Below, one piece after another: positions 1 through 64,000 of a stretch of DNA of 64,000 nucleotides. The notes under the pieces were generated by a model. It was not told where the DNA came from and searched no databases. It saw only the letters and a list, made by a program, of their open reading frames with translations. Position 1 is the stretch's first letter. Each line of letters opens with the position of its first letter. A program made the position numbers and the translations under genes. Location of the stretch: NCBI GenBank assembly GCA_021234155.1, contig JAJEKV010000138.1, positions 1,607,876 through 1,671,875 of the forward strand. The letters are read 5' to 3'. Origin of the DNA: Isoetes taiwanensis. Its lineage: Eukaryota > Streptophyta > Lycopodiopsida > Isoetales > Isoetaceae.

Positions 1-1480
1 TTTCAGTGGGTATGGCAAGAGAATTGAGGAGACTCTACCATCGATGGTGATTTCAAGGAGGTATGGGAAAGCCTCTTGGTACAGGACTATTCATGCATCG
101 ACGGACCAAGTCAAGGCCCGCTAACTCCCGTGCGCCGTAAGCGTGATGGGGCGGGGAGAGTGTTATTGGAATGACTAGGGGTAAGGAAGCTAATTCTCCA
201 TGATACACAACAGCCCAATAGCGGGCATGCGGGTTTTATGAAGACCTACTTCAAGATTCCAGTAGCTATACAGTAGGGAATGAAGAAGCGGGATAGCAAG
301 ATATATTAGCCAGTGTCAGGTTGTGCCCGACAAACCAAAGCATGAGCAGCAATTCCAAAAGCCTTGGAACCTCTAGCGGTGCGAATCACGAAGTGGGAAG
401 TGGTAAGTATGGATTTTATCACAGGACTTCCCAAGACTCTTGAGGCAAAGATGCATTGATGGTCGTAGTAGACAAAATTGTCTAAGATGGCACATTTTTG
501 TGCCTTGTAGAACTACCGACCACGACATTAGATAATCTGCCAAGCTATTTGTGAAGGAGATTTTTAGGCTCCATGGCATGCCTCGGGGAGATAATATCAG
601 ATAGAGATTCAAGTTTATGAGTGCTTTTTTGCGGGACCTCTTGACACCATTGATCTAGCTCGTCTCCATGAGCACGGCATATCAGCCCCAAACAGATGGT
701 CAGGCCGGAGAGGGCCGAATCAATCATTGAAGACATGCTTAGAAGCTTTGTGCGGAATAAGCAGTCAAGTGGGATGAGTACATCCACTTGGTGGAATTCA
801 TACTACAAGGTGCCAAACAAGAGTCATCCCGGATGTCTCCTTTCATGGTAAATTCACGGGTACCGGTGCTTAACCCCACTTGGCACAATCCCCGTGTCAA
901 AGGTTGAAGTGTCGGTAGATGCTAGGAGATATCACGTGATTGATTAGTGGAAGAAGTGAGGGGTTACCTCCTAGCGGCAAAGAAGCCCGAAAAGTGTAGC
1001 CAGAAAAGCCACGGGACCATAAGAGAGTTCAAAGTAGGCGATAGCGTGTGGTTGAAGATCAAGGTCAAGCAAGCTAAGCTTGGTTGGGAGTTGCAAGAAG
1101 CTTGCCCCTAGATGGGCTGGTCCTTCAAGATTTTGGGAGAGAGTGGGCTCCCAAGCCTACAAGTTGGATCTCCCGCCCATCTCAAAGTTCACAAGGTTTT
1201 CCACACGTAAGTTTATTGAAAAGGCACAATCCTAACCTGAGGAGGTCTTGAGATACTCCAACCTTGTTGGAAATGGCCGACTAAGAGCAAGTGGAAATTG
1301 TGCAGGCTACTTTCTTGATAAGTCATTCAAGAAGACTAGGAGGTCTCGGTTTCTCCGAAGTTTGGTCAAGTGGAAGCACTTGCGGGTGGAAGCACTAAAT
1401 CCAGGGTATTGAAGCAAGATCTGGAGAAGCAATACCCGAGGAGTTTATGAAGGAATTTGATGGGCTTAGTCGTCTCCGAC
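1..1480 (+). pseudogene. Ty3/gypsy pol remnant: integrase and chromodomain
   Basis: This is the 3' part of a chromoviral Ty3/gypsy polyprotein, broken by many stops and frameshifts. Translation in shifting frames shows an integrase core start MDFITGLPK at 409-435, the integrase motif YQPQTDGQA at 680-706, the post-integrase FKVGDSVWLK at 1028-1057, and a chromodomain-like LVKWKHL at 1361-1381. The order (integrase, GPF/GPY-like part, chromodomain) is what the family has at the end of pol. The integrase inserts retroelement DNA and the chromodomain guides it to chromatin. No reading frame stays open long enough to make a protein. The element starts outside the window, so gag, protease, reverse transcriptase and the other LTR cannot be judged. 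Confidence 0.85.
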
Positions 1481-1539
1481 TTGGTCGACCCCGACTTCGC
1501 CCGAGGTTAGCTTAGTATGCTTCTTAGTTAGCCTCTAGC

Positions 1540-2310
1540 TCTGGCGGCGGTGTATTCTAGTTAGTGGAATACATATGCGAGTCTTGGAACATGTGTGCGA
1601 TGATGGGATAAGCCTTTAAGGCGTTCCCTAAACAACATGCACCAAGAGGTGCGCATGACCACTAGGGTCATCGCGAGAGAAGAAGGAAAGGCATGGTGCG
1701 ATGATGGGACATCGGTCGGATGCTCCTATGCCAATGATGTGGGGATCGCACACACGGCCATAGGGGGTCATGATGAAGGTCAAAGTGATCATGTGCGATG
1801 ATGGGATCGTGAGAGCGTTCCTAACTTAAAACCCTTGGGGCATGATGCACTAGGGGGTACTTCGCACCGGCTTAGAGTACAAGGTAGCACTTGATCATGG
1901 CGATGATGGGATCATCTTAAATGGTCCTTAAGCTCAAAATCAAAAAGGGCCATGATCGAATGCAAGGTATGGTAAGGGGGTGGTCCCCCTAAAACCACAA
2001 ACTTATTAATTAAACTAACGTAATGTGCTCCATGTGCGGGCAAGTGAGAAGGAGCTTGGTGGGGCACATTACGAAGATGGGGAACCATAATTTAGATTAT
2101 GAACCCTAATAACTCTTATAATAATGTTTTGAATTATTGTAGGAAGTAACCTTGTTGGGTCTGTGGTGCCGGACTAAGATGATATTGGTGAGGAAATCGG
2201 CGGCAGGATTGGGCTGTCAGTTAACTCAGGTTTTAAGAGTCAGAGGATTGCCCTTGTCAATTAATCAGAGAGTTTTGGAGTTAAACCGGAGTTTTTTTGT
2301 CTTAGAGGGA
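1540..2310 (+). repeat. Probable 3' LTR of the Ty3/gypsy remnant, with about 100-bp internal repeats
   Basis: The stretch directly follows the chromodomain remnant and has no coding potential, as expected for a 3' LTR. It contains the motif gcgatgatggga four times, near 1596, 1698, 1795 and 1900, spaced about 100 bp apart, so part of it is a decayed tandem repeat. I could not fix its ends: no clear TG...CA pair or target duplication is visible, and its right side is met by the poly(T) of the next LINE. LTR identity is therefore inferred from position. Confidence 0.45.
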
Positions 2311-2793
2311 CAGTTTTTATAATTTTTTTTTTTTTGAAGGAAAGAAACTTTTTAATCATTAATTATAGAAAACAATTACATAAACCATAGGCATATCCAA
2401 GAATGATAAGCCTTTAGAGTTAAGCTATATAGAGTTAAGTAGCTTAAAGTTGCAGAATACAAAATGAAATTGATCAAGTTATTTCAGATCAACTTCTGGT
2501 GCACTTAGATCTGATGAAGAAGATGCACCGCTATCCTTGCCAAGTGAGATCTTGAGCAGTTGAAGATAGTTCCCGGTAAAACAAAGAAAACTTCGAAGTT
2601 ATATGAAGTTAGGAAATGGAAGTGGTCACGGTTTGAGGTTGATAAATTGGGATTTGGTTTGCTTCCCAGATCCACTAGTTCGATGTCGGCCAATTGCATG
2701 TGGCCATTAGATGAATCATTGTTCCAAAGCAATCAGCCCTTCCTCTATAATAGTAATAGCTTTCCTGTAGGATTCAAACGAGATTCTCATGTC

Positions 2794-3442
2794 TCACGCC
2801 AAACACGTGAATAAACCAAAATAGCTCATGCATGAGATGAGTTCCTTTCTGCCTGAACTCCATTGCCGGATTTCCAACCTTGGAATTTCTGATAAGGACT
2901 CCATAAGTTTTCCTTTAACTGTCCCTGTCCAAAAACTGTAGTCATGATTATGCTGAAATACATCTGTCCTACTGTTTCCAAGCCTTGACATTATTGCCTC
3001 TTCTGCCACATCATATTGAAGGTCAAGCTTGTACTTGCAGTTCCAAAGGTAATCTATCAACAAAAGAATTGGCATTAGAAGAGATATCATGACAATTAAG
3101 CTTAAAACTATTGAAAGGTCCTGCAAAACTTCCAAGGTTATTCCATCTACTGTCATAATTATCAGCATATCTGTTTTTTTGAGCTGTTACCATCAGCTCA
3201 ATGTCATAAATTATCTGGAACTGAATCCAAAGAATTGAATTTTTATGACCACCATAGAGACACACTTTTCTATTTTTCCAAATGTTCCATAAAATAATAT
3301 AACAAAGAGAGTTTCTCATGGGATCATTATTAGAAATGAATTCAATGATATTCCTTGGTTTTACAATACCAAAGTTATTTAGGATCCAATTCCATAAGCC
3401 ATTAATTTTTGGACATGTGAAGATATCTTTGGACATTTTCAA
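2794..3442 (-). pseudogene. LINE ORF2 C-terminal region (zf-RVT-like)
   Basis: A 139-residue open stretch at 3023-3442 shows the pattern seen after the RT in plant L1 elements: a cysteine-containing start (KDIFTCPKINGLWNWIL), then YIILWNIWKNRKVCLYGG, which resembles the segment just after zf-RVT. The overlapping stretch at 2794-3168 in another frame is probably its frameshifted continuation. I could not place RNase H catalytic residues with confidence, so I do not claim an RNase H domain. Confidence 0.6.
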
Positions 3443-4699
3443 TAGAATTGCGAAGAGGACATAGGCGAGAGATAGTTTGAGCAGGAGGAGGAATAAATCT
3501 TATGAATAAGTTCCAAACAAGGAATGCTTTTGTTTGCTAGTAGCCAAATGAAGAAGGCAACTTTGGGAGGACCAGAAAGATTTCCAAATATTCTTAAAAG
3601 GATTGACTCAACATCAATTTATGTGCGGTATTTCCCCTTTTAGGCTTTGTTGAGACTCCACGGTAAGATAAGCATAAATATTGGAAACTTTGTAAGTTTT
3701 TACTGTCTCTACAAGACCAATGAATGTCACGATTAATGTTAGGATTAAGATTTATTGCCCCGGCGTGTTCATTATGTGATCAAAAAGGGTCTGTCGGAGG
3801 TAGTGCCCTTATTTTAGCTTTAAGCCTAGTCCAAGATGTCCATCATTTATCAATCCATAAATCCCCTAAGGTCGGAATGTTCTTCTCCATCCATTTTACG
3901 TAAATTCAGGATGTTTAAGAGCTAAAGGCTTGTCATCTCTAACAAAAAGGTTTGGATTCGAGAAGATCTTTGGTGTTGTGACTAGAAATTGAGATTTGAT
4001 CATGAGAGTAAGCTTTGGAAACTTTATTCCACGCCAATATCAAATTCCTCATTAGAGGGGAAGTATTAGCACGAGTTTAGACTCAAAGAAGGAGGAATGA
4101 GGCAAATGATGACTATGAGAAGGATGCCCCTTGAACTTGCTATTTTGAAGCCAATAAATAATAAAAGAAGTAGCGGGGACTACCATGATTAAGCAGAGAT
4201 TTCCAAACATATTTGCTAAAGCATACCCACAGAAGAGCAAGTTTTTCTGACCAAGACCCCTTTATCTCTTTTTTTGAGTCACATAATTCCAATTTACCAT
4301 ATGATTTTTTACCCAAATATAATTTCTAACAATCCTCTCTATCTGTTGATATATACATTTAGGAGTTAGGAGAGCGAGGAAGAGAAATAAATGTGGGAAC
4401 TAGCAAGTCTGAGTTGGCAATGATTGTTCTTCACGCCAAGGAGAGACAACTACCATAATTACTCAACTTTTCACGATTTTAGAAACAATTGGAGTCCAAA
4501 GGTTTTGACACTCATGTCAAGAGAGAGTGGCATCCCAAAGAGTGGTTGAGTGGTGAAATCATAACATTTAATGCCCGGGATGTCATTTTGATTAGATTCT
4601 CCTAGGATGATGCACTTGTTCATTTAGATAGATCGAGGGCTGCACTAAAACCTTTGATAATATTTAAAAAGGATTCAATGTTGTTACGCTCATTTTTTT

Positions 4700-5512
4700 C
4701 AAAAGGCTGAAGGAGTCATCGACATATTGCATTATGGTAAGATGAGGCAGTTATCGAGGAAAGCTTAAGACCCTCAATGTTACCAACTTGTTGATGATGG
4801 AGGATTACTCTTGTTAACATTTCAGCCACAATTATGAGCGGATAAAGGGGCTAAGGGGCAGCCTTGCCTTACTCCATTATTCAAAGTGAAGAAGGTAGAG
4901 GGAGAGCCATTTATTATGATTGCAGATTGAGCTCTAAGATTAAGGCCCATAATCAAGTCAATTAATTTGATTGGGATCCCAATTTTTTGAAGGGCCAGAA
5001 TCAAAAAATCCCACCTGACTGTATCAAAGGCTTTGGAAAAATCAAGTTTCAAGAGGACACATTTTTGATTTGAAATTCTTGCCCAATGCATACCCTCCAT
5101 AGCTGCAATGTAGTTATCAAGGATGTATCATGTCGATAGGAAGCGATTGATGCAAACCCGATATTTTACGAAGAAAACCTTTGATCCTGTTTGCAATGAT
5201 TTTGGCACAAAGTTTGTAGGTCGTGTTGGTCAAAGATATAGGTCTCCATTCATTGAAAGTCTCAGGATTATCACTTTTAGGAATGAGAGTGATGAATCCA
5301 CGAGGATAATCTGAGGGGTCAAAATGGTTGGAATGCCAGAAACCCTTAATCATGGCAATAAGATCATTCTTAAGAACATCCCAGAACTTAATAAAAAATT
5401 CTGGTGGAAACCCATCAGGCCCAGGGCTTTTACCTTTGGCCATGGCATTTAAAATTTGCTTAATCTCCTCTTGGAGAGGCATATTTAGGATCTGGTCACT
5501 CAAAGGGATCAA
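4700..5512 (-). pseudogene. LINE ORF2 reverse transcriptase, broken
   Basis: The 131-residue stretch at 5117-5512 has the RT entry motif GKSPGPDGFPPEFF and the block NEWRPISLTNTTYKLCAKII. The next stretch at 4822-5100 carries FSKAFDTVRWDF (motif A, with its catalytic Asp) and NNGVRQGCPLAP. The catalytic YVDD is at 4715-4726 on the minus strand, in another frame. All key motifs occur in the right order, but a frameshift separates the first two stretches and another lies before YVDD. This is the polymerase of the L1 element; it cannot be made as one protein here. Confidence 0.85.
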
Positions 5513-6466
5513 TAATATTGATAGGCAAGGAATTAAGAGTGTTCGAAACCATTGTACAGGGATTATCCCATAGCATTATCTTTGATTAGAAAATTTTGGA
5601 ATATTTGGAGAAGAAATATTGAGTAATTTCCTTTGGATCATCTATGGTATGGCCAATATCATTTTGATCTTTGGAGATTTCTTTTTTTTTAGGAACCTAT
5701 TTTTGGCTATTACGAAAAAATTTGGTATTACAATTGTCCATACTATTATGGAATTTGATCTTACTTTTCATGGCAGCACCTTTAGCCTCATACTCTTCAA
5801 TATTTTTAATGGCATGTTCAAGATCATCTTCAGTTTGATGAAGAGGTATTCAAAGGATCAGTTTGCAATTTAGATCTAACATCCCTCATAGCGGTTAGAA
5901 GTTTACTTTTGTTTTTCTTTTTTCTGCTCATGGAGGTTTTTGGACCATAACTTGATCCATGCTTTGGAAGCCTTTAGATTAGAATAAAAGGCTCTCATAG
6001 AATCATTGATGCGAACTCTCGGGAAGATTACCATAAAAATTGGAGAAATGCGCACAAAATTTCTCACTATTTAAAATGGAACAATTTAGCTTAAAAGGGA
6101 TGTTACCTTGTCTCTTGATATTATTGAGGTGTTTGGTGCAGTAGAAATTGTGGTGATGGTGGGAAATAGATGTGCATTCATCACTTGAAGACAACCACGG
6201 TTATCCCGAAGTCTAGATCGGACATTTTGATATAAAATCTATCGAGGCCTGAAATACTCTTGAATTACCTTCTTGCTTATTGGACCGGGAGTACTTAGCG
6301 GTAGAAGAAGGAATATGATTGAACAAATTAGAGTCCATTAAATTTTTCCCAATTTTCCCTCTCCTTAGCGACATGCTGAAATTATTATTGGACTTGAAGT
6401 CAAAGGCGGAGTATTGTTAAAAGTCACTGCTAAAATCCAGTGTAATATTGTTATGATTAAAGCCAA

Positions 6467-6838
6467 TTATTTATTTTTAGACCATAAGTCTTCTCTCTCC
6501 TTTGAGTTAGTAGGGGCATAGATGTTGATAACACCAAAGGGAGAGTTTAGATGATTGAAAATTACTGCCTGCCATCTTTTGCAGGGACTGTTGTAGAAAA
6601 GAGCATGATTCAGATTTTTCCAGATCATGCATAGGCCCCCAGAAGTGTTTGTAGCTTCAATCCAAATTGAAGACTGGCCAGGACCAATCCAGTCAGCAAG
6701 ATTTGAGCACTCAAAGTTAGGTAGTCTCAATTCTTGCAGTGAATTATAATACGCCTTATAATCTCTTATCTGACAAATAGCTCTTCTCCTTTTCAAAGGA
6801 CCTTTAATCCCCCTTAAATTCCAGGATAGGATCTTCAT
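6467..6838 (-). pseudogene. LINE ORF2 endonuclease domain, N-terminal part
   Basis: This open stretch of 123 residues begins MKILSWNLRGI, the typical start of the APE-like endonuclease of plant L1 ORF2. This enzyme nicks the target so that reverse transcription can be primed. The first catalytic block is recognisable as LQELRLP, where the family has LQET, so the conserved Thr is changed. The later part reads VINIYAPTNSKERE, a normal endonuclease segment. The frame then ends, and the rest of the domain (about 5520-6466) is visible only as short out-of-frame pieces. Confidence 0.8.
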
Positions 6839-7381
6839 GAATAAGGCTTAGGAATAGAAATGGCAGAAAAGAGCAAAGATTAATGCTTGGTACTTTCTTT
6901 GATCTTTCTCCTTGTATTATTAGCAGGGGTTCCCAGGATGTTGAGAATTCTATTTGAATGCTTAACCTTAGCATTACATTTTTTCTTCCCTTTTTTAGCC
7001 TTAGGTTTAGAAGATAAGAAGCATTTTGAAGGGCCTAAAAGATAAGAGTCATCTTCCCAAGAACCACTAACTTCAGAATTTTGGACAGAATTTTGAACAT
7101 ATTCTAGAGAATCATTTTCCTTATCCCGTTGTCGATGTCGGAGATTACACGGTCTTCATGGTGAGAGCAGCTCAATTTGGATTCCACAGCAGGGATTTGT
7201 TTTAAACTTCGTGACACAATTTATATCAGAGGAAGCAATTAGACTATTATGGCGGGGATTAGATCTTGCACGTTATTAGCCTCCTCATTTGTGACTACTT
7301 GAGGGTACCTCCTTATGTTTGAAGTTGCCTTGTGCATCTTGATTTTTTGTCAAATGATTTTTCTTTGTTCCAACCCGACAC

Positions 7382-9501
7382 TCAATTCCATGATTGTTCA
7401 ACCCACAGGACTGATTTTCTTTTTAGTATTCTGTTGTCCTGCCTTGAGCCATCAATACCATCTATTACTATTTGATCACCTACAGGCGTGCCTTGTATAC
7501 CATGTCCATCAATTTCCACATGCAATTCTGCCAGTTGCTGAGCTATGTGACTGGAAATGTAACCTTCATGGCATGAATTTGGGGGATCAAGGGACTTATG
7601 ATTATCAGATAGGTCTATTAATGGATATGAAAGTGGAGAATCAAGAATGGGTGAAAGTGTGGATGTATGCAATGAGGGGGCCTGAGTTTCCAATGGAACC
7701 ATTGTATCAATGTCATCTGCATCACAATCATTGTTCACCTTTGCAAGAATATCAAATATGTTTGAACATGGCAACTTATTTTGACATTCTGCATTGTCTG
7801 CAATTTTAGGTTCAGTTTGTATGCTTTCCATAATTAATGACTCCTCTTTTCCCTCTGAGTCATTTGCAACCTTAGGAATTGGAGCACTGCTGTGAATCTT
7901 CAAGGTTGGCTGGCAATTTCCTTTGGGATTATCTGAGATTTTAATCCCTTTGTGTCTTTCTGATGCTGCCTTTTTAGAGTCAAGCATAATACCCTTCAAA
8001 GTTTTGTCTGCGAGTCAAGTTCTTTTCTTTGCATGGGAGCCTTACCCTTGAGCATTGTTTTATTGTGCTCAATGTTTGTCAAATCATTTTTTTTATTTTG
8101 ACCATCAATGACTCTTTTGTTATCAACTGAGTCATTTTTGTTTGCATTCATGAAGAATAAACCTTTGTTCAAAATCTTGATTGTTGAAGGAGCAAGGTTA
8201 TAAGCTGTCTGACCATATGACATATTTGATAAGTCATTTTTTTCCTTTTTTTCCTCTAGTTGCTTCTGCTTGAATTCTTTTTTCCTCTGAATTCTTTTTC
8301 TGCTGCCATTAACTTTTTCATATGGCCTCCATTCTTGAGCATTATCCTGAGTGATAATATCTTTAAGCACATATTTATGCATGGACATGGGATCTCGAGG
8401 ATCTGGGTTAGAAATCTCAGAATTACCAGTGCTGCCAGTATTTTTGTTGTAAGATATATTCTGAGCATACTCCAGAATCTCTGAGTTCCCTTTGTCCCCT
8501 TTGATACTGCAAACAGAATGATTGAAATGCCTAGTTTTGCAATTCTGGCAAAAATTTGGTAATCCTACCCATCTCAAGTGAATGTTCGAAGGCTTACCAA
8601 AGAAGTCAATGAAGGGAATGGATGTAGGGATTGGTTTGGTAATATCAAGCTGAATGTAGCATTTAGGAGGCTTGAATGGGGAGAACTCAGAAGAGATGTA
8701 AGAGCCAATAGTGTTAAAGATTTTTGAGAAACAATCCTCATTCCAGTAAATAGGGGATAGATCATTCATGGTCACAGAGGCTATAACAAATTTGCCAAAA
8801 TCATTAATAATAAATGAGAGAGGGGTTCCACTTTTTGAAATAGATTTGAAAGGTGTTGAAGGTCGAATGTCCCAATTTCAACATAAAATTTGCAGTTCTG
8901 CTATTTCCACATTCCATTAAAAGGTAAGGAAAATTAAGCCAGTAGATGGAGTTAATGACAATTCCTTTGTGAAGTCTAAGCAGATGGTCCCAAAGGTGCT
9001 GTATATTAACACCAGCTTTATCAACAGAAATGACAACAGCAGTAGAAGATAAAGATTCAATCTTTGCAGCTATAGAAGAACTGTTCAGATGAATACCTTT
9101 AAAAAGTTGAAGATTTGGTCGGGTGAGGTACTGAAGGTTGTAGAATTCTTGAGTGAGATCTCGATCTGAAAGGATTTGCTGATTTGGCCTTGGATCCCCA
9201 TAAGGCAAAGGTACACCATTTGCATCCAGGACAGGTATGAAATCGTCATAACTTGGATCCTTAGAGAGGTTATCCCAGTGTGGCACGTCTGAGGAGAAGT
9301 GTTGCATTTCTTTTGAAAGAAAATTCAAATCAGAAAAATCCCCAAATTTAAGCACATTTGAAGGATTAGAGTGGAAAGAGCTTAAGCGGTCGAAGCGGAT
9401 CTCTACTTTTTTGGAAGGAGCATAAACTTGTGTAATAGAGAGTTGGCATTTAGGTCTTTTGGCAAATTTGATTTTTTTTTTTGTTTTCGGGAAAATTAGC
9501 C
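7382..9501 (-). pseudogene. LINE ORF1 (DUF4283-like, zinc-knuckle) in pieces
   Basis: ORF1 of plant L1 elements encodes a nucleic-acid-binding protein that packages the element RNA. Reading begins at an ATG near 9501 (MANFPENKKK), passes an A-rich run, and continues as a 183-residue open stretch at 8804-9355, a 259-residue stretch at 7996-8775 and a 205-residue stretch at 7382-7999. The 259-residue part matches the usual pattern of plant ORF1: a DUF4283-like middle ending in a cysteine cluster CQNCKTRHFNHSVC, which resembles a CCHC knuckle with unusual spacing. After that comes a low-complexity Lys/Asn-rich hinge. The pieces need frameshifts to join, so the gene is broken. Confidence 0.75.
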
Positions 9502-9519
9502 ATTGAAAAAGAAGGGGAA

Positions 9520-10530
9520 AACAGAGAACTAAGAAAATAAGAAGGCTAAGATCGAAAAGGGAATTGGCTAGAAAGGCGGATAAAGATGAAAGCTAAGGAG
9601 GAAATCCAAACAAGATCGAGAAGGAGAACCAAATTAATGCGAGAAAAGTACATAAACCATAGCATTTAGATACAAAATTATTAGGAGAATATCTTTACCA
9701 CAATCTTTTTGTCTTGACCATTCACAAAAAAAACTTGAAAGATTGCAAGGGAGGAGATGTTCTTCTTTCCGATTAATTCGAGGAGCCAAGAATCTATGAT
9801 TTCACCTTCAAATTCTTCGAGCAAGGAGTGAATGTGTATTCTCGGTGAAGCAATGTGATCCGGGAAAAATTGTTTGAAAATTAGGAATTCGAGTTTATTG
9901 AATGTGCCTTGAAGGAAACCACAAGTAATTGCTGCTCTGTTTGAGAATGACAAAAAATTTCCCATCCATGTGAAGCTTACAGCAAGGAGAATCTGAAAAT
10001 TGCTTGGCCTCTACAAAGCCAGCAATGAATTCTCTTATGGAATCCTTCTCAAATGCTTAGATCCATGTATAATTTCATCAAGAAAAGGTTTGAATCAAAT
10101 GAGACAAAGAATTCAAGAAAAATGGCGCTCCTTTGCTGACGTGGCATATTTTTCGACCATTTTCACAGTTTTTATAATTGCTAACTGCCCAAATGGAATC
10201 GGAAGACGGCTTCCACTTATGATATGCCATTGCATAACTCGCTTCTAGGTTCCGCAACTCCCTCTTTTGACCATAGCAGAGCCAGAACATGTCATGTACA
10301 GGTAAGTACACGACCCTGGTCATTACAAATCTATCCATCTATATTCCATTATTTTTTGCATTTCAAGCAAGCTGCATTTCTGCACTCTAAAACATGGCAT
10401 CTGCTTTGAACATTAGAGTGGTAGTAGGAAGGACTTCAACTCTTTGATAGTTCATGCGCTCCAAAACATTCAGTCTGCAGTGCACTATCAAGAGCAAAAC
10501 TTCAAAATTTCAAGGTAACATCAAGGACCA
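9520..10530. other. No recognisable gene
   Basis: This stretch lies between the 5' end of the LINE and the first visible exon of the SCREAM/ICE1-like pseudogene. It holds a 94-residue open frame at 9681-9965 (minus) with no motif I recognise; it may be part of the LINE 5' region. Nothing else can be supported. Confidence 0.5.
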
Positions 10531-10865
10531 GATTTGCATAATGAACTAGAGGGCCGTGTTGATGCCATGGTTCCTCCAGGATTTGCTGCTCAACATCAAT
10601 CCCTCTTAGCTCCAGATCTTGCTGGCCATGTGAAGGAAGAGTTTCCTGTTTCCTAGCCTAGTTCTGAAGCCCAACCTGCAAAAGTAAGTTTATTCTCTTT
10701 TTGTTTCATCTGCTTTGGGCATTACTTTCAGAGCATAGTTTTTGTTTGTGTTATAGTTAAATATGCCTTCTTTTCTTTGCAGCTCTGTCTTTTCCTGTTT
10801 TGTTTTGTACCTTGGTAACCCTGTAGAGAACCTGGCGTTACTGTGGCCAATTTGGCTTATACAGG

Positions 10866-13050
10866 CCTAAAAGGCATTTTCGGATTTGCCATCTGTTGGA
10901 TTCTGGGAACAAACTCCCCATGAGCTTGGTCGGCAGAGCTTGGTTCTTGATCCGGATTCAGCAAAAAATGAAAGCCATACATTTTATTGAAGGTGGAACT
11001 TGCCGATTTGCTCTAAGAAGCAGTTATTACCATGGATTTGTGTGACGTTCCAAGGGAATATACGCCATAAATACGTATATTCCTGGACCCGCCACCATAC
11101 AAGTCTACCTAGGTAGCCTTGTATGCCTTGGATAAGTGGCAAGGGGTGCACATCTAAGTTAATCGTTTAACTTAGATAACCTTAGGATAAGGCCCATTTC
11201 CACATGGCCTTATCCTATTGGGCAACCGCCACACGGCCTCATCTTAGTGGTGCCACGTGGCATCCCACGTGGACCCACACCTATATGAGCTCTAACCCTA
11301 ACCCTAGACCCTTTTCTCTGACCTAGCACCTGAACTCTCATCCACGTGCCCGAAACCCCGTTTCGAACCGTTCAAATCATAATCTAGCACGGAGCGGCGG
11401 CCCACGGAAGGTGTGTATGATAAGAGGGAGCAAACCTTCGAACCACGTCGAGGAGCATGGAGACGCCAGGAATGGGAGGAAGCGCTTCGGGAGGAGGTAG
11501 GTTGAGTAGAGTTCATGTTAGTTCATCTGGAAGTTAGCACTCCAGATGGGTTAGTGATTCGTATCTAGAGTAGAGCCACCCTAGATCCTTTGTTGAACAT
11601 CTTGAACCCTAATCAAGGAACCCTAACTGTTAGTTAGCTATGTATGATTAGGTTAAGATGTTCATATGATGTTGGTATTGATCATGATGTGATATATGTG
11701 ATATTGGTTGATCATGTTGCTCCTCTTGTATGGGGAAGGGGGGTAGAGACCTAGGGCCATATGTAGTATGCTCCTAGTGTAGATCCCTTAGTTCCTATTA
11801 GTTGCGGCCTGTGCATAGGAACCCACCGGGCTATGGAAGCTATGATGTGACTCAGCACCACACAACGGGGCTAGAGGCAAGATGGAGGGTGGATCCCCGC
11901 CGAGTGGGGGGCTTGGGGGATCCCACAAAGGACTAGGCTTATGGTGGGTCACTTACGTGTGGGCGAGCATGGGTCCGACACCTCCCGGGGCAATGGTGTA
12001 CAGCCTTGCCTCTCAAGAGTTGCAAGTGTCGGCTTGGCTCTTGTTTTGGGGGTTGGTCGGGGTGCAGAATGGTGTGTCGCCCGCGATTCTCTAGCCTCCC
12101 GTGGAGCCCCTAGACCCCGGGAAGGGGAGATGCAACCCTTCCTACCTCGTCCCGGACCCGGGAGATGCAACTTTGGAGTAGTCCCGATGGGTGATGCCAT
12201 GGGATTGCGTATCCCAAGGTTAGAGACATGCCACGGCTTGATTTAGCCCATCCGCAAAGTATGCAGGGAGGGGCGGATGGAGTGGTCAACCCTAGCCATT
12301 GTCTTATGCCAGCCCCGCCATTGTTATGACTCGGTCTGCTCTATCTTGAGACCTATCCAGTCAGTCGCCTACCCTATGTGTCAGAGCCACGGGTAGGAGC
12401 TCTCATGTTTTAAGGTATATGATTATGTTCTTCGCCTCTATGGATATGCGGTTGAGCTACCCCTGAGGTAGCATATTGGATTGTATTGCTAGTTCTGACG
12501 TGTTTATGCTTCCGCTGTGATAGGAGCCCATAGGGGAAGGGCGCGCAAGACACCTTCGTGTCCCCTTCCCGCACTACGGAGGTTCCAGAGTGCGGGATAG
12601 ACGAAGGGCCTGTGCGGTTGTTGAGCCGGACGGGGGATTTCCTGCCGAGTGTACGGCCGGGCGCCGTATGTTTAGCAGGGAGCGTCACAATTTGCTCTGA
12701 GTTGGAGCTTTACAGGTATTTTTTACTCTGGCATAAATAGCTAAGATAGAAATCATGTTTGTTACAGCCATATCATAACAGCAAATGGTGGCTCACAGGC
12801 TTAAAAGGCATTTTCGGATTTGCCATCTGTTGGATTCTGGGAACAAACTCCCCATGAGCTTGGTCGGCAGAGCTTGGTTCTTGATCCGGATTCAGCAAAA
12901 AATGAAAGCCATACATTTTATTGAAGGTGGAACTTGCCGATTTGCTCTAAGAAGCAGTTATTACCATGGATTTGCTCTGAGTTGGAGCTTTACAGGTATT
13001 TTTTACTCTGGCATAAATAGCTAAGACATATCATAACAGCAAATGGTGGC
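10866..13050 (+). repeat. Tandem duplication inside the pseudogene intron
   Basis: Sequence at 10866-11040, continued at 12690-12799, is repeated almost exactly at 12800-13050. The unit runs from taaaaggcattttcgg to caaatggtggctc and is about 250-280 bp long. The first copy is split by the solo LTR at 11041-12689. The second copy is unsplit and lacks about 20 bp near its end. The duplication must therefore be older than the LTR insertion, unless the LTR was lost exactly from copy 2. Confidence 0.9.
11041..12689. mobile_element. Solo LTR, 1649 bp, with 5-bp target duplication
   Basis: The block begins TGTGACG and ends CGTCACA, a perfect 7-bp inverted terminal pair of TG...CA type. It is flanked by atttg on both sides (11036-11040 and 12690-12694), a 5-bp target duplication typical of LTR elements. 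The unsplit paralogous copy at 12800-13050 shows the sequence before insertion and confirms both borders. There is no PBS, coding region or second LTR, so it is a solo LTR left by recombination. A possible TATA box lies at 11281-11288 (ctatatga), which would suggest plus orientation. The same terminal bases CGTCACA end the LTRs at 34736 and 37523, so the families may be related. Confidence 0.93.
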
Positions 13051-13609
13051 TCTATTTGGCTTTATTATGCGTATTCTGTTTTACCATGTGGCCAAAAATC
13101 TTGTTTTTCTTTTTATCCCTGTTGTTGAGGAAAGCTTTAAAAGCATTTCTTTAATGGAGCACATGCTCTCAATCCAGTGCAACCTTCCATTTGCATATTT
13201 GATTTTGTCTTTAGAATATACCTCTTTAAATTTGTTAAAGACAAATCCAGATAAAGAAAGGAAAGATGAATCTTGATAAGATTCACAACATACTTTCTTG
13301 TCTCTCAACAGCCTTATACCACTTTCTTAAAGTATGCTAAATAGTCAAAAGATACTAATTTTTCTGCCAATGACCAATGGGAGCAGTGCCTGATAATATT
13401 TTACTGTTTTATAGGTTGAGATAAAAGCTAAGGATGGAAAAGCCCTAAACATTCATATGTTTTGCGCTTGACGACCTGGAATTCTGCTATCAACAATGAG
13501 GGCACGCGATGGACTTGGTTTGGATGTGCAACAAGCTGTAATTAGCTGCTTTAATCGATTTGCACTCGATGTCTTTCGCGCAGAGAAGTATTTGTGGCAG
13601 GCAGGCTAG

Positions 13610-14095
13610 TGGCGGAGATACTGTGGAGAAGTATCTGTGATGAAGGTGGAGGTGCAAATTTGAAGATCATCATTTCTTCCTGAGAAAACGCCAGTTCATT
13701 TGAAGACGCCTGATCTGTTGGAGTTAATCATTTAGAAACTAGGAACCAATTGTCTGATGAAGCAGGAGACTGCAGTTGAAGTCTTAGTGGAGGATATGTT
13801 TCGCTTTGTGCAAGTTGTCAGCAGAACATTATCCCATTGAAGCGCCATAGGTTTGATTGTTTCATATATTAAAAAACTACTTATATGGTGTATTACATTA
13901 GAATATTTGGTTGCAGCCCAATGGCGATGGCTGGAGAATATATTTTGTCATTTGTTAAAATTATGGATTATACATATATACATACTTGGTTCCAATTTTG
14001 TTGTGCTTCATATTTACATTTCAGAATAGGAAGCCTTCTCATTTCCAAGTGGCCCTTAAAGTTTATCTACGTCTACCTTAAAGTTTATCTACGTT
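13610..14095. other. No recognisable gene
   Basis: This is the downstream flank of the SCREAM/ICE1-like pseudogene. It may hold degraded 3' untranslated sequence, but I see no domain, repeat or signal that I can support. Confidence 0.4.
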
Positions 14096-14097
14096 TC

Positions 14098-14425
14098 GGG
14101 CCCAAATTTTTTTTTAATATAACAATCAACACACAACTACCATTAACATTATTAACACAAACCATTGCATTTCACACATTTAAATTAAAATCCCCCTTAA
14201 ACCCCTTTTGGTTTGGGTGCACACCGCGGAGGTGCATTAGAGGCGTGAGAGCCCTCAAATATATTTTCAATACGTGTATAAAATTAACACCATTAAGTAT
14301 ATTCTCTCAAATCTTATAGTATTTTGTAAACCTTAATATACAGTATATAAAAACTTGTACAGGCATACCCCACAAACGAGGATCACTATGTATGGTCCAG
14401 ATCTTGGAATAAAGGGCAACTTGAG
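14098..14425. repeat. Dispersed repeat family A, copy 1
   Basis: About 330 bp that start with gggcccaaa and an A/T-rich run, then an A/C-rich tract with aacacaaaccattgca, then tttggtttgggtgca, and end near acaaacgaggatcac and ggtccagatc. The same order of blocks is found at 46085-46445 and, truncated, at 57808-57965. It has no coding capacity and may be a non-autonomous element; its ends and class are unknown. Confidence 0.75.
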
Positions 14426-14429
14426 GATG

Positions 14430-15060
14430 TAAATCCTAGCTAAATATGTATTGTTAGGAAGCTGGCTTTCTAGATCAGCCTAAAAAACCCTCATGATAGA
14501 TGTGTGTAGCTTCATTCTTTCACAATGTGCGTTCATTTCTCTTTACTCAGAGGCTGTATCTGAATATGAGAATTCCATGACCTTTTGAGTCATGGACAAA
14601 AAGCAAATAAGAATGTCAAAGCGATTTTTAAGCTCCCAGACATTCTCTCTTAGAGAAACTATTTTTTTCCAAAGCATTTTTTAGGTTATCATGCTATGTT
14701 TAATGAGAGTAGAATATATTCTTATCTTGGGCTTATTACTTTCTTCTTTTTTATTCTTGATATTGGCAAAAAGTGGTAACATAAGTAATGCATAAAATTT
14801 TAGTAGTGTTGATATAATTTATTCACCGCCCAAATGCATACATTAGAGGCGTTGGCGAGAGGTCCGGCCGACCATCGGTACGTTGCGTATAGGATAGCCC
14901 ACATATTCTTTTAGGTATTATGCCACCGACATTCATTTGAGCTAGAGTAAAACTATGTTAGAATTGCATGCAACTCCTGCCCAAGTGCATACATTAGAGG
15001 TGTTCGTCCAGCTTCAGCCTTCTGTAATGCTATTGTAATGTAATATTATTATCACGCCCA
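14430..15060. other. No recognisable gene
   Basis: A/T-rich sequence between repeat family A and the second LINE. A short phrase, cataca ttagagg plus t or c, occurs near 14838 and 14990 and in a similar form near 14231. No gene or element border is visible. Confidence 0.4.
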
Positions 15061-15102
15061 CTTTGGACCTTGAAAGGCCATGGAGCGGCAAATACACAAT
15101 AT

Positions 15103-15883
15103 TCATAGTTTGATTACTAGTGAGCGGTTGTGCTTCTCTGACTTTAAAATAGTGACCAAGCAGCAAAGGGTCCTCATCAAGTAATGTCGAAAAATCATTA
15201 GCCCACCAATCTGAACCTGTTTTCTAATCTCTTCATAAAATTTGAGCGATTGTAAAAACACATGGGCTTCATCTTCGATCAACTTCTGTTCACACACCAA
15301 GCAGTACCTCTCTTCTTTTGGAACATTGTACCATCTGCCCGTTTCCACATGCGACCTATGGGAGCTTGTCCGGTATTTTGCTATGGATGGCTTCAAGAAT
15401 CTCGGAATTTGTGCTTTCTTGGTGCGTTTGTTCGAATAGACCAACAATTTGTTTACTTCGAAATGTATGTGATCATCGTGATCCTTTGGTTGCCCATAAT
15501 TTTTCCATAACATGGCGTCAGCGTAATAGATCTCGGGCCCCAAGCTCGATGTCAGGCCAATCTTGCGGACTTATTCCCCAACGTTCAGCCCATTTTAGCA
15601 AATTTTGATACCATCCCGAGGAAGTAGGTTGCGACATAGCTATCTTGGATAGAAGCCCATCATTTCAGCGGGCGAATCTGTTGACAAAGGTTATTGCACG
15701 ATAGAGAGCTTCCGCTTCCAAAGGAAGCATGCACGCCTCTGCTAGTATAATTGCAAAAGGAATACGTTGTTTAACCCCCAATTCCTCATGGAGAAATACT
15801 TTCAACACTATTTGAATCAACCCGGTGATGTCTTTGAGATGCCGGCCCCATATAGGTGATCCATAAAGGATAGCGGTTTGCAC
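15103..15883 (-). pseudogene. LINE thumb and C-terminal cysteine region
   Basis: The stretch at 15665-15883 has AILYGSPIWG and MLPLEAEALYRAITFVNRF, typical of the segment after the RT palm in animal-like LINEs. The stretch at 15103-15543 reads RTSSHRSHVETGRW, then ERYCLVCEQKLIEDEAHVF, a Cys/His cluster like the zf-RVT region. The two are in different frames. The 3' end of the element lies near 15060. Confidence 0.75.
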
Positions 15884-15940
15884 TAATGTTTTGAATAAGA
15901 TTTTCTTTAGCCCCCGTCATTGAGAGAAGCTTTATGACAT

Positions 15941-16548
15941 CTAGTTAACATACCGTATAAAGTTTATCTTTGCCACACCGCTGTCCGTTTTTTCGACACA
16001 TTCTTTCCAGGAATATTTAGAAGAAAACTCTAATCCTAAATATTTGTAACAATCCACAATTTCCAGAATATCACCTTTATACCTGAATACAGGCCTGTGA
16101 GTCCTCCCAAAGACCATCATTTTCGATTTGGCTAAATTGACTTTCATGTGTCTAGCATCCGAAAGGTTTGGTGCCGCTAGATTATCAAGGTGAGGCCTGC
16201 AAACCCTTAAGTTTATCACGCTAACAAAGCCACATTGTCGGTGTATAAGAGTAATTGAATAAGACAATCGCCCATGCAGGTGCCTGCTAAGCCTCTATGA
16301 CTCAACCATTCCTCCAGCTCATCTATATAAAGACCAAACAAAGTAGGGGATAATGGGCACCCCTGCCGAACACCTATTGTGCTTTGGACCTCTGCAGCAA
16401 AATCATCAGACAACCTTACTATTACCTCTGAATATAGCTTAGCAATAGTTCCTCTTATTGCTTGTGGAACACCAAGTTGTTCCATTCTGCCCCCAGAATC
16501 CTTAGGGGAAGCAGTATCAAATGCTTTTGTGAAGTCTATAAATGCCAC
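15941..16548 (-). pseudogene. LINE reverse transcriptase core with damaged active site
   Basis: The 110-residue stretch at 16216-16548 begins MAFIDFTKAFDTAS (RT motif A), followed by GVRQGCPLSPTLFGLYIDEL (motif B) and LLLYTDNVALLA. The last should be YADD; here it is YTDN (residues 102-105), so the second catalytic Asp is lost. The overlapping stretch at 15941-16267 continues in another frame with VNLAKSKMMVFG and CYKYLGLEFSS, the motif D/E region. Substitution and frameshift together make an active polymerase impossible. Confidence 0.85.
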
Positions 16549-16665
16549 AAACAGAGCTTGCCTTTTCCTTTAGCTTTTTTGATTAATACTTTCATGGTGA
16601 GCACATGATCAAGGGTACAATGATGTTTCCTGAACCTGCTTTGGCCTCTGCCCCTTTTCCCATTT

Positions 16666-17688
16666 TCATCGGCTCAAGAACTTAATTTTCTGTCCAGCGG
16701 ACTTCCCAGCGGCTGCGAACATACTACCTATTAAGATTGTCCTGTAATTATGCACAATGTTCTTATCTCCAGCTTTATGGATCGGCAAAACTCTATTCTC
16801 CTTCCAATCCTGAGGCAACCCTTGCCTAACAGCATGGTTTAGTAAACTAGTGGCGATCTCCATGGACTTATTCCCACTCCATTTTAGTAGTTCTACAGTC
16901 AGACCCTTCAGATCTGCGGCCTTTCCATTAGACATTTCATCCAATGTGTTTTTAACATCATTAACTGTGAAAATGTCATGGTCTACATCCTCTGATTTCA
17001 TGGGTTCTACATTGGGTACCGAATAAATTTCCCTAACCATATGCAGCAACTCCCTTGGATCTAAGTTTGTCTGTGTTTGCTTGCTTGAGATTTTCTTCCA
17101 AAATGTCTTGGGATGCTCGCAGAACCAGTTCCTGAGATTTTCCTGCCTTCTCTGGAGGTAACTTCTTTTCTTCTTTCTTATAAAAGCTTTGTACCACTTT
17201 GGCTTGCGCAAACAACCAGCAGGTAGCTTTGCTCTAGCCAAACGGCAATCCATATCCCACCAACCATTATATCCAGGCTTTCTTTGTCTTGTACATCCAA
17301 ATGTACTCGTGGCTGCTGTATGCAATACAGTTGAAAATTGGACTGCATCTTTTTCTACAATCCATGACCATGTGACGTCTGGTAACAAACCCTCAAGACA
17401 ATTCTTATATTGGTCTCTCTTCCTATGATCTAGCTTCAGCTTAGGCACAAACTTGGCCTCACGTTTCTTGAAAGGAACAAAACCTGCCAATTCAAAATAC
17501 AATGGCGCATGATCAGACTCAGGCAGCTTGTCTGCCACACGAAAACTCCGTACCGAGTTTTGCTTATTAGCTAGCAGATAGTCAACTGTGCTTGAGCCCA
17601 AATGACTATAGCATGTGTTTTTGCATGAGTCCGGGAAGCTAGTAATGCCATTTAATATTTTGAGGTTACATATTGTCCCTAACTCCAA
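16666..17688 (-). pseudogene. LINE endonuclease end and RT start (340-residue open stretch)
   Basis: This is the longest open frame in the window. Residues 32-40 read SSTVDYLLA and residues 58-62 SDHAP, the last two blocks of an APE-type endonuclease. A linker with WWDMDC (143-148) and a basic segment follows. Residues 253-270 (NGKAADLKGLTVELLKW) and 291-316 (LPQDWKENRV through HNYRT) are the first motifs of the reverse transcriptase. The preceding endonuclease piece, with LLVGDFNARTKN, lies at 17679-17966 in a different frame, so a frameshift divides the domain. Confidence 0.85.
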
Positions 17689-18717
17689 GAATAGATCACC
17701 TGAACTATTTGCCTTTTGAAGGATACATCTTCATCCTCTATCAGACGAACATCACCCAATGTTTCATAAGAGGTCGCTTGCAGGTTCTTGGTTCGTGCAT
17801 TGAAGTCACCAACCAAAAGTGTTTCACCCAAATCTGAAATCTTAAGAGTATCTTTACAAAGCTCATGAAATGGATTTGCCCTGCCTAATTCGACATGATC
17901 ATAAATGCCCTGTACATGTTTGTTTGCTTTCTGGAAATATGCAGTATTTTTGTAAATATGCTGCAAAGGGGCTTGAATTGAGCAGTAGACTTTTTTGTCG
18001 CAGAGAATTGATGATGGTGCGTATGAATGCGGCCCTGCAAAGTTACATATAGTACTGAATATAAAACTGAGAAATTGTAGGCAGGCATATGAACTTTACA
18101 GGGTCTACATATTATTAGTTTAACACCCTTGGCATTTTTTGTGTTCCTCATGGATGCGCCATTGCATTGCCAATATTTCCTTTATTAAATGAAAGTGTTC
18201 ACATGGATTAGGAGGGAGCAAAATACTGTCAGGTTTAGTTGATCTTTTTTCCTTTTCTTTCTCAAATCCTTGATAACTCCTGTAGTAATGATAGGATAAT
18301 ATACTGGTATATTTGCTTGCATTGAGGCGGAGCATCGGATTTTATGAAATGTAAGTTTACAGGGTACAGGATATAGTGTCAATTGATATTGAATGCATAA
18401 TTTTGTTTGTCTTGAGAATGATTTTGCTCAGACCACCCAAGAAGCATATATTTCTACTGAATTTGATATGTTGAAGCTGCTCCAACCAATCATTCTGTAA
18501 AGTTTTATACTTCATCAGTTTCCTTGCAAACTTATGTGCCATATCATCTGTCCAACTTGATGTAGCAGGCCTCTTCAAGTCTTGCAGAATAGCTTATTCT
18601 TGATTTATAAGGCAGAGAATCATGTATTGTTAATTCTCTATTTGTACTTCGGTCGTTGGCTCTCCTTCTTAGTATACATAGAAAGTATCTGTCATATTGG
18701 CTCCATACACTCAAACA

Positions 18718-18905
18718 TTTTTTCAGAATTTAAAACATAAGTTGTTTTTCAGTTTGATTTAGTTTCCAACTTCAATCAAATGAGACATTTTTTTTCAGAA
18801 TTTGTTTTTCAGTTTGATTGAGTTTCTCCATTAAATCAAGATGAGCATTTTGAGAATTTAAAGTATAAGTTGTTTTTCAATTTGGTTAGTCACAAACTTC
18901 AACCA
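18718..18905. repeat. Degenerate tandem repeat of about 60-70 bp
   Basis: Three imperfect units carry the shared phrases cagaattt or gagaattt, agttgtttttca and tttgattgagttt or similar. Spacing is about 60-80 bp. This is a short local duplication in A/T-rich sequence; no function is implied. Confidence 0.7.
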
Positions 18906-20117
18906 AGGTGAGAAATCCTTAAATATTGCGAGATTTGGAATTAGCAGGCACCTTTGGGGGTTAGATCAAAATATTTGTTCATGCTATTTGCGGGTGAATG
19001 ACTACAATGCTATACAGTAGTTTTATTATAGCATGTACTCCAAAATCCACAAAGGACGTTTATTTATTGCAGTAGCGATCTCTTTCATTGTAATAAGGAT
19101 ATGGGGAATGTGGCATCACTCCACTTTGAAGGCTTTGGCATTAGGTAAGGCAATTCGAAATGGCTTAGCGGGCCCAAAGGGAGAGTCCATTTGGATTCTA
19201 CTAAACAACACATGCATATGCCTAAGATAAAGTGAGAATTCCCTTTCTTTCATGATTGATCATTGGTTAGGTACAATACAGATTGTTTTAATATGCATTG
19301 CTTCTTAAAACCCTCGACCGGTGCATTTGCTTAGTTGGAATTGTTTCATATTATTATGTTGTGACTGTAGATGTTCACTCTACCACGACCTAAAGATGAA
19401 GGTAAAAATTGATGAGATCTATGTGTGCATATGGAATGCATCTTTGAGCATTAAAGAGTGGGACACCAAAGCATCTATAAAGCAATCAGACTATACCAAC
19501 CATACACCAAGTTAAACAAGGTGATCTGCATCTTCCGTCCCATCATTACAGAAACTATGCATTAAGTTTTGCCATCTTAGACACTGTTTTCATTTTCCAG
19601 GTAAGATTTACATCCATATTTCCTTTTGTTTTCCCGTGTTTGTTGCATTTTTGCACATATGCTGTCTATTTTCCACGCAAAAAGAACAAAGTCACGCTTC
19701 TAAGATCCCAGTTAAAGACCATGTTTTTCTGCACTCTACATCTATCACGTAGATCGTAACAAACCTATTTAACAATAATAATCTAATTCAATATCTATTT
19801 CCAGGATAACGAAGGCAAATTATACCAGCATATTTTAGCAAAAGCAAAATGGATTCCACATATATTCCCATTGTCTGTACAACATGACAACTACATGAAT
19901 CAAGACCGACAAAAAATTACAATCCAAGACGTTCATCCCATACAATATGCCAATGAATCAAAGAATCTACTAAACAAAATACAAATCCTAACATCAATTA
20001 CAAACACTACACAATCACGTGTTACCATACACTAAAAAAAATACAATGAGAATTTTCTACTTCAACTAGATTTGAGACCCACAACAAGTAGTCACATTTT
20101 AATTAAATTTCATGTCC

Positions 20118-20415
20118 GATCTATTGCACTTTCAACATAGGAAGCTGCTCAAACAACCAGTAATGTTTCTCATGCTTGAACCCTTACTATAATCACATAC
20201 AAAGCCGATTGCAACCTGTCACAATACCTTACAACCCAACTTTATGGAAAATGCAAAGCCTCTACCTGCTACCTACCCAAACAATGACCTCAGAATGGCA
20301 ACTTACATACAAATTAAAGTTGCCATCCAGCACATTTCGAACATAAGAACTTGCTCAAACAACCACTAATGTTTTCCATGCTTGAACTGCCTTCGTATAA
20401 TCACACACAAAGCCC
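20118..20415. repeat. Local direct duplication, about 90 bp, 210 bp apart
   Basis: The stretch from 20118 to 20212 and that from 20328 to 20415 share gctcaaacaaccactaatgt (with one difference), catgcttgaac and ataatcacacacaaagcc (with one difference). They lie in direct orientation. Nothing coding is visible in them. Confidence 0.75.
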
Positions 20416-22126
20416 ACCAACGGTGGGCAATTTTCTAGTACTTTTCTAAAAATAAGATGACTTTTGATGCATACAACTATAAAACAAAAATTCGCATTTC
20501 AAATCACACGGCATTTCTAAAATGATGTTTACATCATTTGGTCTCTGAAATATTATCTATCTATTGTTTAAATTTGGTTTATCCGTCTAGTGGAAAACTT
20601 TTTTAATTTTTCTTATGTTAACTTCCTAAGGTTTTGGGGTTTTCCGAGATAAGAATTTTTTTTTGATTTCCAAAAGTCACAAAAGCTTCTTTCTATGGTT
20701 TTGAATGGGGACGTGTCTTCCGAGGATGCATGCTTTGCTAGATTATCTCTACATTGCGACCAGTGTAAGAATCTGAGATGGAGGCTGAAATTTTTCTCTT
20801 TTCCGCTATGTGAGGATGCTAGGAACCCCGCATGCATCCCACGATTCTTGAATTGCATCAGCAGAGTTTTTTAAAGTCCAGTAGCAAATATGTCTGCCCT
20901 ATCTCTTCATTTTTAGGTCTATCTTCTTCCTTTATCACTTCTTGCGATTCCCCAGAAACGAAGAACTATTCTGGAAACCAGGATAAACGTGGTGGATTTA
21001 GAGCATGATTTTGGAAAGGGTCGAAAGCAGCAGCAATAGTCGGCTATTGGCAACTAGCTGATAAATCTATTCATAACTGGCTAAGCTACTTAGCTGGGTA
21101 AGGTATGTGGACGGCCTTAGCTTTCACTGGAAAAGGCTCAAGTTTTCTGCTCGATTTCATTCTTCTGTTTTGGCAAGCAAGCAGGTATTTCTTCATACGT
21201 ATGGTATTCTATGATTTTTGTATGCATACCTAACTTTAGCATTTCTGTTATGCATGCAGTTTAGAGAATCAGAACAACCCATTCCACAAATTTATGGATG
21301 TTGTGTTTTTATAGGATGGATTTATTCCTGTGCAGACTAATCCTAACTGCCATGTGTTGTCATGGATTTCTTAGGCCAAATTTCTTGACTGCTTGCATTC
21401 TACAGAATTGTGTAATTATCGAGCTCTGATAACTATAATGTTGTGCAGTTATCAATTAATAAGGATGGCTAAATAAACTCAGGCTACCTGCATTAAGTGC
21501 AAAATTGGCTGCTTTAAAAATTGGTACATTTTCAAAGGCACATCTGCATTGTTGGGCTTGACGACTATAGAGTTTACATTTAAGCAGGCATAGCTATCGT
21601 TTTTGCATAACGAGGTAAGCATTTTGTTGTATGCAACTTCTATTTTTTCCCATTAATGTCATTGATGGAAAATTCAAGACCATAGAAAGCAATTAGAGAA
21701 ATTTCATTTTCTCATTTGAGAACGAAATAGGTCGCGGTCATCTCAGGCAAACTAAAAAATGGTTGTACGCTACCAAAATGAAGCGTTAATAATTAGTAAA
21801 TCAGCTTGAAAAAATTACAAGCATCGAAAATCTCATGTACAACTATAGCCTCTAGGTGTCATAACATTAACTATGGGGTTCCAAAAGCATCACTAATGCT
21901 CCCAAAGATCGCCATGGCGATAGTTTGGACAAGAAAGCAAGGCAAAATGTAAAGAGTGTATTGCTTACAATTACCTAATATTAATCTAAAAAATAGACAA
22001 ATCTTGTCGGAATAATCGTGGTCGCAATCTTTTAGACAAATATATTCATTAAAATTGGCATACATCATAAAGCATGTATTTTCAAAGAAGTATAATTACA
22101 AAAAAGATATTCATGGATTGACATTT

Positions 22127-24380
22127 TCACTGAGTTTCTTTCACAGATTCTACAACAACGCCAAGCTCCGTAGCTATTCTTCTAACGTGCTCCTTTCCTG
22201 CGGCAATCGTCTGTGATGTGTTCATTTCTGTATATCCTGTAGTATTCCACATATCCACATCCATTGCGACAGCTATCTGTTGCACACGCCCTGACATCTG
22301 AGAACTATCCAACAATTCATCCTCCAATGCCATAGAGTATTATGTAGAGCGAACCAACTTCTGTCTCTTTGGTGAATGATCGCCATCTAGTCTATCACTT
22401 CCAGATGCGTCATCAGACATTCCCATGTATTCGAAATTATGAAGCGGCTTTTCTATAGAACCTGTTATCACTGGCAGGATCTTCTCAAAATTTTTGTTCA
22501 GTGCCTCCAGCTTTTTGAACTGTGGATCGAGCTCAGCAGTTGCCTTTTCTGTTTGTTCTAGCAGTGCCCTGGTTTCCTTAACCTCTCTTCGAAACTTTTC
22601 TGATCCAAAGCATCCTGTATTTGATCCATCTTTCTAAGATCTGTCTCCTGAGTTTTTGATGTCCGGCATGTCTGAACTGTTTGGCGTATCTGGCATAGCA
22701 TTTTCTTCTTCCTCTTCTTTGCCAGGCCTTGCCATTTTCTCTAGAGTTTCAAAGAAGGATCTGCCTTATCGTCATATTCAAAGAAAACACTGCATTTTCC
22801 TTGCATCAGAGCAACTCTTGAAGCTGTGCCGGTCGAGAAAAAATCAAGAACACAACCGTCCAGTGGAACCAGCTCCTTCCCCATGTTGTAAATATATGAT
22901 GTCTTTGCCTGGCTCTTATGGACGAAGTCGCCATCCATTGCTGCCCAAGAGAACTTGGCTTTACCTGTAAAATACTCCAAATATTTTTTCCACCTCTTTA
23001 TTTTTATATCCACCTCTTCGTCACCAGTTAATGGATATTTCGGAAGGGGCCTGCTTTTTGGTGCATTGATCACCTGAGTCAACCGTAGCTCAAGTTTCGG
23101 ATTCACAGGCAACACACGAGCCTCACTTTTGTTTATCGTGACATTCACGTAATATTGGAACTCCTTGATATTTTTTTTGCTCTCCCAGCACTACCTTGAA
23201 TCTGACTTTGACTGTACATGCAGTTTGGCAAATGGGCGGATCTGAGGAACATGACGATATGATAAATTTTGGCTTTTGTCATGTCTGCAATCTTGCTAAA
23301 TAAATCTGTGTATTTTTTAACTTTCTATAGCGTCGTGAAACTATGCATGTCAATAATAATCATTGTGGCATTTTCAGACACCGGTGCAGAAACAGGAATA
23401 CATGTCTTGGTGACATGGTGCAAATGTTCCTCTTCTCTTTATGTTCCCTTGCCTCTTCTAGCTTTATGATGGCGATAATGGCTTCCAAAAACGCACTGGG
23501 GAGATTGCCTTTACACTGAATCTTTATTATAATTGGCTTTAATATAATCAAAATCTGTGTCAGCTATATCCAACAATCATTGTTCAGAAAAATCTGGAAA
23601 ACATGTAGTTAACTCCTCAAAACTCCTGTATTGCTCTTCTGATATACAGTTGACGTAGGACAACACTTCACGATGCATTAATGACAGCATTCTGATGTTC
23701 AGCGCCCTCTGTCGGCAATCAAAACACCCTGTATAACCGGATTGAACTTTCAAAAATACTTTGCCTTCGAGAATTTCATCCATCAGTTGGCTGATCTCCG
23801 GCATTATTCATTCCTCGAAGGTATCTTAGGAAAGTCTTGTTAAAGAACTCTTTAGAAGGCTTATCTGGCAGTTCCCCATGATCATCAGCCAGCTTCCATG
23901 CTGCCCACTTATTAACAACAGCAACAAGCTTGGACCATGATTCTTCTTGCATGAAAAGGAATTACTTTTCATCCTTGAGTTCTTTAACCTTCAAGGTCGT
24001 TGTAGCTACGTCGACAAAATCATGTAAGCAACAGCTGGTCAGGATCACAACGGCTATCTTCTATAGCTGAAAATAAGAACCTACCTTCCAAACGGAGATA
24101 GTGCAGTGCCTATTGGGTCTTGTGGAGGGCATCCATAAGCCTTGTGATGATTCCTTAATTGCTGGAGCTTTTCAATTAGTGGCTCCTTATATAGTGTATC
24201 CGCTATAATGTCATTGCACTGTATGGATAACTGAATATAGGAGAGATTTCCATTTAGCACCCGGCTTCTTCGCTTTGCATAAGCTTTAGCAAATTCCAGT
24301 CATTGCTCGACATTTTCCATCATAGAACAAAGAATTTGTGCAGCAAAAATACTGTGATTACCACAAATAAATCCCCTCTT
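22127..24380 (-). pseudogene. ParB-like and beta-class methyltransferase-like gene, copy 1
   Basis: I do not know a named family for this gene; the reading below is mine. N to C on the minus strand: ICGNHSIFAAQ (24338-24370), like the G-x-H-S/R-x-x-A core of ParB-type domains; GCPPQDPIG near 24110-24140; a probable 80-bp intron 24006-24085 (GTAGG to AG); a Trp-rich stretch NKWAAWKLADDHGELP near 23870-23920; MIIIDMHSF near 23335-23363, where beta-class DNA methyltransferases have DPPY; then CVLDFFSTGTASRVALMQG in the 22741-23148 frame (residues 99-117), like methyltransferase motif I. An acidic/coiled tail ends at 22127. Motif order (IV-like before I) fits beta-class enzymes. Several stops and frameshifts make it a pseudogene. 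The same layout recurs at 52188-55834. Confidence 0.5.
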
Positions 24381-25135
24381 CAAGCCAATCTAGCAATAGA
24401 CCAAGAAAGGCTCATAGTATGTGCTAAACCTGAATTGACTAGCTTATCGCTAAAAATGTCGTCATACACATAAACCCTATTGAAGACATAAGAGCTGTGA
24501 GTCTCTAGCTATTTAACCTCTAACATGTCTTGGAGGCGTCAACTTTGTTATAATAATACAATAAGTATCATCCCTTTAGCCACCTCAATGTTATCTCTTA
24601 GTAAATGATCACCATTCTATCATCAAGTTCATCAAGTCAATTTAACACTAGACAAAAAAAAAAGGGCCTTATAGTATTTTCCCAACCTGAAACGAATTGA
24701 TTTGACTAGCTTATAGCTAAAAATGTGGTGGTCACCCACATGAAACCTTTAAAAGGCATAAGGGCTGTGAATCCCTAGTTTTTGTAACCTCCAACATGTG
24801 TTGGAGGTGTTAACTTTGTCATGATAACACCAATCTTCAAGCCAATTAGCAATAGAAAAAAAGGGGGGGGGGGGGGCTTATAGCATGTATCTAACCTGAC
24901 AAGCCATTACTGTGGGGCAATTTGATCTCACAATCTAAAAAACCAAACATCCCAATCGGGAACAAAACGTTAGTACATAAGAAGAATGAAATTAATTAAA
25001 AAATGTTAAATGATGCACATAACTACTTATGCTTGTTAATAATACATCTAGACAAACTTCAATCATGCACCTCAAACATATGTTGAAGAGTTGCACACTT
25101 CCAGCATGCACCTCAAACATGTGTTAGAGGTTCAT
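24375..25135. repeat. Tandem repeat block with near-palindromes, upstream of copy 1
   Basis: Units of about 230-300 bp repeat phrases such as cttcaagccaat, gacaagctagtcaa-like text, acatttttagc and ataagggctgtgaatc. Each carries a near-palindrome: aacctctaacatgtcttgg at 24515, acctccaaca-tg-tgttggaggt at 24786-24807 (10-bp arms), and weaker ones at 25068 and 25109 (cacctcaaacatgtgtta). A run of 14 G lies near 24864-24877. The motif matches the palindrome array at 50254-54914. Confidence 0.75.
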
Positions 25136-26660
25136 GCGCCTTAAACATGATCAAAGTCAATTCTTCAAAATCTAAAAAATCTCAAAGTGTAAAAAAAAAA
25201 AAAGGGCCTATTTACTAGGAAATCGTTTCTAAATATAAAAAAAATTACAATAGAGAATGTGGTTTTGACGCTTGACCAGGGATGCAATAGGGTTAGGGTT
25301 TGCATCCGTAGTAGGGTTAGGGTTTGCAGGAAACAACCGAAATGAAGCCTCTTCAGCTTGATGTTATGAAATGGAGTCTCAGCCTGTTTTGGTAGTGCCA
25401 GCGACCTTCAAGCGACCTTTCGACTTGCTAATGGCATAATCCTCCAAATTTTGAAGATTTTGCATCTAAATTTGCATCAATCCGGCCCATCGTGGTTGGG
25501 CCGATCTGGTCGGAACTAGAAGCAGGAGATTTCTTGGGGGAGGACCGAAATGCAGAAAACACAGTAGTTGGTTTCAGCAGTGAAGATTTTGCAGAGAACA
25601 TGGTTCAGAAAATCGGCCAGTCCTTGTAGGGAAGCGGCCACTAGTTTAGGTTTGCATGTTAGGTTTGAAAATCAGCCAATCCTTCCTGCTTCTTCGATTT
25701 GCAGCTATTTGACAGTGGAGTTTGAAGCTTCAATTTGCTGGTTCAAATCAGGCCGCTAATGCAGCGGAGCTTGCGGCATCGACCTTTGGGCCAGCAGAAT
25801 TTGCACTTAATGCTTCCATTTTGCCATAGTAGAAACATTGAGAAATTTTATAGCTTTGAATCGAAGAAATAATTTGCCCAGTTCGGCAGCAAAGCCTCTG
25901 ATTCTTGCCTCGGACTCATGCCTCAGATTCTCTCAGGTTTATATAAAATGCAAGAGGGTTAGGCAAAAGAAGAAAGATCCAAATTCAGGTAAATACCTCT
26001 TGGTTTGCTTTTTCTGGTTGTGCCTGTTTGCTGTGTTTGGATCTCGTTTGCATCAATCTCTCAACCAGTTGTGGGCTCTTTGTGGTTGTCAAGAAGTGAA
26101 GAACCTGTTGTGCCAAGATCATAGCAGATCAGAATAATATTTCTTCAAGCTTCAAGAATAGATTGAATGGATTCATTAACCAAGGCCATTGGTTTTAGCT
26201 GGGGTTCGATTCCTTGGGGCCTGCAGTCTTTTTGATTTACCTCTGATCAATCTCTGAAGCATCATTGATGAAACATCGATTGACTGAGGTTTTTTGTTGT
26301 TACATATATATATTTTTTTTGTTACACATTAATAGCAGAACGTAAACTGCGTGATTTGAATTTCAAAAGTTTACACGGCATGATCGTATATCAAATCTAC
26401 ATGCATTCTATTTCTTGCTTTTCGTTTACTTTTGTTCCTTTTTTTTCTTGCTTTTCTTGCACTGATGTGCTCACAGAAGGAAAGCGCCAGCCAAGAACAA
26501 ACGCTAGATGCAAGTACAGAACAAGGATCTCACAAGAAGGAAGGAAAATGTACAAAACAAGGTTATCATAGGAAGGGAAGCGCCAGCTAAAAAGTATCAT
26601 AGGAAGAAAAGCCAGCCAAAAAGAATAGCAAGTACGGAAGAACAGAACAGACTGCTATGG
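25136..26660. other. No recognisable gene
   Basis: The stretch contains two copies of agggttagggtttgca near 25289 and 25312, and small open frames of ordinary composition. The region 26460-26640 has degenerate short repeats with gcgccagc and ataggaag. I see no domain that I can support. Confidence 0.45.
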
Positions 26661-26661
26661 C

Positions 26662-26731
26662 ACAAAAAAACAAGGTGCTGCGCACGGAGGGTTGCCAAAA
26701 AAAAACAAGGTGCTGCGCACGGAGGGTTGCC
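26662..26731. repeat. 35-bp tandem duplication
   Basis: An A-run followed by caaggtgctgcgcacggagg and gttgcc occurs twice in a row with a period of 35 bp. The copies are identical apart from A-run length, so the event is recent or the sequence was misassembled at the A-run. Confidence 0.9.
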
Positions 26732-26759
26732 CTCCATGGCCGGAGAGTGAAATGGCTTA

Positions 26760-27300
26760 TGTTGTAGTTGTAGACAATAGAGTATTTGAATCGAATTTGC
26801 TATTTTAAGACATTGACATTTTGTGAAGGTGATGTTACGCATTTGCATTAGTATGTTCTGCTTAGGTGTTGAGTTGTTGTTGTAGTAGGATGTAGTTGGA
26901 CATATGGACTTTGGGATTTGAGCGCAAGGTATTGGTGGTTGGTGCTTGGTATGGAACTAGGATGGCAGAAGCATAAGGAGAAGTGTAATAAAGGAGAGAA
27001 TGGATGTGCATGTTTTGTGAAGCGGCTTAAATCGTAGTTGAAAGTTATGTTTTGACATTGGAGTACTTGATAGTTGATAACATACGAAACAAGCTATGAA
27101 GAATCGAAATAGAGGAATAAGAGACTGGGGGTGGGTGTGTGCAAAAGATGTTAAGAATTATGAATTGTTTTGCATGTGAATTTTGTTTAGGGTATGAAGG
27201 AAGAATTCAATCCTTTAAAGTGAAGAAGGTTGCTAAGAATTTAACAGCATGAAATACATGGAAGTTGCAAGCCAAGTAAAGCTATGAAGGGATGTCTTTT
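26760..27300. other. No recognisable gene
   Basis: A/T-rich intergenic sequence with frequent short repeats of ordinary kind. Nothing coding, structural or regulatory can be supported. Confidence 0.4.
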
Positions 27301-27312
27301 GTTGTTGTATAG

Positions 27313-28019
27313 TTATGGATCATGTTTTGAGCCTAGATCCCTGTCGATGGCAATGATTTGGAGTCCGTGGTTGAGCTCAAATGTGTATTTACTCCGGCTC
27401 TTCAGTATGCTTTGGCGGAATGATCGAGGATCTGCTTTCATTGTAGCTAATGCGCCTCCTAATGGGTAATCGAGGAATTTATCAAGCAATGCTCCTACCA
27501 TTGTGACATGTAGCGTGTTGGATCCAGTGTCGATGTCGCCGAACATTGTTAACTCTTCTATCATGTCGTCGTTCTTGCACGTGTCGCAGAGACTGCCCGG
27601 CACTACCTTGTTGCAAGCATTGCACGTCTTGACAACCTTGTTTTCGCCAGTTATATTCAATCTTAATGTGCCTGAGATCTGTACATGCAAGGATGTGTGA
27701 TTAGTGGAGAGCTGTATGAAAGAAGGTAAAAAGCGAAGACAATTTTGGCTTAGTTTTAGTAGTAGAAGATATACATTGGTATTTTGTAGAAGTGTGCTGG
27801 GAAGACTTCATTTGTGAGTGTTGCTATTACGTCATCGTCTGGGAACCATAATTCATCTGGAAACCAACTTGACACTGGGTCCTCGACAATCTTGAATGCC
27901 ATTGTAGCTTCTGTAGATGTTAAGGTAGTCTGGCCACGGAATGTACTTGCCTTTAGGGTCTTGAATAAGATAATGGGTTTACGTCCTTTTAGAAACAAGT
28001 GTTTGAGCTTGTCAAACAC
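27313..28019 (-). pseudogene. RPA1-like single-strand DNA-binding protein fragment
   Basis: Two minus-strand pieces fit the C-terminal half of replication protein A large subunit. The upstream piece (27756-28019) reads LFLKGRKPIILFKTLKAS and then TTLTSTEATMAFKI, like an OB-fold strand pair with the TSTxAT phrase common in plant RPA1-like proteins. The downstream piece (27313-27690) has CNACNK...LCDTCKND, a four-cysteine zinc ribbon, followed by DIDTGSNTLHVTMVG, as in the third OB domain. RPA coats single-stranded DNA. Plant Helitrons often carry RPA1-like genes, and a Helitron-type helicase starts 2.4 kb downstream on the opposite strand. A host gene copy is equally possible. The pieces are not joined by one frame; an intron at about 27700-27770 is plausible. 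Confidence 0.6.
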
Positions 28020-28049
28020 ATGTGCCTGTTCAGGCTAGAACTTTAATTC

Positions 28050-29388
28050 TGCGACATCCTTTTTGTCGCATAACATACGGTCCGAATACGTTTATTATAC
28101 TACCACGTCACACGTACATGTCACCATGACAAGTGCTTGAGAGCAGTAAAGAGTTGCGCCTAGGGGGCAACCTCGTATGTTGCACATGTATATTAAACAT
28201 ATGCAATTAAACCCCTTGCCAAGTGGCAATACCCCATTTGGTCCCTTCTAACCTAACCCTAAAAGTTCATGTATAAGGAACAAAAGGGGAAATCCTAAAC
28301 CTTTTTCCTTTTCGCATTAATGGCTTCTCTGAGCCATTCCGGCCAAGGCAAGCTGCCATTTCGCATTGCCAGGCACCACTGAGCCGCCTTTGCACATTAG
28401 ATTTATCAGGAGCAGCTGTCTTCAACAAGAACGAAGGCATGGACGTGATTCGGGGAGCTGGAGCAAGCCAAGGATCAGGTAACCTGCGATTCTGCTTGCA
28501 AAGCCGACTCTTAGCCTGGCAATGAGCTAGGATAGTATGTTAGATCAGTCTTATCAGCCTTGTAGATCCTAAGATCACCAGCTGTAACAAAAGAACCTAA
28601 CCTTGTATATTTAGGTAAGATAGATTAGATCTTATTCAGTATTTCAGTTCTTTGATGATGATGATGTTCCATTCTATGCTCTCCTTTGTATGTGGGAAGG
28701 GAAGTAGAGACCATGATGAGCTCGACACCTCTTGGGTGATGCGTCACCTTCAATGAGGTTCAAGTCGAATACGGGCAGTGGCCCTCTAGCCACCTGTGAT
28801 GGGCATGCATGCCTCTAGAGGGGAGGAGAATGTCCTCTTGCCTCATCGGGACTAGGGAGATGCAACCCAGCAGTAGCCCCTTTGGCTACGCACCCGGCAG
28901 GCTACGGTCCGGTCCCAAGACTCTTCAACCTACTTTGCAAAGTGTACACGGGAGGGGCGGATGGAGTGGACTACCCAATGGCCATGTTCTTATGCCAGCC
29001 CAATCCATTTGCCATGAATTCTGTCTGCATTGACTTCTGGGGACCCAAGCCGTCAGTCGATCCCCCATGAATCTGAGCCTTGGGTAGGATTCCCCTTATG
29101 TTGATGTTACTTATGTTGTTGTTACATATGTTATGTTATGGTGAGCCACCCTTCGAGGTAGATATGTATGTTATTTGATGCTATGTGCTCATGTTTGATG
29201 TGCTTCCGCAGCTAGGTAGGTCCCGAGGGAGACAGGATGAATGACACGTCCATTCTTCCCCATTGGACTTTTGGCTGTTAGCAAGGATCTGATGTTAGGT
29301 GGACGGCCTCATGTTAGCCAAGGCATTGGCAGGAGGATGAACTCTGAATCTGTTCGATGGAAGCATCGTATATGAGCAGGGGACGTGG
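28050..29388. mobile_element. LTR-like block, probably a solo LTR
   Basis: The block resembles the solo LTR at 11041-12689 in the order of several phrases: gggagatgcaac, cttatgccagccc, gagccac or gagctac, ctatg...gtgcttccgc, and an end with gcagggg. It starts TGCGACATCC at 28050, preceded by aattc (28045-28049), and aattc recurs at 29389-29393. The right end reads acgtgg instead of CA, so the border is uncertain. It has no coding region. Confidence 0.5.
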
Positions 29389-29389
29389 A

Positions 29390-30400
29390 ATTCTAACCAC
29401 TAAACTACAACCACAACCACATCAATATAACTTCAATACATTTACCATCGTGTGAAAAAAAGAATCTTATGATAATTTTGTCACCGAAGAAAACACATAG
29501 TCTCTGGATTCCTGTAAATTACAGTCCTTCAACCGAAAGCAAAGATTCTACCTACTACCAACATATCGCCCAGGGATGTCGCGGATTTTTATCAACGTGT
29601 AAATGAGCAGAAGTAATGGAGTGAATAAATAGTTGTCGATGTCATCGTGTCCATAGACGAAATAGAGCATCAAATCCAAATTATTTAGGGTTCTTGGAGA
29701 TTAGCATACAATTACTATTAAACTCGTAACGTAGGTTTTTATCCAATATTTATGCAAGAAAAAGGATGCAAATGAAACACAACTTAGATAATCTTGTTTT
29801 GGCTTGATAATACAGGTAATCTTCAGATCTAATTCATTATTCACGTACAATTGTCTTTCCTCTTGGTTGCTGGTGGTAGTCAATAAACAAATATAGTCTC
29901 GTAGTCTACATTTCGAGCTAACATAAAGTTCTTTTAATTGATATCCGCCTTGAGATATCTACTTGAAATTGTTTATTACAATATAAAAGATTTGTACAAA
30001 AAAAGTTGTTGATTCACATCGTAATAAACCATGATTAGTTAAAGTGAAATACAAGTATCTAGCAACCAGTTCTACCTGGTAAAATTCCATATCATCAGCA
30101 AAAGCTTGTTAACAACTATGCAAATATCAGCTAAGTTGATTACTTTTTAAAGCCACTTCTAGGCAAACAATCTTTGCTATAGATCTTGCCAAAAGGAAAT
30201 ATGCATTAACCACAACTTGAGCAGAAGCACATTTATTTGAAGGGAAAAACTACAAAATACCCTTATGTTTTGACGAATTTCATGACATATCCCTGAGTTT
30301 TCATAAATTTTTGTAATGCCCTTGGTCAACGTAATTGGCTCTGTAGAATTTTGTATATCATCAAATGCCCTTGTATTTTACGTATTTCATATAAAGCCCT
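29390..30400. other. No recognisable gene
   Basis: A/T-rich sequence before the Helitron-type gene. If the gene once had an N-terminal HUH replicase (Rep) domain it should lie here or further left, but I see no HUH motif in any frame. Two copies of a phrase like atgcccttg-tatttta occur near 30260-30380. Confidence 0.45.
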
Positions 30401-30409
30401 TAGACGAGC

Positions 30410-32242
30410 ATGTCCGCATCCTTGGAAAAGATTATAGATTCTTGCAACAAGAATAACCAGCATGTCGTTGAGAGGATACGACAATTAGGCAACGCAATCA
30501 TACGTTCGCAGGAGGTTTCGATCTCCGAGGCCACAATGCTTCTCCTCGACATGCCCCTGCATACGAAGACGCGAACTGTAATTTTCATTGATACGAACAT
30601 GCCGCAGAATAGGTCCAGGGTGTTGAAGACGAAAAAAGACCTGGCAAAGCTTGATCCTAATAGCATAGATATCCTCGCCCCCAACATTATCGACAAGTAT
30701 AAGAGGCTTAACGGTGAGTTTCTCGAACACATTAGCCTCGGCGATGAGCAGCCATGTTATACAAAAAAGGATGAGCATGGGCAATTTGTGAATAAAATGA
30801 GGAGGGACGAGATCGTGGGCAATCCGAAGCGGCCATGAAGTTAGGTATGTGAAGTTCAACGAGGATAAAGACATAGAAGGATGGGCGTACGAACGGCTTC
30901 TGTTGCATGTGCACTTCAGGACGGAACATGATCTTCTGGACGGGCACTCGAGCTACTATAGTGCATACATGGTGAAGCAAGAAGAAATCGGCGGCTCATA
31001 CAATGCTAACATTCCAAAGACACCGGGATTTGGATAGTTGGGGTGACATAGAGAGGATAGCCCGACGAGATCGGGTCACCATAGAACACAACGATCGAAT
31101 GAAGTCGAGGGAAGCGGAAGGCGAGGATGAGTTTGATGTAGGTTGAACCTTCCGTTATTACAATCGCATACGGTCTCCTCAAGAGTTACATGATGCAGAA
31201 TTGATTCCATCATTTATTAGAAACTCACCCCTTTCTGTCCATTGCAGGTGCAGAGGACGATGGTACCGAATAAACAAATCATGCCCAATGAGATGTACTA
31301 CACAATGGTGCAGACGCTAAGGAAGGGTCAACGATTCGTTGACACGGCGATATCATGTACAAAAAGATACATGACCCAACCCACAGGTACAACCTGTTTC
31401 TTACGGGCGGTGCGGGTGTGGGTAAGTCGCGTTTGCTACAGTGCCTCATTGAGGGACAAAAGCGGCTTTTTCAACAAGACCTCCCCGATGCATTGAACAG
31501 GCCATCGGTTGTCATAGCTGCGTACACAGGCAGGGCAGCAGATAATGTTGGGGGGATCACGCTGCACTCGGCATTTGGTATAAGACCAACAGCGGCGTTT
31601 GGGAATAAGATGACGATGCCCACGTCTGCGACGCTACAAACGGGAAGGAATGCCTACGAGGCGGTGAGACTGCTGGTCATAGACGAGATCTCAATGGTCG
31701 GGCTTCACCTCCTCTTCCATGTCGATGCATTATGCAACAAGTAAGTTATATCCCAGCTGACCTGCTGCCCGCAAGCCTACACGAGAAACAGGCATGTGTG
31801 ACTAACTCATTTGCGTGATTCGGTTTCAGGTACAAGGCCACTGCGACGCCCATACCGTTTGGGGGCATGTCAGTGATTGCAGCTGGGGACTTTTACCAAT
31901 TGAAGCCAATGTTTGACAAGTGGAATTTTTGTGACCCAGATGTCAACGACGCCGAACGACTAGGCTTCGTCCAGTTTCCAGACCTGTACCACTCATGGAA
32001 ATCGAATTTCAGGTACTATGAGCTGACCGAGATCGTGAGGCAAGGAGACGACCTTCCCTTTGCACATGCGTTGTCCCATATGAGGATATCAGAGCAAACG
32101 GTAGATGATTTGCACCTCGTGAATTCCACCTGCATCCGGCCAACACCTAGCGATCCGCGTCTTCCGCATGTCTTCCATAAGAACAAAGACACAGAGCAAG
32201 GCATCCTCATCCAGTCTATAGACACGCACGAGGATGGCTGTC
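30410..32242 (+). pseudogene. Helitron/Helentron PIF1-type helicase, N-terminal part
   Basis: The 142-residue stretch at 30410-30838 includes SQEVSISEATMLLLDMPLHT and TRTVIFIDTNMPQNR, the region just before the helicase in animal-type Helitron proteins. The helicase begins near 31150 after a probable intron ending at 31246. The 31355-31744 stretch has Walker A GGAGVGKS (residues 18-25) and Walker B LLVIDEISMVG (106-116). An intron at 31741-31829 (GTAAGT...CAG) keeps the frame. The next exon has GDFYQLKP (31885-31908) and the motif ELTEIVRQGDD. PIF1-type helicases unwind DNA during rolling-circle transposition. The frame is cut at 32242 by an LTR element and resumes at 37529. A frameshift near 31350 and stops make it a pseudogene. 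Confidence 0.85.
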
Positions 32243-34736
32243 TGTAACAGTCCTGGCCACCTAATGGGTCAATATACATATTTATGTATGTATATACATA
32301 TTCATGGCATGTATACAGCATGAGACCAGGGTTTTGTCTCTTTGGAGAAAGTATTGTTGCAGAGCATGAAGGCAGGGAGCAATTCTGGGCAGTTTTAGAA
32401 CCCGATTTTTGAAGCATCATATCTCGGCGACCCGAGATCCTTTTCAGGTGATTTTTCTTTTGCTGGAAAGATCATTAAGTTAGCTTTCCGGAATGGATCT
32501 GATCAGGCCGAAACTCATCCGTATGAGAACGTTATGACAGAAATTGTGATGCTGGGTCAGAATTGACTGCACTATGTATGTTCTTCTGCAGTTTGATTCT
32601 TGGAGTTAGAAGACGATCTTTGGAGGCGCAATCAATTGCAAGGGGTCCAGAGGTCTATCCGCGAAGAAATTCTCAGGTGGGGTTTTGCTTTTGATCAATT
32701 GAGGTGTGCTATGAGCTGCCATGATTAGTCTGCACATGATTTTTGCATGCAAATATGATAGATTATGAATTCGTTGGAGACTCATAAGGCTAGAGAAGAT
32801 AATCAACGATTGCAAACATCCCTGTAAGGCTGATTTTAAGGCAAGAATGGCTGAATAGTACATGAAGAGCACCGATTCAGCATGGAAACTTTAAAAAAGG
32901 CGTAATTAGATTGGATCCGGCTCGCAAGAGCTCTCCAACGCCATTTTGTGTTCATGTTATGTTTTTGTCATTTTGGTTTTGTGCTTTATTTTGTTGGTCT
33001 TGTATTTGCTGCCTTTCTCAATTTATTTGCATGTCCTAGTATGAAGCTAAGTCCTCATAGATGGAATTGGGTTGCATTCGAGCTTAGCAAAGCAGAGGAG
33101 ATCGAGCATGAAGAGTTTGAGCGGAATAATCATAATAGTAAGAATATGCATTGTTTGATAATTGTCTAACTATGGTAAAATTCTAAGGTTTGGGATAAAG
33201 TATCTTTCTTAGCTCATGGAGATGGGGCTAATCTTGAGAAGTAGTCTAGCACTGGATGTAGAGCGTCAACGACCCCCTCGGCATCAAGGATTTCAAAGCA
33301 TCAAGTTCGCATGTGGATCTTGAAATAGGAATAAGCGGTCATCTGACCTTAAGGATTATTGAGATTGAGACGGGTCCACATTAGTACAAGGAGAGCCATG
33401 TGAAGCTTGGGGGTTTCTGAATGTGGTTATAGCATGAAGTACTGCTAGTCTGAGTGCATAACTATAAGTTTTCAAGCTGTTGCATTGTATTTTATCAAGA
33501 GCATCATAGCTAATGGATTCGAAGTATAAACATTATGGAACGTTGTATTCCTCATGGGAGGATGATTTTGAGGTAAGTTTTGCAGTATAGAAGATGTTAG
33601 TATCTTTCCTTGATCAGTAACGTACATAGTTATTGGAGCTACATCAAGGTCAGTTAGGCTTATGGCTTCCTCGACGTGTTGGATTGCGATCATTATCTTC
33701 ATCAGTAACCTAGCTACTTCAACTTGGACAGGTTGTATAGACAACATCAGCAACAATATAATCTAGGCACATGATAGTAAACATTCTAATGAACTTCACA
33801 TGTCTTGGTCTTGCATTGTCCACTGTTGTCTTGGTATTTGATGTCTATTGAAACCTCTGGGGTCGGACTTCTAGGTTCGGTGGCCTAGGTTGCTCCGGCA
33901 TGCTCATGTTCATCTGTGATTCTCTATGGTATTCTTGTGCTCTGTGACACGGGCGTTAGTTCTCTGGCCCGGATTGCTTTCGTCGATCAACTCTTGTGAA
34001 CTCCATGGTAAGAGGTCCTCCAGCGGGCGGGGGGAAGGGTAAGGGATACGCAGGTTTAGTTTACCCACCAACTCCGCCTTGACGGGTTCGGAATGTGAGC
34101 TGGCGGGCATTTCTCTACGCTAACAGGGGCATGCATGTAGGCTGGCCGAAACTTCCCATTGTCCCGAGCTTTGTTATGTTGTTTTGGGTACTTTGGCTTT
34201 GTGTTCTTTGCTCCTGACTCTTATGATATTTCTTCTGTTGTCATTGTCTAGCACTGCACATAGTCTCTTGTATATTTGGAATTGTCTATGTTCTTGTTAT
34301 CCAAGATGCCCGAGTGTTTCCATGTATGCAGCAGCAGCTATGGGATCCCCACTTAGTCACGAGGACTAACCCCAGTGAGTGCATGTGCAGTGAACCCGCA
34401 AGGAGGCGGTCAAGTTGATGGTGGCAATGTGGCCAGGAATCGTGCTTGAGTTCTCGAGCTAGCAGTTTCTGTTGATTTGCTCAGTGCTATTGTGCATGTA
34501 TATTATAACGCATTGTAAATATTGAGATGCTTATTTGCTCAACTTGAGATTGTAATATACTAAGCTTATGAATATGTTGAATGCCTGAACCAGGATTGCT
34601 TGTTGAGCCTAAACTGTGGATTTAATTTGCAAAGGAAGATTTAATTCTTCACCTAAATTCACCTGTGCATAAATCTAGTTGAAAGTCAGACAAGATCCCG
34701 AGTTGCCCGGAGGGTCAACTCGGCAGGCTCGTCACA
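32243..34736 (+). repeat. 5' LTR
   Basis: It begins TGTAACAGTCCTGG, has an A/T-rich stretch of tatacatat-like text near 32270-32310 and ends gctcgtcaca. Open frames inside are short and are mirrored in the 3' LTR, so they are not genes. Confidence 0.93.
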
Positions 34737-35031
34737 ATTGGTATCAGAGCAATGTTGGATCTTTGGATGTTGACATTATGATCTGTGGATTGCAGAGAGA
34801 TTTAGAAGTGCTATCCTCAAGAGGAGGAGTATTTAGAGGCTTTGTGGTTACTATAGAAGTATTCAAGAGAGAAGTCTCCATATAAGCAATGAGAACAATT
34901 CCTGATGATGTTGAGGTATGAATTAGTGAATAAGTTGGCATTGCATATCGATTTTATAAGTTGCTGGAGAATTGCTTCACCAAATCAATGATCGACCCAT
35001 GAGGACATGGGTTAAATTTTAGAAGGGGAGA
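34737..35031 (+). other. Internal region with PBS (34739-34750) and polypurine tract (about 35021-35030)
   Basis: The PBS is tggtatcagagc, for initiator tRNA-Met. The rest has one 68-residue open frame that starts inside the LTR and has no gag-like motif. The purine tract reads agaaggggaga. A packaging signal would be expected here but cannot be recognised by eye. Confidence 0.85.
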
Positions 35032-37523
35032 TACAGATCCTGGCCACCTAATGGGTCAATATACATATTTATGTATGTATATACATATTCATGGCATGTA
35101 TACAAAGATGAGACCAGGGTTTTGTCTCTTTGGAGAAAGTATTGTTGCGAGCATGAAGGCAGGGGAGCAATTGCGGGCAGTTTTAGAACCCGATTTTTGA
35201 AGCATCATATCTCGGCGACCCGAGATCCTTTTTAGATGATTTTTCTTTTGCTGGAAAGATCATTAAGTTAGCTTTCCGGAATGGATCTGATCAGGCCGAA
35301 ACTCATCCGTATGAGAACGTTATGACAGAAATTGTGATGCTGGGTCAGAATTGACTGCACTATGTATGTTCTTCTGCAGTTTGATTCTTGGAGTTAGAAG
35401 ACGATCTTTGGAGGCGCAATCAATTGCAAGGGGTCCAGAGGTCTATCCGCGAAGAAATTCTCAGGTGGGGTTTTGCTTTTGATCAATTGAGGTGTGCTAT
35501 GAGCTGCCATGATTAGTCTGCACATGATTTTTGCATGCAAATATGATAGATTATGAATTCGTTGGAGACTCATAAGGCTAGAGAAGATAATCAACGATTG
35601 CAAACATCCCTGTAAGGCTGATTTTAAGTCAAGAATGGCTGAATATTACATGAAGAGCACCGATTCAGCATGGAAACTTTAAAAAAAGGCAGAATTAGAT
35701 TGGATCTGGTCGGCACCGAGCTCTCCAACGCCATTTTGTGTTCATGTTATGTTTTTGTCATTTTGGTTTTGTGCTTTATTTTGTTGGTCTTGTATTTGCT
35801 GCCTTTCTCAATTTATTTGCATGTCCTAGTATGAAGCTAAGTCCTCATAGATGGAATTGGGTTGCATTCGAGCTTAGCAGCAGAGGAGATCGGAGCATGA
35901 AGAGTCGAAAGGGAATAATCATAATAGTAAGAATATGCATTGTTTGATAATTGTCTAACTATGGTAAAATTCTAAGGTTTGGGATAAAGTATCTTTCTTA
36001 GCTCATGGAGATGGGGCTAATCTTTGAGAAGTAGTCTAGCACAGATGTAGAGCGTCAACGACCCCCTCGGCATCAAGGATTTCAAATCAAGTTCAAGATG
36101 TGGATCTTGAAATAGGAATAAGCGGTCCATCCTTACCTTAAGGATTATTGAGATTGAGATCGGTCCACATTAGTACAAGGAGAGCCATGTGAAGCTTGGG
36201 GTTTTTCAATGTGGTTATAGCATGAAGTACCGCTAGTCCGAGTGCATAACTATAAGTTTTCAAGTCAAATTTGCATTGTATTTTATCAAGAGCATCATAG
36301 CTAATGGATTGGTATAAACATTATGGAACGTTGTATTCCTCATGGAGGATGATTTTGAGGTAAGTTTTGCAAAGATAGAAGATGTTAGTATCTTTCCTTG
36401 ATCAATGAACGCACATAGTTATTGGAGCTACATCAAGGTCGGTTAGGGCTTATGGCTTCCTCGGCGTGTTGGATTGCGATCATTATCTTCATCAAGAACC
36501 TAGCTACTTCAACTTGGACAGGTTGTATAGACAACATCAAAGAACAATATAATCTAGGCACATGATAGTAAACATTCTAATGAACTTCACATGTCTTGGT
36601 CTTGCATTGTCCAATTATTGTCTTGGTATTTGATGTCTATTGAAACCTCCGGGGTCGGGACTTCTAGGTTCTATGGCCTAGGTTGCTCCGCATGCTCATG
36701 TTCATCCGTGATTCTCTATGGTATTCTTGTGCTCTGTGACACCGGGCGTTAGTTCTCCGGCCGGGATTGCTCGTCGACCAACTCTTGTGAACTCCATGGT
36801 AAGAGGTCCTCCAGGCGCCCGGCGTGGGCTGGAAGGGTATCTTGATACAGGTTTACCCCACCAACTCATGCCAATCTGGCTCGGAATGTGGTGGCGGGCA
36901 TTTCTCGCTAATGAGGGGCTGCATGTAGGTGGGCCGAGCTTCCCATTGTCCCGGAGCTTTGTTATGTTGTTTTGGGTACTTTGGCTTTGTGTTCTTTGCT
37001 CCTGACTCTTATGATATTTCTTCCGTTGTCATTGTCTAGCACTGCACATAGTCTCTTGTATATTTGGAATTGTCTATGTTCTTGTTATCCAAGATGCCCG
37101 AGTGTTTCCATGTATGCAGCAGCAGCTATGGGATCCCCACTTAGTCACGAGGACTAACCCCAGTGAGTGCATGTGCAGTGAACCCGCAAGGTGGCGGTCA
37201 AGTTGATGGTGGCAATGTGGCCGGGAATGCGTGCTTGAGTTCTCGAGCTAGCGGTTCATTGATTTGCTCAGTGCTATTGTGCATGTATATTATAACGCAT
37301 TGTAAATATTGAGATGCTTATTTGCTCAACTTGAGATTGTAATATACTAAGCTTATGAATATGTTGAATGCCTGAACCAGGATTGCTTGTTGAGCCTAAA
37401 CTGTGGATTTAATTTGCAAAGGAAGATTTAATTCTTCACCTAAATTCACCTGTGCATAAATCTAGTTGAAAGTCAGACAAGATCCCGAGTTGCCCGGAGG
37501 GTCAACTCGGCAGGCTCGTCACA
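35032..37523 (+). repeat. 3' LTR
   Basis: It matches the 5' LTR along its length, with many small differences. Its start reads tacagatcctgg where the 5' LTR has tgtaacagtcctgg, so the terminal TG is damaged. It ends CGTCACA followed by the target duplication ctgtc. Confidence 0.93.
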
Positions 37524-37528
37524 CTGTC

Positions 37529-38760
37529 CAAGAAACATCAACCTACCCACAGACTCTCGAAAGACGTACGGGTTGAGAGACAAGCTAGAGTTGAAACGGA
37601 CTATGCTCGTTGAGCTGACGAGCAACATTGACTTATCTGATTGGCTTGTCAATGGTGTCGATGGCATTCTATAGCGGCACATGGTGGGTGAGACAAGGGC
37701 ACTCTGGATATTATTCATGAAGCCCGCAACAGGAAGGAACTGTCGAGATAGGCTGAAACACCTCTACGCCCAAGGGATCGAGCCAACATGGACGCCAATC
37801 CAAAAGTTGACGGCTTATACCAGGCGTGCAAAACGAGGGCACAAGATCATGAGACGCCAGCTCTCGTCCAACCGCAGACACGTGTCATGTGGTAGCACAA
37901 GAGAACAAATGGCCTATGCTTCAACCCCGTGAGGCATGCACATGCACTAATGGCATATACGGGCTATCTCAAGCGAAAGTGAAGACAATGGCGGGGATCG
38001 TTTTGAAGCACCCGCTAACAAACCAAAACTTCACTGTTGACAACAGAGTTACAGAAGAGATTCAAAGAATGCAAAGAGAGATGCCGTGGACGATGACTAT
38101 GCCCAATCTCGCCGACAAACGGCCACCGACACTCGTTGCAACAACGCTGAACATGCTAACGGCAACAAAGTACATCGACCACATACTAGCAGATTCACAG
38201 CTGATGTCGTCAGACATCCTCTGTCTTCAAGAGACGAGAACGGATGACGCATCCATCTTCGAGACAACTAAGTATAAGTGCCTGCTCAACAGCAATGCGT
38301 GCGGAACAGCCACACTTTACGACATCGACAGGCTCGAGCTTCTCAACCACCAACTTGTTACGGAGCTCTCTGTGACAGCCATCCTTGCCACGTTTCGAGA
38401 GATCGCACCACGGGAATCATGCTACACACGGCAAATATATATAGGCACCACGGCGGGAGCATGCAGCAATTCCTTGACAATATTAGAGCGATTGCTGAGA
38501 GTTCAACATCGCAATCCACGCTTGGAGCCAATGCTGCTAGGACTGTCCTCATGGGAGATTTCAACATAGATGCCCTGCGACAAAACAACATCATCGCGGC
38601 ATTACAGGCCATGATGCCCGGCTATCTCCAACAAGTGAATGCCGCCACGCGCTCCGCGGCACTGCTTGACCATATCTGGACAAACTTCAAGCCTGCCTTT
38701 TGCGACATCGGCCATTGCTACTGGAGCGACCATAGACGAGCATATATAGTGTTCACTTGA
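37529..38760 (+). pseudogene. Helentron helicase C-terminal part and fused APE-type endonuclease
   Basis: If the LTR element and one copy of ctgtc are left out, the helicase frame continues across the junction, with TYGLRDKLELKRTMLVELTS and then DWLVNGVDG, as in PIF1 helicases of Helitrons. After stops and shifts, the frame 37889-38569 reads LVATTLNMLTATKY and SDILCLQETR, the first blocks of an endonuclease/exonuclease/phosphatase domain. A frameshift near 38410 leads to the frame ending at 38760, with TVLMGDFNIDAL and YWSDHRRAY, the DxN and SDH blocks. A helicase followed by such an endonuclease is the mark of Helentron-type (Helitron2) elements. The stop at 38760 follows soon after SDH, so the C-terminus is complete. 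Confidence 0.8.
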
Positions 38761-38764
38761 AGGT

Positions 38765-39700
38765 GGCAATGTGTGGAGGAATTTAGTGTCCTTTTGCAAA
38801 TTTAGCTGCTGTTAATATAAGCAAATCTTTATCCTTTAAGTTACGTATTGGATTTGTCTTTGAATTTGATAATGTTATAGCCTAACTAAGAGTTGGGGCG
38901 TGAGATTTCGAAGGTTTCTTCTCTAATTTGGTTTTGGGTTTTGCTTGCTAGAGTTGCATTTGCTCGTGAATTTGAATGTTAGGTATTTCGTGACATAGTC
39001 ATGCAGTGCTTTGGTTTGGTTTGGTTGCAGTGGTTTGGTTTTGAGCATGTTTTAAGAAATGACACTGTAAAGTACCAGCATTATGACACTAACCTGGACT
39101 TCTTGAAGCCGAAAGTTTATGTGAACAGCTCCTAGAAAATTTGATTGAGAGATTGGGTGATGTATAGTCGAACCTGTAAAGAATAATATGTGGAGAGTCA
39201 TGTTTATTGCATAGGGCAGCAAGGGAAAGCAAATACAAAATAAGGACAGCCCATACTTGATACTTCTTCAACGAAACTACGCACCTTAGATAACTTGGTT
39301 TACAAGCCATAGCATCGAGAAAAAGGCTATTCTAAATAGCCAACCAGATAATATTAACCAAAGAAAGATGGCACTCTGAAAAATCAATAGATGAGAATCA
39401 GTAACCATCATAGACATCTTTTCACGTAATAAAAATGTAAGAAATAATTTAAATTGCTAAAGCACATAAAGCAGAAAAAACAGCATAAGAAAGAAGACAA
39501 CATATTAAAAGCCTAAATAAGCAGAATTGTCAATTTTCCTAACCAAATATAAAATTTATGCACCGGAAAGATGCATGTATATTATTTTTGTGCTATAAAA
39601 CCAAGGTGAGCTAATAAACAGAACTCTAAATGTTTCACACTCCCTTTGTTCAGCTTTGCCAAATTACTGGCAGAACAAATTACCGACGAGCAGATCTATT
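38765..39700. other. No recognisable gene
   Basis: Downstream flank of the Helentron-type gene. A 3' terminal hairpin with a CTRR-type end was looked for and not found with confidence. Short ttggtttggttt repeats occur near 39012-39045. Confidence 0.4.
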
Positions 39701-40712
39701 GACAGACATTATAATGCACTGGCCTTCAACAAACAGAGCGTAGAGTCCATCTGGAGGCGTTCCTTACATGACAATACCATTGTCAGATGCAGCTAAGTAG
39801 TTTAGAGTGACGATGGATGATTCAGCTCGTGGTCTTTTTGTTTGCAAATGTAGGACTATGTTTTTGCAAAGTTTATGGAGGTCCATCTTCCTGCCTTGAA
39901 AATCTTATCTAGTTCAAACAATTTTCCATGCAGCATCCTAAGCAAAGTCATTGGTGTAGACCAAACAGGATATCTTCAGACCTCTCTGAAACAGCTCAAT
40001 GGTAGCGTCAAAATCACCTAGAAATAAATATTAAGTGAATCTCACATTGACAAATCCAATCCTTGACTCATGCATGTATGACGACCAGAAGGAGAAACCC
40101 TACATGTGACATGCATCCATGTAAAAGATGCCAACTATTATACCATTCTCCCTCAGGCCATATTTAACATAGATGAGGGCAGCAAAATTAGCAGACTCAA
40201 TTTTCTATCCCCAAGCTGCTAGCGATATTGGCATGCTTGAATAATGCAACTGCAATACAGAAGGAATCAGCTGCGATAGTAGGATTTTACTCTGCTTATT
40301 ACCTTCTGTATGTTTAATTCGTGCAAGAGCACAGATAATAAAACCATATCTACAATCTTTCGCTCCATATAACCTTTCAATAAGGCTTCGGCCCCTGCAA
40401 GAAAGATGAAGCTTAATAAAAATACTTTGCTCACGAAATTAATTTAGAGTAAAACCAAAAAGTAATTATAAAGAATACCTGTTTAAACAATGCTCAGCTT
40501 CAGCCACTTTGTTTTCCACACCAGCATATGTCCAAGATGGGACAGTGGAATAATTAAAGATTGATCTTCAAGGCCCTTTGATTCTTCCAGGATATCTAGG
40601 AGATGATAATATATCTGAACGCTTTTTAGTTCACGTTTTCCAATTGAGTATGCACCGGCAAGGCCCAAAGCCAACGATTTAGGTAGATAAGGACTGTCTT
40701 TACCTGTTCAAA
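39700..40712 (-). pseudogene. TPR (kinesin light chain-like) protein, internal and C-terminal exons
   Basis: The clearest exon (about 40712-40483) begins after an acceptor at 40712 and reads KDSPYLPKSLALGLAGAYS, then QIYYHLLDILEESKGLEDQS and LIIPLSHLGHML. This is the A/B helix pattern of tetratricopeptide repeats in plant kinesin light chain-related proteins. A one-base shift near 40528 moves the frame to VENKVAEAEHCLNR, which ends at a GT donor. The next exon (about 40396-40310) gives ERLYGAKDCRYGFIICALAR, again TPR-like. More pieces down to about 39700 read as AVALFKHAN and ELFQRGLKISCLVY, with stops. TPR proteins hold other proteins together; the specific partner cannot be told. Confidence 0.7.
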
Positions 40713-41039
40713 AACAATTCTATAAATGCATTGCTTTAGAGTACTGTAGCTAATATAATGCAATGATCCCAATATAAAAAAAATAGAAACAAGTAAACTA
40801 GCAAAATTAAGTAGTTCCTAGGTTTTCCTCCTAACCAGTTAAACCCTCCTTAGAGTCTCTTGATTGTACTTTGAGATTATAAAAAACATCAATTCAATAT
40901 GGGTAGATCGACCTGCATATGCTAGATTTGATGATTGCTTACAAAATTCTGCTTTAAACTAGACATGTTCATGCAAAAGTGACCTAGAATTAATAATAAT
41001 TTCTTTTTTTTGGGCTATTGCTTCTAATGTGAGTAGGAA

Positions 41040-42107
41040 AAGTTAATCATAACAAGACAACCAACCTGCTTGCTGGTACGAGTTGCAGCAGTAATATTGC
41101 CGCATTCATAAGAAACAATTTCATGTTTGTGTTGCCTGTGCTTCTCCCTGTCAAAATCCCATCCCAAGCGGAAAGATGCCTACATGAAAAATGTAACATT
41201 TCAATCCCTTGAATTCATTTGGCTAGCCTGTGAGAAAGTAGTATGTTATAAAAAATGACTGAACCATAACGTCTACAAATCGATAGATGAATGCGACACG
41301 TTTCTTTTTTCTACTTCTATAGGCTTTGTGTTCTTTAAATGCCATAGCAGTGGTGGCTCAAGCAAGTAATGCACAGGCATCATTGTATGATATGAAAGCT
41401 CACCTTTCCAATCCCGTCCTTCAGCTTCAGGCATACTCTGAAGTCAGGGGCCTTGGTGAAACGCTTGTGCTATGAAGGATTTGTCTACCAGCTGGAATAC
41501 CATCTCCATCACTGAACTGGCCATTTCATTGTGCAGGTTGCCCATGTTTACCTGTCTCACATAAGCCTGCATCTCTCAGACCCTTAAAAAGCATGTGAAA
41601 CTTGAGGAAAAAAATTACACATTACCACGTGCAAAAGTTTTTCTCACAAATCACCTTCTGCAGGATAAGATGCTTCTATGCTTCTTTGTAACTGCAAGTT
41701 CTTTAGGCCTTTGCTTCCAATTTAATGCCTTGTCTTGCAACTGAACCTTAATGTCAGCTACCCGCTTCAATGAACTCATAACAGCTGAAAAGCCATATGG
41801 TTTCAGTTCGGAAGCTAATCAACAACAACAACAATAACAAACACAAGAAAGCCTGCCATTATGCATACAAACCTTGCAAAGCATCAGAGAAACTGGCAAG
41901 ATCAATAAAGAATGAAGCATGAAGAATGCCCTTGAATAATGTGGTTATATTAGAGACCATGCAAGGGGTTTCCATAAAAGCTTTCCGAAATTTAGGTGGG
42001 CAAGAGTATGCTCTTACATATGGTAGATGCTCCAACTTAGCACCCATACGAAGATGAAGGACAAAGGTTACATAAGTTAAAATCTGTCGAGAAAAAGGAT
42101 CGAGCAA
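41040..42107 (-). pseudogene. Unidentified exon-like fragments
   Basis: Several minus-strand pieces look like exons by composition and splice-like borders but I cannot name them. One (41859-42107) reads QILTYVTFVLHLRMGAKLEH and ends in DALQ before a GT. Another (about 41795-41690) reads SAVMSSLKRVADIKVQLQDK and ALNWKQRP. A third (about 41560-41400) reads HNEMASSVMEMVFQLVDKS. A fourth (about 41175-41060) reads SFRLGWDFDREKHRQHKHE. They lie between the augmin fragment and the TPR fragment on the same strand and could belong to the TPR gene's N-terminal half or to another captured gene. Confidence 0.35.
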
Positions 42108-42289
42108 ATATTCTGCTCAGACTAATTACATACCTGCTGACTATCCAGACGAAAGGTGATTAACTAAGAAAACTGATGCACCTTGATATCAGCAACACAA
42201 ATATTTGCTCATATCAATTGCAGCACTAAGCGTTAGATCCATAGCAAACATGTATGTGACGCTCGACCAAATCTCAGCATTTATACTCT

Positions 42290-42480
42290 TCGCTGCTTGT
42301 GATCGACCACGCAGAGATGAAAGCAGAAAATGCAAAAGTGCCTTGCCAACTCTAGGATTAAAATGGCGAAACAATCCAGCCTTTCCTGCGCCAACACCCT
42401 GACCTAAGATCGAAGGATCCAAACCCAAAAGAAGGCAATTGCCAATAAGAGCTGCTTCCATATCGCTTTCTCGATCTCTG
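42290..42480 (-). pseudogene. Augmin subunit 6 (HAUS6/AUG6) first-exon fragment
   Basis: The minus frame starting at ATG 42461 reads EAALIGNCLLLGLDPSILG and then GLFRHFNPRVGKALLHFLLS plus SLRG. This is the N-terminus of plant AUG6, a subunit of the augmin complex that recruits gamma-tubulin to existing microtubules. The codons just upstream (RDRESD) also look like the acidic/basic start of AUG6, so the original start may lie a few codons before 42461. After SLRG the text (RSQAAKSINAEIW) weakly follows the family, then similarity stops. The remaining 600 or so residues of AUG6 are absent nearby. It is a truncated copy. Confidence 0.8.
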
Positions 42481-42836
42481 ATGGCCGATCCCTGCCTTGC
42501 CAGTTACCCGGTTGCAAGGAGTCGTGGAGTTCTTTACATCTGACCGAGAGTTTACAGGAAATAGGAGGTTTGGAGCAGTCACCAGCATATACCTAGGATA
42601 TTCTGGCATATACCGAGGATATGCCAAAACCCCACATAAACAAGGGTTTGCCCCCTAGGGGCAACCCAAAAATACAACTAGCAGAAGGGCAGGGTTGAGG
42701 CAAAGGAAAAAATTATAAAATATGAATGTGTGCTAGTTTGTTCACCGATATCAGCTGAGACCTACAATGGCAAGCCTAGTCCAATGGAACGCTAATATTC
42801 TGCAAGGAACATCCCATGTTTTCGTGATATTTTAGC

Positions 42837-42996
42837 ATGCATGTTCCTTGAATGACTTTTGTGTTACCTCCATTAGGACAACAAAACATCCAAGCAAACG
42901 TTGCTCTAGTTAGATCATGCATATTCCTTGAATGACTTTTGTGTTACCTCCATTAGGACAACAAAACATCCAAGCAAACGTTGCTCTAGTTAGATC
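42837..42996. repeat. 80-bp tandem duplication, two copies
   Basis: Units 42837-42916 and 42917-42996 are nearly identical, each running from atgcat through ttccttgaatgacttttgtg to ctagttagatc. Only about one base differs, so the duplication is young or an assembly artefact. Confidence 0.95.
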
Positions 42997-43156
42997 ACAC
43001 ATGATCAATGTAGAATTATTCTATGAACAAGAGGACAAACCTCTTTTAGAAACAGTTTTCCAAAATTTTATTTGTTGATATTCTTGAGAAAAGAACATGT
43101 TATGATTTAGAGTCTATTTCTCATGAACTCCTCGGGGCTCATCAAATCTAATTGCA

Positions 43157-43880
43157 GGGCAAATCATTAGCAGCTGTTGAATTTAAAGTGGTGTTCAATT
43201 TGAGTGTTCATATGCAAAGGGACAGACTGTATGCCATCTACCACACGGGTAGGTGAACCTTTTGGCATCCCATTACTTTGAGATTCATAACCAGCATTTA
43301 TTTGCTTGTCTGAGCTGCTAATGTTTCCAGCATCTATTCTTGAAATAGTAAGAGGTTCGCCATGAGCATATGAGAAAGTATTCCCCATGTGAACATTAGG
43401 GAAGACTGGATAACCAATCATTGTGGTATTAGAAGTTGTTGAACCACCAGGAACCAATATAGGCGTCGGCCTTGCCATGGTTGGTCCATTGGAGCTTGTT
43501 TTGAACTTGCGTATATTATAAATAGGACCCTGAAATAAAGCAAGTAAATGTAAGGACTGAATATAAATTGTGGAAACGTTCTGAAAATGCAAACTTACAA
43601 GACTGAATAAAATGCCTCGAAGATGCCAAATAGATGAAACACCTATAGAACGATGCTTCCATGCATTTAAATTATAGCAAAGCAAGATAAAGTCCCACAA
43701 AAATTGCAATGAGCTGTGAACTTTCAGACTCATGTATTTAAGCACTAACTGAGATTTACCTTCATTCCTGCTGTTGGGAGATGATGGTTGACCAAAACCA
43801 CAAAGTCCTGCCTGGAGCTGGTACGGCTTGAAAAATGAGGTCCATCTCTTACAAACTGTTTTCTCTCAACTGTGTCAGAA
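43157..43880 (-). pseudogene. Unidentified two-exon fragment, Ser/Thr/Asn-rich
   Basis: A minus-strand exon (about 43860-43757) reads QFVRDGPHFSSRTSSRQDF and VVLVNHHLPTAGMK and ends at a GTAAAT donor. The next exon follows an acceptor near 43533 (tttcag) and reads GPIYNIRKFKTSSNGPTMAR, then a long Ser/Thr/Asn-rich stretch to a stop near 43167. The layout looks like a real gene end, and the composition resembles disordered tails of plant regulatory proteins. I cannot name it. Confidence 0.4.
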
Positions 43881-43999
43881 AGGATCCTTGATCAGAATGC
43901 CTTCTGATGCAAAATATAATCAGTGAAGAGCATGATCATAAGAACAGTTAAAGAAAATGATCAAATGTAAAAGTTTATGTGACTACTTGACTTGTGTTT

Positions 44000-44765
44000 G
44001 CAAACTAATGCTGTCTTTGAGGCTGTGGGTGAGTAGAAAAGTCTGTCGATAAACTAATATGCAGAACAACGACCTCATCCCAATGGAAAAGTCGCAATTG
44101 TCCAAGAATGTACATCAACCTTATAAATAAGCTTAGTCCCATAACACTATTATTCTCTGCATTATTTGATTGTCATTACAGATCACTGAAAGCTAAAGTA
44201 GGAAAATAACAATTTTGCAGGTTACAGATCACTGAAAGCAAGGTCCGCCGGTTAGGACAAGGGATGATTTTGGAGTTGGCATCCTAGCAACAACAGCTCG
44301 TTGTCATGACAATCGGATCAAGTAGATATCATGCAACATTTATCCATACAATTAATAGATATCATGATGGATAGCGATCATTTATTGGAGAACAATCGTG
44401 AGATTGGAGTTGCATTGCAATGGCACTATTCAATATAGATGTTCCAAAGATAAGCTCCATCCCCAAAATAAGCATTAGCGAGAAACTACGGAAAGCAATG
44501 AGGTTGACAGGTCAGAATGAGAGAGCAGATCTCAACTAAAAGTTCATAAATGACAAGGAAGCAAAACATGGAAGCCATATAACCTTTCTAGTGTAAAAGA
44601 ATTTAAAAGGTGAAACAGTGTACGTCTAAATGGCTGACTGCAATACGGACAAAGTTGAGACCCATCTTTCACTGTAAATATGTGCATGAAACAGAGATTT
44701 GCAGAATCAAAAACTTGTTACTAAATGATAGTCCAATTGATTAGAGCCCAAGAACTTACTCAAAT
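44000..44765. other. No recognisable gene
   Basis: A 19-bp phrase, gttacagatcactgaaagc or nearly so, occurs twice (near 44178 and 44221). No gene, terminus or other structure is supported. Confidence 0.4.
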
Positions 44766-44885
44766 ATCTAGCATAATAACAGGGGGTTACTTTTAGATTT
44801 TTATACGTTTTTTCACATGGTTTTTCTATGATTTCATTGTTGTATTCGTTGAGGTGTACTAAATAGTATTTCTAGAGTGCACCCT
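44766..44885 (+). repeat. Truncated copy of the 3' end of the ParB/methyltransferase-like unit
   Basis: About 115 bp match 55728-55845 in the same orientation: atatctagcat-ataacaggg, tttttatacg-tttt, catggttttc-atgatttcat, gtattcg-gagg, and tctagagtgcacc. At 55.7 kb this sequence encodes the hydrophobic C-terminus of copy 2 and its stop. The copy at 44.8 kb has small indels and no coding frame. Confidence 0.85.
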
Positions 44886-44949
44886 TTATGGGCCATTGAT
44901 TTTCGTTGGTTGGAACAATCCGAGGGTTGTTGTCTTTCTCTGCATGTCT

Positions 44950-45090
44950 TTGTGCATGAACACTGCGCATGTGTATGCATGTGCATGTGCACGTGCATGT
45001 GCATGTGTATGCATGTGCATGTGTACTGTGCATGTGCAAGTGCAAGTTCATGTGTGTGTGTGCATGTGTGCATGCGCATGTGTTCTTGCC
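44950..45090. repeat. Alternating purine-pyrimidine repeat (TGCATG/TGTG)
   Basis: About 130 bp consist of gcatgtgcatgtgcacgtgc-type text with few interruptions. Such alternating sequence can adopt Z-DNA and is unstable in length. The His/Met/Cys-rich open frames across it are an effect of the repeat. Confidence 0.95.
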
Positions 45091-45099
45091 CTCTTGGAT

Positions 45100-46080
45100 T
45101 CTTGTTGCCGGAGTGGATTTTTGCTACCACGATGTGGATTTTTTGCTCACACTTACAAAGGTATTTGTTTTTAATGTTTCTTCGCTTAACGGTTTTTTTA
45201 AAGGTATTGTTTTCCGGTTCTACAATGTAGTGCTGCAAAACTCGCCTTTGTCTCCCTTCCCTTTAGCTATTCTAAGATTTGCTTGCAGATTCAAAAAGAG
45301 TTTAGAGTTTAGGCCCTCTGCTTGCTTTCAACTCTTGGATATTCCCGCCCTGTCGATTGTTCATAGCAGCCAAAGATTTAGCTTCAATCAACAAACGGAT
45401 TCTTGTGCACACAACATGCGGATTATTCCACGCCTTTTTTCAATCATGCATGCGATTAGTCAAACAAAGGGCCACAAGAATGCATTTATATTGTAGGTTT
45501 GGAACTTTAATCGAACCGTAAAAGTGAGTCATGCATTATCTTTAAGCTAGAGATGGACCATCCAAAATCACATGGATTGTTAAACAATAGTTTCATTGTG
45601 AAAGAGGAATAGCTGTAGCTGAAGTAACAATATGTGGAACGCTAACAGAGCAAGCTTGCTTCAAAACCTCTACTCTTGATCTTGCTTCACCGACCGTTAC
45701 AGGAGACCTACTCCACATCACCAAACTGGCTGATTCTCTTCACTTGTTAAACCAAAGCCAGGCAACCCGTGAGAAAGTATTACTGGTTCTTAATGAACCT
45801 CACCAATTGTTACTGCAGATAACGTTGATGTTCATGCAATGGTTTGTGAATAAAACATTATTGTAGAGCATATCAATGTCAAAAGCTTTTATTTGATTCA
45901 ATTTTATTTCGCAGGAACATAAATGGTAAATAAATTTGCTGCATTTGGTCAATTTTGGGTTGTTCATCCTCACTATAAAATGCAGAGAGTTTGTGGTGTA
46001 ATTAGATTACAAGTGTTTCTCGTGGTATTACATGCATAAGTGTTAAAGTTGGTACGTGAAGTTCATCCTTAATGCCCAAA
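45100..46080. other. No recognisable gene
   Basis: Sequence between the purine-pyrimidine repeat and repeat family A, copy 2. Open frames are short and have no motif that I recognise. Confidence 0.4.
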
Positions 46081-46084
46081 GGCC

Positions 46085-46445
46085 TTTATTAGGGTCCGAA
46101 GGGCCCAAAATTTTTTTAGTAATATATAGCATAATAACAACCAACACATCACTACAATCAATATTAATTAACACAAACCATTACATCCAATACATTTAAA
46201 TTAACATCCCCCTAAAACCCCCTTTGGTTTGGGTGCATATTCACACGGGGGGTTACGTAGGGCAGCGAGAGCCCCTAAAAACTTACAATACATGTACAAA
46301 ATTAACACCATTAAGTACATTCCCTTAAACCTTATAGTATTTTGCAAAACTCAATATATAGTATACAAAAACTTGTACATGCATAACCCACAAACGAGGA
46401 TCGCTATGTACGGTCCAGATCAAGGAATATAGGGCAAATATGCCT
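46085..46445. repeat. Dispersed repeat family A, copy 2
   Basis: It has the same block order as copy 1 at 14098: gggcccaaaa with an A/T run, the A/C-rich tract, ctttggtttgggtgca, caaaattaacaccattaag, then acaaacgaggatcgc and ggtccagatc. It also has a short inverted pair cacacgggggg (46242) and ccccccgtgtg (46473), which may mark one end. Confidence 0.8.
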
Positions 46446-46716
46446 ATCCGACAGCTCTCGATGTCTGGAGTAACCCCCCGTGTGAATATGCACCCAAACC
46501 AATAAGGAAGGAGATGACTTGGAATATGGGGCTCTTCTGGCAATCGAGCTCAGTTGGGGCTTCACGGATATGTGAAAATGGTGCATCCTTGCAATGCTTG
46601 ACAGTGTGAGGACAAAACTATTCGACGAATGAAGACATAACCTGGACTATTTCACATTCTCTTGCTGCTCAGACAACACTGAAGTCCGGCAAAAATGACG
46701 TTTTTGAGCAGTTGTC

Positions 46717-47154
46717 TTAACACGTAGAGCACCATGCCAAAGCCATTTCTGCAGCATGCATCAGCTGCCAACAATTTTTGGCTTCCTTGCTATATCTACA
46801 ACCATGGAAAATACAAGCAAAGCCTTGGGTCAGAATAAGCTTAGGCTTATCTGCATCCTCTGGGTGCTGAATCCAGGAAAGAGCTTGCCTTGTCAAGTCC
46901 CTGCTCCTATTAGTTTCTAATCCCCATGCTTTCCTTGCCTCATCAAATCTTGCATAGGATGAGTTTGTCCGAAAAACTAAGAGAAGTGCAAGGGCGATGG
47001 CAGTCAACTGGTGAGTTAAAGGGTCCACCTGCAGCACTGGGGAATTAGACAAAAATTTCAACCTCACTACAGCCTCATTGTAGGCTGCTGTAAAAACTGA
47101 AATTAGGGTAAGACTAAATACTGGCGACCTTAAAAGCTTGGCTATGGCCACCAC
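46717..47154 (-). pseudogene. VCCN1-type bestrophin chloride channel fragment
   Basis: The 145-residue stretch reads RSPVFSLTLISVFTAAYNEA (residues 9-28), then LTHQLTAIALALLLVFRTNS and SYARFDEARKAW (46-76). This is the first transmembrane region and the conserved bestrophin-like segment of plant thylakoid voltage-dependent chloride channels, which tune the proton-motive force under changing light. It then follows the family up to about DADKPKLIL before diverging to unrelated text and a stop. The chloroplast transit peptide and the C-terminal half (further membrane segments) were not found nearby, so it is an internal fragment. Confidence 0.85.
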
Positions 47155-47159
47155 GAAAG

Positions 47160-48470
47160 CTTGGTAGATCTCGAAAAGCTTGGCTTGGCTTGGCCATGGC
47201 GAAATAGAAGAGAACAGAGAAGGTGGAGATTAGAATGGCAGTGAAATCCGAAAGGACGAGATCGAAATAACGGAGAGGTCGAATACTCCGCAGGCAAATA
47301 CTTGCTTTTCTAATTTTCCTGACCCTACGATCAGAAAATAAAGAATCGGATGGCTAAGAAAGAAAACAGCTGACGTGGCAGGACATGTGGCATAGCTCAG
47401 AACGCAGGAAAGTGGGCAGGGGGGGTTAGGCAACCCTGCTAAAAATTGGTGATTTTTTTTCTAGGAAACAGTTTTTCTTTAAATTTCATTTGGAAGTTAG
47501 AATGTTATTTTAATTTGTGCTTTTGCATTTTGAGTGTGCATCATCGAATGTTTATCTAAAAGGTTGATAGCTCCCATTGTTTTTGTTGGTCCATCAAAAA
47601 TATCATTTTTCTAGAAGTTCGAATGTTATTTTAATAAGTGCTTGTTTTAGTAGCTTGTACATGAGGTTAATTAAATGTTTATTTGAATGCTCCATAGCTC
47701 CAATTTTTTTTCCCGAGATAGATAGCTTATTGCACCAAGATCGCATTATTACACTCAATCGTATAGGAATGTCTTGTACCTTGTGCTAGAAAGTATTCAA
47801 GGTCCTCATCCTTGGAAGTGTAGCCTTAAATAAGAGTATTTGATCCACATGTTTTATTTTATAGGTTCTATTACTTACGTCTACAAGAAACTTATCGCGG
47901 CGGCCAGGCCGCCGCGAACGTTTCTCTTCCCCAACTCGTCTATGCATGCTGGAACATGCAGAATTTGAACCTGCATTTTGTTGCTTTGTCTTTAGTACCT
48001 GCACAATAGAAGAATATTGATCATAACGACTTGTTACGGAAGATGTTTTGCATTAAATCAAAAGAGCATTTCTCTTCACTGAGATATCAGAAAAAAGGAG
48101 TGTCTCATCATCATCCCGTATCCATGTGCTAGAACCTGCTTACTGATCGACAATCACAAGTTCCCAATTTTGTTTTAAACATAAGACAACATTCATACAT
48201 TAAAAGCTTTATTAATTATTATTGCATTCACAAAAATTGGTGTCTGTTTCTGCCAGTGATGAGTGATGACCTGTTCTTTTGTTTTTGAGGCCCTACATCA
48301 GGAACTTTAGAAGATCAGAGTAATGAAATTGTCGCTAGCTCATCTTCACGCATAATAATGAGAAACATAAAAATGGAACAGATATAGAAAACACAACAAT
48401 AAAACTTGTATACATCAAAAGCAGTTAATAAATTAAACAGAGACTTCCACGTTGGTAATTTCATATGAAC
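47160..48470. other. No recognisable gene; one GC-rich hairpin
   Basis: A/T-rich sequence. At 47896-47916 lies a perfect hairpin, cgcggcggcc-a-ggccgccgcg, unusual against the background. No other feature can be supported. Confidence 0.5.
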
Positions 48471-48471
48471 A

Positions 48472-49640
48472 CTAATTGTTTGCTGAAATCATCATTCTAC
48501 CAGCTGCTAAGATTGTCTGGTAGTGCATGTAACGACTAGCTTTTGGCATATATGCAACTGAGCATTTACCATATGCATTATGACTGCTAGAACTTGTGCT
48601 CCCAATTTCAAATCTGTAGAACGAGGCACTCAAATACCCTGCAGTTACTTGGTACAGGAAATGCCCCAAATGAAGAACAATATCTTGTAGGCCAAGACCA
48701 CAATCAGCAATCAGCAAGAAACCAGCGTCCTTGAGAATCCCAAATCTGAAGTCCTGATCTATCTGAGCAATTGGGCATGCTGCTATCCTGCCAAACTCAT
48801 AGGGGGCTGATGAATCCTTGATCTTCTATGGCAATATACGGAAAGATTTGATGAGGGAACTTCCCCATGCTGCATGAACATCAACCATGTGTTCCTTGTA
48901 ACCTTGTGTTAGCTTCTGCACAACATCGCACTAGAATGGCAGATCACAATTCAATGTTTGGGCGCCCCCAATTGAGGAAGTTTTAGCTTCGGATGGGAGA
49001 TCTTAGAGGGTGAAAGCATGCTAGGGCCTACATAAAAAATTACCAAAAAGGTACTTTTCTGTGTACTTCTATGCAAGTACATAATTGTATTTTAAAGTAC
49101 CTAGACTACAAGCTTGACTAAAAGAAATTGTGTTATGTTCAAGAGTAGTAGTACATACATGTTGTAAGGTACCTTGTGATGTCAACAAGATGTTAAGAAC
49201 CCAAATATATCATCATCTTTGACTACCCAGAGTATTTTCCAGGTAGTTTCCAAAACATGTAGACCCTAGCATGCTCTTACCCTAGAATTTATTGCCACGT
49301 AAAAAAGCAAGAAGGGCGAGATTGTCTGCAAAAAGAAATGACGGAAAATTTGAAAGGACAAACCCAGACCCTGTGAACGCACCACAAAAGCTCCAGAAGA
49401 ACAGGATCATTCATGGCAGATTTGATGCATTAACAGTTCCAAGCATTGCTCAGATGTGAAGCTGCAAGAAAAATACTCACCGATGAAGCATCCTCTAGCT
49501 TTAGTTTTAGTACATATGGTAAGCAGGCAGATCGAAAGTTAGCTTCTGAGATTTCTTTTGCCAGCCCATTGACACGAATAGGCTGTAAATCATAGGCCAA
49601 TACCGGAACGAGGACCTGTTTCCCTCAAGCCTGATGGCAA
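48472..49640 (-). pseudogene. Unidentified exon-like fragments
   Basis: Minus-strand text shows at least two coherent pieces. One (about 49620-49480) reads QVLVPVLAYDLQPIRVNGLA, then KEISEANFRSACLPYVLKLK and LEDASS before a GTGAG donor. The other (about 48960-48472) reads KEHMVDVHAAWGSSLIKSF, APYEFGRIAACPIAQIDQDF and LLIADCGLGLQDIVLHLGHF. A stop interrupts the second. They look like exons of one host gene, but I do not recognise it. Confidence 0.4.
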
Positions 49641-49649
49641 AACGGCCTT

Positions 49650-50250
49650 TAAGAAAACGGCCTTTGTTTATCAACCTTGAAGGGCTCTAGGCCAACCTGT
49701 CCTTCCCTCTGAAACACATGCTCCTATGATGAAATGCTCTGTTATTTAAAAGAATGAAACTCGGCTATGCCAGATTGCCCACATGTAATACCTGATCGCT
49801 GCCACACAGAGAAAACTTGAGGTCTCTGCCATCGCCAACATCCAGGCATCTAGTTGCGATGGCATTGTTGCGTTAAAATTGCAGAGCTCGCTGCTCGCCG
49901 GAATGGGGGAGAGGAACTGGAAAAGCAGAGCGGAATCTTGCCTTTGAAGAGAAGCAATGTATATGACGTCACATGCGTACATCAGTTTTTTTCTCGAACT
50001 GGTTCGCTTGGTTGGGTTGGAGCTTAAAGGAATTGACCACCACGTGTCAGCAGGAGCTTGTCTCAAATAAATAGCATCAAATAAATAGGAAAAGTTTGGA
50101 AAATTGTCACTGCTTTATATATGAATGAAAGTAGAGTGGCTTCATTTTGAATATGTATTGAAAGTGTAGATACTAACACATTGGCTAGAAATTCCTATCT
50201 CGTGTAATTTTCAATGTTTAAATTTTAAACTTAAGGACCACCATATACTT
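49650..50250. other. No recognisable gene
   Basis: Left flank of the palindromic array. Small open frames have no motif I can name. Confidence 0.4.
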
Positions 50251-50253
50251 CAG

Positions 50254-51065
50254 TAACCTCCAACACGTGTTGGAAGTTACTTAGGTGCTAATAGCCTTCA
50301 TGTATGTCATGCTTCTGTCTTGTTTTTAGAAGCTGCCGTATTATTACTTCAACATTTAGCATGTAAAATTAAGGTTCTATTGTTCGAATCGTTATTCTCA
50401 AGTAACTTCCAATACATGTTGGATGTCTTTATTGCTAGTAGCCTTCTTGTGTGTTTTGCTTTTGTCCATGGTTTTCTAGAAACTCCCATCTATTGCGGAT
50501 TCTAGATTCCAACATTTAGCATATAAAGTCAAGGTCATCTTCCAATCTTTATTCGTAAGTAACTTCCAACACGTGTTGGAAGTTACTTCGGTGCTGGTAG
50601 CCATGTTTGTAATGCTTATGTTTGTTATGCATTTGTCCTGCTTTCCAAGAAGCTGCCACGAGTGTGATGCTTCATTTGTGATTGTTTTCTTCATGTCCTT
50701 TACGTCATATTCTTTCAACACATGTTGGAAGTTAGACGTCGAGCTAGTGGCCTGAGTGTCATGCTTCATTTGTGATTGTTTATGCTGATGCCAGCACTTG
50801 TATCTTCAGATACGTGTTGGAAGTCAACTCTTTTGTTTTGTACTTTCGTGCTAGTAGTTCCGATGAGTCTTACGCCACTTCTCTTGTCTTTTTGAAAGCT
50901 TCCTACTTCCAACACGTGTTTGAAGTTAACTATCCTGTACTTCAGTGCTAGTAGCATCACTTGTGATGGCTTTCTAGATGTTCTTATATTTTCCAACACT
51001 GAGCAATATTTTGTTGGGCAAACCTTTCTTCTTAAGGAACTTCTAACGCGTGTTGGAAGTTAAAA
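50254..51065. repeat. Array of palindromic units (CCAACACGTGTTGG family)
   Basis: Seven palindromes or near-palindromes lie at 50254, 50403, 50557, 50714, 50804, 50905 and 51038. The best, 50557-50588, is a perfect 32-bp palindrome with arms aagtaacttccaacac. Between them recur phrases such as gtgctagtagc, catgcttttgt and tttctagaagctgcc, so the units are diverged tandem repeats of about 90-170 bp. The centre, cacgtg, is also a G-box, but the long arms suggest a structural or element-specific role. The same units fill the large intron of the gene at 52188-55834. Confidence 0.9.
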
Positions 51066-51069
51066 GTCT

Positions 51070-52187
51070 TGTAATCTAGCACTAGTAGCTCCAATACATA
51101 TATCATTTTGCCAAGACCTTTTGTGAAAATATTGTTTTCTAAGTAGCTGATATGGAGCATGCTAGGGGGAGTGGTCCAGAAGATTAAGGCAATAGGGCAC
51201 ATGGAAACTAATGGTTGTAAGGCAAAAGAATAAGGGCGAAATATTCTACATACAACTATATTTTCCATAGCTAAGGGATGATATTTTATGAGAAAAGGCA
51301 CATGCAACTATCTTTGTCAAAAAGGGTGCGATATTTTAAAGGGAAGTTCATGCAACTATATTTTAGCAAAAAGGCTTACGAATAGAACAGAATGTGGCCT
51401 TAAACAAAAGAGAGAACCAAACTGTTATAGCAGTGGTCATGCACATTAAGGAAGCGAAAAACTCGATAGCAATTTCGCATCAATGAATCGGGCCACGGGT
51501 GCATCCTCAAATCCGTGAAAGCGTGACTTCCGCCATCATTTTGCGGCATCATCAAACTAGCTTCCGCTCCCGCCATTGAATCCGCATCAATTGCTAGCCG
51601 ATTGAGCAAAAGGAGTTATAAGAGATTCTGGTTTACGGGTGTTGCTTCTTAAATTCGATCTGCGGGGACTCTAAACAGTTTGGGAGTCGATCTTAAGAGC
51701 TTTGTTCTTTTGAACAAATCAAGATTGAATCGAGCCTATTCTTGACAGTTCTTCTTGCCTAAGCATATCAAAGCCTTATGCCATTGTATTTTGGGGAAGA
51801 TCATGTGTTGAAGGAAAAAGCCTTGATCTTTCCTTTTCCTAAATCCCTTGGAATTGCCTTAGTTTTTCTGGACCCGGTTGGATGGAAACTGGATGCTCCA
51901 ACCCCTGGTTGTGGAAACCTTGTACAATCGCTCTTGAGAAGAGCTGATATAAGAATCTAGTTATTATCTCTTCTGTTTTCTATCTCTTAAACTGTTGAAC
52001 AAGTGGTTATTACCTTTAAGTTTCCTTAAATCATATCAGTAGCTTCTAACGCTTGTTGGAAGTGTGCAAGATAACATGGCCATTTTGTAGTGCATACAAT
52101 GATCAATTATATTTATTTTGAACTTACAATTGTTATGCATGAAGCCTAATGCCTATGAGCCTAATGCATGCACGTTGAATTATTATA
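51070..52187. other. Flank of copy 2; one palindrome, no gene
   Basis: Region between the palindromic array and the ATG at 52188. One weak palindrome (cttctaacgc-ttgttggaag) lies at 52043-52062. Promoter elements cannot be fixed. A 60-residue frame at 51778-51960 has no known motif. Confidence 0.45.
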
Positions 52188-55100
52188 ATGGAGCAAAGAC
52201 TAAGAGCTTCATCTCTGGAAGACTTGCAACCTGTGCATTACCAAGAATGCAAAGATCTCTTGGGTCGAATGTGGTGTTTTGAGGTCATACAAGGTTACAC
52301 TGCCTACAATGAAATTTGTTTACTAGACGATGAGAAACATGTATATGGCATCTTGCTAAAAATTGATGAAGTTCCTGGAGAAGATGGAAATTCGATGCTT
52401 GTGGCTGTTACTGAGGATATTAATGATGCAAGTATTAAAGGGTTTGTTGTATCCTTCGAGAATTTTGACGTCTCTTGTATGACAAAATCAGATGACGTGA
52501 ATATAAGTTGTAGGCGATATGGGTTGAAATTGCCAGATTACACAAATGCTGAGAAGGCTGGGATTTGTAGCATTGGGGATATCACATATTCTTTGACCAT
52601 TGTTTGCACAAGATTGTCAAAGGAAGAGACAACGTCAAAAATTTATACAAAATACAATAAAAAAAATTTCCCCCAGGTGCTATAAGTTGTAAAAATCTTA
52701 TGAAGAAAAGAAAAAGTACGAAGAAGGGTACAAAAGATGAGAGCGAAAATGATAAGAGGAAAATAGATAAGAATGGTGGTCCAAGGAGAAGAACTAAAAG
52801 TACAAAGGGTGCTGTTGACGAATCTTCTGAGCAGATGGCCGATACGAATAAACAGATCGTTGTTTATCAAAAAGAAAGTGCTTCCATGGTATTAGAAAAG
52901 CCAAGGAAGAAAAGGGATATTGATGAACTAGATAGGGAATGTTGGAAAGCCCATCCAAAAAGAGAAAGGGAAAGAAACATGTACCAACAACAGAGGAAGC
53001 TTTATCTGAGTTTCAAAAATACTATGTTTTTGGTTTTACCAATCCTTTGATGATAAGGGTTGAGAATTGCATAGTTCCGGATATCAAAAGTAAGCCAGAG
53101 TTTGCTCAGTGGAACTATAGGAAGTTAAATTGAAAACATGTGGAATGGTTGAAAAAGCAAATGATGGAACATCCTTCTATAGAGGTAGCTGACTTACTCA
53201 CAATTGATCCACATACAATCAAACCTCATGAAATAAAAAATTTGAGTGAAGTGTATAATGATAATATTAAATTTGTTGTCATTTGCGGGTCAACACTCAA
53301 TGATGGCGATGCGGATGCTTTCTAAAAAAAGTGATGAGTTTAAAGCAAAGTGGAGAATGCGTGCAGTACGAATTCTTTCACATGAGACTCCTACGTTGAA
53401 ATTGATGAAAATATCTGCACAAACTAACCTGAAACATGAAAAAAATAGATTTGTATCTCCATTCCAAGATAAAGTAGAGCAAGCGAGGGCTCAATGGAAG
53501 ATTATGAATTGTCCTCCAAGGGCTGAACAAGGAAAATCTACCCCGAAGGAATTTAAGGTTGTAACAATGTCTTTTAACTTCCAACACACATTAGATGTGA
53601 TTCCTTCCCATCTAATCTATTAAATGTTTTATATTTTATTTCAGAATTATGAGGAAGTCGTAAAGCTCACTTTTGGCAAAAGTTCAGTAAATGAGATCCA
53701 CAATCTCATAACGCCGGAAAGAAAAATATTTGATAAGTGGATTACAGCTATGGAGATGTTTAATGAGGGAAGTTGCCTGGAGAGCCTAAAAGTGGCAAGG
53801 AAATTTCTATGTCATTATTTCGTTATACAATCCAATTGAAGCCCAATGAAATGGAAAAAAACAACAGATGCTCTAATTAGGGGGACAATTGCTTGGGTGA
53901 AAGGAACAAATGTTCTTAGCTTTCAAGAGTTACAGATAATTTAAAGCAGGATATTGAAGGAAGTTGTTGTTCAACACTTGAGGAAATACACCCGTCTTTC
54001 TAGTTTGACAATTCAAAGAATACTGAATGAAAGCCCGAGTATTCGTGCATCATGGAATGAGCTCAGAAGCTATTGTGAAAGTTGGTGTAAAGCCCAACTG
54101 AACAGTCGCCAAGCAAACTCGCAAATTCCAGCATGGGAAAGTTATCAATTGGAGAGTTTGTGGGATAAAGATCATGGGCATTCAAATTTGAGAAAGCATA
54201 ATGTGGTCATGGTGTATGATGTGGGATCGAGGGCCAGTAAAGTTAATGAAGTAAAACATACTGAAAGCAATAGGTCCATATGCTTAATTGTCACACATAC
54301 GGATGGTGGCTGGCAAAAGGATAACTTCAAGATGTTATTGGGTTCGATAACAGATATCAATGCTGAGGTAATTGTCAATGCTTTTCTATTTGAAACTTTT
54401 ATAATAGAATTGTAGAGTTTTCATTTTCTTTATTTTCTAGAATGTTCTTGCCTATACCTCCAACATGTGTTGGAAGTCAAATAAAGGGTTGTATGCATTG
54501 GATTGTGCTAGTGCCTTCCATCTAGTGCAACTTCCAACTCACGTTGGAAATCTACCATATAATAAGACATGTGCTCTTCAATTTTAGCATTGCTTCATTC
54601 GGTCACCTCTTATGTAGTGTATCTTTCAACTTCCAACACGCGTTAGAAGCTCAATAATGCTAGTAACTCCCATGAATTTCAGCTCTAACACATTGGCTAG
54701 AAACTTTCATGTAGAGTAACTTTCAATATATAACATATCATAGGCACTTTTTACCTTCTTTTTCAAAATTTTCTTCTTAAGTAACTTCCAACACATGTTG
54801 AAAGATAATCTTTTTGTAATTTAGTGCTAGTAGGCATTATGTGTGTCATGCTTTTGTCATCGTTTTCTCAAAGCTTCCAAGTTGTTATCTTCCAACACGT
54901 GTTGGAAGTTAGATATGTTTTGTATGTTTTTCATTCCTTTTTGTAAAAATAATTGGCAACTTCTTTCTATTCTCTTTATTTTCTAAGAATGTTTGATTCT
55001 TTTGTGTACGCAGGAATCATACTCTTTCTTATTCTTCCTTAGCCATATGAGATACAAAGCTGTATTGATGTACTTACTAAGTTAGAAGGGAAAGTCCAAT

Positions 55101-55834
55101 AGGCGTTTGGGTACCATGAATCAAGCTAAGATAAAGGAAGTATAATATCTGTGAAAACATATGTTGTGCTTGCACTTGTTTCGAAATCAAGGAAAAGCAA
55201 TCTGGATAACCTTGTACAAGACACGTTGTCCTTGGAATTTTAAAATGATGATGAGATTTCGTTGTATGATCCCGCATCCAACATCCTAAAGATAGAAACA
55301 TCGTCAAAAGATCTATATTTGTGGCCTTTAAGTTACTCAATGATAGGCAGAGATCAAGTTGGTCCTATTGTAAAGGATACAATTTCAAGAAGTGCTATCC
55401 TTCGTTTTATAAACTGTTTGTCAAAGTCTAACCAGACAATAGTAGAGGTCACCTGTGGTAGAAACATTGCAAGAGAGGCTTTGTTGATGGATAGAGAAGG
55501 TTTGGTGTTCACAGAATCAATAGCTCAAAAGACGACAATTGAGGCGATCGTGAGCATTTTTTCAGGACTAAGTTTGTTTCAGATATTTATACCAGCTCGT
55601 TCAACACATTCACATAGTCAATTACCGCAAAGGGAATCTTCAAAGTCCAAAGGGGATGAACATCTTGAAGTTTTATCATCTAACTCAGCATCCACATCAT
55701 CAAGTTCTTATGGATCAATATCAATATCTAGCATTATAACAGGGTTTTTTTTTGTGATTTTATACGCTTTTTGGCATGGTTTTCATATGATTTCATGGGC
55801 GTATTGCACGAGGCATACTAATCAGTACATCTAG
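52188..55834 (+). pseudogene. ParB-like and beta-class methyltransferase-like gene, copy 2
   Basis: The first exon (52188-52685) encodes an unknown 165-residue domain. Next comes a Lys/Arg-rich linker (52700-52930), then EEALSEFQKYYVFGFTNPLM (about 52998-53057). A ParB-like FVVICGQHS near 53270-53305 is read across a frameshift. It is followed by RVVRIL-like and NCPPRAEQG (53505-53535). Introns: 53558-53644 (87 bp, GT...CAG, phase 0) and 54368-55013 (646 bp, with five palindromes). The last part (55262-55834) has IVEVTCGRNIAREALLMDRE (residues 60-79), like methyltransferase motif I, and a hydrophobic C-terminus ISSIITGFFFVILYAFW. In-frame stops occur at 53131, 53837, 53941, about 55078 and 55234. 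The DPPY motif is not visible. No named family is known to me; the reading is inferred. Confidence 0.5.
54368..55013 (+). other. Large intron of copy 2, filled with palindromic units
   Basis: The donor is gag|gtaatt and the acceptor gtacgcag|gaatca, and both sides are in the same phase. Palindromes lie at 54456, 54529, 54628, 54782 and 54887 (atcttccaacac-gtgttggaag). The phrase tttagtgctagtaggc at 54820 also matches the array at 50.3-51.0 kb. Confidence 0.75.
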
Positions 55835-55845
55835 AGTGCACCAAG
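55728..55845 (+). repeat. 3' end sequence shared with 44766-44885
   Basis: This is the hydrophobic C-terminal coding end of copy 2 plus about 10 bp after the stop (tctagagtgcacc). It recurs at 44.8 kb without the rest of the gene. Confidence 0.85.
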
Positions 55846-56139
55846 TTTTTGCATGCAATTTGTGCAATTTTTGTTTCATCCTCCTCAATGGTTAAGATTA
55901 GAGGGCTTACAAAGAAAGCCCTCTTTTAATTAAAAAAATCCAGGGGCTTATAATGAAAGCCCTTTTCTCATGAAATTCGAGACAACTGGAATTAGGGCAC
56001 GGCTAGGGTTTGTTTGATGTTGAATTCGATAACCCATCACGTTAATCCATTGATAGATGCCAATATTTCCGACTTGCAACTCCTGAGCAGATTATATTGA
56101 ATCTGCAGATTGCTGGCAAGGCTTCAATCAAGCCAGGTA

Positions 56140-56800
56140 TCCCTGGCAACCAGAGCAGGCGCGAATCAACCAGGTAGGTGCAGACCAGTCTGAACAGACA
56201 CCCCCATTTACGGGTAATGTATTTTCGTCGTCTGATCTTCTCTTCCCTCCTTCTGGGGCTCCACAAGTAATTCCGGCCTCCATTCCTCCTTTATACCCAA
56301 CGTTAAATCCTCCTTTTTTGCCTCCTGCACCCACAGTCCCTTCCGTTCAAGCACCATCTATCTCTCCAATAAGAAGTGTTGATCAGAATCCGTACCCTCT
56401 TTTCCCACCTGGTCTTATTCCTGGTATGGTTAGGAAGATGCAGATAGGTAGTGGTGTTCCATATTCGTCATTGAGCCCCTTAGACATTCCAACAGTCCCG
56501 CCATCAATGACTGCAGAGAGCTATATTATGAAGCGTGTAGCGAAATGTTTTAAGGAGATTGGAGAAGTGGATCCCCTGGATGGTCGTACTAAACAAATTC
56601 CTTTAACTGAAGAAGATGGTCTTAGTTATGAAGAGGATAGAGATAGACATAGGGATGGTGGTGCAAGGATTCCACCCCCTCCGCATATGCTGATTGATCC
56701 AGACACAGGTACTCTTCCAGATGGTAGCATGGAGCACAGGCCTAGGTTTCTTCTGGAAGATTAGGTCTACGTGCAGCTGCATTTTTAGGACGTTTCGATC
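56140..56800 (+). pseudogene. CHERP-like splicing factor fragment
   Basis: An open, proline-rich stretch leads into [19 protein letters not shown], then [18 protein letters not shown] and [16 protein letters not shown]. This follows the block of CHERP (a SURP and CID domain splicing-associated protein) that in animals reads as a 'PPGL-x2-x-K...LDP-DI-PP' pattern. The next segment, [20 protein letters not shown], is typical of the plant homologs. A one-base frameshift near 56745 moves [11 protein letters not shown], the expected continuation, out of frame. No SURP, CID or G-patch domain lies nearby, so this is an internal fragment. I am sure of the plant family look, less of the exact family name. 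Confidence 0.65.
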
Positions 56801-56879
56801 TGCACCGTTTAATGCCTATGTCATTTCATGCTTTACAAGGCATGTTTTGTCATGCTTTCAGCATCCAAGGTTCCAGTGC

Positions 56880-57200
56880 AATACAAGGAAACAGCAATAC
56901 AAGGTTGACTTGAATAACCTAGTTGGTTCAGGGCCATATGGTCGTATTGTAGCATCTGACGTTGAAATTACTGCTGGGAAAAAGCCTACCGTTTCTTCAG
57001 CTGTAGCTGAATCTCCTAAGGATCTGGTCCCTGCTGCTTCAGCAGTTTTAGCAAAAGTAGGATCTAAGGTTGTGTCTTCAGATGGTGCCCTTATTGTTCA
57101 CAATAAGGAGGTCCCTTTCACTGCCATGCAAGCTGCAGTGGCTCGAAATATGGTGGAAAGCCTTTCAGTTCCCACATTCAGGGTTGGATGGATAACAGAA
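56880..57200 (+). pseudogene. Chloroplast pyruvate dehydrogenase E2 fragment
   Basis: E2 (dihydrolipoyl acetyltransferase) of the plastid pyruvate dehydrogenase complex makes acetyl-CoA for fatty acid synthesis. Here the frame reads KQQYKVDLNNLVGSGPYGRI and VASDVE (residues 67-91 of a 187-residue frame), the end of the E1/E3-binding domain. A short Ala/Ser/Pro linker follows, then VPFTAMQAAVARNMVESLSV and PTFRVG (140-165), the start of the catalytic domain. Similarity stops at GWITEM. No lipoyl domain and no catalytic HxxxD are present. It directly follows the CHERP-like fragment on the same strand, with about 100 bp between. Confidence 0.88.
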
Positions 57201-57259
57201 ATGATACCATCTTCTATAGTAACTAGAAACTACTATGTTTATTTGCCAATAGTATAACT

Positions 57260-57800
57260 TTATGCTCTCTTTCCTGCATCATGTGCGAATTTGTTTCCTT
57301 TTTTCCTTCCATTTGCTCCATTATCATAAATCATTTAGAAGTATGTCTGGGTTTTTAAAAGTTTATGTGCAAACCTATACAGAGGACTGTGGTCATTCTT
57401 GTACAATCGTGCAATTGTTGCGGTTCCTACCTAGTCTCATAATTCTCTTTTTATTTTGTATTAAAAGACAGGAGACTAGCTTGTGTCTTTTCTACCATTA
57501 TAAATGGTTGCCTAACCCAAAGCTATATGCATGTATGGATGTATGCAACTTGGAGAAAAAACAACAAGGATTTAATAAATTATTATTATTAATAAAGGAT
57601 TTGTTCATTATTAATAAATTCTATTATTACATGCTACCTCATGTATTAATATTGGTATTGGTATAATATTATATGTCTAATTCTATGCAATGTTTTCATT
57701 TCCATAATTTGAGCACCTCTAGTTTGTTAGATTTGTGAGGCTATGATATACCATCCATCATTAGAGTATTAGGTAATGTTTATATCTACACCCCTACACC
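57260..57800. other. No recognisable gene
   Basis: A/T-rich sequence with an open frame of 134 residues (57262-57666) that has no motif and a low-complexity look. It is not called as a gene. Confidence 0.4.
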
Positions 57801-57807
57801 ATCCTTA

Positions 57808-57965
57808 AGGCCCCGAAGGGGCCAAAACATTTTTTAGTTAACACAAACCATTAACACACAACTAACATTATTAACACAAACCATTGCATTTGACACATTT
57901 AAATTAAAATCCCCCTTAAGCCCCCTTTGGTTTGGTTTGGTTTGGTTTGGTTTGGTTTGGTTTGG
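57808..57965. repeat. Dispersed repeat family A, copy 3, truncated by a (TTTGG)n run
   Basis: It begins ggccccgaaggggcc, a short palindrome, then the A/C-rich tract with aacacaaaccattgca, and then cctttggtttgg, which runs into eight or so TTTGG units (57925-57965). Copies 1 and 2 read gtttgggtgca at this point. Confidence 0.85.
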
Positions 57966-58054
57966 GAGATAGTATGGAAAGCTCTTTAAATAAAAAACTT
58001 GAAGAATCCAATTGGTGAACAAGAAATTCTAATAGTTGGACAAGAAGATCATAA

Positions 58055-59751
58055 ATGCAAACAAATACTCCAATAGTTGGACAAGAAATAGAGGGTAATG
58101 TAATGGAGGGTAATGCAATGGAAGGAGATGGCATGTGTGGATCATCGCAAGATCCAAACTATAAATCTGGTCAAGTATTGATGGCATCTCATGATCCTAA
58201 TCCAACAAAAAACCAGGAGCAGAGAGACAAACAAAGAAAGGGCAAATCGTTACGAACCTCAGGTGATAATCTTTTAATCAATTCGAAGTTTCAGAGGTCT
58301 TCTGGGCCTAGTGAGTGGAAAATTGTTAGAGAGATAGCAAAGAATGGAAAATTAATGAGTATGGGTCCAACTTAGGCTATGATGCACGAAATTAAAATAG
58401 TTACATCAAGCACATGTTGGAAGTTATGTAAATTAATCAATGCAATTTCTTATTCATAGAAATATGATCTTTGCTACAAGTACTATGGAGATAACTTTTC
58501 AATATATTTGACTTTAAATTGTTAAGATTCTATTTACTATTACAAGTTTCCTAATGTATAATTATGATGTTTGAGATACATAAAATATAAATAATATAAT
58601 GTATCACGAGTTAGGGTTATAGCATTGAAAACTATTTTAATATATTGTAGTTTTATGTATTTAATATTTCATGGAAGTTGCACTAATGACTTTTTGTTCA
58701 TAGATGTTGAAAGTGTCCCTCAAACATCTTCATTTATTACAAGAAGGCTTATTATCCTTGACATGAATAGAGTACTTCTAAATGTGAGCACCAAGAGTAT
58801 AACAAGTATAAAATAATAATCAGGCCAGATTGTGCAGAATTTATAAATGAACTTTTGAAGTTTCTTGAAGTTGGAATTTGGACCACAATGTCGGAGACTG
58901 CCCTCATGATTTGTTTGAAACAAATTGTCCAAAATGATGATGGTTTTAAAATTTTATGGACTCAACATAAGTGCACAAACTTGGGCTACAATAAGCTCTT
59001 TCATAAGAAGCCCTTTCTTATTAAAGATCTTAGAAAGGTATGGAGAAGGTATCCAGAGTACAATGCTCATAATACTATAATGGTTGATGACGATTGCAGA
59101 AGATCTTTTAGAAACCCTTGTATATATTCTGGAGATGAATCAGACAAATTTCTTATGAATATATTGGATCCTTCACTTGCAGCAGATATGATCACTGCTG
59201 CTGTTTCACTGATCTCATCATTATCAGTACCTACTCTAACATATGGCCACAACCCCTCAACCAAGAAGACAAAACTAAGACGGTGTATCCTCGACCGCAA
59301 TCGCGTGCTATTATTGATTAGTATTTCGATAGGCTTCGAAGTAGTAATCTGGTCTTCGATGGCTGAAAGGTGAAAGGTGAAAGGTGTGATCATGTGGCAG
59401 ATTTGCCTCCTACAATCACAAAAGGAAAACGTGTAATGATAAAGAAGCTCCAGCGCGTCTATGAGGCATTTCAGAATTACAATAAGCACAACACTATCAT
59501 CATCGATGATAGCACCTACAAGTGTTATCACAACTCCGATAACGCAATCATTGCCAAAATATATGACCCTGAGGAGTTTGAAACAGATAAGTAGCTTGCA
59601 CTTAAACTGATTCCTGTATTGGCTGAGTTCCCTTTTTAATTCTTTTGGCGGATGTTTTGTGAAATTATCCAGAGCTCAAGGAGGTTGACGAGGAGAACAA
59701 ACGCATCATGGGGGCGATGGACATAAAATTTTATGGTGATCCCACTGAATG
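58055..59751 (+). pseudogene. Tandem FCP1/NIF-like phosphatase domains (HAD family)
   Basis: FCP1-like domains are Mg-dependent aspartate phosphatases of the HAD family. The first exon-like stretch (58055-58375) is unknown, with short repeats (EGNVMEGNAMEGDGM). The first HAD domain (58713-59160) has RRLIILDMNRVLLN, where the usual DxD is D-M-N as in a plant subgroup; then RPDCAEFINEL and FLEVGIWTTMSE (motif II), DLRKVWRR and NTIMVDDDCRRSF (motif IV). A second copy follows at 59280-59600 with CILDRNRVLLL, FEVVIWSSMAER, KKLQRVYEAF and HNTIIIDDSTYKC. A last piece near 59670-59750 reads PELKEVDEENKRIMGAMD. Stops and shifts break the frame near 58815 and 59370. A palindrome of the 50-kb type lies at 58409. 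Confidence 0.75.
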
Positions 59752-59822
59752 ACACAGCTCTGCATGGTTCTATATATATTGTGTAATGTTTTTATATATA
59801 AAAAAAGGATGTTTACTGTTGC

Positions 59823-59860
59823 AAGGCACTTTCTCGACTCGCAGGTCGAGAAAGTGCCTT
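59823..59860. repeat. Perfect 16-bp hairpin
   Basis: Arms aaggcactttctcgac and gtcgagaaagtgcctt enclose a 6-base loop tcgcag. Degenerate relatives lie at 60499-60523 (tttcttgac...ctgagaaaa) and 60713-60736 (tttctcgg...ccgagaaaa). A terminator, a mobile-element end or a small-RNA precursor are all possible. Confidence 0.95.
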
Positions 59861-60394
59861 CCTGCTCAAAGCTACAAATATGTGAACCATCTGGTGTAAT
59901 TGTAATATATGAAACACCTGAATGGAACTATAATTTTGTTTGGACTGTGATTGTTTGTTTAGACTGTCATTGCTAACTGGACTGTAATTGTTAATTTCGA
60001 TGTTCCAATCTTCTAGGTGACAAGGAGCCTAGCATCCTTCCCGCTGAGAATGCATTTTACTAGGGCTTTGGGATACGGTCAATAGGAAACACAAGTATTA
60101 CAATAACGCAAGGGATCCTGATGAAAGAAAGTTGATTTCCGAACTTCATGACGCAAAGGATCTTACAAGAAATGCATGACATCTATGGGGGATGGGGAAG
60201 AAGCATTTTTTATCCAGCAAGGAGAGGATGTGGGAGTAGGGCGGCGAGATCGGTTGGGCGGGCCAGATGGTCGTCCATGAAGCTCCTCCTCATGAAGCTT
60301 TTCATCATCTTCAAGTTGCTCCGAGAGCATGGAGGTCCGAGGATGCTCCGTCCGTTGTTCCACTCAGGTGGACCGTGTATCATCATGATGTAAC

Positions 60395-60660
60395 TGTGAC
60401 AGCATGACCGCCGTGGTCTCTTAGACCACTGTAAATTACATTGTAAAGACGTCATTTATAAATAATAAGTCATTGTTCTATTCTATTCTATTCTATAGTT
60501 TCTTGACTTGCCATCTGAGAAAAGGAGGCCATTTGTGTATATTTAGATTTTTGATTCACATCCTTTAGGATGGAATAAGAGGTCCGTCGTGGTCTTTCCA
60601 TCCTCTATAAACTACATTGTAATGATGACCTTTATTAATAAAAATTCATCAGATACTACC
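60395..60660. repeat. Two related units of about 180 bp and a (TTCTA)n run
   Basis: Units near 60400-60478 and 60575-60650 share cgtggtct, ctgtaaattacattgtaa or ctataaactacattgtaa, and a following A/T-rich run with taataa. The first is followed by four or five TTCTA units at 60474-60496. The hairpin relatives above fall at regular places next to these units. Confidence 0.75.
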
Positions 60661-60739
60661 GCTTTGTTTATGGAGAGTGAATTACTTAATTGGTTTTGTT
60701 TGCGTTTTTTAGTTTCTCGGCCCCCCATCCGAGAAAATG

Positions 60740-61630
60740 CCTCCACTTAAAACCCTTTAGTTTGTTTTCTTAACACATGAGAAATGTCTCTTATTCAAAC
60801 AATAATGGAGCACAAGATGATTTGCATGTCCTTTTGCCTTAAAAAAATTTTGCATTTATGAATTTCAGTAGAGAAAACAATGCTTTATAAAGAATGTGGG
60901 AGGCAATCAATTTACCTTCAAAGACGAAAAATTGGAAAGACAGATCCAAAACTTATGCTCAACATGTTGTCCTAGTTCATTAGCCTACTTTAGTTCATGA
61001 TGGAAATTCTAATATACATCTCCACATGACACACATCACCAAAGGCCTAATATTGTACTTTTTTGGATGCTCCCGTGATATGTTCAGTTCTTCTACATAT
61101 AATATCTTAGCCAGGGGAAAAGTGAAAAGCACATGCGAATCATTGATTCAAACTGGCCACAATGTCTCTTGACTATCAAGCACGTGAGACAACTCATCCC
61201 AAGGATAGGCTCATATAATAGAATCAGATATCGCCTCAGGATGAAATGATTTGTAGACCCTAAAATACACTCCATTATATATTCCAACACAGGTGAGCTC
61301 TTTTGTTACTAAAATGCCAATTTGCCACTGCACAGTGCGTTTGTCATTTGATAAAAGAGACAAACAACTGGAGGTTAGTCAAAGCATTACATTACCCATT
61401 AGTAAATGTCCCCCCAAAAAAAAAAGGTCGTGTTTTAGTCTAAAAATGCTAAATAATTATACATCTATATCAGGCTAGGAATGAGACATGAATAATGAAA
61501 TGGGAGGACACACTTTGTAATTTGAGCTTGATAAACCTTAATCTATTTCTATTTTCTAAACGAAGATAAGGAATAAACTTATAACATCTAAAGTTTTTAG
61601 TTGCCGTCTAATTTTGTATGCAAGTTCACA
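60740..61630. other. No recognisable gene
   Basis: A/T-rich sequence with no motif, structural element or repeat that I can support. Confidence 0.4.
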
Positions 61631-61671
61631 TTTGTGATAGAATGCCAAAGAAAATCCCTAATGTGAACTTT

Positions 61672-62906
61672 TTCCTAAGATGTAGAGGTGGCTCCGACCT
61701 ACAAGTACTTGGGGATCGAGTTCTCAACTACCACCCATTGGGATGTCACATTAGGCTGCGGGTCACTTGTGGGTTGGAAAGCATTATATGCCATGCATCA
61801 ACATGCAGAGTTGTATGCCCGGGCCACCAACACACTTGTTTCGGCCTTGGTCACGGCCCCTTTGTATGGGGCAGGCCAGGGGGTCCAAGATATCCTCACA
61901 CCTAGAATGACTCGAAAGGTGCGTAAGGTCTTCTGGCACGAGCCCTTGGGGTGAAGTCCATAGTTCCATACCGTCCTCCTACTGAGAGACAGCTTTCTAC
62001 CCCTTCAACGGGCCGCATTGGAACGCCATATCATTTACTTCCGTATATGGTCGCTATGGTCGATACACGCTTGCTCAACCTTTGCTTTCGCTTATGGCGA
62101 TGGGTCCCCAATGCCCTCAAATCCTCATTGAAGGACAAGCAAGCTCGCTGGTTCTCACTGGGTGTGCAAACGATGCGACATGTAAGGACAAAGAAAGATC
62201 ACAAGGCACTTAAGTCGTACGATGCTACTTTTCCCGCGCGGTAGCCGGGATGCGATGCTGCCTGGACGACGTTTAAGTTCGGCACACTATCGCCAGCTAG
62301 AAGTCAATCCTAGGCTCAATGGTGAGGCCCACACCAAGATTGTACACCCAAATTTCCATGAAGAAGCAACTTATAGCTTTCCATTCGCGACGGTGCACAT
62401 CGCCCGCGATTGAAACAGACGCTAGCTCCTGAAGCACGGAGAGCAAAGGCTTTGCTGTTGTTGCCACCGTGGAGCCATTGAGGATGAATGTCATGCCCTC
62501 CGTGACCGGGCCGGGTTGCCCATATCCCGGAGCCATATGTTCGACACTAGTGCCCGGCCAGCGTTGCATCGCTTATTGACTACGACGCCGTTTGGTTTGT
62601 TAGTCATACCTCCAGAGGTTATGGATGCACTGACTCTATTGTATCCTCCCGACGGTATTGAACCGTCTCTACACAATTGTACAAGTCATGGGCCCGATAA
62701 TTTATTATCGCTAAGGTTTTTCCTCTCAAACCTCTTCGGGCGGGGTTTTTAATCCTCACAAGAATCGCGCTTGTTGCTTTTGTTTGGGTCCCATAGGCCA
62801 ATTGGCCTCCGTGGACGCTAAAAAATCTATTCTATTCTATTCTATTCTATTCTATTCTATTCTATTCTATTCTATTCTATTCTATTCTATTCTATTCTAT
62901 TCTATT
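61672..62906 (+). mobile_element. 5'-truncated LINE with pentanucleotide tail and target duplication
   Basis: The fragment opens within the RT thumb region: APTYKYLGIEFSTTTHWDV, then HAELYARATNTLVSALV, LYGAG and the C-terminal part with VNPRLNGEAHTKIV. Further on a cysteine-rich phrase (CCCCHRGAIEDECHA) and MDALTLLYPPDGIEPSLHN follow in other frames. It ends in about 80 bp of TTCTA repeats (62827-62906), not poly(A). The 15 bp cctaatgtgaacttt occur on both sides (61657-61671 and 62907-62921). Five-prime truncation, tail and duplication are the marks of target-primed reverse transcription. The motif wording resembles LINE 2 in this window and algal or animal LINEs. Confidence 0.85.
62827..62906. 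repeat. (TTCTA)n microsatellite tail
   Basis: About sixteen perfect TTCTA units end the LINE fragment. A shorter run of the same unit lies at 60474-60496. Confidence 0.97.
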
Positions 62907-62924
62907 CCTAATGTGAACTTTATG

Positions 62925-64000
62925 AACATTGTAGGTTCACTATGTGGAAAAGTAATGCCAGAATAATTCCCTAATGTGAATTTTGTGAACGTTGTAGGCT
63001 AGTATGTTACATTGTGCATTGACTTTACAAACATTGTGCATTGACTATGTTCAAGGCGTAACATTTCTAAAGATATTTCTAATATTCAAGAATATCTGTT
63101 ATTTGTTCAAACCAGAAAGCATCACATTTCTAAAGATGTTTCACATTCAACCTTACTCTTCTTTATTTGTATGAATTTTGTCCGTTATAAATGACATTCA
63201 ACATGAAGCGAATTAGAGAACTTTGAACAATCAATTGTTAGGTAAACTAAAAGATCCTAACTGAAGTTCATCATCTGATTTGCTCAGCATATATGCTGAC
63301 CTTGGCCCCTCTTGATGCTTTCGCAATTTAAACATGCACCTTGCTACTGGACCTAGGCAATTCCAGACTCTCTTTCAATCATAGAACTTCATGCCATATA
63401 TAGAGAATGTTTTTCACAATCTGCAGTTCAAAATTTTACTAGATGTAAGTCACATAGCTCCAACATTACTAAAGGCATGTAACTAAGAGGTACACAACAG
63501 TCTTCTATAATACACATTTAGCATAACACTCAACACTAGATAACAATAGGGACAATGTGATGCTTCTTGTGCACATTAGAATAATAATAATGACAATGTA
63601 ATGCTTTTGTGCAAATTTGGACTTGGTGACAAGAGTGTAGTCCTTTGCTATTGCATGAAAAGAATTACAACATAATAGAGAACGTAATTTCAAATGGTAA
63701 ATCCTTCTTGTGGTGATGGCAGCAGCTAAGAAAGTCGTAATGTATAACCCCAAATATAATATAACACAAAGTAAAATGAAATATGTTGCATTCATCAGCT
63801 TAACATTACCTTTCACGTTCTATGCTTCAACGTCAGGCAGGTCACCACATTATAATAATGAGGAATCTAGTACAAACAATAATCTCACCGGTCTCCACTA
63901 AAAAGATTTGTCAAGGTGCAAGCATCTTCCCTTCCAGAAAAGTTATAACTTATAATTGTATTTATGTAACTGCCCCCAATAATGGACATGGTGAACCAAG
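62925..64000. other. No recognisable gene; host-side repeats near the left end
   Basis: From 62907 to 62995 a unit of about 52 bp repeats cctaatgtgaa-ttt, gaac-ttgtagg. A related unit lies before the LINE at 61636-61671. The remaining sequence is A/T-rich. A 103-residue minus frame (63505-63816) has hydrophobic stretches but no motif. Confidence 0.5.

Follow-up and report, generated by a model that had tools for sequence, protein, structure and literature searches.

A decayed member of a repeated Isoetes gene family with ParB-like and methyltransferase-like regions and adjoining palindrome arrays

Structure and decay of the window copy

The 64,000-nucleotide stretch of Isoetes taiwanensis DNA analysed here (the window) carries on its forward strand, from position 52188 onward, a pseudogene whose underlying reading frame is real. 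The open frame from the ATG at 52188, with which the initial annotation began the gene, is present, and exon 1 (52188-52660) encodes an N-terminal domain with no assigned fold that tblastn matches in 20 of 25 sequences (24 family loci and the window itself). A frame change in the A8 run at 52659-52666 (about 52660) leads into a basic linker in the second frame (52661-52935) and a further one, at about 52936, precedes the ParB-like region (52942-53557), which is interrupted by an in-frame TGA (53131-53133) and by a third frame change at about 53288 (53287-53290). This last change splits the GQHS motif (53272-53299), reported earlier as the single string FVVICGQHS: FVVICG and QHS sit in different frames of the window copy, and it is the relatives with an open frame that read FVVIAGQHS, followed by M, at the equivalent place. 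Three other landmarks of the initial annotation were located in the sequence, namely NCPPRAEQG (53507-53533), the 87-bp intron 1 with GT-AG borders (53558-53644) and, late in the protein, IVEVTCGRNIAREALL (55439-55486). The coding frame is also broken at the place of intron 1 in four relatives (L103, L117, L119 and L123), as judged by frame and not by splice sites.

Downstream of intron 1, the helical region and the first half of the methyltransferase-like region (53645-54367) contain two stops (TGA at 53837 and TAA at 53942). They are followed by intron 2 (54368-55013; 646 bp, GT-AG), which holds five palindrome sites starting at 54457, 54531, 54630, 54785 and 54889, and by the second half of the methyltransferase-like region (55014-55724), with one frame change and four stops (55040, 55100, 55127 and 55241) before 55244. 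The segment IVEVTCGRNIAREALL lies in this second half and resembles methyltransferase motif I; relatives read EVNCGGN there. The gene had been assigned an end at 55834, which is wrong, as homology to other copies ends at 55724 and 55834 falls inside an insertion of 2,240 bp (55725-57964) that is not part of the gene. This insertion, which carries an E2 (e3-binding) exon and a dispersed repeat of high copy number, is missing from seven family copies that span both flanks (L101, L103, L105, L106, L107, L109 and L111), whereas the paralogous region L112 has it. That repeat supplies the last 39 residues of the final window ORF, a false C-terminus. With a total of three frame changes, several stops and the 2.24-kb insertion, the window gene is the decayed copy that had been suspected.

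Homology to other copies picks up again at about 57965, in a broken remnant of the tail exon (57965-58364, forward strand), and continues into an ORF for a NIF/FCP1-like phosphatase. The phosphatase exon (58704-59370, forward strand) follows an ATAG acceptor-like site common to the copies and contains one frame change, its ORF spanning 58771-59370. In the gap between tail and phosphatase lies one palindrome site on the forward strand (58404-58423, four mismatches). Pfam, run on the phosphatase ORFs of the window, L121 and L103, gave PF03031 scores of 48.6, 69.5 and 75.6 bits, respectively, against a cut-off of 21.8 bits; E-values across the tested downstream ORFs ranged from 9e-13 to 5e-21, and the phosphatase of other copies was recognised by eye. 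The tail ORF closes with a stop in the five copies inspected; L116, L121, L123 and L124 have this stop at one common position, and no splice donor shared by the inspected copies was seen that would serve a tail-phosphatase fusion. Because of the stop after the tail ORF, a spliced fusion is unproven, and the ParB-like part and the phosphatase may be separate proteins.

Several other features of the window were recorded. A (TTTGG)n run closes the insertion, and the dispersed repeat occurs at 55723-55842 and again at 44763-44883, a query containing it returning 4898 first-look candidates. About 10 kb of L112 is paralogous to 48284-58229 at 81-84% identity, insertion included. AAA/PIF1-like helicase ORFs of Helitron-like type lie at 31343-32244, and two 2.5-kb direct repeats (32247-34736 and 35033-37523) are 94% identical and about 300 bp apart.

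The gene family and its protein

A search of the genome (1,658,258,908 bases in 1,110 contigs) with the 5'-most 1.4 kb of the gene gave at least 43 DNA matches, corresponding by count to about 31 places including the window, and the first ORF of a relative gave at least 99 protein matches, frequently with more than one at a locus. The family is a many-copy one of dozens of loci, and it has no family name. We sampled 24 loci (L101-L124) together with L131 and L132. By identity these fall into four groups (L101-L115 with the window; L116-L118; L119, L131 and L132; L121-L124), L120 being a fragment placed in none. Many copies have stops or frame changes; long open exons are found in L103, L117, L119 and L123. 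Using the Nei-Gojobori method on stop-free exon pieces, we obtained dN/dS values of 0.07-0.31 among the pairs that gave a ratio; dS between members of different groups starts at about 0.7 and reaches saturation, many pairs being saturated with no ratio obtainable. The open-exon copies of all four groups are under purifying selection. The 43 DNA matches and a dN/dS well below 1 among the stop-free exons of relatives place the window gene beyond chance. Two of the loci, L105 and L106, form a 10-kb inverted duplication. Outside the genome, no relative of the window protein was found in phage and plasmid records or in IMG/VR and GTDB contigs, nor any relative of the family alignments in IMG/VR and GTDB, the contig scans having been prefiltered by short peptide patterns.

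Open copies share the order N-terminal region, basic linker, ParB-like region (with FVVIAGQHSM), helical region, methyltransferase-like region closing with EVNCGGN[IV]AREALL, and acidic tail, and this order is common to the four groups, with the NIF ORF included. Alignments between groups keep the GQHS and CGGN motifs: FVVIAGQHSMxAM is found in 6 of 6 aligned copies, with weak support for its ParB register, and EVNCGGN[IV]AREALL in seven of eight aligned rows, the window copy reading EVTCGRN. The domain names ParB and methyltransferase, proposed in the initial annotation, hold as a likeness of motifs, but profile methods did not add a significant match to them. HMMER searches against Pfam, PHROGs, NCBIfam and PDB sequences gave no significant match to ParB (PF02195) or methyltransferase (PF01555), and ParB was absent from the profile matches listed even with E limits set between 1 and 10; nor did the profile searches find a helix-turn-helix domain. 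A profile-profile comparison (hhalign, with family profiles) gave weak scores and two competing ParB registers. Its best match to a Spo0J-type ParB aligns RFVVIAGQHSMRAMQLL with RYEIVAGERRWRAAKLA, placing GQHS on GERR, at a score equalled by 27 of 150 column shuffles; the phage ParB profile favours the other register, FGFPLPIMINVHNCII (the FGF stretch), with none of 150 column shuffles scoring as high. For viral profiles we kept 88 ParB-methyltransferase proteins of 92 viral loci, taken from 12 phage records and otherwise from IMG/VR contigs, in which ORFs were chosen for containing DPPY. When the window was scanned as 1,623 six-frame ORFs, the best matches to the viral ParB profile (8.5 bits, 52936-53130, again the FGF stretch) and to the viral methyltransferase profile (4.9 bits, 53840-53941) both fell in the gene, neither being significant; for the viral motif X/I profile the best window matches lie outside the gene, none of them significant. 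AlphaFold (AF2), given the window copy as a single sequence, returned mean pLDDT values of 34.8 and 36.9 and no usable fold.

In the methyltransferase-like region, hhalign places the EVNCGGN segment on VLDSFGGS, the motif I of methyltransferases (E 0.19, not significant). None of the four aligned copies has the catalytic motif IV, DPPY or DPPW ([DNS]PP[YFW]), at the expected place, which was assigned by eye; they read NIGP, DVGS, NVGP and SIGP there, and catalysis therefore looks unlikely. The suggestion of a catalytically dead relative gains from this result as an inference, since relatives that keep GQHS and CGGN lack DPPY/DPPW where it would be expected. We infer that intact members look like a fusion of a putative DNA-binding domain of ParB type with a methyltransferase-like domain that is probably inactive; in finer terms, the open-copy protein would combine a ParB/sulfiredoxin-like domain with a methyltransferase-like domain of beta-class order and no recognisable catalytic motif. 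It is possible, at a probability well below one half, that these names are wrong and that GQHS and CGGN resemble the known motifs by chance, in a protein restricted to the lineage and folded differently. The lack of a significant match in Pfam, NCBIfam, PHROGs or PDB, or by hhalign to methyltransferases, would fit such a protein, as would the disagreement of the two ParB registers, the failed folds and the best motif X/I matches lying elsewhere; against it, the aligned copies retain the two motifs, and these follow each other as they would if a ParB domain preceded a methyltransferase of beta class.

Palindrome arrays and neighbouring elements

Upstream of the gene, on the forward strand, lies an array (50257-52062) of eight sites that match the 20-bp palindrome CTTCCAACACGTGTTGGAAG with up to four mismatches, starting at 50257, 50406, 50563, 50712, 50804, 50906, 51040 and 52043. 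At this threshold the window has 15 sites: these eight, the five in intron 2, the one before the phosphatase and one at 24788. The 18-mer core, allowing two mismatches, occurs nine times in the window compared with 0.01 expected from shuffles. The 24 family loci L101-L124 contain 241 sites (up to four mismatches; none in L120 and L124); 309,538 bases of viral loci, which are not a matched control, contain none. Sites lie upstream in 16 of the 19 copies with a mapped start, within the sampled upstream stretch, and upstream palindromes are found in all four groups (six sites in L131 and four in L132). No upstream site occurs in the sampled stretch of L102, L104 or L112, and L111 has one. Intron sites occur in the L101-L111 and L121-L123 groups and are lacking in L116-L119. 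The half-site is kept in the group consensus and the centre varies; upstream sequences of L119 and L123, and of L121 and L123, share no aligning stretch of 250 bp or more.

Genome-wide, we found 1078 sites with up to two mismatches and none for a reversed control. Of these, 129 lie within the 219,123 bases of L101-L124, which make up 0.013% of the genome. Exact searches with two centre variants returned 12 and 3 sites, and 9 of these 15 are within 3.5 kb of a family hit among the matches listed. Five of the six unlinked variant sites were examined: two, L135 and L137, are arrays of 9 and 13 sites with no family coding within 2 kb, and the other three have one or two palindromes each. The exact 22-mer has 338 genome sites, only four of them in L101-L124. 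The palindromic sites are linked to the gene, as in ParB-parS-like recognition; the association is one of linkage and nothing more, with many sites located away from the family.

CACGTG is the core of the plant G-box and also of parS. Among 143 distinct sites, the centre variants include CACGTG (21), CACATG (19), CATGTG (15) and CATATG (11), and since this spectrum is what CpG decay would give, we do not claim the palindrome as parS.

Six exact sites were sampled, some of them chosen for occurring in pairs, and five belong to one LINE family, the sixth being a locus with tnp2 and SET ORFs. In the LINE family (L125, L126, L127, L129 and L130), assigned by the reverse transcriptase in L129 and by alignment for the other four, the palindrome occurs as a pair 68-69 bp apart in four of the five loci. 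At the sixth locus, L128, two palindromes (about 1624-2166) stand beside a Transposase_21 (tnp2) ORF, and a SET-domain ORF spans 3-689 in the vicinity. This locus raised the possibility of a link to CACTA (tnp2) elements, which was dropped: no tnp2 part was found in the sampled family loci, and most of the tnp2 copies listed match only to residue 125-127 of the 159-residue query, short of the palindrome-bearing end, with eight listed rows extending to residues 141-149. When the tnp2 and SET ORFs of L128 were compared by tblastn with the window and 31 loci, only two short matches resulted, over the palindrome. Within stretches of 5-10 kb, the family loci showed neither a transposase nor terminal repeats nor a target-site duplication. 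Homology breakpoints of L116 (about 1358-1389) and L117 (about 7810-7843; both numbered in gene orientation) carry a CCCAGC hairpin, in inverted copies, together with CTAG; these breakpoints, considered as ends of an element, were reread by eye as Helitron 3' ends (hairpin, CTAG).

Interpretation and known systems

The reading that we place first, tentatively and at somewhat below even confidence, is that the dead window copy belongs to a repeated Isoetes family, probably selfish or derived from a transposon, whose protein probably recognises its own arrays; the family is probably a land-plant variant of a pairing described from algae (below). A dimeric family protein would bind inverted CTTCCAACA half-sites, its putative binding sites, in these arrays, and by doing so could mark or regulate its own copies. 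The methyltransferase-like domain might bind SAM, DNA or a partner instead of methylating, and the NIF-type phosphatase, if on the same message, could be an effector acting on RNA polymerase II or another phosphoprotein. We count in favour of this reading the size of the family, the order conserved in four groups, the dN/dS values, the upstream palindromes and the algal precedent, together with the agreement of half-sites between groups despite such high dS and unalignable upstream DNA, the share of genome-wide sites in family loci (129/1078), the exact variants near family hits (9/15) and the hhalign match to Spo0J. Counted against it are the absence of a significant profile match, the shuffle-level score of the Spo0J register, the lack of visible transposon hallmarks, the location of exact palindromes mainly elsewhere (five of the six sampled being in the LINE), the gene-free arrays L135 and L137, the copies without upstream or intron sites and the stop after the tail ORF.

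An alternative is an ordinary expanded host nuclear gene family, spread by segmental duplication, with arrays that are promoter or intron minisatellites carrying a host transcription-factor site. Purifying selection and retained introns agree with this account, as do the L105/L106 inverted duplication, the paralogous 10 kb of L112, the existence of gene-free arrays and the want of any transposase or termini. We nevertheless consider it unlikely, given the many scattered copies with stops and the palindromes that also sit in introns of two groups and are kept across groups at a dS of about 0.7 to saturation. The gene could also be an accessory of a transposon, as the algal ParB-methyltransferase genes are, on a non-autonomous DNA element moved in trans; this overlaps the self-recognition reading that we prefer and differs by needing a cognate transposase. 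Gene-adjoining arrays recall subterminal repeats, but the L128 ORFs found nothing beyond the palindrome at family loci, and where L116 and L117 end sharply the sequence resembles, by eye, Helitron 3' ends inserted alongside, leaving this a rather improbable alternative.

Our preferred reading, of a family recognising its own arrays, can be extended to a eukaryotic self-recognition cassette, which we regard as speculative and improbable: a ParB-like clamp would load and spread on the palindrome arrays of its own copies, a dead methyltransferase and a CTD-type phosphatase would control expression or silencing of the family, and an unrelated LINE would have taken up the palindrome as well. Palindromes upstream of most sampled copies, in a land-plant family that is under purifying selection, provide a concrete, testable candidate binding site for eukaryotic ParB-methyltransferase proteins and, if the reading is right, a prokaryote-style site-recognition module has long been retained in a plant genome.

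The pairing of ParB with methyltransferase has already been reported in algal transposons, as accessory genes of unproven use (PMC12477816). The same paper describes an accessory protein of Ectocarpus Sola1-1_Ec32 with ParB-like and N4/N6 DNA methyltransferase parts (1104 aa), proposed to bind and modify its own transposon. As in the Isoetes family, ParB-like and methyltransferase-like regions are there joined in one large eukaryotic protein with repeated copies. Compared by description and not by sequence, the Isoetes family differs from Sola1-1_Ec32 in its lycophyte host, in having no transposase found, in the absence of DPPY and in being adjoined by palindrome arrays and a NIF phosphatase ORF. 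Passages of a study of phage and plasmid polyvalent proteins (PMC5512222) do not mention plants. In literature searches on ParB with methyltransferases, plants or transposons, the algal paper was the one that treated the pairing in eukaryotes, and we found no land-plant report, which does not prove its absence.

Phage ParB-methyltransferase fusions share with the Isoetes family the order of a ParB-like region, then the motif-IV position, then the motif X/I position. Unlike the Isoetes family, the 12 annotated phage fusion proteins have a GHGR-type motif and DPPY, and the phage fusions show no significant profile similarity to the Isoetes methyltransferase part. Spo0J/ParB with parS is similar in the GERR-like position, by the best alignment, and in CACGTG-centred palindromes near the gene, whereas its alignment score is not above shuffles, the centre of the Isoetes palindrome varies and no helix-turn-helix was found. 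NIF/FCP1-like phosphatases (PF03031) are matched by the Isoetes downstream ORF, possibly separate from the ParB-like protein. The pairing itself has its precedent in algae; new in Isoetes are the palindrome sites, the neighbouring phosphatase and the loss of the catalytic motif.
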